DNA from: Planctomycetaceae bacterium
Lineage (GTDB): Bacteria > Planctomycetota > Planctomycetia > Pirellulales > Pirellulaceae
Assembly: GCA_007121535.1 (NCBI GenBank)
Contig: SKKK01000200.1
Span: 1-55,048 of the forward strand
Length of the DNA: 55,048 bases
Direction of reading: 5' to 3'
Below, in pieces: positions 1-55,048 of this stretch. The first letter of the stretch is position 1; each line of letters begins with the position of its first letter. The position numbers and the translations under genes were made by a program. The notes under the pieces were generated by a model. The model was given only the letters and a program-made list of their open reading frames with translations, made no database searches and was not told where the DNA came from.

Positions 1-1
1 C

Positions 2-1015
2 TTAGTTCCCAAACCTGCCCCCACCGGTGTGAGACCGTTGGGGACCATAGGTTTTTCCGAGTCCGACATGCGCGGACCGGGGGCCATTCTTCGGACTGTC
101 CGACGCCTTTGCATCCTGTTCGCCGTCAGCCAACTGAACCAATTGATCCAGCAGCGCCTGACTCTTGGCCGTGTTTTCGCCCAGGCAGGAAGCGATTGTC
201 TCCGCCATCCGGATCTGTTGTTCAAGCAATTCGTGGGCTTGCATAACGGTCTGGGCTTTGAGCCGAGTGAGTTCACGTTCGTGCGACTGGCTGCGGGTGA
301 CATTGACAAAGATCCCGACGTACTGTCGTTCGCCCGGCAACGGATAAAGTATCTCATGGCACACCAGACCGTAGTTCTTATGTTCCAGTGTCAGTTCCAA
401 CTGTTCCAGTTGCTCGGCCACCAGGCGTTCGAATGGTTCGGGGTCCATCAGGCAGGAAATCGATTGTCCGCAGGTGGCATCCGAGCATTTGAAGAACCGG
501 CGAAAGGCGGGATTCATATTCAAGATCTGCAAGCGTTGATCGAGAATCACAATCCCGTTGGGGCTGGTTTCGATGATGCGGTCCACGCGTTGTTCGGCCA
601 GCCGTTTCATGTGCGGCATGCACATTTCCGGCTCGGCTAGACCTCGCGTGACGGCAATGGCCTTGTCGCGGCAACTGGCGTAACCGCACGCTCCGCAGTT
701 CAAATGATCCTCCGGTCGTTCCTTTCCGATCCGTTTCAGGATGGATTGAACGCGCCGATGGTCGATCTGTCGATCGCCATCGATGGGACAGCCTGTGAAA
801 CGGACGGACAAATCCGTCGTCGCGGCAACCTGGCCATTCGTGTTGCGTACCGCCGAACTTGAACTTGGGGTCAGGTCTTGAAATTTAACTTTTCGTGGCC
901 ATCTTCGGGTCGTTGCGAGGATTCGGAAAGCGGTTTCGAACGCCGGTTGGCCAACCATGCATCGAAAAAAAAATGAATGGTCAACGCTCCGAGGTCCGTG
1001 GCCCAAACGAGCCAC
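2..1015 (-). pseudogene. Truncated iron-sulfur/PAS sensor related to hydrogenase-like HydS proteins
   Basis: The open frame is 337 residues. Residues about 76-135 carry a four-cysteine 4Fe-4S motif of the PF04060 type (C107, C110, C115, C132), followed by a PAS domain at about 145-250 and a short helical tail. This matches the C-terminal part of sensory [FeFe]-hydrogenase-like proteins that end in Fe-S plus PAS domains. The catalytic N-terminal part is absent. The first ~50 residues fall in a ~220-base repeat element (867-1086), so the true 5' end has probably been replaced by an insertion. The last ~10 residues also lie in a dispersed repeat found again near 28 kb. It may be a remnant of a redox or H2 sensor, or a rescued short sensor starting inside the element. 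The Fe-S/PAS identification is fairly secure; functionality is doubtful. Confidence 0.6.
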
Positions 1016-1086
1016 GCCGATGCAGGTCGCATTGATGGGTAAACTTGGTGGCTAAGACCAAAGGTTAAATGTCAAGACCTGACCCC
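867..1086. repeat. MITE-like element bounded by inverted REP copies
   Basis: The two ends are inverted copies of one sequence: 867-893 reads ggggtcaggtcttgaaattt onward and 1061-1086 contains gttaaatgtcaagacctgac. The ~165 bases between show no full gene. The same repeat occurs, again as an inverted pair, at 28085-28194 next to a relic of a REP-associated tyrosine transposase, so these are probably REP/BIME-type elements moved in trans. Confidence 0.65.
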
Positions 1087-1104
1087 AGACCCGGTCGTGC
1101 GGAG

Positions 1105-2451
1105 CTAGGGTTCGGCCAGCCGGCCGATGAACAGGATCGCGCCGCTGCGCGTATCACGGATCAGGAACAAGAATGGACGGTCCGCGCGAAACTCGGGCGC
1201 CGGTTGCGGCGCGGAACGCACGCCGACCACCACGCCGGTAGCCGCCGCCGCCTCGGTCCCCTCCTCGCCGACGTCGACAAACGCCTTATGCACCACCTCC
1301 TGAACGAACAGTTCCCGGGTGCCGTCCATGCCGGAAAAATCGGCGGGTGGGACCGTGAAAGCATCGGTCATACCCATCGCAGACAGAACGTTCTTGAGCT
1401 GAAATTCAGCCGTTGTGGAAAACTTGGGCAAGAAAACACTGACGCGCTGGGGACGCAATCGGTCGGTCCACTGTTGCAGAGCGGACGCGTCCAGTCGTCC
1501 TTCCAGTTCGGCCAACCCGTCGGTCTGCCGCGGCAGCAGGATGGTCATCGCCATGTCGCCGCCCTCGTACGCCATTTCCAAGCATTGAGCGGTGGCGTCT
1601 TCGGCGTACCGGAATCGAGCTTCCTGGTGCATGGTCGGCGTCTTTACTTGGCGACCAGCCCCGGTAGTAAATGGCAAGGGGGCGGTCTTGGCGGCGTCGA
1701 AGGGCTGCTGCCAATTCCCGAGAAAATAGATCGCATTGGTCAGCACCAAGCGCGTATCTCCGCTCAAGACGCCTCGGGGAATCAGGTCCTGAATCTTCTC
1801 GTTGGTCTGTTCTTCGACCCACTCGTTGATCGTCTGCCGAGCGGCCTCGGTTTCCCCTGCGAAATCAACCAGTCGCAATCCGGCGTCGTAGCGGGTATCC
1901 AGCAATTCGGTAAACTCCGTCAAGAACGGGTAACCCTGTTGCGCCCACAGCGCGTTGGCCATGGACAGTTCGAGATCCTCTTGGCTTCCCAAATGGTTCA
2001 GGTAACGGACCATCGCGCCAAACCCCTCGTGGACTCGACTTGCGGGCAAGTGAAGCACCTCGGCCATCTGCGTCGCGGTGTTCTCGCGCGCTCCCGCATA
2101 GGTCATAACCAACGCCGTCGATATGCTAGCCGGTGACAGGAACAAGTTCTCCTGCGACTGGCCGGCCAGACGGCTGTAAAGATCCCAGGCGAAGTGGTTC
2201 ATGCTGGCAACCACCTCGGACGGCGGCGCCTCGGGACTTTGAACTTGCGCGTAGCCGAATTCCCGAGAATTCGGAGCGTTGGTGAGCGTGGGGTCTTGGT
2301 CGCGATCGCCCGAATTCTCGGGAATTCGGCTACTTTCGGCGGCAATGCGCAACTTCAAAGCCTCGGGACGAGCATCTTCCGCAGCATCCAGTCGTCCGCC
2401 ATGCGCGGACAGCAAGACCACGATCGCAGCAAGAGAACATCGGCATGTCAT
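1105..2451 (-). CDS. Secreted inhibitory serpin, P1 arginine
   Basis: Serine protease inhibitor of the serpin family, 448 residues. The start at 2451 is chosen because AAGGAGG lies 7-8 bases upstream and the protein then begins with a signal peptide. A linker (about 25-75) precedes the serpin fold. The hinge EEGTEAAAAT (396-405) is the inhibitory consensus; counting from P17 gives P1 Arg412 and P1' Ser413, predicting action on trypsin-like proteases. The C-terminal strand FLFLIRD is typical. The linker is encoded by a perfect 24-base inverted repeat (2251-2333) that appears to be an inserted palindromic element read in frame. It may be co-transcribed with the upstream FAD oxidoreductase, 55 bases away. 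Confidence 0.93.
   Translation of the reverse strand: MTCRCSLAAIVVLLSAHGGRLDAAEDARPEALKLRIAAESSRIPENSGDRDQDPTLTNAPNSREFGYAQVQSPEAPPSEVVASMNHFAWDLYSRLAGQSQENLFLSPASISTALVMTYAGARENTATQMAEVLHLPASRVHEGFGAMVRYLNHLGSQEDLELSMANALWAQQGYPFLTEFTELLDTRYDAGLRLVDFAGETEAARQTINEWVEEQTNEKIQDLIPRGVLSGDTRLVLTNAIYFLGNWQQPFDAAKTAPLPFTTGAGRQVKTPTMHQEARFRYAEDATAQCLEMAYEGGDMAMTILLPRQTDGLAELEGRLDASALQQWTDRLRPQRVSVFLPKFSTTAEFQLKNVLSAMGMTDAFTVPPADFSGMDGTRELFVQEVVHKAFVDVGEEGTEAAAATGVVVGVRSAPQPAPEFRADRPFLFLIRDTRSGAILFIGRLAEP
2251..2333. repeat. Inverted repeat inserted within serpin coding sequence
   Basis: Positions 2251-2274 and 2310-2333 are exact reverse complements (gtagccgaattcccgagaat onward) separated by 35 bases. 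The outer gtagcc/ggctac and near-palindromic arms match the plan of another repeat at 49435-49488. The element is translated in frame as the linker between signal peptide and serpin domain. Confidence 0.75.
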
Positions 2452-2506
2452 GGGATCGACCTCCTTCAGGATTGGGTGTTTGTGCTTGTTACAATGATGA
2501 CAGCAG

Positions 2507-3925
2507 TCAGTCGTCTTCGTACCAGGGCGCCGTTTTGGCCAATTCGGACCAATCGATCTCGTGCGGCAGCTTGCCATCTCGGGTCGCGGCAGCGGCGGCC
2601 CATCCGGCCGCTTGGCCCATGGCTACGGCATTTCCGGTCACTCGGTAAGCCGAATGAGCGTAGAAGTCGCCGGAAATGCAGCGGCCGGCCATCATCAGCC
2701 CGTCCACCTCTTTCGCCACCAGCGAACGGTACGGGATGTCGAACGGTTTCGCACGAACGGGAGCCGCCTCGATGCCCTTGCCCCGATCCGCCGTCGTCGA
2801 ATGCACGTCGACGGGAAAGGCACAGCGGCAGACGGCGTCATCGAACCGGGCGCCGTGCTGGATGTCGTCGCTGCTGATCGTGTAGCGACCGTGTATCCGG
2901 CGGCTCTCGCGTACACCGATGCGTTCCGGCGAGGCGCAGATGCGAATATCCTTCCATGGGCCGCCCAAACCGCGCAGGCCGTCGATCATGCGGTGCAGCT
3001 CGGCACGGCCTTGCACCGAGGCTCGCGTGACGTCACGTGCGTCGAAACCTTGCAACTCGTATTCGTGGTTCGCCATCAGGCAGAACAACGTCTCGCGGAT
3101 CGGAAACAACGAGGGCTTCGAGTAGGACGGGCCAAAACCGCTGGATTCCTTGATCAGCTTGGCCAAGGCATCCTTCGGCCCTGCCCACGTGTCGCCGGGC
3201 ATCGACGAAACGTAGGGCCGGATCTCGTCCAGGTGGATCCCGGTCAACAAAACGACGAAACTCATCGGTTGTGCATCGCCCGTCTCCGGACGTCCATAAT
3301 CCCATCCACAGCCCGCCTGATGGGCCAAGTCGCCTTCACCGGTACAGTCGATGAAGATCTTGCCCGCGACGGCTTCGCGTCCCGATTTCGACTCGGTCAC
3401 AATCAGCGCCAAGCGGTTGGTCTGATCTCGGACCGCTGCCGCACATTGCGTGTGAAATTGCCATTCGACCCCCGCTTCTTCACACATCTGTTCCAGCAGC
3501 AGTTTCACAGCTTCGGGATCGTACATCGACGGAGCGCGGCGGGCGTCTTTTTCCCTAGCCTGCAACGTCGTGAGGATCTCGCGCATGATCCCCGGCTTGT
3601 TGCCCGAATCGAGGATGTAAGTCAGCAAACCGCTGGTCCAAATTCCACCCAGGCAACCATGGGCCTCGAACAACCGCGTTCTGGCACCGGCTCGAGCAGC
3701 CGCCAACGCCGCAGCGACACCGGCCGGTCCTCCGCCGCACACCACCACGTCGGCTTCGTCCATAATCGGCACTGGTCGAGACGGCTCGATGTACGTGCCG
3801 TCGTGGACCACGGCCGGCGAGACGCCATTGCCGTGGACAGACGGGACGCCAAAACTCCACCCCACCGCGGCCGCCGCGCCCGTTTGGAAGAATCGTCGTC
3901 GATCGGCCCTTCGATTCGTGGACAT
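2507..3925 (-). CDS. Secreted FAD-dependent oxidoreductase (FAD_oxidored family)
   Basis: A 472-residue flavoprotein of the PF12831-type family common in planctomycetes. The start at 3925 is supported by GGGAGGAG upstream and gives a twin-arginine leader with the core RRRFFQTGAAAA, so export by Tat after cofactor loading is likely. The Rossmann motif CGGGPAGVAAALAAARAG follows at about residues 60-77, and conserved C-terminal elements near GLMMAGRCISGD and AMGQAAG complete the FAD fold. The substrate cannot be told from sequence. It lies upstream of the serpin on the same strand. Confidence 0.85.
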   Translation of the reverse strand: MSTNRRADRRRFFQTGAAAAVGWSFGVPSVHGNGVSPAVVHDGTYIEPSRPVPIMDEADVVVCGGGPAGVAAALAAARAGARTRLFEAHGCLGGIWTSGLLTYILDSGNKPGIMREILTTLQAREKDARRAPSMYDPEAVKLLLEQMCEEAGVEWQFHTQCAAAVRDQTNRLALIVTESKSGREAVAGKIFIDCTGEGDLAHQAGCGWDYGRPETGDAQPMSFVVLLTGIHLDEIRPYVSSMPGDTWAGPKDALAKLIKESSGFGPSYSKPSLFPIRETLFCLMANHEYELQGFDARDVTRASVQGRAELHRMIDGLRGLGGPWKDIRICASPERIGVRESRRIHGRYTISSDDIQHGARFDDAVCRCAFPVDVHSTTADRGKGIEAAPVRAKPFDIPYRSLVAKEVDGLMMAGRCISGDFYAHSAYRVTGNAVAMGQAAGWAAAAATRDGKLPHEIDWSELAKTAPWYEDD

Positions 3926-4236
3926 CCCCCGTGCTCCTCCCGTTATCTGTGGCGTCACGCGATGACACGAACCATCGATCCAGTAACCGGTTCCAAGGGA
4001 CGTGCCCGGCAAGCCGCCTGAGGCTCTTTATGTACCAACCCATTCGGTACTTTTCATCGTAGCCGGTTCCGCCTTGCCCTGGAAGACACTTCGTTCCGAT
4101 GCGGGACCGTTCCACCTTATTCCGTTCTCCGTCCGGACCCTTTACGCCCGTACCGCAGGTCGTTATCCTCGGAGACACCGGACAACGCATTCGACCGCGT
4201 CCCGATCCACTTAGTTGCATCGAAAAAGGAGAATTC
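3926..4236. other. Intergenic region between divergent genes
   Basis: A 311-base space between the divergent oxidoreductase and peptidase genes. It must hold both promoters, but no clear operator, repeat or RNA was seen. Confidence 0.4.
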
Positions 4237-6267
4237 ATGCCTTGCATGGCTCGATGGACACTGATCGCTCTGCTGCTTCTGAACACGTGTGGCGCCGCCA
4301 AAGAACTCGACCTTCAACCTCTGGATGCAAAGACCATGTGGCGGTTGGCTCGTCTGGCCAGTCCGGCGGTGTCGCCAGACGGCCGCCAAGCGGTTGTCGC
4401 CGTCACCCGATATGACCTGAATGACGACTCGAGCACGACGAATCTGTACTTGGTACCGACCGATGGTGGCCCGGCGCGGCAACTGACAACGCACAAGGGC
4501 AGCGACAGCAGTCCGACGTGGAGTCCCGATGGAAGTCATATCGCGTTTGTTTCCAAGCGAGGCGACGACCAGCAGCGTCAGATCTACGTGATCCCGCTGG
4601 CGGGCGGAGAAGCTCGGCGCGTGACGGAATTGCCAACCGGCGCGTTCGCGCCGCAGTGGTTTCCCGATTCACAGGAACTGGCATTCATCAGCCTGGTCTG
4701 GCAAGATACCGACGATTGGCAGGAAATGGAGGATCGGCTGAAGGCGGAAAAGGACTCGCGGGTTTCGGCCAAGGTTTGGGACGCCGCACCGGTTCGGTAC
4801 TGGGATCGCTGGCACCAACAGCGGCGTCCCCATCTGTTCCGCGTTTCGCTGCAGGCGGGGCCCGTACAGCCGATCACACCGAGTTCGGGGATTCACTTAC
4901 CGATCAGCGACCCCGGGGTCGGCCACTTCGATATCTCGCCCGACGGCCAGGAGATCGCCGTGGTGGCTGATTCCGACCCGACAGGCGTCGAACCCAATTT
5001 GGACATCTATCTGGTACCTGCCGAAGGCGGCCAGGCGCGGAACGTGACGCCGGACAACCCGGCGGCCGACTTCTCGCCCGCTTACAGCCCCGACGGCCAA
5101 TGGTTGGCCTATTCGCAACGTCAGATTCCCGGGTTTTATGCCGACCGGGCTCGACTTGCGTTGTACCATCGCCCGTCAGCCGACCATCAAGTTGTGACCG
5201 AGGACTTCGACCGTACGATCAGCCGAGCGATCTGGGCCTCGGACAGCCGCAGCCTGTACGCTTCCGTAGACGACGCGGCCCATTATCGGATTCACCGAAT
5301 CGATGTCCCCGGCGGTCAAATTCGAGCGATCACCCAAGAACACAGCTTCACCGATCCCCGATTGTCGGCCGATGGCGATGTGTTGGTTGCGTTGCGACAG
5401 AGCTTTACCGAACCACCGACGCTGGTGCGAGTTGATTTGACCAACGGCCAGGCGACCAAACTGTCGACATTCAATGATTCGCTGCTGGCGGATGTCACTT
5501 TCGGTCGTTATGAAAGCGTGACGTATTCCGGCGCCGACGACGCCCCGATTCAGATGTGGCTGGTCTACCCGCCCGGTTTCGACCCCGATCGTCGTTATCC
5601 GTTGTACCTGCTGTTGCACGGAGGCCCGCATAACGGCATACCGGACGGGTGGCATTTCCGCTGGAACGCCCAGGTCTTTGCCGGCTGGGGATACGTCACG
5701 GCTTGGCACAATTTTCACGGCTCCAGCGGCTTCGGCCAGGAATTTGCCGACTCGATCAACCCCTACCAATCCGAGTTGCCTTACCGAGACACGATCGAGG
5801 CCGCACGATGGTTTGCGTCCCAACCGTGGATCGATCCCGACCGCATGGGGGCCGGCGGAGGCAGCTATGGTGGATACCTGGCCTCGATCCTGCTGGGTCG
5901 AGAACACCCGTTCCAGACCCTGGTGGCCCATGCCGCCGTCTTCAACTGGTACACCCAATACGGCGCCGATTACGGCGCCAGCCGGCGGCGCTTCGGCGAG
6001 TTTTGGGAGGACGTGGACCACTACCATAAATCGTCGCCGCATTTCGGTGCGGGCAACTTCAACACGCCCACGTTGGTCATCCACGGCCAACTGGACTATC
6101 GCGTGCCGGTGAATCACGGCTTGGAGCTTTTCAACATCCTGCAGAATCGGGGCGTCCGCAGCCGCTTTGTCTATTATCCCGACGAAAACCACTGGATCCT
6201 GAAACCCAACAACTCGCTGCATTGGTACCGCACCAAGCAGCAGTGGCTGGACGAATTTCTTCGGTAG
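4237..6267 (+). CDS. S9 family prolyl oligopeptidase, secreted
   Basis: A 676-residue serine peptidase of the dipeptidyl-aminopeptidase/acylaminoacyl-peptidase type. The start at 4237 has AAAAAGGAG seven bases upstream and gives a signal peptide; the longer open frame upstream lacks both. Residues about 30-390 form WD40-like beta-propeller repeats (several SPDG motifs). The C-terminal alpha/beta-hydrolase domain holds the triad Ser543 in GGGSYGGY, Asp620 in GQLDYRVP and His652 in DENHW. It probably degrades oligopeptides in the periplasm. No operon partner is evident. Confidence 0.93.
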   Translation: MPCMARWTLIALLLLNTCGAAKELDLQPLDAKTMWRLARLASPAVSPDGRQAVVAVTRYDLNDDSSTTNLYLVPTDGGPARQLTTHKGSDSSPTWSPDGSHIAFVSKRGDDQQRQIYVIPLAGGEARRVTELPTGAFAPQWFPDSQELAFISLVWQDTDDWQEMEDRLKAEKDSRVSAKVWDAAPVRYWDRWHQQRRPHLFRVSLQAGPVQPITPSSGIHLPISDPGVGHFDISPDGQEIAVVADSDPTGVEPNLDIYLVPAEGGQARNVTPDNPAADFSPAYSPDGQWLAYSQRQIPGFYADRARLALYHRPSADHQVVTEDFDRTISRAIWASDSRSLYASVDDAAHYRIHRIDVPGGQIRAITQEHSFTDPRLSADGDVLVALRQSFTEPPTLVRVDLTNGQATKLSTFNDSLLADVTFGRYESVTYSGADDAPIQMWLVYPPGFDPDRRYPLYLLLHGGPHNGIPDGWHFRWNAQVFAGWGYVTAWHNFHGSSGFGQEFADSINPYQSELPYRDTIEAARWFASQPWIDPDRMGAGGGSYGGYLASILLGREHPFQTLVAHAAVFNWYTQYGADYGASRRRFGEFWEDVDHYHKSSPHFGAGNFNTPTLVIHGQLDYRVPVNHGLELFNILQNRGVRSRFVYYPDENHWILKPNNSLHWYRTKQQWLDEFLR

Positions 6268-6528
6268 GGCCGGGCCGTAGCGTGACGGTGTCCCGTGAAG
6301 GACCGTCTAATGCCGGTTGTCGCGCCCTTTCAGGGCTTTCGCCGTATGGCGGCCCCCGGACCCGGGGCGGCGTTCTGCGGCTATCGCCGCGTCGCTCTGC
6401 CCCAGGCTGATCTGTTAAGGCCTTTCAGGCCATCCCCGCAACCACGGCTTTCGCCCCCACGGTCTTCGTGGCGTTGAAAGCAGGGTCGGTATGGTCCGTA
6501 GCGGATTTCGCCCTCAGGAGGGGTGAGC

Positions 6529-6690
6529 CTAGAATGATCGCGTACGGTTTTCGCCGCGTAGGGCCGGGTTTAGATGATCCAGCGTCGTTTTCGGCCCGTA
6601 GGAGTGGGCTTACAATGATCGTGGACGGTTTTCTCGTCGTTGGGTCGGGCTTAGAATGATCGGGCACGGTCTTCGCCCCGAGGGGGCAGT
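6529..6690 (+). repeat. Four degenerate ~41-base tandem units
   Basis: Units begin near 6529, 6571, 6611 and 6652 with ttagaatgatc-like starts, each followed by an acggttttcg-like core and a gtagg..gggc end. Only the first two units are retained in the second copy of the large repeat (7158-7247), so unit number varies between copies. Confidence 0.6.
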
Positions 6691-6774
6691 CACAAATCAG
6701 CCCGGGGCAGAGCGTAGCGCCGCCCTGGGTACAAGAGCGAACGCATGGGAAAGCCCTGAAAGGGCGTTACAAAC

Positions 6775-6948
6775 TGTTGGCAAGCCGGATACGCTGCTTT
6801 TTCGGTCAGCCAGTCCAAAGTGACGGATGTCAGTGCCTACATCAAGAACCAAGCGAAACACCATGCGCGTATTTCGTTTCAAGACGAATTGCGCAGCCTG
6901 TTCAACAGGCATGGGATCGAATTTGACGAACGATATGTATGGGATTAG
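6775..6948 (+). pseudogene. C-terminal relic of REP-associated tyrosine (Y1) transposase
   Basis: In the frame through 6787 the sequence reads WQAGYAAFSVSQSK, then YIKNQAKHHARISFQDELR, and ends HGIEFDERYVWD before a TAG at 6946. This is the characteristic C-terminus of IS200-like REP-associated tyrosine transposases. Everything upstream is missing, cut by the inverted repeat copy ending near 6772, so it is inactive. Confidence 0.75.
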
Positions 6949-7250
6949 CTGTCGCGCCCTTTCAGGGCTTTCGGCCTATGGCGGCCCCCGTTCCCAGGGC
7001 GGCGCTCTGCGGCTATCGCCGCGTCGCTCTGCCCCGGGCTGATTTGTTACGGCCTTTCAGGCCGCTACCGCAGCCACCCCTTTCGCCCCCACGGTCTTCG
7101 TGGCGTTGAAAGCAAGTTCAGCATGGACCGTAGCGGATTTCACCCCAAGGACGGGCGAGCCTAGAATGATCGCATACGGTTTTCGTCGCGTAGGAACCGG
7201 GTCTAGATGATCCAGCGTCGTTTTCGGCCCGTAGGAGTGGGCTTACAGCG

Positions 7251-7790
7251 TCACAAACCGGGCTTGGGGCGAAAAGCGACGATATGTTGCGGATCGGTTT
7301 CCAAGTAGGGGCCGCCGATCAGGTCGATGCAGTAAGGGATCGCCGGGAAGACGGCGTCCAAGCACTCGCGGATCGCTCGGGGTTGGCCCGGCAGATTCAC
7401 GATCAGGCAACGGCCTCGGATGCCGGCCGTCTGCCGCGAGAGGATGGCCGTGGGTACCTTTTCCAACGAGGTCTTGCGCATCAGTTCGCCGAAGCCCGGC
7501 ATCACTTTTTCACTGACCGCTTCCGTTGCCTCGGGGGTGACATCGCGAGCGGCGGGGCCGGTGCCGCCCGTGGTGACGATCAAACAGCATCGCTGCTGAT
7601 CGCTCAGCTCGCAAAGAGTGGCTTCGATCCGCGATCGTTCGTCGGCGATCACTCGTGGTACACTCACCCAAGGCGTCGTAAGGGTCTTCTCCAGATATTC
7701 CCGAATGGCCGGGCCACCCCGGTCTTCGTACTCACCGCGGCTGGCACGGTCCGATACGGTGACGATTCCGATGCGGATTTCTTCTGACAT
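7251..7790 (-). CDS. mogA: Molybdopterin adenylyltransferase, MogA/MoaB family
   Basis: A 179-residue cytoplasmic enzyme for molybdenum cofactor synthesis, which activates molybdopterin by adenylylation. The N-terminus IGIVTVSDRASRGEYEDRGG and the signature TTGGTGPAARDVTPEA are diagnostic of the family, and the length is normal. The stop codon lies just past the end of the 297-base repeat. The family also includes MoaB-type proteins, so the exact name is less certain than the pathway. Confidence 0.92.
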   Translation of the reverse strand: MSEEIRIGIVTVSDRASRGEYEDRGGPAIREYLEKTLTTPWVSVPRVIADERSRIEATLCELSDQQRCCLIVTTGGTGPAARDVTPEATEAVSEKVMPGFGELMRKTSLEKVPTAILSRQTAGIRGRCLIVNLPGQPRAIRECLDAVFPAIPYCIDLIGGPYLETDPQHIVAFRPKPGL

Positions 7791-8028
7791 GTCCGGGTTC
7801 GATGAAAGAGGTTTCGAATTCTCAATCGTTTTTCAAGTCTTCACGTCGCTACGTCAAGTCCCCGGCCATCCAGTTTTCGCTTGTTCGACGGCGCCGCGTC
7901 AACGTTGAAGCCATCTTGCGAGAATCGCCGATCGAGTTAGAATGGCGAAAATACTTGGATAAACGCCGGAAGAATCAGAGACAAGCCGGATTGATCCAGG
8001 CAGATCACTTCTTGCGGAAAGTTGGATT

Positions 8029-8817
8029 GTGTTTTTTGCGGAACCCGCCTCGACTCCCTACGATCTGAACTTTCGTTTGCTGGGTGTCCGAGTGCGCGTG
8101 GTTCCGTGGTTCTGGCTGGTGGCGATGCTGTTGGGCTGGAACGTGACGCAGGTCGGCGACCAGCAGGCGATGTACCTGACCTTGTGGATCGCCGCCGTCT
8201 TTCTTTCGATCTTGGTACACGAGATGGGCCACGCCTTGGCGATGCGATACTACGGCATCGACAGCTACATCGTGTTGTATCAGTTCGGTGGTTTGGCCAT
8301 TCCCGATCGGTATGCGTCCAGCATGGGATTCGGATCGCGGTCGCGGGGCGAAGATCCGATCAGCCAAATCGTCATCTCGGCCGCCGGTCCCGCAGCCCAA
8401 CTGAGTTTGGCGTTGGCGATCGTATTGGTACTGCGACTGACCGGATTCGCCATGCGAATCGAGATTCCCTACTTGGAATACGTGATCTCGGTTCGCGAAG
8501 GCACGCAGATCGAATCGATGCCATTGGAATTGGTGCTTTTTTTCTTGATGTTGGTCAGCGTGTTTTGGGCCTTGTTGAACCTTCTGCCCGTTTATCCTTT
8601 GGACGGCGGTCAGATCGCGCGGAATCTTTTCAGCTTGTTTCATCCGGTAGCGGGCATCCAGTACTCGTTGATTCTGTCGGTGATCACGGCCGCCGGTGTT
8701 GCCCTGTATGGTTTTTCGCAGCAGCAACCGTTTCTCGGCATCATGTTCGCCCTGTTGGCGTATTCCAGCTTCCAAGTGCTCCAAGCTTATTCGTCGCGCG
8801 GCGGGTTCGGTCCGTAG
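8029..8817 (+). CDS. Site-2 protease family (M50) membrane metalloprotease
   Basis: A 262-residue intramembrane zinc protease. The N-terminus is cytoplasmic-like, followed by several membrane segments; HEMGH (64-68) provides zinc ligands and the catalytic Glu, and the second conserved motif LLPVYPLDGGQ supplies Asp192. There is no PDZ domain, so it resembles the SpoIVFB-like branch. The start is GTG at 8029 with a weak GGAAAG upstream. The substrate is unknown. Confidence 0.88.
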   Translation: MFFAEPASTPYDLNFRLLGVRVRVVPWFWLVAMLLGWNVTQVGDQQAMYLTLWIAAVFLSILVHEMGHALAMRYYGIDSYIVLYQFGGLAIPDRYASSMGFGSRSRGEDPISQIVISAAGPAAQLSLALAIVLVLRLTGFAMRIEIPYLEYVISVREGTQIESMPLELVLFFLMLVSVFWALLNLLPVYPLDGGQIARNLFSLFHPVAGIQYSLILSVITAAGVALYGFSQQQPFLGIMFALLAYSSFQVLQAYSSRGGFGP

Positions 8818-8909
8818 TCCTGCGGCATGCTTTGTGAACTGAGACGATGATCGCGCATTCGTCCCGAAAAAAATTTTGAAAAATTTGTGGAAAACTTGTC
8901 GAAAAGCTG

Positions 8910-8937
8910 TTGCAAAAAAAAAATCGTTGCTTACAAC
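8910..8937 (+). promoter_or_regulatory. Candidate sigma70-type promoter
   Basis: TTGCAA at 8910-8915 and TACAAC at 8932-8937 are separated by 16 bases and lie just upstream of the small ORF and histone-like gene. The match to TTGACA/TATAAT is moderate. Confidence 0.35.
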
Positions 8938-8961
8938 TAACGCTAGCAAGAAAGGAGTTGA

Positions 8962-9135
8962 ATGCCGCACGTGTTCTTTTGCGATTCATTCGGAATGTTT
9001 CTGCGACGGAACACCTCTCATCTCGTCGAGAGCGATGCGGCGATCATGCTGTGGGCGAGCTGGAATCGAAAGTTCGGTTTGACCGGAGGCTCGAGACGAA
9101 GCTCGCCGAAACCTTGTTTATCGGAGGATGAATAG
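8962..9135 (+). CDS. Small ORF upstream of histone-like gene, possibly coupled
   Basis: A 57-codon frame beginning ATG at 8962 with AAAGGAG seven bases upstream. It ends at a TAG (9133-9135) whose last base is the first base of the GTG start of the next gene, giving a TAGTG stop-start overlap typical of translational coupling. The product (begins [12 protein letters not shown]) resembles no family I recognise. The ribosome-binding site and junction favour translation, perhaps as a leader controlling the next gene; chance cannot be excluded. Confidence 0.4.
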
Positions 9136-9278
9136 TGGCCACCAAGAAAGCCGCGCCGAAGAAGGCAGCCAAGAAGGCGCCCGCCAAGAAGGCAGCGTCC
9201 GCCAAGAAGGCTCCTGCCAAGAAGGCCCCGGCCAAGAAGGCCCCGGCCAAGAAGGCAGCGAAAAAGGCGAAGAAGTAG
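9135..9278 (+). CDS. Lysine/alanine-rich histone H1-like DNA-binding protein
   Basis: A 47-residue protein made almost entirely of Lys, Ala and Pro in repeats of the [10 protein letters not shown] kind, similar to the tails of eukaryotic H1 and chlamydial Hc1/Hc2. It has a GTG start with GGAGG eight bases upstream. It probably coats or compacts the nucleoid through its positive charge. The repeats vary at the codon level (gcc/gcg/gca), which argues for selection on protein sequence. A strong terminator follows about 70 bases downstream. Confidence 0.75.
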
Positions 9279-9344
9279 GTCGCGAGCCTGGTCTGGAAGC
9301 CTGATTCGTCAGGGACTCCAGCAACCCACGGATAACGACGAGAC

Positions 9345-9377
9345 AGAGCCGTCGGGATCTTCGGTCCCGACGGCTCT
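9345..9377. terminator. Bidirectional hairpin terminator
   Basis: AGAGCCGTCGGGA pairs with TCCCGACGGCTCT around a 7-base loop. It lies between the convergent histone-like gene and mrp. T-rich sequence follows on the plus strand (attcatttctt), without a long T-run. Confidence 0.7.
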
Positions 9378-9399
9378 ATTCATTTCTTGGCTTGATCGC

Positions 9400-10479
9400 T
9401 CACAGTACCGGCAGGGACGGTTGAGGCGGTGCGGCGGCGGCCGAAGCCGCCAGATTCTTGACCAGCCGGTAAGCGATCTTCTCGAAGCTGGGGGCGACGT
9501 TCGCGTCCGTAAAATTCGCCTCCATCGTGCCCGCGTCGCCATGCTCGCGGATCGCCAGTTGGATCGGTACCTCGCCCAAGAAAGGCAGATCTGATTCCTC
9601 AGCCTGTTTCCGAGCGCCGCCGCTGCCGAAAATGTCGTATTTCTTGCCGCAATCCGGGCAAACAAAGCCGCTCATGTTTTCGACGATGCCCAAAACCGGG
9701 ATGTTGACTTTGCGGAACATGTGAATCGCTTTGATGGCGTCCAGCAGGGCCACATCTTGCGGCGTACAAACGACAACGGCACCGGTCAATGGCAGCAGTT
9801 GCGACAGGGTCAGTGCGATGTCGCCGGTGCCGGGCGGCATGTCGATAATCAGATAATCTAAATCTCCCCAATCGGTATCCCGCAGGAACTGGGTCACCGC
9901 GCCGTGCAGCATGGGACCTCGCCAGATGACCGCTTCTTCTTTCGGCACCAGCAGCCCCATGCTCATCACGGGCATTCCGTTCTTAAAGATCGGTGTCAAG
10001 CGGTTGTTTTCGATCATCGGACGGCCTGACAGCCCCAACAAATGCGGGATACTGGGGCCGTAAACATCGGAATCCATCAGGCCCACGCGGCTGCCCGCTC
10101 GTTGCAGAGCAAAGGCCAAGCTGGCGGCGATCGTGCTCTTGCCAACGCCCCCTTTACCCGAGCCGACCGCGATGACGGTTTTGGCTGTCAAACCGATTTC
10201 ACCCAGCTTCTGAGGAGCGCGCGCATGAATGCGACGATCGATTCGGACGGAACGCAAGCCGGGCAAGGCAGCTTGCAGCTTCTCTGAAAGTGCATCGCAC
10301 ACATCCTGCCAGATCGGTGCGGCCCAACTGGTCAGTTCCAGGGTTAGCGATAAGCGATCGCCATCCAATTGCACGTTCTTGACTTGTTCGAAATCGTGGA
10401 TGCTGCGCCCGCTTTCAGGATCGCGGAAATCTTTCAAAATGGCTTGCACGTCGGTCAGTTGAATCGGCCCATCGGCCAT
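9400..10479 (-). CDS. mrp: Mrp/NBP35 family iron-sulfur cluster carrier ATPase
   Basis: A 359-residue P-loop protein thought to carry and transfer 4Fe-4S clusters in the cytoplasm. The N-terminal ~85 residues form a MIP18/DUF59-like domain; the deviant Walker A GSGKGGVGKST is at 106-116, and CPDC (C274, C277) is the cluster-binding pair. The start at 10479 follows AAAGGAAAA; the longer frame upstream has no homology. It probably supports the many Fe-S enzymes in this genome, including the hydrogenase cluster. Confidence 0.93.
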   Translation of the reverse strand: MADGPIQLTDVQAILKDFRDPESGRSIHDFEQVKNVQLDGDRLSLTLELTSWAAPIWQDVCDALSEKLQAALPGLRSVRIDRRIHARAPQKLGEIGLTAKTVIAVGSGKGGVGKSTIAASLAFALQRAGSRVGLMDSDVYGPSIPHLLGLSGRPMIENNRLTPIFKNGMPVMSMGLLVPKEEAVIWRGPMLHGAVTQFLRDTDWGDLDYLIIDMPPGTGDIALTLSQLLPLTGAVVVCTPQDVALLDAIKAIHMFRKVNIPVLGIVENMSGFVCPDCGKKYDIFGSGGARKQAEESDLPFLGEVPIQLAIREHGDAGTMEANFTDANVAPSFEKIAYRLVKNLAASAAAAPPQPSLPVL

Positions 10480-10558
10480 AATTTGGTTTTCCTTTCTGAA
10501 TGTGATGACGAATCTGTTCTTCTGATCCCATGCAGGTACCGGCGGCACCGTTGCTGGA

Positions 10559-11017
10559 CTAAACTGCGCGATCTGCGTTGCTCGATCGACGAGTTGGCCA
10601 AGGTAACCGCGCCCAAGTCCATTGTCGGACGGACGATCGGCTGGAAGGCGCACTGTCCACGTGGCGAGCGATCCAGCGAGCCAAGCGGTTCAATTCGACC
10701 ACGCTGCTCACGATATGATGAGCGCCTGCTGTGCGCAACACCGCATCGGCCGCACGATCGAGCGGCGAGACCACGATCACAGAACGCATATTCATAAAAC
10801 GGTCCGCTTGCTCTTTCAGCCAGCGACACACATCCGGTACCTTGTCGGTAACCGCTTCGACCACCAGCACGCTGGTCTGGTTTTCCCGCAATCGAGCCGC
10901 ACATTCGGTCAACATCCGAGTTTCGCTGATGGAAACGGCTGCGAGCTGCGGCATACAGCGGAGGGATGCGGCCCATCTGCCGGTCCTTTCACACACGATG
11001 ATTCGAGCAGACCGCAT
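10559..11017 (-). CDS. Receiver-like hypothetical protein
   Basis: A 152-residue protein directly upstream of mrp on the same strand (79-base gap). It looks like an alternating alpha/beta receiver-like or flavodoxin-like fold, with hydrophobic strands such as TSVLVVEAV and MRSVIVVSP, but without a clear phospho-acceptor Asp. GGGAGGA stands upstream of the start at 11017. The basic C-terminus (after ~125) is low complexity. I do not recognise the family; reality as a gene is likely but not certain. Confidence 0.5.
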   Translation of the reverse strand: MRSARIIVCERTGRWAASLRCMPQLAAVSISETRMLTECAARLRENQTSVLVVEAVTDKVPDVCRWLKEQADRFMNMRSVIVVSPLDRAADAVLRTAGAHHIVSSVVELNRLARWIARHVDSAPSSRSSVRQWTWARLPWPTRRSSNADRAV

Positions 11018-11104
11018 CGCAGTTTCATCCTCCCTTGTTGGGTGTTGATCGGGACATTGAACTCTGTCAGCACGAGGGTCAGCCCCCTTCTCTGACAGAG
11101 CCTC

Positions 11105-11255
11105 GTGCGTTGTCTAGGCGAAAAATGCGGATTGTGAGCGGCACGCCGCTAGCCGCCGGTTCTGGACGCCGGTTCCGAACGCCGGTTCCGAACGCCAACG
11201 GCGGCTAGCGCCGTGCCGCTCATCGCGACCCCAAAATTGAGTCTGGACAACGCAC
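11105..11255. repeat. MITE, copy 1
   Basis: Terminal inverted repeats gtgcgttgtc and gacaacgcac bound a 151-base element whose centre is a palindrome built on gcggcacgccgctagccgcc. A 135-base second copy lies at 22101-22235. No coding capacity is seen. Together with flanks it fills most of the 284-base space between the genes at 11017 and 11302. Confidence 0.75.
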
Positions 11256-11301
11256 TAGGTCGCCCAGGCCCTCGTCATGGTAGAAGCTGACTAGTGTTTC
11301 A

Positions 11302-12705
11302 TCAACCCGGCTGGTCGGGCGTGGGTGGCCGATCGTCCGAGCCCATTTGGAAATGCTGCAGTCGGCGAACGGCGCGCGATCGAGTGATGCCCAGCAAACG
11401 CGCCACCTTCGCCTTGTTGCCCTTGGACCGCTGCAGGGCTCGGCGAAACAATTCTTGTTCGACTTCTTCGAGAAAAAGATCCAATTGAATCGACTCGGCC
11501 TTCTTACGAGGTCGCGATGCGGTTTGCGCGGCCAATTGCAGCGACTCGGGCAAATCGTCCAGCGTTACTTGGGGGCCAGGCGCTTGGCGACAAGCGGTCG
11601 TGACGCATGCCGCCAGTTCATCCAGGTTTCCCGGCCATGCATACTGAAGAAGATGCTCGATGGCCTGTTCGGCGAATGACGACAACTGCTTGCCACCGAT
11701 CGCGTTTTCGCGCTCGAGAAAATACTGAGCCAGCAGCGGGATATCGTCACGCCGTTGCGAAAGGGGCGGTAACGCGATCTCCAGGGTGCTGAGCGCAAAT
11801 GCCAAATCGTGACGAAACCGGTCTTTCGAGGCCAGATCGACCAGGCTGTGGCGGGCGGTGGCCACGGTCCGCAGTCCCAATTCGCCAATGCTCAGTACGC
11901 CCGCCAGCGCTGCTTGGGCATCGCTCGACAACTGGTCCGCTTCCAACAGCAGCAGCGTTCCGGGCCGTTCCACCTGGAGTTCCGCACAACTGGCCGCGAA
12001 CGAGGCGATCGTCTGGTTCAACAATTCGGCGTCCAGCAGGTGGCATGCCAGCGGCGCCAATGGGGCGGCATCGCGTTGTCCGCCGCCAAAATGCACGGCA
12101 CGGGCCACGTGCTCGCGCCCGCTGCCGGGCGGGCCGATCACCAACGTCCGCGAATCGGTCTGAGCCGCCAGACGGATGATCTCTCGCGCCCGGATGATGG
12201 CCGGATGCTGGCCGATCACTTGGTCCACGTGGAAATGCTCGCCCAGTTCGGACAGCACTTGGCGTAGTGCCGCATGACGTTCCTCGCCCGGCGCCGTCGG
12301 GAACGGCGATTTGGCAGTTTGGGAAACCTCGCTCGCCTCGACCAAAACCAAGACGCCGCACGCCTTGCCATCTGCCGCAGATCCCAACGACAGAAAACGC
12401 GCTGAACGCCGTTCCCAAATGCCGTCGGGACGCGGCCAAGCGATCTGCCCACGACAGTCACGGCCCAAGAACACTTCCGGGGGAGGGCACAAGCCGTTCA
12501 AAGACATCGGTTCGGGCTCGCCCGGCCGGCCGCTGTGATAATCACAGCGTTTGCCGACCAGCGATCGCGGTTCGATCCGGAGCCAGGCGAAACAAGCCGC
12601 GTTGCCATACACGAAACGCCGTTGAGGGTCCAAGACAAAAATGGGCAAGTCACAATCGCCCAACAGGTGGGAAAGAGCGTTGATATTCGATCGTGTTCGC
12701 GCCAT
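11302..12705 (-). CDS. Degenerate sigma54-activator-like regulator (PAS, AAA+, Fis HTH)
   Basis: 467 residues: PAS-like sensor domain (about 15-125), AAA+ domain (about 165-390), and a Fis-type helix-turn-helix at the end (GNKAKVARLLGITRSRAVR). The Walker A is GPPGSGRE with Arg replacing the usual Lys, and the GAFTGA loop that contacts sigma54 is missing: the expected place reads LLDAELLNQTIASFA. ATP-driven activation of sigma54 polymerase is therefore unlikely; it may act as a repressor or sigma70 regulator. Its target is unknown. Confidence 0.8.
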   Translation of the reverse strand: MARTRSNINALSHLLGDCDLPIFVLDPQRRFVYGNAACFAWLRIEPRSLVGKRCDYHSGRPGEPEPMSLNGLCPPPEVFLGRDCRGQIAWPRPDGIWERRSARFLSLGSAADGKACGVLVLVEASEVSQTAKSPFPTAPGEERHAALRQVLSELGEHFHVDQVIGQHPAIIRAREIIRLAAQTDSRTLVIGPPGSGREHVARAVHFGGGQRDAAPLAPLACHLLDAELLNQTIASFAASCAELQVERPGTLLLLEADQLSSDAQAALAGVLSIGELGLRTVATARHSLVDLASKDRFRHDLAFALSTLEIALPPLSQRRDDIPLLAQYFLERENAIGGKQLSSFAEQAIEHLLQYAWPGNLDELAACVTTACRQAPGPQVTLDDLPESLQLAAQTASRPRKKAESIQLDLFLEEVEQELFRRALQRSKGNKAKVARLLGITRSRAVRRLQHFQMGSDDRPPTPDQPG

Positions 12706-12755
12706 GAAATTTTGTGCTTAGGATCGGCAAGTGAATTACTGTCGCGTTTTGCGGG

Positions 12756-12831
12756 AAGGGGTCGGGAGTCGTTTTCGGAGAAAGTATGTACCATGTGGTT
12801 GGTCGTTGCCCGAAAACGACTCCCGACCCCG
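12756..12831. repeat. Dispersed palindromic repeat (ggggtcgggag family), copy 1
   Basis: The arm aaggggtcgggagtcgtttt is matched by its reverse complement ending at 12831, with a ~30-base centre containing ccatgtggt. A close copy is at 19409-19485. Confidence 0.75.
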
Positions 12832-12855
12832 TTCTCGCTGTCAACAAGAGATTTC

Positions 12856-12920
12856 TGAGCGGCACGGCGCTAACCGGCGACGTGGGCCGAAAAACCGGCG
12901 GCTAGCGCCGTGCCGCTCAC
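12856..12920. repeat. Dispersed palindrome (gagcggcacggcgctag family)
   Basis: tgagcggcacggcgcta and its inverted match tagcgccgtgccgctca form a long hairpin. The same arm occurs inside both MITE copies and singly at about 14459-14484 and 19327-19352. It occupies the spacer upstream of the RND adaptor gene. Confidence 0.7.
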
Positions 12921-13036
12921 AAAAACTGCCCCCTTTTCCGAACTCGGGTTTCCAGCTTCTAATATAATGGTAGATGGCGTGTACGTGCAATCCGCGGCGA
13001 ATCAACGTGACGCCCGCCTCTTGCAGGAAACGTGAC

Positions 13037-14431
13037 ATGGTTCATGTGTTAATTCGGGTTTTTCTTCCCCTGGGCGTGATCGCCAGCGGCATCGGGGTGT
13101 TTTTCCTGCTGGGCTCAGGCCAGCAGGAAACGCTGCCACCGAGCGACGAGCGGGTGATTCCGGAGGTCGAAACGGTCGTTTTGCACGCTCATCGCGGAGA
13201 CTTGGAGATCGAAGTGGACGGGATCGTATCGCCGGCCCGCGAGATCCAGGTTGCTGCCGAAGTGGCGGGGACGATCACGATGAAGGACCCGGCCTGCCGT
13301 GCCGGCGGCTTCGTCGAAGAAGGTCAATGGTTGATCGAGATCGATGCACGGGATTACCAGTTGGAAGAACGTCGCGCGTTGAAACAACTGGAGCAGTCGC
13401 AAGCCGAATTGGACGAGGCCGATGTCGAGATCGCAAGCATCGATGCCTTGATCGATCTGGCGGATCGCAATCTCCAGTTGCAGCAGAACGAACTGGCTCG
13501 GCAATTGCGTTTGACCGGCAGCATCAGCCAATCGGAGATCGATCGTGCCAAACGGGAAGTGGTCACGGCCGAAAACGCTCGCCAGACTCTCGAAAATCAG
13601 CTCAATTCGGCTCGCGTTCGACGCAGCCGTTTGCAAATCGCCATCGAACTGGCCCGATCGCAACTGGAAAAAGCGCGTTTGGACTTGCAACGAAGCCGTG
13701 TCGTGGCACCTATCGACGGGGTGATCGTTCGAGATTTGGTCGAGCAAGGCGATTTTGTGCAGAAGGGAACGCCGCTGTTCACGATCGAGGACACGTCGGC
13801 GGTCGAGGTCCGCTGCAATCTGCTGATGGAAGACCTCCATTTGTTGTGGAGCCAGCAGCCGATGCAGTCGGAAGCGGAAAGCTCGGCTCAGCAGGCCTAT
13901 CAGATCCCACGGATTCCCGCGAAAGTGTACTATCAATTCGCGCGTAGCGACGATCTTCGATTCGCCTGGCACGGCGTATTGGATCGTTTCGACGGCATCG
14001 GGTTGGACGAACGAACGCGGACGGTCCCCAGCCGAGTCCGCGTCGATCGTCCTCGACAGGTCCTTCGCGCGGGTGGGAATCGGTCCTCCGACTCGGTTGC
14101 CGCCGGTCCGCCGGCGCTGGTTCGCGGCATGTACGTGACGGTCGTACTACAGGTTCCGCAGCAAGAAGTTTTCGTCAAAGTGCCGGATGCAGCGATCCAG
14201 CCCGGCAAGCGAGTCTGGCGGGTTCGGGACGGTCGCTTGCAGCAACTCGGGCCCCTGCCCTTGATCCAAGGGGTCACCGAAACGGACGCGAAAGGTCAAC
14301 GCCGACGGTTTTGGCTCACCCCAGCCTCGCAATCGGGCCTGGAGCCCGGTGACCGGCTCTCGATCACGCCCTTGCAGGGCGCTCGGGACGGGATGCAAGT
14401 CGTGGTCGCACCGGATCCTTCCTCGCCATGA
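13037..14431 (+). CDS. RND efflux periplasmic adaptor (HlyD/MFP family)
   Basis: A 464-residue membrane-fusion protein. An N-terminal membrane anchor (about 5-27) precedes a barrel/lipoyl segment beginning VEVDGIVSPAREIQVAAEVAG-like sequence, a long coiled coil (about 115-225) and returning lipoyl and beta-barrel domains. It bridges the inner-membrane pump to the outer membrane. The start at 13037 follows AGGAAA. It sits 141 bases upstream of the pump gene, with one arm of a dispersed palindrome in the gap, and the two are probably one operon. No outer-membrane TolC-like gene is in the window. Confidence 0.9.
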   Translation: MVHVLIRVFLPLGVIASGIGVFFLLGSGQQETLPPSDERVIPEVETVVLHAHRGDLEIEVDGIVSPAREIQVAAEVAGTITMKDPACRAGGFVEEGQWLIEIDARDYQLEERRALKQLEQSQAELDEADVEIASIDALIDLADRNLQLQQNELARQLRLTGSISQSEIDRAKREVVTAENARQTLENQLNSARVRRSRLQIAIELARSQLEKARLDLQRSRVVAPIDGVIVRDLVEQGDFVQKGTPLFTIEDTSAVEVRCNLLMEDLHLLWSQQPMQSEAESSAQQAYQIPRIPAKVYYQFARSDDLRFAWHGVLDRFDGIGLDERTRTVPSRVRVDRPRQVLRAGGNRSSDSVAAGPPALVRGMYVTVVLQVPQQEVFVKVPDAAIQPGKRVWRVRDGRLQQLGPLPLIQGVTETDAKGQRRRFWLTPASQSGLEPGDRLSITPLQGARDGMQVVVAPDPSSP

Positions 14432-14572
14432 TCGGCTTGCTTATGATACGTAGCCTGCTGAGCGGTCCGGCGCTAGCCGCCGGTCTTGGTTGCCCAAGTC
14501 ACTACCGTACGAGCAACGGAACGATCTTCCGTATCAACAATATCGAAATGTCCCCACAGGAGTTGAAAACTC

Positions 14573-17500
14573 GTGCGAGCTGTCATCCGTTGGGCGATTG
14601 AGAATTCGCCGGCCATGAACATCTTGATGCTGTCGATCCTGGTGGTTGGTGCTGTCAGCCTATCGATGCTGCGCCGCGAAATCTTTCCGGAATTCGAACT
14701 GGAGATCATCCTGGTCACCGTCCCCTACCCGGGAGCAACGCCAGCCGAAGTCGAAGAAGGCATCTGTCAGAAGATCGAGGAGGCGGTCCGATCGATCAGC
14801 GGTGTGAAACGACAGGTCGCGGTGGCTCAAGAAAACGCCGGATTCATGGTGCTGTACCTGGAAGCCAACGTCAACGTGCAAAGAGTATTGAGCGAGGTAC
14901 GGGCCGAAATCGACCGCATCCCCAGCTTTCCGGATCTGGCCGAGGATCCGGAGGTCCAGCAGTTGACCTTCCGATTGCCGGCGATCCGCGTAGGCTTGAT
15001 CGGTCCGGACGATGTTTCGATCGAAGCCGAACTGGAACTCCGCCAGATGACCGAAACGCTTCGCAGCGAATTGCTGCAATTGCCGTCGGTCTCGCAAGCC
15101 GAACTGATCAACGTCAACGATTTCCAGATCGATATCGAGATCCCGGAACAGACGCTGCGAAAACACGGACTGACGCTGCAGCAGGTGGCTCAGATTGTCC
15201 GTCGTGAGAATATCGAATTGCCCGGCGGGACGCTGAACACCGAAAGTCAGGAAGTTCTCTTGCGAGGCAAGAACAAACGCGTGACGGGCGAAGAGATCGC
15301 TCGGATTCCGCTGCTGACCACGCCCGGTGGCGTCATGCTGACGGTCGGCGACTTGGGCTTTGTACGGGACGAATTCGAGGATACCACGGCGACCAATCGA
15401 GTCGATGGGCTGCCGGCGATGGTGATCGGCATCAATCGGACCTCCAGCGAGGATCTTTTGGCGATCGCCCGCGAAGTGAAGGAGTACGTCGCGGACAAAC
15501 GGACCCGCTTGCCGCCCGGCTACTCGTTGCGGACCTGGCAGGATGCGTCGATCGATGTCAAGGATCGTCTGGACATGCTGACGCGAAACGGTCTGCAAGG
15601 GCTGTTGCTGGTGTTCGTCGTGCTGGCGGTGTTTCTCGAACTCAAACTGGCGTTCTGGGTGGCATTGGGAATCCCCGTCGCTCTATTGGGATCGGGCGTT
15701 GTACTGCTAGGGTTCGATCAGACGTTGAACATGCTGTCGATGTTCGCCTTTTTGCTGGTGCTGGGCATCGTGGTGGATGATGCGATCGTAGTCGGAGAGA
15801 ATATCTACGTGCATCGAGCGCGGCACGAGAGCCTGGTGCGGGCTGCGATCGACGGCACGCGAGAAGTGCTGCCCGCGGTCGCCACGTCGGTGACCACGAC
15901 GATCATCGCCTTTATTCCTTTGTTCTTCGTGTCGGGAGTAATGGGCAAGTTCATCGCCGTGATGCCGCTGGCCGTGATCGCCATGCTGGCCATCTCGCTG
16001 ATCGAAAGCACGCTGATCCTGCCCTGCCATTTGGCGCATCGCGACAATCTGTTCCTGCGAGTGATGGGCGTCGTTCTGTATCCGGTAAGATCGCTGGGTA
16101 CGCTGCTGCGAAACGTCAATCGAGTCACTCACCACGCCGTGCATCACTTTACGGCTCATCGTTACCTGCCCATGCTCGGTTGGTGCTTGAACCACCCGCC
16201 GCTTGTCTTTAGCATCGCGCTAGCTCTGTTGATCGCCACCGCCGGTATGGTGCGAGCCGGGATCACGCCCTGGATCTTGTTCCCCAAGCTGGATAACCGC
16301 ACGATCGAGGCCAAGATCGCCTATCCGGACGGAACGCCCAGCGAGGTGACCGACCGGGCAACGCGACGGCTGGAAGATGCCATCCGACGAATCGACCAGC
16401 GGTACGCGCAGCAGGGACAAGGCCTAGTGAGGATCGTCCACCGATCGGTGGGGGAAATCAGCGGGGCAGGATCTTTGGGGCCTGATTCGCGCAACAAGGG
16501 CGGACATCTTGGAGCGGTCTACGTGGAGTTGGTCGAACCGTCCGAGCGGGACGTGATCAGCGAAGCCATACTGCAGCAGTGGCGAGAAGAAGCGGGGGAC
16601 TTCTCGGGTGTCGAGCGACTGACGTTCGGCAGCCCTGAAATGGGACCGGGCGGACGGCCGATCGAGTTCAAGCTGCTGGCCCCCGTAGACCACATGGACC
16701 AGTTGGAAGCGGCCGTGGCCATGACCCGCCGATATTTGGCCGGACAGCGGGAGCGGGGCGTGTTCGACATCCGCGATGATTCCTCGCCGGGGAAATGGGA
16801 GTACCAGTTGCGGATCAAGCAGAATGCGATCGCCATGGGCATCTCGGCCGCCGACCTGGCCGAGACGGTTCGGGCGGCCTTCTATGGCGAAGAGGTCATG
16901 CGATTGCAGCGAGGACGCCACGAGGTGAAGTTGATGGTCCGCTATCCGCGCGATCAACGTCGTTCGTTAAGCGACTTCGAAGCGATTCGAGTCCGCACGG
17001 ACGACGGGGCGGAACGACCGTTGACCGAATTGGCAGAGATCTCGGTGCAACGCGGCTATGCCGAAATCAATCGGGTCGACCAGATGCGATCCATCACGAT
17101 CACTGCCGACGTCGATGAAAAAAAGGGCAACGCGTCCAGGATCGTCCGGGGCATGCAGAACGATTTCATTCCGGGCATGCTGGAAGAGTTCCCGGAGGTT
17201 CGGGTTCGATGGGAGGGGCAGCGGGAAGAGAGCCGGGAATCGATGGCCAGTCTGTACGTCGGTTTTCTGCTGGCCGTGTTTGCCATGTACTGCCTGTTGA
17301 CGCTGCAATTCCGCTCGTATTTCCAGCCGTTCATCATCCTGACGATCATCCCGTTCGGCTTCGTCGGAGCCGTCTGGGGCCATGCCTTGCTGGGGTTGCC
17401 CTTGACGATGCTCAGCATGTTCGGGATGGTGGCATTGACGGGCGTCGTGGTCAACGATTCCATCGTGCTGGTCGACTTTATCAACAAGCGAATGCGGCGA

Positions 17501-19294
17501 GGGGTTCCCATCCGTACGGCGCTGTTGGAAGCGGGCAGCCGACGTTTTCGTCCCGTCATGCTGACGACGATTACCACCATCGCCGGTTTGACGCCCCTGT
17601 TGCTTGAGACGTCCTTTCAAGCTCAGGTCATCGTTCCCATGGCCGCTAGCTTGTGTTTTGGTCTGATGGCTGCGACGGGCCTGGTGTTGCTTGTCGTCCC
17701 GACGTTGTATCTTGTGTACGTTCAACTATTCGCGCCGAAAGTGTTCGACATCAATGTCGATGAATACGAAATCCCCGTCGGCGCTGCGGAGGAAGCAGCC
17801 ATGGCGCGCACGGCAAAGGCCGTTGGTATCCTGTTGGCGGGACTGGCGATGGGAATGGCGAGTGGCGCCACCGCTACGGCCGTGGCTGCTGATCCGACGG
17901 ATGCTCCCGTACACCGGGAACGGACGACCGACGTGTGCATCGTGGGCGGTGGCAGTGGCGGAGTGGCCGCTGCCATTGCCGCCGCCCGCGAAGGTGCTCA
18001 AGTGATCCTGGTTGAAAGGCAATCCCGGTTGGGAGGCACTGGCACCAACGCGTTCGTGTCCAGTTGGGAGCCAGGTCCGGGTTGTTCGATCGCCGAGGAG
18101 TTGTACGAGCGGATGAAGGCCATCGGTGGGGCCGGCGTCGCACGGTCTCGACCGGTCCAGACCAAGGCGCCGATGGGTTTGCTGCTGGTGTCGGAAAACG
18201 AAGACGAGGACTACGCCCTGACCCTGGTCCGAGCGCTGCCCGAGGATCCGCAACGGCGACGAGTTCCCTACTGCGTACCGTACCAACCCGAGGCGTTTGA
18301 CACCGTGGTGTGGCAGGCGCTGGAAGAAACGGGCAATGCGACCGTGATGGATGGTTGCACGTTTTTTCGCGCCGAGGCCAACGCGGCCGGAACTCGCGTC
18401 CAATCAATCCTGGTCCGTGACCACCAGGATCGCATCATCCGCATCCGTGCTCGCGTCTTTGTCGACGCCACGGGCGACATCTGGTTGGCGCGGGACTTGG
18501 GATGCGAGGTCATGTTGGGCATCGACCCCCGCTCCTTGTTCGACGAGCCTTCGGCGCCTGAGACGGGAAGCTTGCAGTTGAATGCCATCACTCGGTGTTA
18601 TCGGATCGAGCCCAGCGAGCAACCGGAGCGGGCAGTGCCGCCCGCGGACCAGGTCCCCTTTCCTCGCGCTGCCTTTGTCACCGGCTGGGAGCAGGGCACG
18701 CGGATGGTCAACATGATGCCGACGTTGCCCGGTCGAGCACTGATCGATCTGGGGTACGAACAATGCCTGGTCGAAACGGAACCGATCGTTCAAGCTCATT
18801 GGCATTGGCTGCAGCAGATCCCCGAGTTCCAACATTACGAATTGCGAGAGATCGCGCCCATGTTGGGGATTCGGGAGAGTTACCGCCTGATGGCCCGTTA
18901 CGTGCTGACCGAACACGACCTGCGTGCCGGTCTGCCCGGTCAACAGCATCCGGACATCATCGCCGTGGCCGATCATCCTTGCGACGTTCACGGCGCCGGG
19001 GGCCATTTGATCGAGGTACCGACGGCCTACGGTGTTCCCTATCGTTGCCTGATCCCTGCGGGCTCGTGGGAAAACCTGCTGGTGGCGTGTCGCGGAGCGG
19101 GTTTCAGCCGGATCGCGGCATCCAGCGTGCGATTGCAGCGAACGATGATCCAGTTGGGCCACGCTGCCGGGATCGCCGCCGCTTGGGCCGCTCGTGAAAA
19201 TCAAGCCGTCGATCGCATCGACGTACCCCTTCTGGTCCAACGATTGGATGCCAAATCCCGATACCCGCTGCATCGATCCTTCGTCATCCCGTAA
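14573..19294 (+). CDS. RND efflux pump fused in frame to a FAD-dependent oxidoreductase
   Basis: One uninterrupted 1573-residue frame. Residues 1-1060 are a complete AcrB-type RND transporter: GIVVDDAIVVGEN carries the proton-relay Asp pair of TM4, and GVVVNDSIVLVDF is the TM10 counterpart. Residues 1077-1573 are a FAD oxidoreductase (CIVGGGSGGVAAAIAAAREG). At the junction, residue 1077 (base 17801) is an ATG preceded by GGAGGAAGCAGCC and followed by a signal-like hydrophobic stretch, so a separate second protein could also start there. If fused, the hydrophobic stretch would act as a thirteenth membrane helix placing the flavodomain in the periplasm. GTG start at 14573 with AGGAG upstream. 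Confidence 0.85.
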   Translation: MRAVIRWAIENSPAMNILMLSILVVGAVSLSMLRREIFPEFELEIILVTVPYPGATPAEVEEGICQKIEEAVRSISGVKRQVAVAQENAGFMVLYLEANVNVQRVLSEVRAEIDRIPSFPDLAEDPEVQQLTFRLPAIRVGLIGPDDVSIEAELELRQMTETLRSELLQLPSVSQAELINVNDFQIDIEIPEQTLRKHGLTLQQVAQIVRRENIELPGGTLNTESQEVLLRGKNKRVTGEEIARIPLLTTPGGVMLTVGDLGFVRDEFEDTTATNRVDGLPAMVIGINRTSSEDLLAIAREVKEYVADKRTRLPPGYSLRTWQDASIDVKDRLDMLTRNGLQGLLLVFVVLAVFLELKLAFWVALGIPVALLGSGVVLLGFDQTLNMLSMFAFLLVLGIVVDDAIVVGENIYVHRARHESLVRAAIDGTREVLPAVATSVTTTIIAFIPLFFVSGVMGKFIAVMPLAVIAMLAISLIESTLILPCHLAHRDNLFLRVMGVVLYPVRSLGTLLRNVNRVTHHAVHHFTAHRYLPMLGWCLNHPPLVFSIALALLIATAGMVRAGITPWILFPKLDNRTIEAKIAYPDGTPSEVTDRATRRLEDAIRRIDQRYAQQGQGLVRIVHRSVGEISGAGSLGPDSRNKGGHLGAVYVELVEPSERDVISEAILQQWREEAGDFSGVERLTFGSPEMGPGGRPIEFKLLAPVDHMDQLEAAVAMTRRYLAGQRERGVFDIRDDSSPGKWEYQLRIKQNAIAMGISAADLAETVRAAFYGEEVMRLQRGRHEVKLMVRYPRDQRRSLSDFEAIRVRTDDGAERPLTELAEISVQRGYAEINRVDQMRSITITADVDEKKGNASRIVRGMQNDFIPGMLEEFPEVRVRWEGQREESRESMASLYVGFLLAVFAMYCLLTLQFRSYFQPFIILTIIPFGFVGAVWGHALLGLPLTMLSMFGMVALTGVVVNDSIVLVDFINKRMRRGVPIRTALLEAGSRRFRPVMLTTITTIAGLTPLLLETSFQAQVIVPMAASLCFGLMAATGLVLLVVPTLYLVYVQLFAPKVFDINVDEYEIPVGAAEEAAMARTAKAVGILLAGLAMGMASGATATAVAADPTDAPVHRERTTDVCIVGGGSGGVAAAIAAAREGAQVILVERQSRLGGTGTNAFVSSWEPGPGCSIAEELYERMKAIGGAGVARSRPVQTKAPMGLLLVSENEDEDYALTLVRALPEDPQRRRVPYCVPYQPEAFDTVVWQALEETGNATVMDGCTFFRAEANAAGTRVQSILVRDHQDRIIRIRARVFVDATGDIWLARDLGCEVMLGIDPRSLFDEPSAPETGSLQLNAITRCYRIEPSEQPERAVPPADQVPFPRAAFVTGWEQGTRMVNMMPTLPGRALIDLGYEQCLVETEPIVQAHWHWLQQIPEFQHYELREIAPMLGIRESYRLMARYVLTEHDLRAGLPGQQHPDIIAVADHPCDVHGAGGHLIEVPTAYGVPYRCLIPAGSWENLLVACRGAGFSRIAASSVRLQRTMIQLGHAAGIAAAWAARENQAVDRIDVPLLVQRLDAKSRYPLHRSFVIP
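17801..19294 (+). CDS. Possible internally initiated FAD oxidoreductase
   Basis: An alternative product of the same frame, 497 residues starting at the internal ATG. A strong GGAGG ribosome-binding site five to seven bases upstream and a plausible signal peptide (hydrophobic about residues 8-27, then ATAVAADP) support independent translation. The missing stop codon between the two modules may be a recent loss. The family matches the exported oxidoreductase at 2507-3925. Confidence 0.5.
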   Translation: MARTAKAVGILLAGLAMGMASGATATAVAADPTDAPVHRERTTDVCIVGGGSGGVAAAIAAAREGAQVILVERQSRLGGTGTNAFVSSWEPGPGCSIAEELYERMKAIGGAGVARSRPVQTKAPMGLLLVSENEDEDYALTLVRALPEDPQRRRVPYCVPYQPEAFDTVVWQALEETGNATVMDGCTFFRAEANAAGTRVQSILVRDHQDRIIRIRARVFVDATGDIWLARDLGCEVMLGIDPRSLFDEPSAPETGSLQLNAITRCYRIEPSEQPERAVPPADQVPFPRAAFVTGWEQGTRMVNMMPTLPGRALIDLGYEQCLVETEPIVQAHWHWLQQIPEFQHYELREIAPMLGIRESYRLMARYVLTEHDLRAGLPGQQHPDIIAVADHPCDVHGAGGHLIEVPTAYGVPYRCLIPAGSWENLLVACRGAGFSRIAASSVRLQRTMIQLGHAAGIAAAWAARENQAVDRIDVPLLVQRLDAKSRYPLHRSFVIP

Positions 19295-19408
19295 GGACCG
19301 GCCTTACCGCCTCGAAGCGACCGAAAAACGGCGGCTAGCGGCCTGCCGCTCACGAGAAAAGCCGACAGCTAAGCACCCGGCCAGATGTTTCTTGGTGGAA
19401 TCGGGCGA

Positions 19409-19485
19409 AAGGGGTCGGGAGTCGTTTTCGGGTGACCCGCTTCCCATGTGGTAGATCGTTGGCCGAAAACGACTCCCGACCCCGT
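19409..19485. repeat. Dispersed palindromic repeat (ggggtcgggag family), copy 2
   Basis: Same arms and centre as 12756-12831, including ccatgtggt and the end cgactcccgaccccgtt. It lies between convergent genes. Confidence 0.75.
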
Positions 19486-19503
19486 TGTGTCCTGGCTGGG
19501 TAC

Positions 19504-20403
19504 TTATTCGCTTGCCGATTCGTCATCTGTATCGTTCTGCAGATGCCGATCCAGGAAATCGATCGCCCCCTGGTAGGCCGGTCGATGGAAGAATGTCGTG
19601 ATGTGGCCATGGTCTGGAATCAAATCGATCTGGACCGCGGCGCCGGCTTGACGCAGCCGTTCCGCCAAGTCCAGCATCCCGGTGCGCGGTACCATCACAT
19701 CTTGCTCGCCATGGAAGAAATGGATCGGTGGTGCGTCCCCCGAAACGAAGGCCGCCGGCGATGCGACGCGATACCGCTCGGCGAACTCGCGACGCGTACC
19801 GCCCAGCCAGTACGCCAGCGCTCGTGTATCGAGTGGCAGGTTGCGGAAATCGCAGGGAGTGCCCCCTGCGACCACCGCTCGAAAACGCACCTTGCATCGC
19901 TCCCGGGTATCCGTGATCCAAGGTGGCGTTTCCTCGCTTGCGGCGGCCAATGCTTCCAGCAGCACCATCTGGCCGCCTGCGCTGTAACCCAATCCCGCAA
20001 TGCGCTGCGGGTCGATCTTGTACCGTGAGGCGTTGCGGTGCAGCCACCGCAGGGCATCATGGCAATCCTGCTGTTGGGCGGGAAAAGGATGCGCCGGCGC
20101 CAGCCGGTAGTTGATCGCCATCGTTGCGTAGCCGCGCGCCACCAATTGCGGAACCACGTGGGACATGTGCTGCTTGTTACCCAGCCGCCAAGCGCCTCCA
20201 TGCACACAAATCACCGCAGGAAAGGGACCGTCGCCCGGCGGCAATTCGATGTCCGCCACCAACTCGATCGCATCGGCGCCCTCGCCTCGTCGCGCGTAGA
20301 CGACGTCCGGGTGACTTTGGCTGGCGCTGGATTCCAGCGCCAACCCCAACCACGCGACCAAAATGGCTGTAGAACGGATCCGTTGCATGTTCCGGCACTG
20401 CAT
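19504..20403 (-). CDS. Secreted alpha/beta hydrolase, esterase/lipase type
   Basis: A 299-residue hydrolase with an N-terminal signal peptide (start may be Met6 at 20388). The oxyanion motif HGGAW (68-72), nucleophile Ser141 in GYSAGG, Asp235 in GEQDVMVP and His267 in DHGHIT form the catalytic set of the BD-FAE/acetyl-esterase-like family. It probably removes ester groups from polysaccharides or small molecules in the periplasm. It follows the Gfo/Idh/MocA gene by 10 bases on the same strand, suggesting co-transcription. Confidence 0.9.
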   Translation of the reverse strand: MQCRNMQRIRSTAILVAWLGLALESSASQSHPDVVYARRGEGADAIELVADIELPPGDGPFPAVICVHGGAWRLGNKQHMSHVVPQLVARGYATMAINYRLAPAHPFPAQQQDCHDALRWLHRNASRYKIDPQRIAGLGYSAGGQMVLLEALAAASEETPPWITDTRERCKVRFRAVVAGGTPCDFRNLPLDTRALAYWLGGTRREFAERYRVASPAAFVSGDAPPIHFFHGEQDVMVPRTGMLDLAERLRQAGAAVQIDLIPDHGHITTFFHRPAYQGAIDFLDRHLQNDTDDESASE

Positions 20404-20413
20404 CTCGATTTAC

Positions 20414-21865
20414 TTAACCAACCAACTCGGGTACTTCGAATCCCTCGCGGTATTCGCGTTTCAGGAATTGATTGGCAGTCTCGGCATGTTCGCCGACGAA
20501 CTTTTCCGTCGCCGGATCGATGTGCAGCATGGGACTCAGGCGGATCTGATCGCTGGTCATCGGAATCCCATGGGCTGCCAGCAATTGTTGCTTGTCTCGC
20601 AGCAACCCCTGCCATTGATTGTAAGGATCTGGTACCTGGGCGGCACCCTCGGCCGAGAAGGCGGCTCCCGCCTGGAAGGCGATATTCGCCAGATTGCACC
20701 AGCCAGTTGAATCATGACCCACCTTGGCGTCGGACATCAAGATGGACGGATCCTGGCGTCGGACGGCGTCCAGGAAGTTCCGAGTATGCTCGTTATTCCC
20801 TCCGCTGCCTCGGAACTCCTTAATCACCTTGCCGGCTCGGTCAATCGCTCGCGCGCGGCCCCGTTGGCCCTCCAGACGTCCGCCTTCGCAGTAGGCGATG
20901 TACCCGCTGCCAGGTCCCGGATGCTTGGGATTGCTCTTGGTGTCAGGTCCCGCCGTGATATTGGTCAAACCGATGATAACGGGGATCGAACCCGTGTCGA
21001 AATACACGAAATGGACGTTGGGCGTCTCGCCTGCATCGTCCCAGACCACGCGTCCGCCACCGCCCAGGATCCGCACCGGCAATGTGACCTTGTCCAAAAA
21101 GACATTGTTCCGCAAGTCGTCCAAGACGTGGACGCCCCAGTTCCCCATCTCGCCGGACCCGGTGTTCCAAACCCAGTGCCAATCGTACTGCAAGCTGGTG
21201 CGGTAGATCGGTTCGTCTTGGGCGGGACCCAGCCACAGATCGTAATTCACTTCATCGGGAATCGGCAGCGGCGTCGAACGTCTACCGATCGATCCTCGAA
21301 CGCCATAGCGATTCACTCGGGCCGCCATGATCTTGCCCAACCCTTGCTCTTCGTGCAAGAACTGCTTGATTTCGGCCTGCATCGGATCCGAACGCTGCTG
21401 GACGCCCACTTGGCAAATCCGCTCGTACTTTTCGGCCGCCGCCACTGTCTGCAAGCCTTCCCACTGGCTGTGCGACAAGGGTTTTTCCACGTACACGTCC
21501 TTGCCCGCCTGCATCGCCCAAATCGAAGCCAGGCAGTGCCAGTGGTTGGGAGCCGCGATCACCACCGCGTCGATGCCCGGATCATCCAGCATCTCGCGAA
21601 CATCCACCCAAGTCTTGGCGTCGGGGTAAACCTGACGAGCCCGACCCAATTGCACTTCATCCGGGTCGTTCAGTCCCGCGATCGTCACGCCCGGATGCTT
21701 GGCAAACGTGCCCATCAACTGCCGTCCTCGGCCCCCGCAACTGATGAATCCCAGGCGAATCGTCTCGTTGGGCTGAGCCGCGCTCAACATCGGAGCACCC
21801 CAGGCCAAAGCAGCACTTGCAGTGATACCAGTTCGTACGAAATCGCGACGAGTCAAAGAACGCAT
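20414..21865 (-). CDS. Gfo/Idh/MocA family oxidoreductase with Tat leader
   Basis: 483 residues. The start at 21865 has GGAG eight bases upstream and gives a Tat leader with TRRDFVRTG followed by an alanine-rich hydrophobic stretch. The Rossmann start IRLGFISCGGRGRQ and the conserved VEKPLSHS (catalytic Lys region) and NHWHC segments identify the family; NAD(P)-dependent action on sugars is usual. Planctomycete genomes carry many such exported paralogues. It is likely in an operon with the downstream esterase. Confidence 0.9.
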   Translation of the reverse strand: MRSLTRRDFVRTGITASAALAWGAPMLSAAQPNETIRLGFISCGGRGRQLMGTFAKHPGVTIAGLNDPDEVQLGRARQVYPDAKTWVDVREMLDDPGIDAVVIAAPNHWHCLASIWAMQAGKDVYVEKPLSHSQWEGLQTVAAAEKYERICQVGVQQRSDPMQAEIKQFLHEEQGLGKIMAARVNRYGVRGSIGRRSTPLPIPDEVNYDLWLGPAQDEPIYRTSLQYDWHWVWNTGSGEMGNWGVHVLDDLRNNVFLDKVTLPVRILGGGGRVVWDDAGETPNVHFVYFDTGSIPVIIGLTNITAGPDTKSNPKHPGPGSGYIAYCEGGRLEGQRGRARAIDRAGKVIKEFRGSGGNNEHTRNFLDAVRRQDPSILMSDAKVGHDSTGWCNLANIAFQAGAAFSAEGAAQVPDPYNQWQGLLRDKQQLLAAHGIPMTSDQIRLSPMLHIDPATEKFVGEHAETANQFLKREYREGFEVPELVG

Positions 21866-22100
21866 AGTTGAGTCTCCGTATTGGGGGTGTTGTAATGATG
21901 ACCGCCATCCAGCATTTACCCTAATCGATATTCCTTCCAGGTCAAGACGGCGGGATAAATTGAGGAGATCATCGCCAGTTCGCCGCGCCGGTTCCAACTT
22001 GCTCTCTCCTTGGAACAAATGAAGAATCGGCAAACAACCGGATGCACGAGCGAACGCCGGTTGCATGATCAACAAGGCAGGGTTAACATAATCGACTCAT

Positions 22101-22235
22101 CTAGTGCGTTGTCTAGGCGAAAGATGCGGATTGTGAGCGGCACGGCGCTAGCCGCCGGTCCTGGACTCCAACGGCGGCTAGTGCCGTGCCGCTCACTCAT
22201 CGCGACCCCAAGATTTCGCCTGGACAACGCACTAG
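22101..22235. repeat. MITE, copy 2
   Basis: 135 bases bounded by ctagtgcgttgtc and gacaacgcactag, with the same internal palindrome as the copy at 11105-11255. It lies directly upstream of the five-gene cassette. Confidence 0.8.
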
Positions 22236-22270
22236 CACTCGTTCGCATCCACCCGTTGGAGGAAATTTGA

Positions 22271-23029
22271 ATGACTCTGGAAGAGGCACTTCAGCAACAG
22301 CAGGAGCGCGTCGAGCTGCTGATCAAGGCGGCCAAGAAGTATACCTCAGCGCTGACGGCTTGGAAGAAGGCGTGCCAGACCGGGCATGTGGTCAATCTGC
22401 AAAAAAACGCTACGTTGGCACAGGAACGTGCCGCTGGATTGGTGGAACCGACGAGCGAGGCGTCAGCCGCCTGGGATTTCGACGTTCGTGCCTACTTGGA
22501 AGGCGCCCAGTGGCGCAAGGAGATTCGATCCGTAGCGGCGGCGCGTCACGATTTACGCACGATGGAAGACGACGATCTTTTGATCTCGTCACCGGTGATC
22601 GTTCGTGCCCAACCTGGCCGGAACTCGCTGCAGATCGGCAAAGCCAACTGGCCGAATATTCACCCACAGCTTGTCGCTGCCGAGTTGAAACGGCTGCGCG
22701 ACCGCACCGCGGCGGCCAAGTCTCACGATTTTCTGGAAGCCCTGTATCGCACGTGCCTTCGTTCGACTCGACCCGAGGTTCTGTTCGTCAAGTTCCGCGA
22801 GGTCTACGATCGGTGGTGCGACACGCCGGGATACAAGAAAGAGAACCCTTTGCCCGCATTCGCCCAGCAGATTTACGCTTTGGAGCGTTCGGGAATCCGA
22901 ACCACGAAAGCCGGCAATCGATTTGATATCCAAGGTCCGTCAGGGGATCCGAAGGCAAAAGATATCCTTTCGGTGATCGCCGAGGACGGGCAGACGATCC
23001 GCTACTACGGCATCACCTTCCGCAAATAG
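22271..23029 (+). CDS. Unknown protein, first gene of candidate defence cassette
   Basis: 252 residues with no family that I recognise. The first ~60 residues look like an amphipathic helix or coiled coil rich in Gln/Glu/Lys; the middle is charged (about 75-190) and the end is a compact alpha/beta-like segment. GGAGG stands 11 bases before the ATG. It begins a run of five same-strand genes with short gaps or overlaps that includes a BREX-type ATPase and a SNF2 helicase, so a role as an adaptor or target-recognition subunit is possible but unproven. Confidence 0.75.
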   Translation: MTLEEALQQQQERVELLIKAAKKYTSALTAWKKACQTGHVVNLQKNATLAQERAAGLVEPTSEASAAWDFDVRAYLEGAQWRKEIRSVAAARHDLRTMEDDDLLISSPVIVRAQPGRNSLQIGKANWPNIHPQLVAAELKRLRDRTAAAKSHDFLEALYRTCLRSTRPEVLFVKFREVYDRWCDTPGYKKENPLPAFAQQIYALERSGIRTTKAGNRFDIQGPSGDPKAKDILSVIAEDGQTIRYYGITFRK

Positions 23030-23062
23030 TCGGGACAGCTTGGCAACGAAGGGAAACGAACT

Positions 23063-24148
23063 ATGCCGATACCCGTGGCTTCCGACGCTTGGCTGGACAC
23101 GATTCACCGAGAATACCTCGCGGAATATATCAAGAGCGGAGGTTCCACCGTCAAGTTCATCAGCGGCGAAACCGCGACGCTGGCAGACGTACAGGCTCGT
23201 TTGCATTCGCTCGCTCAAAACGAAAACTATTTTCACGTTCATCTGGATGCGGCTCAAACCCTGCCCGATGACAAGAGGCCCGATTTGCATCGTATCGATC
23301 GCTTTTTCTTCGCGGTCACGGAATCGGTGGACTGGGGAGCGAAGACGACCGAAGAGGCCAAGAGGTATCTGGACAGCCGAGGTGTCGTCATTCAACCTGG
23401 CCGGGCGCTGAACGATCTGGACGGCATCGCTGCGGATAACGGGCGCACGCCCACCGATCTGATCAACCAGTTTCAACGCGAACTGGTCACGGGTTACATC
23501 AAGGACCAGGCCATGGCGTTGGAGTTCCGCACGGCCATCAGCGCTCTGGTACGAGCCCAGTTGTTGCCGGACACGATGACGCCAACAACCGAGGAGGTTT
23601 TGCTGAAATGGTTCGCGGGCCGCACCATGCCGGGAGCGGCTGCGGCGTTGAAGAAGATCCATATTTTCGAACGGATCACGCGTGCCAACGCCCGTCACAT
23701 GCTGGCATCCTTCTGCCGCTGGCTTCCCCGCGCCGGGCATGACGGCTTGGTCGTGACGCTGGACTTCCGACCGTACGAATACAAGAAGCTGGCGCGTACC
23801 CGGCGCCAGGCGGATACGCTCGATCGGTTGCGGGAAGCCATCGCCGCCCGCGCCTCGTGGGACCGCCTGGATGCCATCTTGGCGGAAGACGCCGCCGAGC
23901 CGACGGTTTCCTACAGCGATCTGGCTTTCATGCAGATGCTGGCACAATTGCGCCGCTTTATCGACGAGATCGATTGGTTCGAGCGTTTCATGCTGGTCGT
24001 CCTTACCACGCCTCGATTCTATGACGGCTCGTCGCCACGCAACTACTGGGCCTATGACGCCCTGCAATCACGAATCGGCTTGGAGGTTCACGACGTGCAA
24101 CGCGCCAATCCGACAGCCGCCTTGGTCCATCTGGGAGGTGCGATATGA
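23063..24148 (+). CDS. BREX-ATPase-like protein lacking a P-loop
   Basis: 361 residues. The layout resembles the BrxC/BrxD (DUF2791) ATPases: an N-terminal EYIKSGGSTVKFISGE segment where the family has its G-rich strand and P-loop, and a late LVVLTTPRFYDG segment resembling the family's sensor region. The Walker A residues are absent (FISGETATLADV), so it is probably non-hydrolytic. Its stop overlaps the start of the next gene by ATGA, the partner that retains the P-loop, suggesting a heteromeric pair. The relationship is judged by eye and needs a profile search. Confidence 0.6.
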   Translation: MPIPVASDAWLDTIHREYLAEYIKSGGSTVKFISGETATLADVQARLHSLAQNENYFHVHLDAAQTLPDDKRPDLHRIDRFFFAVTESVDWGAKTTEEAKRYLDSRGVVIQPGRALNDLDGIAADNGRTPTDLINQFQRELVTGYIKDQAMALEFRTAISALVRAQLLPDTMTPTTEEVLLKWFAGRTMPGAAAALKKIHIFERITRANARHMLASFCRWLPRAGHDGLVVTLDFRPYEYKKLARTRRQADTLDRLREAIAARASWDRLDAILAEDAAEPTVSYSDLAFMQMLAQLRRFIDEIDWFERFMLVVLTTPRFYDGSSPRNYWAYDALQSRIGLEVHDVQRANPTAALVHLGGAI

Positions 24149-25371
24149 ATCGGGAAACCGTCACGGCTCGCAGTGCCATCGAAGCTTTGCGAGCAGGCGT
24201 GCCCAGCCGGCACGCCGTCAGCCAACTCGGGACGACGCAACACGCGATCAAGGACGACTTTCAAGCCGCTCTGGAATGCGTGGCTGCCGGCCGGGCCACG
24301 GAACCGCTGGTCGTCTCCGCCGACTTTGGCAACGGCAAATCCCATCTCTTGGAATATTTTCAGGACATCGCCGAACGCGAACACTTTGTCACCAGTTATA
24401 CGGTCGTCAGCCCGGAGATGCCGTTGGGAAACGAGCACGTCGTACTCAAAGCGATCGCCGAAGCCGCCCGTGCGCCAGGTAGGACGGGCAAAGCGATTCG
24501 GGAAGTCGCCACCGACCTGGACGCGAACCCCGCCGCCTTGGCCGGCTTGCGACAGTGGGCGGACAACGCGGATATCCACGACCGTTTTCGAGCGTTGCTG
24601 CATCTGTACGAGGAGTTCCGTGCCGACGAGGAACTACGGGCGCAGATCCTGGAGGACTTCGAGGGAAAACCGTTGGGCAAGACGATCATCCGGCAGAGAT
24701 TGAAGGAGATCGGCCAGGCGGCGGCCTATGACCTGGCTTCCCCGAGGAATCCGTTGTTGGCTCACGATCGGCTCCGCGTACTGGCTCAGTTTTTCCGCGT
24801 CTGCGGTTGCCGAGGGATCGTCGTCTTTTTCGACGAACTCGAACGCATGGCGCGATTTTCGAAGAGGCAGCGGATCGGTGGTTATGAAGAGATCGGTTGG
24901 TGGCGACACATCGCCAAGACGGATGGATCGGCGATCCTGCCTGTCTTTGCGATGACCACCGGTTTTGTGGAAGAGAACGTTACCGGCAACCGGCAGGACG
25001 AATTGCAGTTTGCGGGCGGCGGATTCGCCGTCAAGGACGACGGACAGCCTCAGTATGGCCGGCTCGGCATCGAGTTGCTGAAGGCCGATCCCGCGAAACT
25101 CGAACGCCCCACCCCCGAACAGGAAGAGGAGGTTCGTTACCGCATCAAGGCCATCTACGAGCAGGCTTACGGCGTCACCGTCCGATCGCTGTCCACGCCG
25201 ACCACCGATGCTCACAGATCCATTCGATGGAAGATCCGGCGCTGGATCACCGAATGGGACTTCATGCGTTACGATCCTTCTTACATTCCCCAAGTCGAAG
25301 GTGAAGATATCGCGTTCAGCAACCTGGAAATCCCGGACGCCGAGATGGAACGGGAGAATAACGATTCGTAG
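24145..25371 (+). CDS. BREX-type P-loop ATPase (BrxD-like, DUF2791)
   Basis: 408 residues. Walker A ADFGNGKSH at about 59-67 and Walker B GIVVFFDELERM at about 224-235 are both intact, and the N-terminal IEALRAGVPSRHAVSQLG segment is typical of BREX BrxD-type proteins. BREX systems block phage replication; BrxD is usually beside a helicase, as here (26152-27810). The other BREX genes (methylase PglX, alkaline phosphatase PglZ, BrxA, BrxB) are absent from the window, so this is not standard BREX. It is translationally coupled to the preceding P-loop-less homologue. Confidence 0.78.
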   Translation: MNRETVTARSAIEALRAGVPSRHAVSQLGTTQHAIKDDFQAALECVAAGRATEPLVVSADFGNGKSHLLEYFQDIAEREHFVTSYTVVSPEMPLGNEHVVLKAIAEAARAPGRTGKAIREVATDLDANPAALAGLRQWADNADIHDRFRALLHLYEEFRADEELRAQILEDFEGKPLGKTIIRQRLKEIGQAAAYDLASPRNPLLAHDRLRVLAQFFRVCGCRGIVVFFDELERMARFSKRQRIGGYEEIGWWRHIAKTDGSAILPVFAMTTGFVEENVTGNRQDELQFAGGGFAVKDDGQPQYGRLGIELLKADPAKLERPTPEQEEEVRYRIKAIYEQAYGVTVRSLSTPTTDAHRSIRWKIRRWITEWDFMRYDPSYIPQVEGEDIAFSNLEIPDAEMERENNDS

Positions 25372-25390
25372 CATCGTCCCGCGCAGAATT

Positions 25391-25545
25391 GAGCGGCATG
25401 GCGCTAGCCACCGGTACCGCTCCTGCAAAGAGCGGCATGGCGCTAGCCACCGGTCCCCTTCCGGCAATGAACGCCATGCCCCTACCCACCGACGCCCTTC
25501 CGATAAAGAAGCCACCGGTAAAATGGCGTTAGCGACCGGTGCGCC
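25391..25545 (+). repeat. Tandem degenerate palindrome arms
   Basis: The arm gagcggcatggcgctagcca appears at 25391 and again near 25432, with more diverged copies near 25470 and 25520 (each followed by accggt). It fills most of the 239-base gap between the ATPase and the next gene. It is related to the gagcggcacggcgctag palindromes elsewhere. Confidence 0.7.
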
Positions 25546-25610
25546 AGATGCCAGATATCCGAAAGCTACAGGTTTGCCGCTGGCGTGAAGACCCGTGCCA
25601 GGAAAGTTAC

Positions 25611-26168
25611 ATGGTCGTACCCTATCGAAAACCGCAGACCAAACCGGAGGACGGGTGCGCGGCCTATCTGGACGTGATTGCCGGCCAGGGCGGCGTCTGG
25701 CTGGGGGCCCTGTTGCTGCTGGACCGTTGCGGCCGTCCCCTGGAGTTCGCCCACAACCGCACGGCTCCGCCGGGCGGCTGGATGTGGCCCGCCGATCTGG
25801 AAGCCGGAGCTTGCGTGGCCGCCATCGCGCACTCGTTGTTCGACACCTGCCGCCGAGACCCGGACCTGGTGGTGTGTCAACACACTCTCGGCCCACGCGA
25901 TTATCTGCGAGCGGAAATCGCCCCTTCGATTCCGATGCTCGTCGTTTGGCCGGCTGCGGACGGTCGGATTCAGCGGGACTGGGTGAACGATCCGCCGACA
26001 CAAGGAATGCGAGCCCATGGGCTGGCGCCGGAACTGGAGGCACGGGGGTTCCTGTTCGAGCCCTTTCGCAGAATCCGTCGCGGCCTGCGGGAATTGTATC
26101 CCGACGATTTCACAGCAGACGACACCGACGAATTGATGGAAGACGAAACCGATGATTCCCTGCCGTAA
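25611..26168 (+). CDS. Unknown protein of candidate defence cassette
   Basis: 185 residues; the ATG at 25611 with AGGAAAG upstream is preferred because the longer frame runs back into the repeat. No family recognised. Visible features are a hydrophobic segment GGVWLGALLLLD near the start, TAPPGGWMWPAD in the middle, and a strongly acidic C-terminus (DDTDELMEDETDD). Its last codons overlap the start of the SNF2 gene by 17 bases, so the two are probably made together; it may be a helicase partner. Confidence 0.7.
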   Translation: MVVPYRKPQTKPEDGCAAYLDVIAGQGGVWLGALLLLDRCGRPLEFAHNRTAPPGGWMWPADLEAGACVAAIAHSLFDTCRRDPDLVVCQHTLGPRDYLRAEIAPSIPMLVVWPAADGRIQRDWVNDPPTQGMRAHGLAPELEARGFLFEPFRRIRRGLRELYPDDFTADDTDELMEDETDDSLP

Positions 26169-27810
26169 AGGTCCCAGAGCGACCCCCGGCCAGTTGATGA
26201 TCGCACCGTGTTTGCGAGTTGGCGCGACGATGCGACTTGCGTCGTTCGAAGTCCACAGCTCGCCGTCCACCAGTCACGACATCGGATGGTTCGAAGCGTG
26301 GGATGCTCCGGCCACCGGGCGGGATGCATCCGGCGAAGGAAGCACGCACAGTGCGGAACGGTGGGAGCGGAACGATCTGCTGCTGCGCCTTGCCGTCGCG
26401 TTGCAGGCACCACCTCGGCTGTTCACTGACGAAGACGGCCCCCTTCGCTGGCACGCGCCGTTGGCGCCTTATCAATGTCACGGTGTTGAAACGCTCTTGA
26501 CGCGTCGCCAGGTTCTGCTGGCCGACGACATGGGTTTGGGCAAGACCGTGCAAGCCAGCGCTGCGCTGCGGATCCTGTACTTTCGCGAGGGGATCAAGTG
26601 CGCGCTGGTCGTCTGTCCCGCGTCGCTGGTCCATCAATGGCTTTCGGAGCTGCGAGTGTGGGCGCCCGAATTGATTGTCATACCCGTCTCGGGGACGCCA
26701 GTCGAGCGAAGCCGATTGTGGCGGATGCCCGCTCACGTCCATCTGGTGGGATACGAAACGCTGCGCGGCGATGTGCTGGACCTGCACAACTCGCCCGTCC
26801 TGCGCAAACGCTGGGACGTGGTGTTGTTGGACGAAGCGTCACGGATCAAGAACCGAGATTCCGGCGTTTCGCAAGCCTGTAAACGGATTCCCCGCGATCG
26901 GCGCTGGGCGCTGACCGGCACACCGCTGGAAAACTCGACAGAAGATCTCGTTTCCCTGCTCGACTTTTTGCTGGGCGAACCCGGCGAGACGACATCGCAC
27001 CACCGCGCGACGGACATCCGTTCGACGCTCAAGACGCTGCAGCTCCGCCGCAAGAAGAACGAGGTGTTGCCCGATTTGCCGCCGCTCAGGATCGAGGAAC
27101 TCACGTTGGAACTCGGACCTCGGCAACGCGAAGCGTATGACCGCGCAGAACGGGAAGGCACTCTGAGACTGCGGCAATACGGGCCTTCGTTGACCATCAC
27201 CCACGTTTTGGAACTCATCTCACGGCTCAAGCAGATCTGCAACGCAGAACCGGTCACCGGCGAATCCGCCAAGATGCAGGACATACTGGCACGATTGGCA
27301 ACGTTGGTAACCGAGGGGCATCGAGCGCTCATCTTCTCGCAGTTCATCGATGATGTGTTCGGCGTGGACATGATCGCCCGCGTCTTACGAGTCTTTCACC
27401 CGTTGACATTCACGGGCGCCATGTCCGCCAAGCAACGACGCGAAACCCTGCGCGTCTTCCGATCCGACCCGCGTCACAAGGCGATGATCCTTTCCCTCCG
27501 CGCCGGCGGAGTGGGCTTGAATCTTCAGTCAGCGTCCTACGTGTTCCACATGGACCGTTGGTGGAATCCGGCCATCGAGGACCAGGCCGAAGGCCGCGCT
27601 CATCGCCTGGGACAGCCGTATCCCGTCACGGCCTTTCGCTACGTATGTGCCGACACCATCGAAGAGCGCATCGAGTCGATCTTGCGCGACAAACGTCACC
27701 TCTTCAAACAGTTTGTCGACGACGTCACCTTGGACCTGAAAACCATGCTGACCGCCGACGAAATGTTCGGTCTATTCGGTCTCCCCGTTCCCCACAAAAC
27801 GCGACCCTAA
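26152..27810 (+). CDS. SNF2-family DEAD/DEAH helicase-like ATPase
   Basis: 552 residues. Walker A DDMGLGKT (125-132), Walker B LLDEAS, then C-terminal helicase motifs AGGVGLNLQSAS and RAHRLGQ identify a bacterial SNF2/RapA-type dsDNA translocase. No nuclease, SWIM or other extra domain is visible; the N-terminal ~95 residues are specific to this protein. Start at 26152 overlaps the previous gene; internal Met27 is an alternative. SNF2 translocases recur in DISARM and other phage-defence systems. The final ~43 codons are duplicated at 28582. Confidence 0.88.
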   Translation: MIPCRKGPRATPGQLMIAPCLRVGATMRLASFEVHSSPSTSHDIGWFEAWDAPATGRDASGEGSTHSAERWERNDLLLRLAVALQAPPRLFTDEDGPLRWHAPLAPYQCHGVETLLTRRQVLLADDMGLGKTVQASAALRILYFREGIKCALVVCPASLVHQWLSELRVWAPELIVIPVSGTPVERSRLWRMPAHVHLVGYETLRGDVLDLHNSPVLRKRWDVVLLDEASRIKNRDSGVSQACKRIPRDRRWALTGTPLENSTEDLVSLLDFLLGEPGETTSHHRATDIRSTLKTLQLRRKKNEVLPDLPPLRIEELTLELGPRQREAYDRAEREGTLRLRQYGPSLTITHVLELISRLKQICNAEPVTGESAKMQDILARLATLVTEGHRALIFSQFIDDVFGVDMIARVLRVFHPLTFTGAMSAKQRRETLRVFRSDPRHKAMILSLRAGGVGLNLQSASYVFHMDRWWNPAIEDQAEGRAHRLGQPYPVTAFRYVCADTIEERIESILRDKRHLFKQFVDDVTLDLKTMLTADEMFGLFGLPVPHKTRP

Positions 27811-28084
27811 TCCGGGACCCTGACCGAATGATTTGGGAATCATTTGGGAATCATTTGGTGCCACCCACTTAGGCTCTCCGGCTCCCCACCGGTCCTGCAC
27901 CGGTGGGAGCCCGGTTTGGAAACTAAGCCCACCCCCATCCTTTCCCTCTTCCTTTTGGCCCAATAGCGACCCTGCGCCGGTGGCGGGCGCCAGTGTGGTG
28001 GCGCGAGGCCGGCGTAGTTGCCAAACTTCGCCTCCACCGGTGCAGGACCGTTAGGCGGGGCCGAATGCCCTACCAGGGGGTCAC

Positions 28085-28194
28085 GGGGTCAGGTCTTGAC
28101 ATTTAACTTTTCCGGCAGAAAGACTCGCCACAAAGCTGAATGTCAAGATCTGACTGTAAACGCAACAAAAAGTTAAATGTCAAGACCTGACCCC
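28085..28194. repeat. REP cluster in inverted orientation
   Basis: 28085-28111 starts ggggtcaggtcttgacattt; 28167-28194 is its reverse complement; a third, partial and diverged copy (gaatgtcaagatctgact) lies between at 28138-28155. The same repeat flanks the element at 867-1086. Confidence 0.8.
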
Positions 28195-28380
28195 GAACTC
28201 ACGCGATTGGGACGACCAAGCCGTGATGCAGGAAATCGCCTGGAGGATGAGCCGTGGAGCAAGCTGATCCGTTGCGCCGGGTCATCGATGTCTTGGAGGA
28301 TCAGCGCATCGTGTATCCGCTGGTGGGTTCCCTGGCGGGTCGGGTCTCATTCGTGTCGATTTGCCGCGTGGTGCGACCGT

Positions 28381-28570
28381 TCAGCGTTCGGGACGGAGGC
28401 GTTTTGGGCGGCCAGGGGGACGTAACGTGGATTCCAATCCCAGCCGCTTCGCCGTGGCCTGCTGCCAGACCGTTTCGCCGAAGGGAGTGCCAACCTGGGC
28501 GCTCCGCCGCAATGCCTTCCATTCCGCCTCCGTCTCGGCTTGAGTGACATACTTCAGCCAGTTCTGGCCG
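28381..28570 (-). pseudogene. C-terminal relic of REP-associated tyrosine transposase
   Basis: The minus-strand frame ending in TGA at 28381 reads QNWLKYVTQAETEAEWKAL, then RRSAQVGTPFGETVWQQATA and KRLGLESTLRPPGRP. The closing GLESTLRPxGRP is the hallmark of this transposase family. The catalytic HUH/Tyr part is missing. Its position beside REP copies fits the known pairing of these transposases with REP elements. Confidence 0.75.
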
Positions 28571-28581
28571 GGGCGGAGAGG

Positions 28582-28772
28582 CGATTTTGCGCGACAAACG
28601 TCACCTGTTCAAACAGTACGTCGACGACGTCACCTTGGACCTGAGAACCATGCTGACCGCCGACGAAATGTTCGGTTTGTTCGGTCTGCCCGTTCCAAAT
28701 AAAATGCGATCCGATCGGCATCCGGTGGGTGCGGCGCATGCTCTTCGGCTCTCGGACCGAGCGAACCGATGA
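28582..28772 (+). pseudogene. Duplicated 3' end of the SNF2 helicase gene
   Basis: From about 28582 the frame reads ILRDKRHLFKQYVDDVTLDL, RTMLTADEMFGLFGLPVP, nearly identical in protein and DNA to the end of the intact helicase (27678-27800). Only ~43 codons are shared, then the frame runs on to a stop near 28770. It is either the remnant of a tandem helicase paralogue or a recombination scar. Confidence 0.8.
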
Positions 28773-28859
28773 AGTCGACAACCAAGAGGATCGACGAACT
28801 GGAAACGCGATCGTCGTGGCTACGCTGATTTTCGGTCGGAATTTTGGGAGAAGTCGAGC

Positions 28860-30260
28860 TTAGCCTTGCTCTCTCGCGCCGGGTTTCAGGCCGTGGTGGC
28901 GCAACAGGGCGTGAAAATTGGGGCGCTGCATGCCTACGCTTTCGGCTGCGTGAGTCACATTCTGGGCGCAACGGCCTAGTGCGGCGGTCAGGAAACGACG
29001 TTCCAGGCTTTCCACCACTTGCCGTTTGAAGGTCTTGAATTCGTCCCAGGTCCGCGGCAGGTCTGTGCTGGACAACGTGCGTTTGGATTCGCGGATCTCC
29101 AGCGGTAGGTGTTCCAGTCCGATCTGGCTTCCGCCGTACAGCACCGCCAATCGCTGGACGATGTTCCGCAGCTCGCGGACGTTTCCGGGCCAAGGATAGA
29201 TCTCCATCTGCTGCAAAGCCCGGGGAGTAAAAAACGTCGATTGCAATCCCATTTGACGCGAGAATTCGTCCAGGAAGGCCGTCGCCAGCAACCGGATATC
29301 ACCGGTCCGCTCCCGTAACGGGGGCAACGTCACAGGAACCACGTTCAGGCGGTAGTACAGGTCGGCGCGGAACTGGCCCACTTTGACCATCTGGCCGAGA
29401 TCCCGGTTGGTCGTGGCGATCAAGCGGATATCCACCTCGCGCTCGGCCGTGTCGCCCACTCGCCGGATCAATCGGGTTTCCAGTACACGCAGCAACTTAC
29501 CTTGGGTCTCCATGCTCAGGTTGGACACTTCGTCCAGCAACAGCGTCCCGTGATCGGCCGCTTCGAACAAGCCCTTCTTGGTGGCGATCGCCCCGGAAAA
29601 CGAACCCTTGACGTGCCCGAACAGCTCGCTCTCCAGCAAGGTCGGGGCGAGCGCCGTACAGTCGCAGCCCAACAGAGGCGCATCGCAACGGTGGCTGAGC
29701 CGATGGATCGCGCGGACGGCCAACTCTTTTCCGGTGCCGCTTTCGCCGGTCACCAGGACCGTGGCTTCGGCCAAGGCGATCCGCTCGATCAGTTCGAATA
29801 CATCGAGCATGGCAGAGCAGCGCGCGAGCATGCCTTCGAAGCGGGGCCATTTCGACCGTCCATGAGCGTCCGATTCCCGTGGTACCGCCGTGCCGGCCGG
29901 TGTCACACGGTCTACTGCCGCCCGCAGTTGCTCAGCCGAACAGGGCGCGACCAGATAGTCGGCGGCTCCTTCCCTGATCGCCCGGATGGCAGTCTCAACC
30001 GTCTGATTGCGGCTGACCAGTATCACGCTCGTCAAGTTGTCCCTGGCCTTCAGTTGACGGACGAGGGCGACAGGTTCCGGTTCCGGGGACAAGAGCACGG
30101 CGATGACCAGATCGAAGTCATCCGACGTGTTTGAAGGGACCTCGCCAACGCTCAGCTCTTGCCACTGAACGGTGTGACCGTCGGCATCCAGCATGTCTTG
30201 GTATCGTCCGGCGGTATCGGGTTGCTGGACAAGCAGCAAAATTCTTCGTGGGATACTCAC
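28860..30260 (-). CDS. Sigma54-dependent response regulator (NtrC/AtoC type), last gene of hydrogenase cluster
   Basis: 466 residues: receiver domain (about 5-118), AAA+ sigma54-interaction domain (Walker A GESGTGKE 172-179, Walker B GTLLLDEV 238-245) and a C-terminal Fis-like HTH. The sigma54-contact loop is the functional variant GSFSGA (219-224). The receiver lacks the usual phospho-acceptor Asp (Val55 at that place) and the late Lys (VAPCSA), so signalling may not use phosphorylation. Its start overlaps the stop of the kinase gene by ATGA. It is the obvious candidate activator of the sigma54 promoter at 47005-47020. Confidence 0.9.
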   Translation of the reverse strand: MSIPRRILLLVQQPDTAGRYQDMLDADGHTVQWQELSVGEVPSNTSDDFDLVIAVLLSPEPEPVALVRQLKARDNLTSVILVSRNQTVETAIRAIREGAADYLVAPCSAEQLRAAVDRVTPAGTAVPRESDAHGRSKWPRFEGMLARCSAMLDVFELIERIALAEATVLVTGESGTGKELAVRAIHRLSHRCDAPLLGCDCTALAPTLLESELFGHVKGSFSGAIATKKGLFEAADHGTLLLDEVSNLSMETQGKLLRVLETRLIRRVGDTAEREVDIRLIATTNRDLGQMVKVGQFRADLYYRLNVVPVTLPPLRERTGDIRLLATAFLDEFSRQMGLQSTFFTPRALQQMEIYPWPGNVRELRNIVQRLAVLYGGSQIGLEHLPLEIRESKRTLSSTDLPRTWDEFKTFKRQVVESLERRFLTAALGRCAQNVTHAAESVGMQRPNFHALLRHHGLKPGAREQG

Positions 30261-32197
30261 GTTCCGGCTCCAACGCTTCTGTCGCCACCCGTCGCGCCAT
30301 CCGCCACGGCGGGCAGAGCGATCGTAAAGGTCGTTCCTTTCCCGGGGTCGCTGTCCACTTTCAGGGTACCGCCATGCTGATGCACAATGCCGTAACTGAC
30401 ACTCAGCCCCAGCCCGGTCCCTTTTCCCACCGGTTTGGTCGTGAAAAAGGGCTCGAAAATCCGATCCAAGTCCTTCCGTTCAATGCCACAGCCGGTATCC
30501 GTAATGTCGATGACGACGCGATCGTCGGCGGTCGAGGAACTGACCAGCAACGTGCCTCCGTCGGGCATCGCTTCACAGGCGTTCAGAGTCAAGTTCAACA
30601 GGACCTGTTGCAGTTGATTGCGGTCCGCGTTGATCAACGGCAAATCGTCGCCCAGGTCTTCGACCATGTAAATGTGCTGAAAAGCTTCGCGTTTGCCCAG
30701 CAACCGGAGTGTCTGGACGATCAACTGGTTGATGTCCAGCGGCTTTTGGACGAACGGCGTCTCGCGGGCGAAATCCAGCAGACCACGCACGATTTCGCGG
30801 ACCCGTTTGGTCTCGCGGATGATCAATTCCAGATCTTCGCGGTCCTGGTCGTCCATGTTTTCCTTGTCGCGCATCATGTCGGCAAAGGCCAATACGCCCG
30901 TCAAGGGATTGTTGATTTCGTGTGCGACGCCTGCTGCCAGACGGCCCACCGAAGCCAATTGCTCGCTGCGCCCGACCTCCATTTGGGTTGCCAGCCGCAA
31001 CAGTTCCTCACGTTCGGCCACCGCCTGAGCCATGCTATCGACCGCCCGGCACAGCGTTCCCATTTCGCCGGGCGGACGGATGCCCACCCGGGCGGACAGG
31101 TCCCCGCCAATGATTTTTTGGGCCATCACCACGACGTGGCGGATCGGCGCCAAAACCAGGGCGTTGGCCATGAACAACAGGATCAGGCTGGCTGCGGTCG
31201 CCCCCAGGATCAACGTCATGAACACCGCGCTGATCACGTTCAATTGGTGGGTGAACGGAGCTTGAAGCAGCCCGACGTACAACACGCCGATCACCCGGCC
31301 CGTCGGGTTGCGGATCGGTTCGTACGCCGTGATGTACCAGTCGTTCACGACAAAGGCCGGGTTCACCCAGGTACCGCCCTGGTCCAAGACCGTTTTGCTG
31401 ACGGCAGCGCTTAAACGCGTGCCAACCGCGCGGCTTCCGTCGTCCATGGTGACGTTCGTGGCGATCCGCAAATCCCCCTGGAAGATGGTCACCGTGCCGA
31501 TGTCTCGCCCCCGGTAAACCTCGTGCGGGAACACTTCCTGTTTGATCTCGTCGACGATACCGTAGCGCCGGTTGAGCAAGGTGCCGCCGTACAAAATGGC
31601 AGACAGTTGTCCGGCAGCATCGTACAGCGGGACCGCCGAAGCGACAACCATACCCTCGCGGCGCACCGTCTCCCGGGTGGGTCGCGCCGCGGATGTGGGG
31701 ACGAGTTCAAAGCGAGCCAGATCGGCCAGCTCCGGCCGCTCGGCTGCCAGCCGATCGGGCGAAAAAAGGACCGTCCCACCGGCGGCTGCGCCGCTGTCGA
31801 GCACACGGTGGATCAGGGGATCGTCTGCCAGGCTCTCGCCGCGGATCCTGCTGTTGGCCCGGAAAAGCACCCGCCCCGCCGAATCCAGGAAAATGACAAA
31901 GTCCAATCCGCCCCCCCGGCGGATGTCGTCCAACAGCGCGCCAAATTGCTCCGTATCGTGCTGGAGTATCGATTCGCTCAGACGTGAGTCGCGAGCCGAA
32001 CCGCTCAAAAATGCTTCGATCAAATCGATGCGTTTGCGGTACGCTGCACGCGCCGAATTCAAGTTGCGTTGGACCCGCGTCTGCACCTCGGCCAACCATA
32101 CCGAACCCAGATACCGCAGGGCGATGATCGACAGCAGCGAGTTCGTAACCAGAATCACGGCGACCGCAATCGTGGTCATCTTGAAGCGGATACTCAT
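30257..32197 (-). CDS. Membrane sensor histidine kinase with periplasmic Cache domain
   Basis: 646 residues. TM1 (about 7-30), a large periplasmic Cache-type sensor (about 31-285), TM2, HAMP, then HisKA with phospho-acceptor His426 in VAHEINNPLTG and a HATPase_c domain (N box LNLTLNACEAM, G boxes DTGCGIE and GKGTGLGLS). GGGGAGGA precedes the start at 32197; the longer frame upstream is not homologous. It pairs with the overlapping sigma54 regulator. It probably senses a small-molecule or redox-related signal and is separated from the hydrogenase large-subunit gene by a 163-base gap. Confidence 0.92.
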   Translation of the reverse strand: MSIRFKMTTIAVAVILVTNSLLSIIALRYLGSVWLAEVQTRVQRNLNSARAAYRKRIDLIEAFLSGSARDSRLSESILQHDTEQFGALLDDIRRGGGLDFVIFLDSAGRVLFRANSRIRGESLADDPLIHRVLDSGAAAGGTVLFSPDRLAAERPELADLARFELVPTSAARPTRETVRREGMVVASAVPLYDAAGQLSAILYGGTLLNRRYGIVDEIKQEVFPHEVYRGRDIGTVTIFQGDLRIATNVTMDDGSRAVGTRLSAAVSKTVLDQGGTWVNPAFVVNDWYITAYEPIRNPTGRVIGVLYVGLLQAPFTHQLNVISAVFMTLILGATAASLILLFMANALVLAPIRHVVVMAQKIIGGDLSARVGIRPPGEMGTLCRAVDSMAQAVAEREELLRLATQMEVGRSEQLASVGRLAAGVAHEINNPLTGVLAFADMMRDKENMDDQDREDLELIIRETKRVREIVRGLLDFARETPFVQKPLDINQLIVQTLRLLGKREAFQHIYMVEDLGDDLPLINADRNQLQQVLLNLTLNACEAMPDGGTLLVSSSTADDRVVIDITDTGCGIERKDLDRIFEPFFTTKPVGKGTGLGLSVSYGIVHQHGGTLKVDSDPGKGTTFTIALPAVADGATGGDRSVGAGT

Positions 32198-32360
32198 CCC
32201 TGTCCTCCCCCTGCCCACCAAGAGCAAAGTCCGGCACCATACCTCCAGCATACCGCGCGATGCGAAAGTTGCCAGCACGTGGATTGTCACGCTGCGCAAA
32301 AACAATCTCAACCACCGGGCGACTTGCGCGAATTCGCCGAAGACCTGAAAGTGATCCGGA

Positions 32361-33842
32361 TTAGCCGCGGGAAACGCGGTGCAGGATGTTTCCTTGTTTG
32401 TCATGGACGGTGACTTCCAGGGGCATCTGTCCGGGCAGGCTGTGGGTGGCGCAGCCGAAGCACGGGTCGTAGGCCCGGAAAGCCATCTCGACCATGTTCA
32501 GCAGGCCCTCGGTGGCTACCTGCCCTTTGTGGATCAGGTTTTGTGCCGCTTGTTTGACCGACATCGAGATCGGGGCGTTGTTATTGGTGGTGCCGACGAT
32601 CAAGTTGACACCGGTCAACAGACCGCGCTCGTCGGTGGTGTAATGGTGGGTCAGCGTCCCGCGCGGCGCTTCGACGCTTCCCACGCCTTCGGTCGGAGTT
32701 TGCGTCGGCAGCACGCGGTACTCGCGGCTGGTGATCTCCGGGTCCGCAGCCAACTCCAGCCAGCGTTCGGCGGCATACAGCAACTCGATCAGCCGGGCCC
32801 AGTGTGTGGCCAGTGTGTGATGGACCGGTTTGCCCCCCAAGACCTCGTAGAACTTGCCGTACTCGGCCTGTGCCAACGGCGTTGCCATCCCATCGGCGGC
32901 GTTCAAACGCGACAGAGGCGTGGCCTTGTACACGCCCGAATCCACTCCGTCGACCAAGCCTTTCCAGCCGATCTGCTTGAGGTACGGGAACTTGAGGTAA
33001 CTCCAGGGTTCAACCCGCTCGGCGATATATTGGCCGTAGTTCCGGGCGGGGTACTTGGCATGCTGCTTGCCGTCCGGGCCGACCACGCGGATATTGCCAT
33101 CGTAGAAGTTCACGCAGTTGTCCGCGTCGACGGTTCCCATGTTGTAGGTGCGATGGATGTACGTATCGCCCAGGATCAGACGGAGATAGGCGCTATTCTT
33201 CAGGACCACTTTGTCGAACAATTGCAGCGAGAACTTGGCGAATTCCAGCGCATCGCGGCCCGCCTGCTCGATCTCCTGCCGTTGCTGTCCGGTGATTCCC
33301 CGGCTGACGCCGCCAGGCAATCCCCAGTTGGGATGCACGCGTCGTCCGCCGATCATCTGCAGCAGTTCGTGCCCGACGCGGCGCATTTTGAGAACCTGGC
33401 CTGCGATGTCCATTCCCACTTTGGCGACCACCCCCAGAAGATTTCGTTCCGCAACGGGCGCGGTCGGCCCGACGACGAAGTCCGGAGCGGCTAGCGCGTA
33501 GAAATGCGTCGTGTGGTCGGTCACGTAGAAGATGCTGTAGAACAATTCGCGCAGCTTCTTGGCCGCTGGCGGCGGTTCGACATGGAATAGTGCGTCCAAC
33601 GCTTTAGTCGCCGCCATGTGGTGGGCCTCCGGGCACACCCCGCAGATCCGGTTGGTCAAGTTCGGCATGTCCTCGGCGGGCCGCCCCAAGCAGAACCGCT
33701 CGAAGCCGCGCAGTTCCGGGATCTGCAGATAGACGTTGGCCACGTCGCCTTCGTCGGTCAAGAAGATATCGATCTTGCCGTGGCCTTCCAGCCGAGTGAC
33801 CGGATCGATCGAGATCCGCCGGTGTTGTGTCGCGGTTGTCAT
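32361..33842 (-). CDS. [NiFe] hydrogenase large subunit, MvhA-like (group 3)
   Basis: 493 residues, soluble catalytic subunit for H2 oxidation/production. The Ni ligands are present: RICGVCPEAHH (C67, C70) and DPCFGCATH (C461, C464). A 26-residue tail follows His467, the usual position for removal by a maturation protease; no intact protease gene is in the window, only a degenerate protease-like domain in the first gene of the cluster. The context (MvhD, HdrABC) favours group 3c/3d rather than membrane-bound enzymes. Start overlaps the small-subunit stop by ATGA. Confidence 0.94.
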   Translation of the reverse strand: MTTATQHRRISIDPVTRLEGHGKIDIFLTDEGDVANVYLQIPELRGFERFCLGRPAEDMPNLTNRICGVCPEAHHMAATKALDALFHVEPPPAAKKLRELFYSIFYVTDHTTHFYALAAPDFVVGPTAPVAERNLLGVVAKVGMDIAGQVLKMRRVGHELLQMIGGRRVHPNWGLPGGVSRGITGQQRQEIEQAGRDALEFAKFSLQLFDKVVLKNSAYLRLILGDTYIHRTYNMGTVDADNCVNFYDGNIRVVGPDGKQHAKYPARNYGQYIAERVEPWSYLKFPYLKQIGWKGLVDGVDSGVYKATPLSRLNAADGMATPLAQAEYGKFYEVLGGKPVHHTLATHWARLIELLYAAERWLELAADPEITSREYRVLPTQTPTEGVGSVEAPRGTLTHHYTTDERGLLTGVNLIVGTTNNNAPISMSVKQAAQNLIHKGQVATEGLLNMVEMAFRAYDPCFGCATHSLPGQMPLEVTVHDKQGNILHRVSRG

Positions 33843-34882
33843 CTGTCAGTTTCTCCTGGATGCTGCTCGGTTGCCGTCTCCCGTTTTTCCAGCTTGCGGC
33901 GCCGCAGCGCGCTGGCTGCCAGGCTGAAGCGGTAAAAGCTGCCGACCGGATCGGGAATTCCCTGGTGGATGATCCGGTCGACTTCTTCGGGATCGTTCGA
34001 GTCGATGACGGACGCTACGGCGCTCATCAGTCGGGCCCCGCAGTCTCTCACGCCGTTATTGGGTCCGTAGCAGCCGATGCACGGCGAGTTCACCTCGGGG
34101 CAGCGGGCGCCGCAGCCGGCGCGGGTGCTGATCCCGCAGCACAGGATGCCCTGTTCCAGCAGGCAGGTCTCCTCGTCCGGCCAGACCTGCCACGTGCGTT
34201 TGAACTGTTTGATGCGCTTCTCGGAGCGTTTACGTTTGCATTCGTCGCAGACGCTGGTGTCGGCGCCGATCACCGAACCGGGTTCGGGCAGTTTGTTTTC
34301 CAGGATCGCCGTCACCGCGTCCCAGATCCGTTCCGCTTCGGGCGGGCATCCGGGCAGGAAATAGTCTACCGGCACCATCTGTTCCAGCGTATGCACGGAA
34401 TCGTAAAACACGGGCAGATGCAGCGTACCTTCGGGGACGGGCGTCTCGCGTTGCGGACGCTGGCCCTGTGGGTTTTCCGTCGAGGGGGTGTCGTGATAGA
34501 CGGTCTGGAAGACTTCCTCCCGGTTGGACAGATTGGCCAGGCCCGGGATGCAGCCTTCGCAGGCGCACGACCCGAAGGCCACCAGGACCTTGGATTTCCT
34601 GCGCAGCAGGTGCGCCATGTGTTCCTGCTCGCTGGTGCGGATGCTGCCGTTGAACAGGCACACGTCGATCGCGCCGTCTTCCATCGCTTCCACGTCGCGG
34701 ACCTTGGCGTCGATCACCACCGGCCAGAAGACGATGTCGAACGCGGCGGCCACGTCCAGAATTTTCTCGTTCAGGGCCAGGACGGCGATTTCGCAGCCGC
34801 CGCAGGAGGCCGCCCAGTACATGGCCAGTTTTCCCTTGCCATTGGCGGCCGGGGCCGCTCCGCCCGCATTGGATGGATTCAT
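33839..34882 (-). CDS. [NiFe] hydrogenase small subunit, MvhG/HoxY-like
   Basis: 347 residues. The start at 34882 with GGAGG upstream is preferred; the longer frame is an antisense-like extension over mvhD. C27 and C30 in SCGGCE, C-rich GSCACEGCIPG and later PGCPPE give the proximal Fe-S cluster ligands, and the C-terminal half (CDECKRKR, ILCCGISTRAGCGARCP, PCIGCYGP) carries further clusters. There is no Tat signal, so it is cytoplasmic. It passes electrons from the large subunit to MvhD and overlaps both neighbours by 4 bases. Confidence 0.93.
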   Translation of the reverse strand: MNPSNAGGAAPAANGKGKLAMYWAASCGGCEIAVLALNEKILDVAAAFDIVFWPVVIDAKVRDVEAMEDGAIDVCLFNGSIRTSEQEHMAHLLRRKSKVLVAFGSCACEGCIPGLANLSNREEVFQTVYHDTPSTENPQGQRPQRETPVPEGTLHLPVFYDSVHTLEQMVPVDYFLPGCPPEAERIWDAVTAILENKLPEPGSVIGADTSVCDECKRKRSEKRIKQFKRTWQVWPDEETCLLEQGILCCGISTRAGCGARCPEVNSPCIGCYGPNNGVRDCGARLMSAVASVIDSNDPEEVDRIIHQGIPDPVGSFYRFSLAASALRRRKLEKRETATEQHPGETDR

Positions 34883-35376
34883 CGCACCACCTCCATCGCC
34901 CGTTCGTGTTCCAGCACAATCGCCTGCAACGCTTCGCTTCGCTCGCCGTTCTCTTCCCAATTCGCCGACCAGTTCAACGGGCCCAACTGCCGCACCTTGT
35001 CGGTCAGATCGGCCACGGTCTCCGCGAACAGATCGCCCTCGGAAGCCGAGATCCACTCCAGCCGCACCCGGTCGCGTTCGATGCCAAAGGTATCCAGCAG
35101 TTCGAGCAGCATGCGATACCGCCGCATCGCTTTGTAGTTGCCTTCCTTGTAATGACAATCGCCCGGGTGGCAACCGGCGATCAGCACGCCGTCGGCGCCT
35201 TGGGCCAAGGCATGCAGGACGAACGTCGGATCGACTCGCCCCGAACACATCACGCGCAACGGCGTCAGGTTGGGCGGGTACTCTTTGCGGCTGGTGCCGG
35301 CCAGATCGGCGCCGGTGTACGAACACCAGCGGCAGAGAAACCCCACCAGCTTCGGTTCGAATTGCGTATCGGCCAT
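34879..35376 (-). CDS. MvhD-like hydrogenase delta subunit
   Basis: 165 residues, small [2Fe-2S] protein linking hydrogenase to HdrA. Family marks are FLCRWCSYTGADLAG, MCSGRVDP and GCHPGDCHYKEGN, which bring the conserved cysteines. The start at 35376 has AAGGAG upstream. It lies between the gene for the HdrA C-terminal half and the hydrogenase small-subunit gene, exactly the physical order of electron flow in Hdr-Mvh complexes. Confidence 0.93.
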   Translation of the reverse strand: MADTQFEPKLVGFLCRWCSYTGADLAGTSRKEYPPNLTPLRVMCSGRVDPTFVLHALAQGADGVLIAGCHPGDCHYKEGNYKAMRRYRMLLELLDTFGIERDRVRLEWISASEGDLFAETVADLTDKVRQLGPLNWSANWEENGERSEALQAIVLEHERAMEVVR

Positions 35377-35390
35377 GTCGTTCCTCTCCT

Positions 35391-37157
35391 TCACGTCAAA
35401 ATGCCGTCGAGTTCGGCGTAAATCTGCACGTCTTCAAAGCCTTTTTGCCGGGCAGCTCCGGAGGGGCACGTGACCACGCACGTGCCGCAACCCTTGCACA
35501 GTTCTTCGATGATCAGCGAGATGTCGTGTTGTTCGTCGAATACGATCGCCGAGTACGGGCAACTGGTGATGCAAGTCTTGCACCGGCTGCACCGCTCGGG
35601 GACGATTTCCGACGTGATCGGTTCCAGGACATACTTTCCCCGGTCTGCCAGGGACAGGGCGCACGCGGCGGCGGCTGCGCCCTGGGCCACCGAATCGGGA
35701 ATGTCTTTCGGGCCTTGGCAGGCACCGGCCAAGTAGATGCCTTCGGTGGCGGCTTCGACCGGGGCCAGCTTGGGATGCTTTTCCAGGAAGAAATCGCCTT
35801 GCGAGCAACTGAGCGAGAACAACCGGGCCACGTGATCCGAATCGGCGCCGGGCTGCAGCGCCGCCGACAGGATGACCATGTCGACTGGCAGCCGCCGGGT
35901 CAGGCCCAGCAGGGTGTCTTCGCACACGACCACCAACTTGCCCTCTTCCTCCTCGGTCTCGGCCACGTCAGTCACCTCGGCCACCTTGCCCCGGATGAAC
36001 TGGACCCCTTCATGCAGCAGCCGCTTGTAGAATTCCTCATAGCCCTTGCCGGGCGTCCTCATGTCGATGTAACAGTTGTAGACCTCCGCGCCGGTCTTCT
36101 CCTTGACCAGATGCGCGAACTTCAGCGAGTACATGCAGCAGACGCGCGAGCAGTACTCGTGGTAGTGTTCATCCCGGCTGCCAACGCAGTGGATGATCGC
36201 CACGGACTCAGGCGGCTGGCCCTCGGAGGTCAGGATCTCGCCGTTGGTCGGGCCGCTGGCGTGGCTGATCCGCTCGAAGTCCAGCGCGCTCATCACGTTC
36301 TTCAGCCGCCCGTACCCGTAGCGGGCGATCTGCCGGCCATCGAATACCTCGAAGCCGGTCGCCACGACGATCGAGCCGACTTCGATCTCCCGGAAGGTGT
36401 CCTGCTGGTCGAAGTCGATGGCTCCTGCGTCACAAAACGCCTGGCACGCGCCGCAAGCCCCGGTCTGCAGCCGGATGCAATGTTCCGCGTCGATCACCGG
36501 CTTGTGCGGTACGGCCTGCGCGAACGGGATATAGACCGCAGCCCGCTGAGATAACCCCTCGTCGAACTCCGAAGGGATCGGCCGAGGCGTGTGCGAAGTC
36601 AACCGGTCGAACTCGACCGACCGCGAGTGGGCCGGACAGACGACCTGGCAAGCCCCGCAGGCGATGCAGATGGGCGAATGGGCGTCGTACGGCGGGCTGA
36701 CTTTCTTCTCCACGCCCCGGTGCAGGAAATTGATCGCCCCGACGCCCATCCGCTCGTTGCAAACCCGCACACACATCCCGCACAGGAAGCAATCCGAATC
36801 CTGTTGGGGAAACCGCGACCGCGTGATCCCAAAATGCCCGGCCAAGTCCCGGATCGCCCGGACCTCGGGGCAGCGGGCCAGCAGCAGTTCCAGCATGATC
36901 TTGCGAGTCCTCACCACCCGGTCGGTGTCCGTCCGGACCGACATGCCGTCGGCGGCGGGGTAGACGCACGAGGCCTCGATGCTCGAACCACGCGGCCACT
37001 GCAACTCGACCAGGCAGACGCGGCACGCGCCGTAGGGCGTCAAGGACCTGTGATGGCAGAGCGTGGGAATCCAGATCCCCAACTTTTCCGCCGCCTGCAG
37101 AACCGTCGTGCCGTGTTCCACGTCGATCTTCTTGCCGTCAATCGTCAGACTCACCAT
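35391..37157 (-). CDS. NuoG-type ferredoxin module fused to C-terminal half of HdrA
   Basis: 588 residues. Residues 1-75 are a [2Fe-2S] domain (C34, C45, C48, C64); 123-133 and 164-174 are two 4Fe-4S motifs, as in the N-terminus of NuoG/HndD. From about 222 the sequence is HdrA from its inserted ferredoxin onward: VATGFE, HCVGSRDEHYHEYCSRVCC, and two final 4Fe-4S motifs (C523-C533, C554-C564). The HdrA N-terminal GxGxxG FAD motif is absent; it is in the protein encoded at 42559-43893. There is no [FeFe] H-cluster domain. It probably forms the reconstituted HdrA core with that partner and accepts electrons from MvhD. Confidence 0.9.
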   Translation of the reverse strand: MVSLTIDGKKIDVEHGTTVLQAAEKLGIWIPTLCHHRSLTPYGACRVCLVELQWPRGSSIEASCVYPAADGMSVRTDTDRVVRTRKIMLELLLARCPEVRAIRDLAGHFGITRSRFPQQDSDCFLCGMCVRVCNERMGVGAINFLHRGVEKKVSPPYDAHSPICIACGACQVVCPAHSRSVEFDRLTSHTPRPIPSEFDEGLSQRAAVYIPFAQAVPHKPVIDAEHCIRLQTGACGACQAFCDAGAIDFDQQDTFREIEVGSIVVATGFEVFDGRQIARYGYGRLKNVMSALDFERISHASGPTNGEILTSEGQPPESVAIIHCVGSRDEHYHEYCSRVCCMYSLKFAHLVKEKTGAEVYNCYIDMRTPGKGYEEFYKRLLHEGVQFIRGKVAEVTDVAETEEEEGKLVVVCEDTLLGLTRRLPVDMVILSAALQPGADSDHVARLFSLSCSQGDFFLEKHPKLAPVEAATEGIYLAGACQGPKDIPDSVAQGAAAAACALSLADRGKYVLEPITSEIVPERCSRCKTCITSCPYSAIVFDEQHDISLIIEELCKGCGTCVVTCPSGAARQKGFEDVQIYAELDGILT

Positions 37158-37174
37158 GATCCTGAATCCTCATC

Positions 37175-38482
37175 CTAGGGCCCGCCGGTATCCAGCGCGG
37201 CGATGATTTCGGAATCTCTCGTATAGTCGAACCGCAGCCCCACGTCGGGACGGCTGCCGAGAATCATCCGCAAGGTCTCGGCGATGTCGCCCAACGGCTT
37301 CCGGTCCGGATGGCTCAGTTGGAACACGGCCCGCACCGTGGTGCCGCGTCCGGGCTCGGAGATCAGCTCCAGCGCGCCGCCGCTTTCCCGGGCCGCCTGG
37401 GCCAGCAGAGGCAAGCCCAAACCCACCCGGCGGGTCGTCTTGGTGGTGAAGAACGGGTCCAATGCGCGCTGGCACCATTCGGCGTCCATCCCGCGCCCGT
37501 TGTCCTCGATCTCCAACAACATCTGATCGGTGCCCGTGTCTTCATGAATCAAGATCCGGACGCGGTCGGCCGATGCGCTCAAGGCGTTTTCTACGATGTC
37601 CAGCACGTGCAGCGACAGATCTTCCATCTCCAGCGATACCCTCCGTCCGCCTTCCCGGCGCAGCGCTTTGGCAAATTCCTCTAAGCTGGCACGTTCCACC
37701 AACAGCGACGTGCGGCTTCGGCCGATATCGCCCAGTGAATGCGCATCCGACGACGTCACGACCGGGTAGGAACCGTATCGCCGGACCGGCGACCGTCGCG
37801 AGACTTCCACGGCGTCCAGCCTGAGCCCGGCGGGAATGAACCCCAGATGACCGACCAGCCCGAAACTGGGCCGGTCGATGTGCGCCGCGACGGCCAGGCC
37901 ACGGAAACAGTGGATCGCGTCGACCACCTGCTCGACGCTCAACGTGGTGGCGCCGGCCAGCAATCGGGCATTCGACCCGACGGGCTGGTCCCACGAGTCG
38001 ACGATGGTTTGACGGCCGAAGGCAGCTTCCTCGTTCGTCCCCGGCAGATGTTCGTCGACCACCGTCTGGATCCCGGCCAGATCTCTTTCGGTTTCGAACA
38101 ACCCGAGCACGTGGACCTCCTCGCAGGTGGTGATCTCGATGCCGGGGATCACGCACAGCGCTTCGCGCCGTCCGGCCTGCATCACCGCCGCTGCGTTTTC
38201 CGTCGAATTGTGGTCGCACACGCCAATCATCTCCAAGCCTACCGCCTTGGCCCGCGTGACAATCGCCGTGGGGACCATTCCGCAGTCCGCACACGGCGAC
38301 AGGCACGTATGGATGTGAAGATCCGCCCGCAGCCGAACGAAGGGGGTCTCTCGTTCGGCGCGGGTCTCTGACCCCGCCGAACCTTTCGACCGTAGGTCTC
38401 CTTCTCGTCTTTTGCCGGAGGCCTGCGGACACGAAACGTCGCTCGGCCTAAACCGGTAACTGATTCCCGAACCACCACTCAC
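37175..38482 (-). CDS. PHP-domain phosphoesterase fused to HATPase
   Basis: 435 residues. A PHP domain begins at about residue 52 (RADLHIHTCLSPCADCGMV, then DHNSTENAAAV; His and Asp metal ligands visible) and runs to ~290; a histidine-kinase-like ATPase follows (DNGRGMD, TTRRVGLGLPLL). Separate PHP and anti-sigma-like ATPase genes are familiar members of bifurcating [FeFe] hydrogenase clusters; here they are joined. The first ~50 residues are low complexity and include an in-frame 30-base palindrome (38353-38382). GTG start overlaps the previous stop (GTGA). Role: probably signalling or regulation, not electron transfer. Confidence 0.85.
   Translation of the reverse strand: MSGGSGISYRFRPSDVSCPQASGKRREGDLRSKGSAGSETRAERETPFVRLRADLHIHTCLSPCADCGMVPTAIVTRAKAVGLEMIGVCDHNSTENAAAVMQAGRREALCVIPGIEITTCEEVHVLGLFETERDLAGIQTVVDEHLPGTNEEAAFGRQTIVDSWDQPVGSNARLLAGATTLSVEQVVDAIHCFRGLAVAAHIDRPSFGLVGHLGFIPAGLRLDAVEVSRRSPVRRYGSYPVVTSSDAHSLGDIGRSRTSLLVERASLEEFAKALRREGGRRVSLEMEDLSLHVLDIVENALSASADRVRILIHEDTGTDQMLLEIEDNGRGMDAEWCQRALDPFFTTKTTRRVGLGLPLLAQAARESGGALELISEPGRGTTVRAVFQLSHPDRKPLGDIAETLRMILGSRPDVGLRFDYTRDSEIIAALDTGGP
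38353..38382. repeat. Palindrome inside PHP coding sequence
   Basis: gttcggcg and cgccgaac arms enclose gggtc/gaccc arms around a 3-base centre. It is translated as part of the non-conserved N-terminal extension, suggesting an inserted palindromic element. Confidence 0.6.
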
Positions 38483-38823
38483 CCCATCCTCCCAACTCCG
38501 AGTCCACAGAGCCTGCCGGCCAATTCAAACGCCGGCAAACGGCTGACTAACACCGGGATGTTTTCCGCTTCCGCTTTCCGGACGGTATCCTCTTCCGGCT
38601 CTCGTCCGTTGACCAGCACGATTGCGGCCAAATCCTTCATGCTTGCCACCGCCACCGTGTTGACGTGCTTTTGCAATGTGATCCACAAGTCTCCCGGCCG
38701 GCCGTTGGCGATCACGTCGCTCAGCAGGTCACTGGCGTATCCGCCGGTCACTTCGCGCTCGAGCCGTGCCCGGCCGGCTCTTACTTGCAGCTCGAGTGCG
38801 TCCACCAAGTCAGCTAATGTCAT
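38479..38823 (-). CDS. DRTGG-domain protein (second copy in operon)
   Basis: 114 residues, cytoplasmic. It matches DRTGG-type domains, with VTGGYASDLLSDVIANG at about 25-41 and the later IPVLVSRLPAFELAGRL. Such proteins accompany hydrogenase and phosphotransacetylase systems and may sense a nucleotide or metabolite. It overlaps the CBS-ATPase gene upstream by 14 bases and the PHP gene downstream by 4. A paralogue lies at 39770-40126. Confidence 0.82.
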   Translation of the reverse strand: MTLADLVDALELQVRAGRARLEREVTGGYASDLLSDVIANGRPGDLWITLQKHVNTVAVASMKDLAAIVLVNGREPEEDTVRKAEAENIPVLVSRLPAFELAGRLCGLGVGRMG

Positions 38824-39748
38824 GGAAGTTCTCGTTCACAAAAAAGGATGCCGTCAACCGCGTGCCCTTGCCGAGCGCCGAATCGATCTCGAACCGGTCG
38901 CAACTCTTCCGGATATTGGGCAGGCCCATGCCTGCGCCGAACCCGAGTTCCCGGACCCAATCCGGTGCCGTCGAGTATCCCGGCTCCAGGGCGCAGGCGA
39001 TGTCCGCGATGCCGGGCCCGGAATCCGCGGCCTCCAGCAAGAGCGTCTCCGGTTGGATCTTGGCCCGCAGGGTTCCTCCCGAAGTAAACACGACCAGATT
39101 CATCTCCGCCTCGAAACTGGCAATCGCGACCCGCCGCACGAGGTTGGGACCGACGCCCAGCCGGTGCAAGGTCTGCTTGAGCCGGCTGGAACTCGCTCCG
39201 GCCTGGCCGAAGTCCTGGCCTTTCACGTCGTACTGCAAGACCAGCGCCGTGCGATCCGCCTGGACATCCTCGAAAAACACGTGGGCGGTCCGGTGCCGCC
39301 GGATCTGCTCCTGCTGGTAATCGATCTCCAGTTTCTTCAACAATCCTTCGATCACGTCTCCTTTGGTCAGGATGCCGAGCAATTTCGTGGGGTCGTTGCG
39401 ATCGACCACTGGCAGGCGCCCCAGGCCCGACTTGTCGAATTTACCGACGGCCAGCACCAAAGGGTCGTCCTCCGATACCTTTTCCAGGTGCTGCGTCATC
39501 CGCTGGCGGATCGGGCCGTCTTCCGCCCGGTCGGCCAACCACTTGATGAAATCTTCCAGACTGATCAGTCCCACCAGCCGCTGGCCGTCGAGCACGGGAA
39601 GTCCCGAGATGCGGTTTTGCCGCAGGATGCCGCGCAGACGGCTCATGGGCACGTCGGGCCGCACGGTGATGACCTGCCGGGTCATCACCTCGCCGACCTT
39701 CATCTCGTACACCATCTCTTGGGTTTTCGTAATCCTGGTACTCGGCAC
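38810..39748 (-). CDS. CBS-pair protein with anti-sigma-like HATPase
   Basis: 312 residues. Two CBS motifs (about 16-75 and 85-140) typical of adenine-nucleotide sensing are followed by a HATPase_c domain of the RsbW/anti-sigma kind (EAEMNLVVF, DSGPGIADI, GFGAGMGLPNIR). In bifurcating hydrogenase clusters these modules occur as separate genes. It may tune complex activity or expression to energy charge. GTG start at 39748 with GGAGG 11 bases upstream; Met16 is an alternative. Confidence 0.85.
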   Translation of the reverse strand: MPSTRITKTQEMVYEMKVGEVMTRQVITVRPDVPMSRLRGILRQNRISGLPVLDGQRLVGLISLEDFIKWLADRAEDGPIRQRMTQHLEKVSEDDPLVLAVGKFDKSGLGRLPVVDRNDPTKLLGILTKGDVIEGLLKKLEIDYQQEQIRRHRTAHVFFEDVQADRTALVLQYDVKGQDFGQAGASSSRLKQTLHRLGVGPNLVRRVAIASFEAEMNLVVFTSGGTLRAKIQPETLLLEAADSGPGIADIACALEPGYSTAPDWVRELGFGAGMGLPNIRKSCDRFEIDSALGKGTRLTASFFVNENFHDIS

Positions 39749-39769
39749 TGGCTGCAGTCCCTCCTGTTT

Positions 39770-40126
39770 TCAACGGCCGTTTTCCGAACAACCCCTCAAA
39801 CCTCGACCGTACAACCGTCCGCAGGCCTCGAACATCGGCAAACCGGTCATCAACAACGGCAACCCATCCGCGGCCGCCAAGCGGACCGTTTCTTCCGGCG
39901 GCCGCTTGCCCCGGACGAAACAAATGGCCGCCAACTCGACCATTTCGCACGTCCGGATCACATGCACGTTCGTCAATCCCGTCAGCAGTACCGCACCGGA
40001 CTTGCTGAAGGCCAGCACGTCGCTCATCAGATCCGCACCGCACGCGGTCCGGATCTCGATGTCGCACAGATTGCCGCCGGCGACCACTTCCGCTTCCAGG
40101 ATGTCGCAGACTTCTTCCAACGTCAT
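39770..40126 (-). CDS. DRTGG-domain protein (first copy in operon)
   Basis: 118 residues, paralogue of the protein at 38479-38823 (CGADLMSDVLAFSKSGAVLL, then LPLLMTGLPMFEACGRLYG). It lies 48 bases after the HndC-like gene. The two copies bracket the CBS-ATPase gene, so a heteromeric signalling unit is possible. Confidence 0.82.
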   Translation of the reverse strand: MTLEEVCDILEAEVVAGGNLCDIEIRTACGADLMSDVLAFSKSGAVLLTGLTNVHVIRTCEMVELAAICFVRGKRPPEETVRLAAADGLPLLMTGLPMFEACGRLYGRGLRGCSENGR

Positions 40127-40174
40127 AGGATGCTTGTCGTTTCGTAAGGATCGGCGAGGAAGTAACGGTCGTGG

Positions 40175-42013
40175 TTAGGCCGGTACCAACTCGTTCACCT
40201 CCCGGGGTTCTCTGGTTTCGATCGGGTTCGGGTTCTTCGTCACGGCATCCTTGGGACATACGTCGAAACAGGCCCCGCACTTGGTGCATTGGTCCTGGAG
40301 GATGCGATGCACGGATTTCGCTTGGCCCTCGATGGCCTCGTGCGGGCAGCTCTTCTTGCACGCGCCGCATCCGTTGCAGATGTCCGCGTCGATCAGGTAG
40401 TGGAACAGGGCTTTGCACACGCAAGCCGGACAGCACCGGTCCCGGATATGAGCCTGGTACTCGTCGCGGAAGTAGCGCAGCGTGCTCAGGACCGGGTTCG
40501 GCGCCGATTTCCCCAATCCGCACAACGAAGCGTCGATCACGGCCTGGGACAGTTCCTCCAGCAATTCCAGGTCGCCCTCGTTGCCCCGTCCTTCGCAGAT
40601 CTCGGCCAGCATCCGGTACATCACCGGGACCCCCTCGCGGCAGGCGGTGCATTTCCCGCAGGATTCGTCGGTCAGGAACTCCAGGAAGTACCGCGCCACG
40701 TCGACCATACAATCGCTTTCGTCCATGACGATCAATCCGCCCGAGCCCATCATCGAGCCGGCTTCGGTCAGTTGCTCGTAGTCGATCGGCAGGTCCTGCA
40801 GCGAGGCCGGGATGCAGCCGCCGGAGGGGCCGCCGGTTTGAATCGCCTTGAACCGCTTGCCGTCCGCCAGACCTCCGCCGATGTCGAACACGACCTCGCG
40901 GATCGTGATTCCCATGGGGACTTCGACCAGCCCCGTGTTCCGGACTTTGCCAACCAGCGAGAACACCTTGGTCCCCTTGCTCTTTTCGGTGCCGATCGAA
41001 GCGAACCAAGCCGCACCTCGCAGCAAAATGACCGGGACGTTCGCCCACGTCTCGACGTTGTTGATATTGACCGGCTTGCCCCACAGCGTGGTCCGCGGCG
41101 GACGCTGCCGCGGTTCGGGGGGCTGGCCTTCGATCGAGGCGACCAGCGAAGTCGTCTCGCCGCAGACAAAAGCCCCCGCGCCGCGGCGGATCTCGATGTC
41201 GAAATCGAACCCTCGGCCCAAGATGTCGGTCCCCAATAGACCAAACTCGCGGGCCTGGCGGATGGCGATGTCCAGACGTTCCACGGCCAGCGGATACTCG
41301 TGGCGGATGTACACGTACCCGCGGCCGGCGCCGATGGCATAAGCGCCGATCATCATGCCCTCCAACACCGAATGCGGATCGGACTCGATGATGCTGCGGT
41401 CCATGAAGGCCCCCGGATCGCCCTCGTCCGCGTTGCACACGACGTACTTAGGTTCTCCCGGCGCTCTGCGGCGGCTCTCCCACTTGCGGCCCGCAGGAAA
41501 GCCGGCGCCGCCACGTCCCCGCAACCCCGATTGCTTGACCTCCTCGATCACCTGCTCGGGCGTCAGCTCCGTCAGGATTTTGGACAAAGCCGCGTACCCG
41601 TCCCGGGCGATGTAGTCTTCGATCTTCTCCGGATCGATCAGCCCCCGGTTCCGCAAGGCAACCAGGCGCTGTTTGCCGAAGAACCCGATGTCAGACATGC
41701 GAGGCACGGGCTCCCGTTCGCCGCTGGGGGTGAACATCAACCGCCGGACCGGCCGGCCTTTCAAGAAATGCTCCTCGACCAGTTCGGCCACGTCCCGCTC
41801 GGTCAGCATCTGGTAGAAAATCCCGTCGGGCTGGACGACCATGACCGGCCCCTGGGCACAGAACCCGTTGCACCCTGTCGGGACGACGGCGATCTCGTCC
41901 TGAAGGTGGTGCCTGACCAGCGTCTCTTCCAGCACCTGCCGGATGCGGAACGCCTTGTTCGAGACACAACCCGTGCCGGTGCAAAGCATCAGATGCATTC
42001 GATAGGGCTTCAC
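40175..42013 (-). CDS. HndC/NuoF-like NAD(P)H-binding flavoprotein
   Basis: 612 residues, the usual HndC length. N-terminal thioredoxin-like [2Fe-2S] domain (CTGTGC, then PTGCNGFC), NuoF core with FMN site GRGGAGFPAGRKWE and NADH-site segment NADEGDPGAFMDRS, 4Fe-4S SCGKCTACREG, and two C-terminal 4Fe-4S motifs (CNGCGACKKSCP, CTKCGACFDVCP). It oxidises NAD(P)H or reduces NAD(P)+, and in bifurcating enzymes is the flavin site for electron splitting. GTG start at 42013 with AGGAG eight bases upstream; the longer frame is spurious. Confidence 0.94.
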   Translation of the reverse strand: MKPYRMHLMLCTGTGCVSNKAFRIRQVLEETLVRHHLQDEIAVVPTGCNGFCAQGPVMVVQPDGIFYQMLTERDVAELVEEHFLKGRPVRRLMFTPSGEREPVPRMSDIGFFGKQRLVALRNRGLIDPEKIEDYIARDGYAALSKILTELTPEQVIEEVKQSGLRGRGGAGFPAGRKWESRRRAPGEPKYVVCNADEGDPGAFMDRSIIESDPHSVLEGMMIGAYAIGAGRGYVYIRHEYPLAVERLDIAIRQAREFGLLGTDILGRGFDFDIEIRRGAGAFVCGETTSLVASIEGQPPEPRQRPPRTTLWGKPVNINNVETWANVPVILLRGAAWFASIGTEKSKGTKVFSLVGKVRNTGLVEVPMGITIREVVFDIGGGLADGKRFKAIQTGGPSGGCIPASLQDLPIDYEQLTEAGSMMGSGGLIVMDESDCMVDVARYFLEFLTDESCGKCTACREGVPVMYRMLAEICEGRGNEGDLELLEELSQAVIDASLCGLGKSAPNPVLSTLRYFRDEYQAHIRDRCCPACVCKALFHYLIDADICNGCGACKKSCPHEAIEGQAKSVHRILQDQCTKCGACFDVCPKDAVTKNPNPIETREPREVNELVPA

Positions 42014-42150
42014 GGAACCGTCTCCTTTTCTTCTTTCCCCGACAAGTTGCATAGGGACGGCAAAGAAACAACGGTCGCATCTTTCCCCCTGACCCTGCCC
42101 GCTCCCACCGAGGGAGAGGGGACATCGGACGGGGATTCCATTGCCGATTC
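42014..42150. other. Short spacer within the operon containing a small palindrome
   Basis: 137 bases between the HndB-like and HndC-like genes, the longest gap among the structural genes. It contains a short ctccc/gggag-type palindrome near 42090-42120 of a kind common as a dispersed repeat. No gene seen. Confidence 0.4.
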
Positions 42151-42534
42151 TTATCCGACTCGTTCGCTGCCGACGGCCAATGCGTATTCTTGTACGATCT
42201 TGCCGGCCAGGACGTGCGACTCGAAAATTTGCACCGTCTTGGCCTCGTCCAGGTGGATGTATTTGACCGGCGCCTGTCCCTTGACTTCGACGGTCATCAT
42301 CGGTTCGCAACTGCACAATCCGGCACATCCGGAGGTGGTCAGCAGGATGTCTTCGGCATCCCGTTGCTCCAGCAGGTCCATCAACACCCGCATCACGTTC
42401 CTGGCGCCGGCGGCGATCCCGCAGGTTCCCAGATGGACGGTCACGTGCGCGCGGGCCTTTCCCTCACGCAAACTCATGGTCCTCGCCATCCGCTCGCGGA
42501 TGCTTGCCAAGTCTTCCGGTTTGAGTTTCACCAC
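42151..42534 (-). CDS. HndB-like thioredoxin-fold [2Fe-2S] ferredoxin
   Basis: 127 residues. Cysteines at LGTCGIAAGA and SGCAGLCSCEP give the C-x(n)-C...C-x3-C pattern of the HndB/NuoE-like small subunit of NAD(P)-reducing hydrogenases. It lies between the HdrA-NuoE fusion and the NuoF-like subunit, which it probably connects. It resembles the N-terminal domain of the next gene product. Confidence 0.88.
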   Translation of the reverse strand: MVKLKPEDLASIRERMARTMSLREGKARAHVTVHLGTCGIAAGARNVMRVLMDLLEQRDAEDILLTTSGCAGLCSCEPMMTVEVKGQAPVKYIHLDEAKTVQIFESHVLAGKIVQEYALAVGSERVG

Positions 42535-42558
42535 GGTAAATCCTCTCTCCGTCAGTTA

Positions 42559-43893
42559 TCATCTGGTCGGATGCTCTTGGTTTTGATCGTTTGTATTCCG
42601 GACTTTTGGTTCTGCCATCTTGCCGACCAATCGGGCCGCCTTGGAAGTCGTCAGTTTGCCGTGGAACGTGTCCCCGACCGTCACCACGGGCGCCAATCCG
42701 CAACAACCCACACATCGCACGGTTTCGAGGGTGAACCGCATATCGGACGTGGTCTCCCCGACCGCGATGCCCAGTTCCCGCTGGAGCGTTTCGAGAATCC
42801 GCGGGGCGCCCTGGACGTGGCAGGCCGTTCCGGTGCAGACGTTCAGCACGTGTTTGCCGCGCGGCTTCAAGCTGAACGACCGGTAGAACGTGGCGATCCG
42901 CACGATATGTTCCAAGGGCACCTGCTTGACCTCGGCGACGTACCGGAGGACTTCGGGCGGCAGCCAGTTCAAGATTTCGGAGATGTCCTGCAGGATGGGC
43001 ACAATGGCTTCGGCGGCTCCTTCGTGTCGGGCCGCGACGCGGTCGACCAGCGATCGTTTCGTCGGATAGAGTTCCACGGCGGGTGACGCCGGAGGGTCGA
43101 GATACGCCCGGTTCTTGACCAGGCAGCTTTCGACGCATTGCCCGCACCCGGTGCATTTGTCCGCGTCGATGTACCGGGCTTTTTGGCGGACCTTGACCTT
43201 GAAATTGCCGACGAATCCGGAGACTTCCTCGACCTCGGAATAGCTCAACAATTCGATGTTCGGGTGCTGCCCGACGTTGACCATTTTCGGAGTCAGGATG
43301 CAGGCCGCGCAATCGAGGGTGGGAAACGTCTTGTCGAACTTGGCCATGTGGCCGCCGATTGACGGCTGTTTTTCGACCAGGTAGACTTTCTTGCCCGAGT
43401 CGGCGATCCGCAACGCGGCCTCGATCCCGGCGATCCCGCCGCCCACGACCAGCGTCTCGGGACGCACCGGGACTTCGCGCTCCTGCAGCGGCAGGTGGTG
43501 ACGCACGCGCTGGACGGCGGCGGTGACCAGGCGTTTGGCCTTGCGCGTGGCCTGCTGGCGGTCCGTATGCACCCAAGAACAATGCTCGCGGATATTGGCC
43601 ATCTGGAACAGGAAGGGATTCAAACCTGCTTCGTCGCACGCCCTGCGGAAGGTGGTCTCGTGCATCAGCGGCGAACACGATGCCACCACGACCCGCGTCA
43701 GACGCTGCTGTTCGATGTCCCGCCGGATGATCTCCTGGCCCGGGTCGGAACACATGTACTTGTATTCCTTGGCCACCACGACCCCGGGCAATTCCGCGGC
43801 GTGAGCCACCACGGCTCCGACATCCACCGTGTGGGAGATGTTCGTCCCGCAGTGGCAAACGTAGACGCCAATACGTTCGCTCGGCGCAATCAT
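42559..43893 (-). CDS. N-terminal half of HdrA fused to NuoE
   Basis: 444 residues. Residues 1-265 are the N-terminal half of HdrA: VYVCHCGTN, FAD motif GGGIAGIEAA (151-160), TLDCAACILTPKM, and a 4Fe-4S motif C247-C257. HdrA homology then stops and residues 295-430 are a complete NuoE/HndA domain with [2Fe-2S] ligands C353, C358, C394, C398. The rest of HdrA is encoded at 35391-37157. The start at 43893 overlaps the HdrB stop (ATGA). This places the bifurcating flavin of HdrA on the same chain as the ferredoxin that feeds NuoF. The sequence shows no stop or frameshift between modules. Confidence 0.92.
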   Translation of the reverse strand: MIAPSERIGVYVCHCGTNISHTVDVGAVVAHAAELPGVVVAKEYKYMCSDPGQEIIRRDIEQQRLTRVVVASCSPLMHETTFRRACDEAGLNPFLFQMANIREHCSWVHTDRQQATRKAKRLVTAAVQRVRHHLPLQEREVPVRPETLVVGGGIAGIEAALRIADSGKKVYLVEKQPSIGGHMAKFDKTFPTLDCAACILTPKMVNVGQHPNIELLSYSEVEEVSGFVGNFKVKVRQKARYIDADKCTGCGQCVESCLVKNRAYLDPPASPAVELYPTKRSLVDRVAARHEGAAEAIVPILQDISEILNWLPPEVLRYVAEVKQVPLEHIVRIATFYRSFSLKPRGKHVLNVCTGTACHVQGAPRILETLQRELGIAVGETTSDMRFTLETVRCVGCCGLAPVVTVGDTFHGKLTTSKAARLVGKMAEPKVRNTNDQNQEHPTR

Positions 43894-44786
43894 GAGGTCA
43901 CCTTTTCTCCGAGGAGGGGTTCCAGCGAAGTGAGATTGTCGCTCAACGCCAATTCGACGGGCGGCATCCCGAAAGCAATCCCCATCAATTGGGTGAAGTA
44001 CAACACGGGGATCGCGCAACGGGCGCCAACCGCCCGGCCCACCTTGTCCTGATACGCTTCCAGATTGATCTGGCACAACGGACACGCCGTAGCTACGCAA
44101 CCGGCGCCCCGTTGCCCGGCCACCTTCAGGATCTTGCCCGTCAGGACCTGACCCGTTTCGGGATGCGTGGTCATCGCCATCCCTCCGCAGCACTTGGCGG
44201 CCAGCGGAAAGGGAACGACGGCGGCGCCCAGCCATTCGACCAGCCGTTCCATCAACCGCGGATACTCGGGATGATCCAGATCGTCAAACGGCCGACTCAA
44301 CTGGCATCCGCAATAGCACGCCACCTTCCAGCCCGACATGTTCCGCTGGACCCGGGAACGGATGCTTGCTTCCCCGACGTCGTTCACCAGGATTTCCAGG
44401 AAGTGACGTACCCGGACGCTGCCCGAGTAGTCCATGCCACCCGCCTGAAGCGCCTGGCGGATATCGTCCCGCAGATGCGCGTCCTCGGCCATGTACTTGT
44501 TCGTCTTGCGCAGCACGACGTAACAGGCGTTGCAGACCGTGGCCAGTTCGCGCCCGTTCTGCTCGGCCAGCGCCAGGTTCCGGGCGGACAGCACGAAGGC
44601 CCGCTTCTCGCGGACGGGCAGGTAGGCCGTCGCCCCGCAACAATTCCAATCGTCCAGTTCGACCAACTCGATTTCCAACTCGCGCGCCACGCTTCGCGTC
44701 GAGATGTCATAGGCACGATTGGTCGCCATCAGCGAACAGCCAGGGTAGTAACCATAGCGGCAGGCGTGGGAAGCGGTGGTGATCAT
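43890..44786 (-). CDS. HdrB-like heterodisulfide reductase subunit B
   Basis: 298 residues with two intact CCG domains, the ligands of the non-cubane 4Fe-4S clusters that cleave disulfides: YYPGCSL/NCCGA/CNACY and CYCGCQ/KCCGGMA/CPLCQ. The start at 44786 overlaps the HdrC stop by ATGA. Bacteria without coenzyme M use related HdrB for unknown disulfides or other acceptors, so the substrate is open. Confidence 0.93.
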   Translation of the reverse strand: MITTASHACRYGYYPGCSLMATNRAYDISTRSVARELEIELVELDDWNCCGATAYLPVREKRAFVLSARNLALAEQNGRELATVCNACYVVLRKTNKYMAEDAHLRDDIRQALQAGGMDYSGSVRVRHFLEILVNDVGEASIRSRVQRNMSGWKVACYCGCQLSRPFDDLDHPEYPRLMERLVEWLGAAVVPFPLAAKCCGGMAMTTHPETGQVLTGKILKVAGQRGAGCVATACPLCQINLEAYQDKVGRAVGARCAIPVLYFTQLMGIAFGMPPVELALSDNLTSLEPLLGEKVTS

Positions 44787-45349
44787 CTTCGTCCGTTCTC
44801 CTCGATCGCGGCGAGCATCTTGTGCAGGCTGTCCAGACCCTTGATCTTGCGCGGAAAGATCTCCAAACGGCCGCGGACAAAGAGCCTGATCGCCAGCGGG
44901 ATCTGAGCCAAGGCATGCAAGGGATTGGTGCGCAGGAAATACTTCCGCAACAGCGTCGTTTCCGCGTTGCGGCCATAGCGGTCGACGGTTTCCGCAAAGG
45001 CGTGCGCCATGGTCTCGCCCGTGGCGTCCTTGGCCAAGCCCTTGTCGACCTCCAGTCGCTTCAATTCGTACATGACGTCGGTCAGCGGAATCCCCGCCGG
45101 ACAACGGACCGTGCAGGAATAACACGAAACGCAAAGCCAGACAGTCTGGGCGTTCAGGACCCGGTCCAGCATGCCGGCCCGCAGCGAAGCGATGATTTCC
45201 CGAGGCCCGAATTCCATCGCCGCGCTGGACGGGCACGAGGCGGAACAGGTGCCGCACTGCAGGCACTGCTTCAGCTTCTCGCCGTGCGGCAAAGCGTACA
45301 CGTCGTCGAGAAACTCGTCGCACAACTCTTTGGCCAACGCCGTCGGCAT
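44783..45349 (-). CDS. HdrC-like heterodisulfide reductase subunit C
   Basis: 188 residues. Two ferredoxin motifs, CLQCGTCSASCPSS and CVSCYSCTVRCPAG, carry electrons between HdrA and HdrB. A helical C-terminal region follows. The start at 45349 (MPTALAKEL) follows AAGGGG and lies 20 bases after the preceding stop; a longer frame to 45391 would overlap that gene. Confidence 0.92.
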   Translation of the reverse strand: MPTALAKELCDEFLDDVYALPHGEKLKQCLQCGTCSASCPSSAAMEFGPREIIASLRAGMLDRVLNAQTVWLCVSCYSCTVRCPAGIPLTDVMYELKRLEVDKGLAKDATGETMAHAFAETVDRYGRNAETTLLRKYFLRTNPLHALAQIPLAIRLFVRGRLEIFPRKIKGLDSLHKMLAAIEENGRR

Positions 45350-45369
45350 CGTCAATCCCCTTGTATCTT

Positions 45370-46950
45370 CTAGTACACCGCCATCTCCCACACGATGTGA
45401 TCCGCCAACGCCTCGGTGGTCCGCGAGTCCAGACTGGCCAGCCCGCCCATCGCATCGGGCTGGACCGTCAGCACCGTCACTTTGTTCATCGCTTCGCCCG
45501 GATCCACGCCGAAATCGGGTTTCGTGTCCCGCGTCAGGCTGCCCGGTAACCCACCGGTGTCCCGAGCCACCAACACCATCAACCGGTCATACCCCGCGGC
45601 CGTCTTCAAAACATTCGCCGGACTCAAGTTCGCCACGCCGGCGGTGACCAGCAGCGGCAGCGAGCGGGCCAGCAGCTTCTGGCCGATCATCGCTCCTAGC
45701 CCCTCGTTGCGCCACAACAGCCCCGGAGCGGCCAGCAGATGCACCCGGTGCCCGTACCGGTTGGTGATCGATACCCCACTGATCGGCTCCGAAGGACCAC
45801 TCGGCCGTCCGGCAGCCGCCCGTTCTTGACTCCGGAAGGCGGCGGACAGAATGTCAGGCAACTCGCCGTCCGTGAACGGCTCGACCGCATAGTACAGGAT
45901 GCGGTGCTTGCGGTAGGCCGTTTCCCGCGGACCGTCAGCCGCCGCCAAAACCACCAAGCGCAGGGACGGTCCCAACTGGTTTACCAGCCCGACCCATTCG
46001 GGACCGGCGTCGACCAGGGACGGATCGTCCAGCAACACCACACTCGACTCGGACTTCTCCAGAGCTGCTTTCAAGGCGTCACGATCGGCGACCAACTGGA
46101 CCTCGCACCCCAGGGCGGCCAACTTCTCGGTCTGCTGCTGCGCTGAGGCCGGATCGGTGTTCGCCAAGAGAACACCCCGCGGTACACAGTGCTCCGCCTC
46201 GCGCTCGTACTCGGTCGTGCAAACGTGAGCCAGCCAGCCCTCGCCGCAGGGATCGGTCACCAGCCGCTCGGGATGCTTGGCCAAGTACTCGTTGACCCCC
46301 ATCACCACCCCCGACACCGGCGCGGCTACCATGACCATCGGCCTGCCCGGCACCGCGACCCCCGCCAGCGGCAAGCCCTGGTAGACCACTTCGCCGATTC
46401 GCGGCAACCGTAATTCGCTTGGCACCGTGCCCCGCAACCCGGGCAGCACCGCGCCGACGCATGCCGAACCATCGATTTCCATCCGACACCACGAGTCGCC
46501 GCAAAACAGCAGTGGCGACTGAGCTTCCCACGACGCCGCAGCGCCCGCGTCCTCCGGTTCTCCGTTGCCCTCCCGAAGATGCTGGGTTGCCAGCACGCGT
46601 TGCACCGCCGAGGTGATCTCCTCGGAAGTGAACGGCTTGGTCACATAGTCGCTGGCCCCCAACCGCATCGCAGCCGCCGCGTTGGGAATACTGGGATAAC
46701 CCGTGATGATCAGCACCGGTACCTCCATCTTGGTCTGCCGGAGCTGCTCCAGGAACTGTATCCCATCCATGTTGGGCATCTTGATGTCCAACAGGATCAT
46801 CTCGTAATCCTTCTCGGCGGCCATCCGCAACCCTTGCCTGGCATCGAGACACGTGTCCACCGAGAACCCCTGCCGGCTAAAGACCCTCCGGCACGCTTGG
46901 CAGATGACCTCCTCGTCATCCACCACCAGAAGTGCGTGACTATCTGCCAT
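45370..46950 (-). CDS. Response regulator with GcvH-like and hydrogenase-maturation-protease-like domains
   Basis: 526 residues; start at 46950 with GGGAGGA upstream. Residues 1-125 are a normal receiver (LLDIKMP with phospho-acceptor Asp, late Lys in TKPF). About 155-245 resembles glycine-cleavage H protein (APVSGVVMGVNEYL, DPCGEGWL) but the lipoyl-lysine hairpin is missing. About 255-385 looks like a second, degenerate receiver. About 401-526 aligns by eye with M52 hydrogenase maturation proteases of the HybD type (LLAAPGLLWRNEGLG, Glu416 at the first metal ligand), but the second ligand Asp is Val461. It is the first gene after the sigma54 promoter and has no DNA-binding domain. Confidence 0.75.
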   Translation of the reverse strand: MADSHALLVVDDEEVICQACRRVFSRQGFSVDTCLDARQGLRMAAEKDYEMILLDIKMPNMDGIQFLEQLRQTKMEVPVLIITGYPSIPNAAAAMRLGASDYVTKPFTSEEITSAVQRVLATQHLREGNGEPEDAGAAASWEAQSPLLFCGDSWCRMEIDGSACVGAVLPGLRGTVPSELRLPRIGEVVYQGLPLAGVAVPGRPMVMVAAPVSGVVMGVNEYLAKHPERLVTDPCGEGWLAHVCTTEYEREAEHCVPRGVLLANTDPASAQQQTEKLAALGCEVQLVADRDALKAALEKSESSVVLLDDPSLVDAGPEWVGLVNQLGPSLRLVVLAAADGPRETAYRKHRILYYAVEPFTDGELPDILSAAFRSQERAAAGRPSGPSEPISGVSITNRYGHRVHLLAAPGLLWRNEGLGAMIGQKLLARSLPLLVTAGVANLSPANVLKTAAGYDRLMVLVARDTGGLPGSLTRDTKPDFGVDPGEAMNKVTVLTVQPDAMGGLASLDSRTTEALADHIVWEMAVY

Positions 46951-47337
46951 CGCTGATTCTTCCTCCCGATGAAAAAGGTTTGGTGCCAAAGCGTGACAAC
47001 ACTTAGCAAACTTCGTGCCAGAGCCAGAAATAGAGCCTTGACGGACGAAATGCGGATAGCGACCGATCCGAAATGGCCCAGATCCCGAACGTCCCCAGCA
47101 ATATGTGTGTAAACGAAGGCAGTCCACACCCGAAATCACTGTATAAAGATCTGTCTGCATGTATTGGTATTCATACTTGCACAACCACCATGGCCGAACA
47201 GATGGGGTAGGCGTAGGTGTGGGGAGCAATAGGCAAGATAGGATGCGTTGGCAAAGGCAGTGGGTCCCGCGGGCTGAGCGGGACCGGGCAGGCCCACGCT
47301 CGGCGCTCGTGGGCCACCGGGCAGTGCTCTTCCGGCT
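46951..47337. other. Upstream regulatory region of the hydrogenase/Hdr cluster
   Basis: 387 bases holding the sigma54 promoter and ~200 bases where activator sites would lie (none identified with confidence). Near the far end are two hairpins: GTCCCGC/GCGGGAC at 47264-47284 and ggcccacg/cgtgggcc at 47291-47315, which may terminate or punctuate the upstream small membrane-protein transcript. Confidence 0.55.
47005..47020 (-). promoter_or_regulatory. Sigma54 (-24/-12) promoter of the hydrogenase/Hdr cluster
   Basis: The minus strand reads TGGCACGAAGTTTGCT, matching the consensus TGGCACG-N4-TTGCW, with correct GG-to-GC spacing. Transcription would begin about 12 bases on, near 46993, leaving a ~43-base leader before the ATG at 46950. 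The cluster encodes its own sigma54 activator. Confidence 0.85.
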
Positions 47338-47745
47338 TTAGGTCGCCGAATAACCGGCGAAAATGGCGAGGGCCAATGCCATGACCAGAATCCAGAACAA
47401 CATCCCGAAAGCTGTCACCAAAGCCGCGTGTTCCACGTGGTCGGGATCGGTTTCGTCTCGCTCATAACGCCGGCGCGACGACTGGTCGGTCACTGCCATC
47501 AGCAGCGCGACAAACAGCCCGGCCACCACAAACGGCATCCAATACACGCCCAGCCACGCGGAACCGAATGGCGCGATCCAAAGCCCACCAGCCCAGGTTC
47601 CCAAGAACAGGATGAAGAAGAGAAACAGGACTCCGACCGCGGTGGACGCCTTGGCCTGGGCCGAGCGTGGTCGTCTGAACGGGATCAGCAACAGCGAAAA
47701 AAACAAAGCGACCAGAACGGCAACCAGCAAATGGGCAAAAAACAT
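47338..47745 (-). CDS. Small four-helix membrane protein
   Basis: 135 residues with about four hydrophobic segments (near 4-22, 37-57, 63-85 and 110-130) and a charged loop at about 88-107. The start at 47745 has AAGGAG eight bases upstream. No family recognised; no link to the hydrogenase cluster beyond orientation. Confidence 0.75.
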   Translation of the reverse strand: MFFAHLLVAVLVALFFSLLLIPFRRPRSAQAKASTAVGVLFLFFILFLGTWAGGLWIAPFGSAWLGVYWMPFVVAGLFVALLMAVTDQSSRRRYERDETDPDHVEHAALVTAFGMLFWILVMALALAIFAGYSAT

Positions 47746-47874
47746 GGATGGTCTCCTTGCAGCGATAGCTCTGCGAATGTCATCACCTATTGTAGTCTTA
47801 TCGCATCTTCGCTGAAGGATCGGATGAAATTCATCGCGTTGCAAGCCGAATTGGGAGGAGGTTATTGAACATCC

Positions 47875-48360
47875 TTAACCATCCGGCTGTTCCTCCTGTT
47901 TCCCTTCGTCCTCCCGCATCGTCAGTACAGGGCGATGGGCGTGCCGCACGATTTTCTCGGCAACGCTGCCCATCAGCAATCGTTTTACACCCGTTCGGCC
48001 GTGTGTACCCATCACGATCAAATCGGCCTGTTCCTGTTTCGCCAGGTCCAGAATGCCATCGCTGGCAGGTCCTTCGATCACCCGGTGTTCGAAACGAATG
48101 GCCGGGTCCGTGGGCACAACCTCTTGCAGTCTTTCACGAGCCTGTTCGATCGCTTCTCGTTGACTCTGGGACAGATCCGTCCCTCCGAGGGTCACCGGGG
48201 GAGCAACCGTGCCCGGCGTTGCCGCCGCGACCGGTTCGACCACGTGGACGATCAGCAGAAGCGAATCGCTGTCGCGAGCTAATCGTTGGGCCGTGTCGAA
48301 GACCACTTTGGCCGCCGAGGAAAAATCTGTGGGTTAGATGATCTTGTTCCATTGAGACAT
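47875..48360 (-). pseudogene. Universal stress protein (UspA) gene with in-frame stop
   Basis: The original start appears to be the ATG at 48360 with GGAG seven to nine bases upstream; it reads MSQWNKII, then TAA at 48336-48334, then PTDFSSAAKVVFDTA, the normal UspA N-terminus. A single codon (where Leu or Val is usual) is thus a stop. The remainder is intact and ends with the nucleotide-binding segment GTHGRTGVKRLLMGSVAEK. Translation from GTG 48306 would give 143 residues lacking the first strand, which forms part of the fold. Either a pseudogene or a sequencing error. Confidence 0.8.
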
Positions 48361-48420
48361 TGCTTGTACTCCTTGCCTGCGTCAATGCATCGCTTTTTCG
48401 GTACGATGCCATCCGTAGCG

Positions 48421-49263
48421 TCAGGCGGCTTCGACAACATGGGCGACCGGCGGTTGCAATTCTAGCTGTGGGCCCAAAGGCAATCCGAGTACTTCCCGTG
48501 CGAGTTGCCGGTAGTCCTTGGCGCCGTTGGATTCCGGCGAATACTGAAAGATCGACTGGCCGAAACTCGGCGCTTCAGCCAAGCGGATGTTTCGACGGAC
48601 TCGGGTGTGGAAACTGCAAGCATCGGCCCAACAGGCACTCTCCGCTCGCTGACGCTGGAAAAAGTCCTCGACGTCCGATGTCACCTCGGCAGCCAGCCGC
48701 GTGCCCGATTCGTACATGCACAGGATCACGCCGGTCAACCTCAGACCGGGGTTCAGCCGATGAGCGACCACCTCGATCGTCCGCAGCAGTTTGCCGAAAC
48801 CGTGAAGCGCAAGAAAATGGGGCTGAAGAGGTAAAAAGACCTCGCGAACCGCCGTCAGAGCATTCAAGGTTAAAACGCCCAACGAGGGTGGGCAGTCGAT
48901 GATCAAATAGTCGAAGTCGGGCGAATCCAACAGCAGCTTGTCCCGCAGAATCACCTCGCGTCCCACCTCGCCGGCCAATTCTAGCTCGGCCGCCGCCAAA
49001 TCCAATTGCGAGGGCACCAGCCAAAGATTGTTTGCGACATTCAAACGCACTTCGGACAGCCGTGTGTTGCCCGTCAATACGTGGTAGACCGATTGGCGGT
49101 CGTCGGCCAATGCGACGCCCAGATGCAATGAGGCATGCGCCTGGGGGTCCAAATCGATCAGACACACACGCTTGCCGTGTTCGGCCAACGCCGCGCAAAG
49201 ATTGACCGCTGTGGTCGTCTTGCCGACTCCGCCCTTTTGGTTGATGATCGCAATCGATCGCAT
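48421..49263 (-). CDS. ParA/Soj-family ATPase
   Basis: 280 residues. Deviant Walker A QKGGVGKTTT (9-18), switch segment DLDPQAHASLHLG and YLIIDCPPSLG identify a ParA/MinD-type ATPase used in chromosome, plasmid or protein-complex positioning. The start at 49263 has AAGGAG eight bases upstream. No parB, parS site or replication origin was seen nearby, so it may be an orphan ParA that positions something else. Confidence 0.9.
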   Translation of the reverse strand: MRSIAIINQKGGVGKTTTAVNLCAALAEHGKRVCLIDLDPQAHASLHLGVALADDRQSVYHVLTGNTRLSEVRLNVANNLWLVPSQLDLAAAELELAGEVGREVILRDKLLLDSPDFDYLIIDCPPSLGVLTLNALTAVREVFLPLQPHFLALHGFGKLLRTIEVVAHRLNPGLRLTGVILCMYESGTRLAAEVTSDVEDFFQRQRAESACWADACSFHTRVRRNIRLAEAPSFGQSIFQYSPESNGAKDYRQLAREVLGLPLGPQLELQPPVAHVVEAA

Positions 49264-49577
49264 CGAGGAACTCCTTTTCCTGCCCCTTTTGGCAGTTAGC
49301 CACCCGGTTTGCCACCGCATCGGCTTACGGGGTTTGCCCAACGTATGCCGCGCGGATTATACTCTTACTTTGTCTGCGGGGAACAGAGCAATGCCATTTT
49401 CCGAAGCGAGTGCGTTGTGCATGCGAAATTCCCAGTAGCCACGTTCGCCAGAACGTGGGGAATTCCGAACTCTGGCGAGTTCGGCTACCCAGCTTGTAAC
49501 CTGGATGATGCACTTTCATTTGTACAGAACCTGAAGATTATCGTTGAAGGCCCGCCTTCCAGTCCCTAGGAATTTTC
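49264..49577. other. Intergenic region with a palindromic repeat
   Basis: 314 bases between divergent parA-like and rhomboid genes; apart from the repeat at 49435-49488 nothing recognisable is present. Confidence 0.4.
49435..49488. repeat. Double palindrome (gtagcc ... ggctac family)
   Basis: gtagcc, hairpin acgttcgccagaacgt, centre, hairpin gaactctggcgagttc, then ggctac. The same outer hexamers and two-hairpin plan occur in the serpin gene (2251-2333). Confidence 0.7.
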
Positions 49578-50507
49578 ATGCGTCAAATCGGCACGTTGAG
49601 TCATCAGCTTTTGGCAGATCGTTTTACTGCTTTTCTGATCACGCGCGGCATCTCGGCCACGGTCGAAGAGGATGGTCAGACTTGGTCGATCTGGGTTCGC
49701 GACGAGGATCATTTGGAAACCGCCCAGCAGGCCTTTCAGGACTTTCTTCGGGACCCCCAGGACGAGCGATATCGGGGGGTGATGCGGGAAGCGACCGAGC
49801 GGTTGCAAGAGGAAGCGCGGCAACGTGAGCAAACCCGACGCCGCCAGGTGGATATGTCCAAGAGATGGCGGCGTGGACAATCCGGCAATATCCCGCTGGT
49901 CAAGACCGTGATCGGTCTGTGCATCGCGATCTTTGTCATGCTGAATCTTGGCGACCGGACCTCGATGCCTTACCGCACACTGGCCTTCTCCGATACCGTG
50001 CATGAGCGGCGAGACGATTGGAACGAAAATCGGGCCGCCGACCGAGCGATCGACATCCGTCGTGGAGAGATTTGGCGACTGGCCACCCCCGCTTTCATGC
50101 ACAGGGACTTGATCCATCTGGTGTTCAACATGATCTGGTTTTACATTTTCGGCAGCCAGATCGAGCGTCGTCAAGGACCTTTGCGCCTGGTTTGGTTGGT
50201 TCTGGTGATTGCGGTGCTGTCCAACGCGGCGCAAGGACTGGCACCGACCGATTGGGGCCAAATGGCCGGGACGCACCGTTTTTTGGGCCTTTCCGGCGTG
50301 GTTTACGGGCTACTGGGATACCTTTGGATCAAGACGACTCAGGACCCCGCGTCCGGGCTGTTTGTCAGCGGTAGCACCGTGGCCTTCTTGATCATCTGGC
50401 TGTTGCTGGGCGTCACCGGAGTCCTCGGGGGATTCGGCATGCCGATCGCCAACATGGCTCATGTCGCTGGCCTGTTGGCAGGGCTTGGCCTGGGCTATCG
50501 GTTGTAG
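49578..50507 (+). CDS. Rhomboid intramembrane serine protease (GlpG-like)
   Basis: 309 residues. A cytoplasmic N-terminal domain (about 1-105, like that of GlpG) precedes six or so membrane segments. The catalytic dyad is Ser239 in GLSGVVYG and His295 in NMAHVAG; HRDLIHLVFNM supplies the conserved HxxxxHxxxN motif. It cleaves membrane proteins within the bilayer; substrates are unknown. Confidence 0.93.
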   Translation: MRQIGTLSHQLLADRFTAFLITRGISATVEEDGQTWSIWVRDEDHLETAQQAFQDFLRDPQDERYRGVMREATERLQEEARQREQTRRRQVDMSKRWRRGQSGNIPLVKTVIGLCIAIFVMLNLGDRTSMPYRTLAFSDTVHERRDDWNENRAADRAIDIRRGEIWRLATPAFMHRDLIHLVFNMIWFYIFGSQIERRQGPLRLVWLVLVIAVLSNAAQGLAPTDWGQMAGTHRFLGLSGVVYGLLGYLWIKTTQDPASGLFVSGSTVAFLIIWLLLGVTGVLGGFGMPIANMAHVAGLLAGLGLGYRL

Positions 50508-50518
50508 GAACGAGGCGG

Positions 50519-51415
50519 TCAGCGGTCGGAATCAACTAACGACCAAGCGGAAACCCAGTCGGTTCCGATGTGTTTCATGCCGAAATCGTCTTGCAATCGC
50601 CTTTGAAAATCGGCCAGATGCCCCGCGCCGTAAAAGATGGCGATGCGTTTGTGGCCCGCTTCCATCTTTCGTCGTAGCACCTCAAGGGCTCGGGTGTTCC
50701 GATCGGTGACGATGGTCGAGCCATCGGGACCGTCGAAAATGTCCAATTGATCCTCCATTTCGGCGAATTGTTCGGCCATGATCTGTTTCATTCGATGGGC
50801 TCGATCGGGCGCGAACATCGCCGCTAGCAGACGGATGTCACTGGTGCCGAAGGGATCTTTCGCCTGGGCGCTCATGGATCGCCCCATGATCCGAAAGAAC
50901 ATTCCGGCGAAACTCTCGTTGCGATCTCGCATCGCCTGGGCGAATTCCTGTGGAGTCAAATCGGCATGGACGAAGTTGTCCACCGTGTAATCGATTTCGT
51001 CCAATTGATATGTCAGATCCAGCAGGTTCTTCATTCCCACCTGCATGCCTCCAATGGCCCCCCCGGGATTGCGGCCAGGTACGGGCACATTGTCTTCTTC
51101 GGGGGCCACCAGCTCGTACAGCACGAGATCATATTTTCGGAACAGGCGGTTCAGTTCGGCGAAGTAAGATTGATCTGCGACATGGATGGCGCCGATCAAA
51201 TCGATACGAAGCTTGTCATCCTGGCCATCAGCCGCTTGAAAACGCACGACGGCCGTTTCCAAGGCCACCGCCTGGTTATCTGCGTCGCGTGTCAAGCGAA
51301 TGTAATGATTCAGTGATTTCGCATCGTCTGATTCCAGAGCGACAGCCATCGGTGTCGCCGCCAATAAGAACAGGATCAGGCCCAAGAGTCGGTGAAAGCA
51401 GGTTTGCATGTTCAT
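50519..51415 (-). CDS. Secreted TraB/GumN-like protein
   Basis: 298 residues with a signal peptide (hydrophobic about 9-26; start could be Met3). IGAIHVADQSYF, YELVAPEED and FYGAGHLADF match the conserved histidine- and acid-bearing motifs of the TraB/TIKI-like family, some members of which are metalloproteases. Function in bacteria is unclear. Convergent with the rhomboid gene, 11 bases apart. Confidence 0.75.
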   Translation of the reverse strand: MNMQTCFHRLLGLILFLLAATPMAVALESDDAKSLNHYIRLTRDADNQAVALETAVVRFQAADGQDDKLRIDLIGAIHVADQSYFAELNRLFRKYDLVLYELVAPEEDNVPVPGRNPGGAIGGMQVGMKNLLDLTYQLDEIDYTVDNFVHADLTPQEFAQAMRDRNESFAGMFFRIMGRSMSAQAKDPFGTSDIRLLAAMFAPDRAHRMKQIMAEQFAEMEDQLDIFDGPDGSTIVTDRNTRALEVLRRKMEAGHKRIAIFYGAGHLADFQRRLQDDFGMKHIGTDWVSAWSLVDSDR

Positions 51416-51543
51416 CAGCCCAAATGTTGGAAGGACAGGTGATCGTCCATGTGCCGTCTATGCAGTATACGCTGGGAGCCCGCAGAAGTCGAAGCCCCCC
51501 TATGAAGTGGGCATCCTGGGTTTTCTTGGGAATTTGGGAGAAA

Positions 51544-51650
51544 ATGCTTGCATGCGTTTCCAAGCCAAGCATACTGGCATTTATCGACTGGCATCGCCAG
51601 TCTCTCTTTCGCCTCCCAGGTATCTGCCCCACCTGTGGAGGCTTTTTTTT
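51544..51650 (+). ncRNA. Candidate small RNA of three stem-loops
   Basis: Three hairpins in a row: ATGCTTG/CAAGCAT (51544-51572), GACTGGC/GCCAGTC (51586-51602) and an 11-pair stem GCCTCCCAGGT/ACCTGTGGAGGC with one bulge (51611-51642), followed immediately by eight T residues. No open frame ends here. The 5' end and promoter are not defined. Confidence 0.5.
51611..51650 (+). terminator. Rho-independent terminator
   Basis: 11-base-pair stem with one bulge and a 9-base loop, then TTTTTTTT at 51643-51650. Confidence 0.8.
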
Positions 51651-51893
51651 GTTGCTGACGGTGCTTCGATGGCCTCTCGAAGGATCGATGCAGAGAAATT
51701 CGCCAGTGCTTTCCTTTCTTATTCAACTTTTGCAACTGGACGTTCCGATACTACCGTCACGCACGGAAAAATCCGAACGTTCGGCACGCGGTGAGCTTTG
51801 GCTTCGCAGCGTCCGGTGCCGGATGATTGACGTGATTCGACGGTAAGGCTGCTCTTTTCTTCAGCGCAGAACCCAAAAAAGGGTGGGACGACT

Positions 51894-53066
51894 ATGTTGC
51901 TCAAGAGATTCACTTCCTGGCTGACTGGATGCTTCGCGGTTTTTGCCGTAGCGGGGATCGCTCAAGCTCAATTTGTTCAGCCTTTCATCGAACCGGGGTA
52001 TTTCGATCACGATCTACAGTTCTTTGCCCCGGCCAGCGACATCGACACTTATGGAGGGCCCGTCATTCGAGAGGGCTGGTTCGGATCGTACGATCGCATG
52101 TACTTGCGAATGTCGCGTCCGGACGACGTGGACTCGAAGAACCGGGTCGACCGGGGTTGGGGAAACCGAGTGGACATAGGCTACATCATGAGCGGGGTCA
52201 ACCAAGATCATGGGTGGTTGTTTTCCCACTCGACCTACTCGACGGCCAACTGGTTCGAAACGTTTCAGGAAAAGATCAACCGGGTGAACGAAGATGACGA
52301 AGGTCGTCCACCACCGGACGATGACGACGACGAACGGGTCAATCCGGTTTCCGATCGCAATGACTACGGGCCGCCCGATCAAGCACGATTCTACCGAGTT
52401 CGCGACAGCTTGAACGTCGGTGACTTCAACAGTATCGAATTGAACAAACTGTTCCGGATGCCACCGTTGCACCATGGTGGTACTCTGGAGCCCTTCTTCG
52501 GATTCCGCTACGTGAAATTCACGAGCACATGGCAGCAACAGGATTACGTCCGCTACAACGAAGATGGCCTGGAGTTTCCGTTCCCGCCGGTGATCCCGAA
52601 CCGCACCATATTCGACCTGGTTGACGCGGAGACCGAGGATCTGATCACGGACCGGTACCTGTTCACCAACGATATGATCGGGGGCCAGTTGGGGATACGG
52701 TGGAGGCACCGAGTCAGCCGCTGGAATCTGTCCAGCGAACTGCGAGCCATCGGGTTCCACAATTTCCAGAATCTGGAACGAACGTTCGAGATCGAGCGGA
52801 CCTACTACGATGGTGGTGGCATGGGATCAGATGTGGAAGGACAGGTCCGTGCGAAGGAACGCCAGAACTTCTATACGAACTCGAGTTCGGTCGCGGCGGA
52901 TATCCGGATGCAAGCTGCCTACGAGCTGACGCGCGATGTTTCGTTCCAGGTCGGGATGCAGTACTTGGGATTCTACCGCGGTATCGGACGCGGGCGGTTT
53001 CTCGACTACAACTCGCAAGACCTGCATCTGGTCGGCGTGACGTTTGGCGTCGAGGTGAATCGATAA
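51894..53066 (+). CDS. BBP7-like outer-membrane beta-barrel protein
   Basis: 390 residues with a signal peptide (cleavage near AQA-QF). Alternating aromatic/polar strands, several GxRW or GFRY elements and a terminal strand HLVGVTFGVEVNR fit the BBP7-type barrel proteins found in planctomycetes. An unusually acidic loop (about 135-155, DEGRPPPDDDDDER) is probably surface-exposed. It is followed by a strong terminator. Confidence 0.8.
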   Translation: MLLKRFTSWLTGCFAVFAVAGIAQAQFVQPFIEPGYFDHDLQFFAPASDIDTYGGPVIREGWFGSYDRMYLRMSRPDDVDSKNRVDRGWGNRVDIGYIMSGVNQDHGWLFSHSTYSTANWFETFQEKINRVNEDDEGRPPPDDDDDERVNPVSDRNDYGPPDQARFYRVRDSLNVGDFNSIELNKLFRMPPLHHGGTLEPFFGFRYVKFTSTWQQQDYVRYNEDGLEFPFPPVIPNRTIFDLVDAETEDLITDRYLFTNDMIGGQLGIRWRHRVSRWNLSSELRAIGFHNFQNLERTFEIERTYYDGGGMGSDVEGQVRAKERQNFYTNSSSVAADIRMQAAYELTRDVSFQVGMQYLGFYRGIGRGRFLDYNSQDLHLVGVTFGVEVNR

Positions 53067-53103
53067 CCGGTTGCCGGCAGGCAGACGGAGTCAAATCTTC
53101 CCA

Positions 53104-53133
53104 GCGGGCGGCTTTCAGCCGCCCGTTTTTTTT
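53104..53133 (+). terminator. Rho-independent terminator of the barrel-protein gene
   Basis: CGGGCGGCT/AGCCGCCCG hairpin with a very short loop followed by a run of eight or nine T. Confidence 0.92.
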
Positions 53134-53253
53134 GCAATCTTGCACGGGTCCGAGTCCTCGTCTGCCAGAGCCTGGTGCCGGATACTCCGCAAGCCGAACT
53201 CACCGCAAATACGTAGGCTTGTGTGGAACGCCAACAGTCGTCACATTGTTGGT

Positions 53254-53751
53254 ATGGTCGGCAAGGGACAGCGTGTAAAATGGTTGATCGCAACCTGCGG
53301 GGGATTCGGTTATTCTCCGATTCTTCCTGGCACGATGGGCGCACTGTGGGGCGTTGCCATCTACTTGGGCATTGCCTTCTGGCTCGCGGAACCCTGGCAG
53401 ACGGCGGCGATTGCGCTGGCGCTGGTGCTGTCGAGTTGGGTAACGTTGGCTTTGAGTGATTGGGCGGAAGCGTTTTTCGGCGAAGAGGATTCCGGACGCT
53501 TCGTTACCGACGAAGTGGTTGGTTTCCTGGCCGTCGTCCTGTGTTTTCGTTTACCGAGTCCCTGGTTGACGATCTTGTGGGTTTTCCCGCTGATTCGTAT
53601 CATCGATATCGTCAAGGTTCCCCCAGCGCGGCGATTGGAGCATCTACCGGGCGGTTGGGGCGTGATCGCAGATGATCTTCTGGCGGCCGTTTACACGGTC
53701 GCGTTGCTCTACATCGTGCTGTGGTTGCAGCCCGATTGGTTTGTCGGTTGA
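53254..53751 (+). CDS. pgpA: Phosphatidylglycerophosphatase A
   Basis: 165 residues, integral membrane phosphatase making phosphatidylglycerol from its phosphate. GGFGYSPILPGTMGAL and TDEVVGFLAV are the conserved PgpA motifs; several membrane segments follow. The start at 53254 (MVGKGQRVKW) is the family-like one; the longer frame runs back through the terminator. Confidence 0.9.
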   Translation: MVGKGQRVKWLIATCGGFGYSPILPGTMGALWGVAIYLGIAFWLAEPWQTAAIALALVLSSWVTLALSDWAEAFFGEEDSGRFVTDEVVGFLAVVLCFRLPSPWLTILWVFPLIRIIDIVKVPPARRLEHLPGGWGVIADDLLAAVYTVALLYIVLWLQPDWFVG

Positions 53752-53822
53752 TTCGGTGATCGGCCGGTCAGCTTCGCCCGAAGTCGAGCTACGGGCGGCA
53801 GGAGTGCGGAGGGCGTATTCGA

Positions 53823-55048
53823 TCAACCGTACACAGGGTTGTGTATCGGGCGATCGATCAGCGAGTTCGCCTCGTCGTCGTCCGCAAATCGCTCGGCGTC
53901 GGGGTCCCAGTTCAATTTCCGGCCCGTCTGGACAGCGATATGGCCCAGATGGCAGAGCGAAGTGACACGATGGCCGACTTCGGCCGGTTGCAGCGTTTCC
54001 TCGCGAGACTTGACGCAATCGATGAAGTCCTGCTTGTCGCTCTTCAGCCTCAGGGTGCGGTCGTTGGGGCCGGGTTTCCAGGTTAGTAAAGAAGCGGGAT
54101 GGGCTTTGACTTCGCGGAAGTCGGCCCAGACCCATCCTTCACTGCCCTGAATACGAAAATAGGGGGTATCTGCACGGTAGACCCAGTGGATTCCGTTCGC
54201 AAATCGGTACTTGATTTCGAATTTCAGCATCACGTTCCAAAAGCTCTCAGGCGGCGGATAGCTGCCATGCCCTTCGATTTCGACGGGACCGGTTCGCTCC
54301 AATTCTGTCGCCCACATGGCGCCATCGTTCATGTGGGTTCCCCAATTGGTGATCATGCCGTCGCAGTAGTACAGATGCCGCATCCAGCCCGGACGCCCTC
54401 GAATGTCCTTCGGCGGATGCACTCGATTGAGCGTGTAGGGCGCGCGAGGCGCCGGGCCTTGCCAGCGTTCGTAATCCAATTCTTCGGGAACGGGCATCTC
54501 TGGTTGAGGCGGACAGGGCACATCGCTGCTCGGAACTCCGACCGAAACGGACTGGACTTCCCCGATCAAGCCATTTTGGACGATCGTCGCCGCTTGATGA
54601 ACACCGGGCACCGACCGAAACTCGCTATCGACCCGGAAGATCCGCCCCAAATCGCGACTCAATTCGCTCAGTTCCCGCCCCTCGGCGATCGTTCGCGTGA
54701 TCGGCTTTTCCAGCGAGACATCTTTGCCCGCCTTCATGGCCGCCACTGACATCGGTGCGTGCCAATGGTCGGGGGTCGAAATCAACACCGCATCGATATC
54801 CGAGCGGGCCAGCACGTCATGAAAGTCCAGATGAAGGTCGCAGCCCTTGTACGAACCACTGCGCTGGGCAGCTCCGTAGCTGGCATCGACCGCTTGCTTC
54901 ATCAGGTCCATGCGCCATCGATCCACATCACAGACGGCCACCACCTGCACATCGTTCATGCCCAGGAACTGTTTCAAGCTGACGAGATACGCCTGGCGTC
55001 CCGCTCCGATCATTCCGACGGTGATGCGGTCGCTGGCCGCCACACGGC
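53823..55048 (-). CDS. Gfo/Idh/MocA family oxidoreductase, 5' end outside window
   Basis: At least 406 residues; the frame stays open to the window edge, so the true start and any Tat leader are not visible. The nucleotide-binding start ITVGMIGAGRQAYLVSLKQF, STPDHWHAPM and EKPITRT identify the family. It is a paralogue of the protein at 20414-21865. The substrate is unknown. Confidence 0.9.
   Translation of the reverse strand, partial: RVAASDRITVGMIGAGRQAYLVSLKQFLGMNDVQVVAVCDVDRWRMDLMKQAVDASYGAAQRSGSYKGCDLHLDFHDVLARSDIDAVLISTPDHWHAPMSVAAMKAGKDVSLEKPITRTIAEGRELSELSRDLGRIFRVDSEFRSVPGVHQAATIVQNGLIGEVQSVSVGVPSSDVPCPPQPEMPVPEELDYERWQGPAPRAPYTLNRVHPPKDIRGRPGWMRHLYYCDGMITNWGTHMNDGAMWATELERTGPVEIEGHGSYPPPESFWNVMLKFEIKYRFANGIHWVYRADTPYFRIQGSEGWVWADFREVKAHPASLLTWKPGPNDRTLRLKSDKQDFIDCVKSREETLQPAEVGHRVTSLCHLGHIAVQTGRKLNWDPDAERFADDDEANSLIDRPIHNPVYG

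Follow-up and report, generated by a model that had tools for sequence, protein, structure and literature searches.

A Planctomycete Response Regulator Family with a Lysine-Less H-Protein-Like Domain and a Predicted M52-Derived Pseudo-Protease Domain, Often Encoded in Hdr Gene Clusters

Introduction

The described proteins and systems that come closest to P0001, the response regulator analyzed here, are the M52 hydrogenase maturation proteases, the H-proteins, and the NtrC/AtoC two-component systems. The C-terminus of P0001 has the fold and the structural motifs of M52 proteases (HybD, HycI; Pfam ID PF01750, TIGR00072). Unlike these enzymes, it lacks the Asp ligand in 19 of 19 family members and the Glu ligand in 4 of 19, has the His loop deleted, and is fused to receivers. 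Similarly, P0001 shares the H-protein fold and the GCV_H profile with GcvH and LbpA, whereas its own domain has no lipoyl lysine motif and is located inside a response regulator. In the abstract of PMC6067878, the lipoylated GcvH-like protein LbpA is described as an essential partner in the Hdr-like sulfur-oxidizing system, so that cooperation between an H-protein fold and subunits of the Hdr type has a precedent.

The P0001 locus resembles σ54-dependent NtrC/AtoC systems in having a histidine kinase, an AAA+ activator, and a σ54-type promoter element but differs from them in that, in the clade that includes our sequence, the activator has a dead receiver or none, and a receiver occurs on another protein encoded in the cluster. 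Among the genes drawn at the hdr loci of Desulfobacterium autotrophicum, a figure legend of PMC2702500 names a histidine kinase together with a response regulator and a CheY-like regulator, which going by that legend share the hdr-locus setting of P0001. Finally, the receiver-GcvH protein of locus L063 (genome G162) has a receiver followed by an H-protein-like domain without the lysine, as P0001 does, but no second receiver and no M52-like domain, and inspection by eye revealed no Hdr gene among its listed neighbors. A literature search of open-licence papers returned none on an M52 pseudo-protease or on the P0001 domain architecture.

Domain Architecture and Phyletic Distribution of P0001

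P0001 is a 526-aa protein of the response regulator family, encoded on the minus strand (45373..46950, with the stop codon at 45370-45372) of the window, that is, the whole 55,048-nucleotide stretch of a Planctomycetaceae contig (GenBank accession number SKKK01000200.1) that was analyzed. Its domains follow the order receiver 1, H-protein-like domain, pseudo-receiver (receiver 2), and M52-like domain. Pfam scanning of the whole protein detects the receiver and the H-protein domain and nothing past residue 252, and the NCBIfam matches listed for the whole protein (25 of 110) all fall within receiver 1. No DNA-binding output domain was detected by Pfam in the whole protein or by NCBIfam in residues 143 to 526.

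All relatives of P0001 found here belong, by record title, to Planctomycetota. A pattern scan of 84,980 species yielded 51 candidates, of which 19 were confirmed; the scan relied on two short patterns and may have missed distant relatives. The 19-member family used throughout consists of these 19 loci minus the fragments L069 and L078 (the latter, from the same genus, has the look of a gapped or chimeric sequence), to which the window and a second copy from its genome, located on contig C122, were added. It includes two close pairs (L074/L075 and L077/L085), and the duplicate copies L003, L004, L005, L035, L036, and L038 of the same genes were left out of the count. All named relatives come from metagenome-assembled genomes, so missing genes are weak evidence throughout. 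The M52-like domain was seen in the P0001 family alone, both in the 84,980-species pattern scan and in a profile search of 392 genomes of the phylum, 2 of which gave matches. The second copy in the same genome (genome G000, contig C122, locus L032, positions 15682-17301, plus strand) is 45% identical to P0001 and stands first in an HdrCBA cluster, on a contig where the search detected no NiFe large subunit.

Receiver 1 (residues 8-117; 46600..46929, minus strand; Pfam Response_reg, E = 8e-34) retains D11, D12, D55, T83, and K105 in 19 of 19 aligned members, which, by residues, gives it the DD, D, T/S, and K set of a phosphorylatable receiver. Receiver 2 (residues about 257-380; 45811..46182, minus strand) was delineated by hhalign comparison with receiver 1 and by Response_reg matches in the relatives: the window copy matches this model at an E value of only 0.18, and 13 of the 17 members scanned do so at E ≤1, the best at 3.9e-6. 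Profile comparison of receiver 2 (17 of the 19 members) with receiver 1 (14 of the 19) gave a probability of 94-95% and scores of 48-50, versus a maximum of 19.5 in 200 column shuffles. The position of the receiver Lys is occupied by E357, with Glu found there in 15 of 19 members. Judging from these alignments, receiver 2 is a diverged receiver.

The H-protein (GcvH)-like domain (residues about 145-252; 46195..46518, minus strand) scores over the Pfam cutoff for GCV_H (residues 179-252, E = 7.9e-7), and this model matches all 19 members at E ≤0.1. The AlphaFold2 (AF2) model of residues 143-256 has a pLDDT of 92.9, and its best 22 Foldseek matches in the PDB are all H-proteins or GcvH-like proteins, with TM scores of 0.65-0.88; the closest is 3ab9 (E = 3.1e-9, TM 0.86). 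The ESVK motif, which we take to be the lipoyl-lysine motif of H-proteins, is gone in 19 of 19 members, and the Lys is present in all six stand-alone H-protein frames of the same alignment.

The C-terminal domain (residues about 400-526; 45373..45753, minus strand) is predicted, from its modeled fold and from profile comparisons, to be a pseudo-protease derived from the M52 (HybD/HycI) family. The AF2 model of residues 389-526, built from the 19-row alignment, has a pLDDT of 92 and a pTM of 0.87. Its Foldseek matches in the PDB at ranks 1 to 8 are all M52 hydrogenase maturation proteases, headed by 5zby (E = 1.1e-4, probability 1.0) and followed by seven others with E values of 0.0036-0.027, and the first non-M52 match is an aminopeptidase (E = 0.048). 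The TM scores to the M52 structures are modest (0.43-0.48, with rmsd values of 6.6-8.4 in Foldseek). A VIA-align search with the same model was not M52 specific: amidases scored Z values of 7.4-6.4 and M52 proteases 6.6-5.0, with amidase_3, peptidyl-tRNA hydrolase, and others appearing beside M52, as a common fold would give. Sequence profiles were decisive here. In hhalign, the C-terminal profile matched a profile of planctomycete M52 proteases from 27 of 30 loci (L106, L110, and L111 excluded) at 96%, with scores of 56-58 (48.8 and 94% when query and template were swapped), versus a maximum of 19.9 in 200 column shuffles and 14.6 for the reversed profile. Against the same M52 profile, receiver 1 scored 14.6 and the H-protein domain 12.3; receiver 2, at 21.5 (5.8%), was slightly over the shuffles.

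When the C-terminal segment was searched alone against NCBIfam, the sole match up to E = 1 was TIGR00072, hydrogenase maturation protease, at E = 0.0019, with a score (18.2 bits) that misses the curated threshold of 47.45. The Pfam M52 model (PF01750) matched none of 5 C-terminal segments and none of the 19 whole members, and a search of PDB chains with a 5-row C-terminal profile returned no M52 protein, the best row being a designed cytochrome (E = 0.0012). The profile built from planctomycete M52 proteases gave E values of 8e-5 for the window copy and a weaker 0.034 for the one on C122. The VIA-align Z values therefore play no part in our assignment of the domain to M52, which is based on TIGR00072, the profile comparison, and the order of the Foldseek matches.

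We take E416 and position 461 to be M52 metal-ligand sites, the ligand roles in these enzymes being those of Glu/Asp, Asp, and His. In the alignment with M52 proteases, E416 pairs with the first ligand and V461 with the second, an Asp, and the loop with the His is deleted. Across the 19 members, the column of the reference Asp17 contains Glu in 15, Gly in 2, His in 1, and Arg in 1; that of the reference Asp63 (position 461) contains Leu in 10, Met in 4, Val in 2, Lys in 2, and Thr in 1, with Asp in none; and the His loop is present in none, so the three-metal-ligand set is nowhere complete. The structural M52 positions G419, L426, A/V462, P469, G470, and Q497 are kept. Column conservation in the pseudo-protease follows that in real M52 proteases weakly (Spearman coefficient of 0.23 over 116 aligned pairs, P = 0.011, permutation P = 0.004).

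The original prediction, which had been made from the DNA sequence alone, described P0001 as a receiver, an H-protein-like domain without its lipoyl lysine, a receiver-like domain, and a C-terminus akin to HybD/HycI. This four-part anatomy agrees with the combined Pfam, AF2, Foldseek, and hhalign results; the 143-256 model has the H-protein fold, and the loss of the ESVK lysine extends to the entire family. A C-terminal fold unrelated to M52, the outcome that would have counted against that proposal, is not what the structure search returned, as the eight best matches were M52 proteases; the likeness is echoed by the 96% hhalign probability and by the TIGR00072 match below its cutoff. The reading of Val461 in place of the Asp ligand and of Glu416 as a retained ligand is correct for the window copy, but Glu416 is not invariant in the family (15 of 19).

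Gene Neighborhood

The P0001 gene is the first of an Hdr/Nuo/Vhu cluster in which it is followed, in order, by genes for HdrC, HdrB, an HdrA-N/NuoE fusion, a 2Fe-2S protein, NuoF, accessory proteins, a HoxU-like/HdrA-rest fusion, MvhD, VhuG, VhuA, the histidine kinase, and the NtrC-type activator. The features below are all on the minus strand. The next gene downstream encodes an HdrC-like subunit (44783..45391), which NCBIfam CoB_CoM_SS_C matches with 85.8 bits (cutoff, 160); the HdrB-like subunit (43890..44789) has two CCG stretches in Pfam and a CoB_CoM_SS_B match below the NCBIfam cutoff. In Pfam and NCBIfam scans, 42559..43893 encodes the N-terminal portion of HdrA joined to a NuoE-like domain, and 35391..37157 encodes a HoxU-like ferredoxin domain joined to the rest of HdrA; MvhD (Pfam FlpD, E = 4.1e-52) is encoded at 34879..35394.

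The histidine kinase (30257..32404; cache, HAMP, HisKA, and HATPase domains by domain scan and alignment) has an intact His box, HEINNP, as do the kinases at all 12 loci compared. The adjoining NtrC-type σ54 activator (28860..30260) has a dead receiver, with a broken acidic pair, no phosphoacceptor Asp, and no Lys. Activators of this type are found at 13 of the 19 loci, namely, in the window and at 12 others, where they are 51-72% identical to that of the window; the fragment L078 was included in the activator alignment and left out of this 13-locus count. The receiver is dead or deleted at 7 of the 13 loci, being degenerate in the window, L067, L072, L073, and L084 and deleted in L068 and L071, and is intact at the other six. 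Response_reg scores are 30.8 bits for the window activator, 30-34 for the four degenerate receivers scanned, and 90 and 93 for two intact ones, with no match in L068. On the P0001 tree, the seven loci with dead or deleted receivers form one side of a branch (100/99), and the two deletions are not grouped together. With the dead receivers in a single clade, they represent one evolutionary event rather than repeated co-loss. Judging from their residues, the activators of this clade could not be phosphorylated in the normal manner; the same cluster has an intact receiver, that of P0001.

Elsewhere in the family, the kinase of the activator is present at 12 of the 19 loci and HdrA or HdrC at 10 of the 19, often as the very next genes after the P0001 relative. 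The NiFe large subunit (VhuA) was seen at 2 of the 19 loci, the window and L067; one may have escaped notice at L072 and L073, which break off within HdrA, and L068 and L075 stop shortly past the gene. At seven loci (L070, L071, L074, L077, L083, L084, and L085), no Hdr gene was recognized downstream, and two (L032 and L080) have no kinase or activator next door. These neighbor counts come from BLAST searches with the proteins of the window and may miss diverged Hdr genes. The family thus accompanies the kinase, the σ54 activator, and Hdr modules more than it does the hydrogenase locally, the association with hydrogenase being seen at the genome level.

The P0001 gene is preceded by a −24/−12 element, TGGCACGAAGTTTGCT (47005..47020, minus strand), 54 bp before the start codon, which we take to be a σ54 promoter element; RpoN is encoded in the genome. 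The exact element occurs once in the 55-kb window, where 12 sites are found at ≤1 mismatch versus 7.4 expected. In the 350 bp upstream of family genes, it is exact in 6 of 19 cases and has one mismatch in 11 of 19 (17 of 19 together); L071 and L081 have an element with two mismatches, a match level attained in 6% and 9%, respectively, of trials with shuffled sequence. Of the 10 exact copies of the element in the 410,003 bases of the loci, 7 precede a family gene by at most 200 bp, counting that of L078. The distance to the start codon ranges from 39 to 241 bp across the family, the far ones being a loose link. By these counts, the P0001 gene has a σ54-type promoter element that is conserved in the family and was newly seen in this analysis.

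Hydrogenase Maturation Proteases

The NiFe large subunit of the cluster (VhuA-like; 32361..33842, minus strand; Pfam and NCBIfam) carries a presumably cleavable 26-residue tail after DPCFGCATH. There was no other significant M52 match among the frames of at least 60 codons in the window (the next had E = 1.5), which agrees with the original prediction of a large subunit with a tail and no intact protease in the window. A search of the remainder of the genome, which had been proposed along with that prediction, located intact M52 genes on contigs C601 and C680. The gene on C601 (950-1432) lies directly after the end of a VhuA with a near-identical tail (DPCFGCATHSLPGQMPLEV...), and its ligands were checked in the alignment; the one on C680 (1319-1819) adjoins another NiFe large subunit, and its ligands were assessed by eye. 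Because M52 can be supplied in trans, its absence from the window needs no special explanation, and a missing protease was rejected as the explanation of P0001.

A second Vhu operon (HdrCBA, VhuG, and VhuA) with an M52 gene is apparently spread over contigs C442 (L167) and C601 (L034). The large-subunit pieces on these contigs are 76% and 75% identical, respectively, to the VhuA of the window and 98% identical to each other over a 153-residue overlap. The pseudo-protease regulator was seen on neither contig.

Among the 18 genomes with the family, M52 was found in 15 and a NiFe large subunit in 15; no such subunit was found in the other 3, whose assemblies are incomplete. M52 counts are based on the Pfam model, which missed the C680 gene, and are lower bounds. 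M52 is present in 14 of 17 other family genomes (the genome of the window, that of L078, and L080, which comes from the same genome as L069, were set aside) versus 26 of 93 relatives (98 minus five that bear the family, only part of the 93 having been searched for it). Fisher's exact test gives P = 3.6e-5, uncorrected for kinship or assembly gaps.

Possible Roles of P0001

In the reading that we tentatively prefer, and regard as plausible though by no means assured, P0001 would be the phosphate acceptor of the kinase and an adaptor that links the status of the Hdr complex and hydrogenase to the activator, acting neither as a DNA-binding protein nor as an enzyme. The kinase of the cluster would phosphorylate receiver 1, and phosphorylated P0001 would relay the signal to the σ54 activator with the dead receiver; the input portion normally built into an NtrC regulator would thus now reside on a protein of its own. 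The two domains that have lost their enzyme residues might serve as docking modules that hold P0001 on HdrCBA or hydrogenase components, which would tie expression of the operon to the state of the complex. The retention of an intact receiver 1 throughout the family, along with the loss of the lipoyl motif and of the M52 ligands, speaks for such an adaptor. So do the conserved σ54 element, the intact His box of the kinases (12 of 12), the dead or deleted activator receivers (7 of 13 loci), and the presence of HdrA or HdrC at 10 of 19 loci. It is at odds with the six loci where the activator receiver is intact and P0001 is not needed as an acceptor, with the single origin of the dead receivers, with the 7 of 19 loci that have no recognized Hdr gene, with the two (L032 and L080) that lack an adjacent kinase and activator, and with the roughly 13 kb that separate P0001 from the kinase and activator of the window, which are located at the opposite end of the cluster. 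In six relatives, P0001 adjoins an additional activator, and four of these have an additional kinase as well, which makes the cognate kinase uncertain; the genome also encodes many receivers, and other kinases could partner P0001.

Phosphorylated P0001 might instead control the complex directly, docking on HdrCBA as a lysine-less counterpart of LbpA on sHdr and switching electron flow with no role in transcription. The frequent proximity of HdrA or HdrC (10 of 19 loci) and the lack of a DNA-binding domain by Pfam (whole protein) and NCBIfam (last three segments) fit this proposal, as does the essential role of LbpA with another Hdr-like complex in the abstract of PMC6067878. Still, we find it somewhat doubtful: the σ54 activator is the commonest neighbor (13 of 19), 7 of 19 loci have no recognized Hdr gene nearby, and the dead activator receivers are left unexplained. 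The original prediction had placed the protein in hydrogenase assembly, as a chaperone or checkpoint in which the M52-like domain would bind the unprocessed tail of the large subunit without cutting it and hold or report the immature hydrogenase until nickel is in. Part of this stands, in that the M52 origin indicated by Foldseek, hhalign, and TIGR00072 makes binding without cleavage plausible; the tailed large subunit in a window without an intact protease and the enrichment of M52 in family genomes (with kinship uncorrected) point the same way. The hydrogenase-specific part is weak, given that a NiFe large subunit was seen at only 2 of 19 loci, that 3 of the 18 genomes with the family have none detected in their incomplete assemblies, that the first ligand is lost in 4 of 19 members, that intact M52 proteases are available in trans (C601 and C680), and that the second Vhu operon includes an M52 gene but lacks a regulator of this type. 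As a full account of P0001, the checkpoint is unlikely; as one input of the signaling adaptor, it is possible.

A combination of a split σ54 regulator with an assembly sensor, in which the dead domains would grip unprocessed hydrogenase or free Hdr subunits and transcription would be gated by both the kinase and maturation, strikes us as distinctly unlikely. Another reading, in which both the M52-like domain and the H-protein-like domain were recruited as inert scaffolds for dimerization or stability and keep no memory of their old partners, would account for the loss of active residues from both and for the similar VIA-align scores of many phosphorylase/hydrolase-like folds. It is quite improbable in view of the conservation of the pseudo-protease, which tracks that of real M52 proteases, albeit weakly (Spearman coefficient of 0.23, P = 0.011), and of the restriction of the M52-like domain to the P0001 family, in genomes that mostly hold M52 and a NiFe hydrogenase. 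If the adaptor reading is correct, a hydrogenase maturation protease would have been turned into a noncatalytic signaling module, and the activator of a two-component system would have handed its receiver function to another protein. In either case, the locus makes it testable how cells keep the expression of electron-bifurcating complexes, which are costly, in step with their assembly.

Additional Observations

Several features of the surrounding genes deserve mention. HdrA is split in the window, with the first ~258 residues on the NuoE-like fusion, the remainder on the HoxU-like fusion, and six genes between them; the same HdrA-N fusion, with 94% identity, is encoded in L069, a metagenome-assembled genome of the same genus. 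The accessory genes between NuoF and the HoxU-HdrA fusion (37175-40126, minus strand) encode, according to Pfam, ATPase domains combined with CBS in one case and with PHP in another, and two short genes in this segment resemble those for DRTGG proteins by eye. In L067 (10150-19059), the regulator is found with an HdrC/B-like protein, a 754-aa Fe-S/CCG protein, HdrA, and VhuG/VhuA, as well as proteins that look EtfB/EtfA-like by eye. Finally, L050 (1396-2868, minus strand) encodes a GcvH-like domain without ESVK (GCV_H, E = 1.5e-19) fused to a HoxU-like Fer2/4Fe-4S protein, which is another link of H-protein folds to redox complexes.
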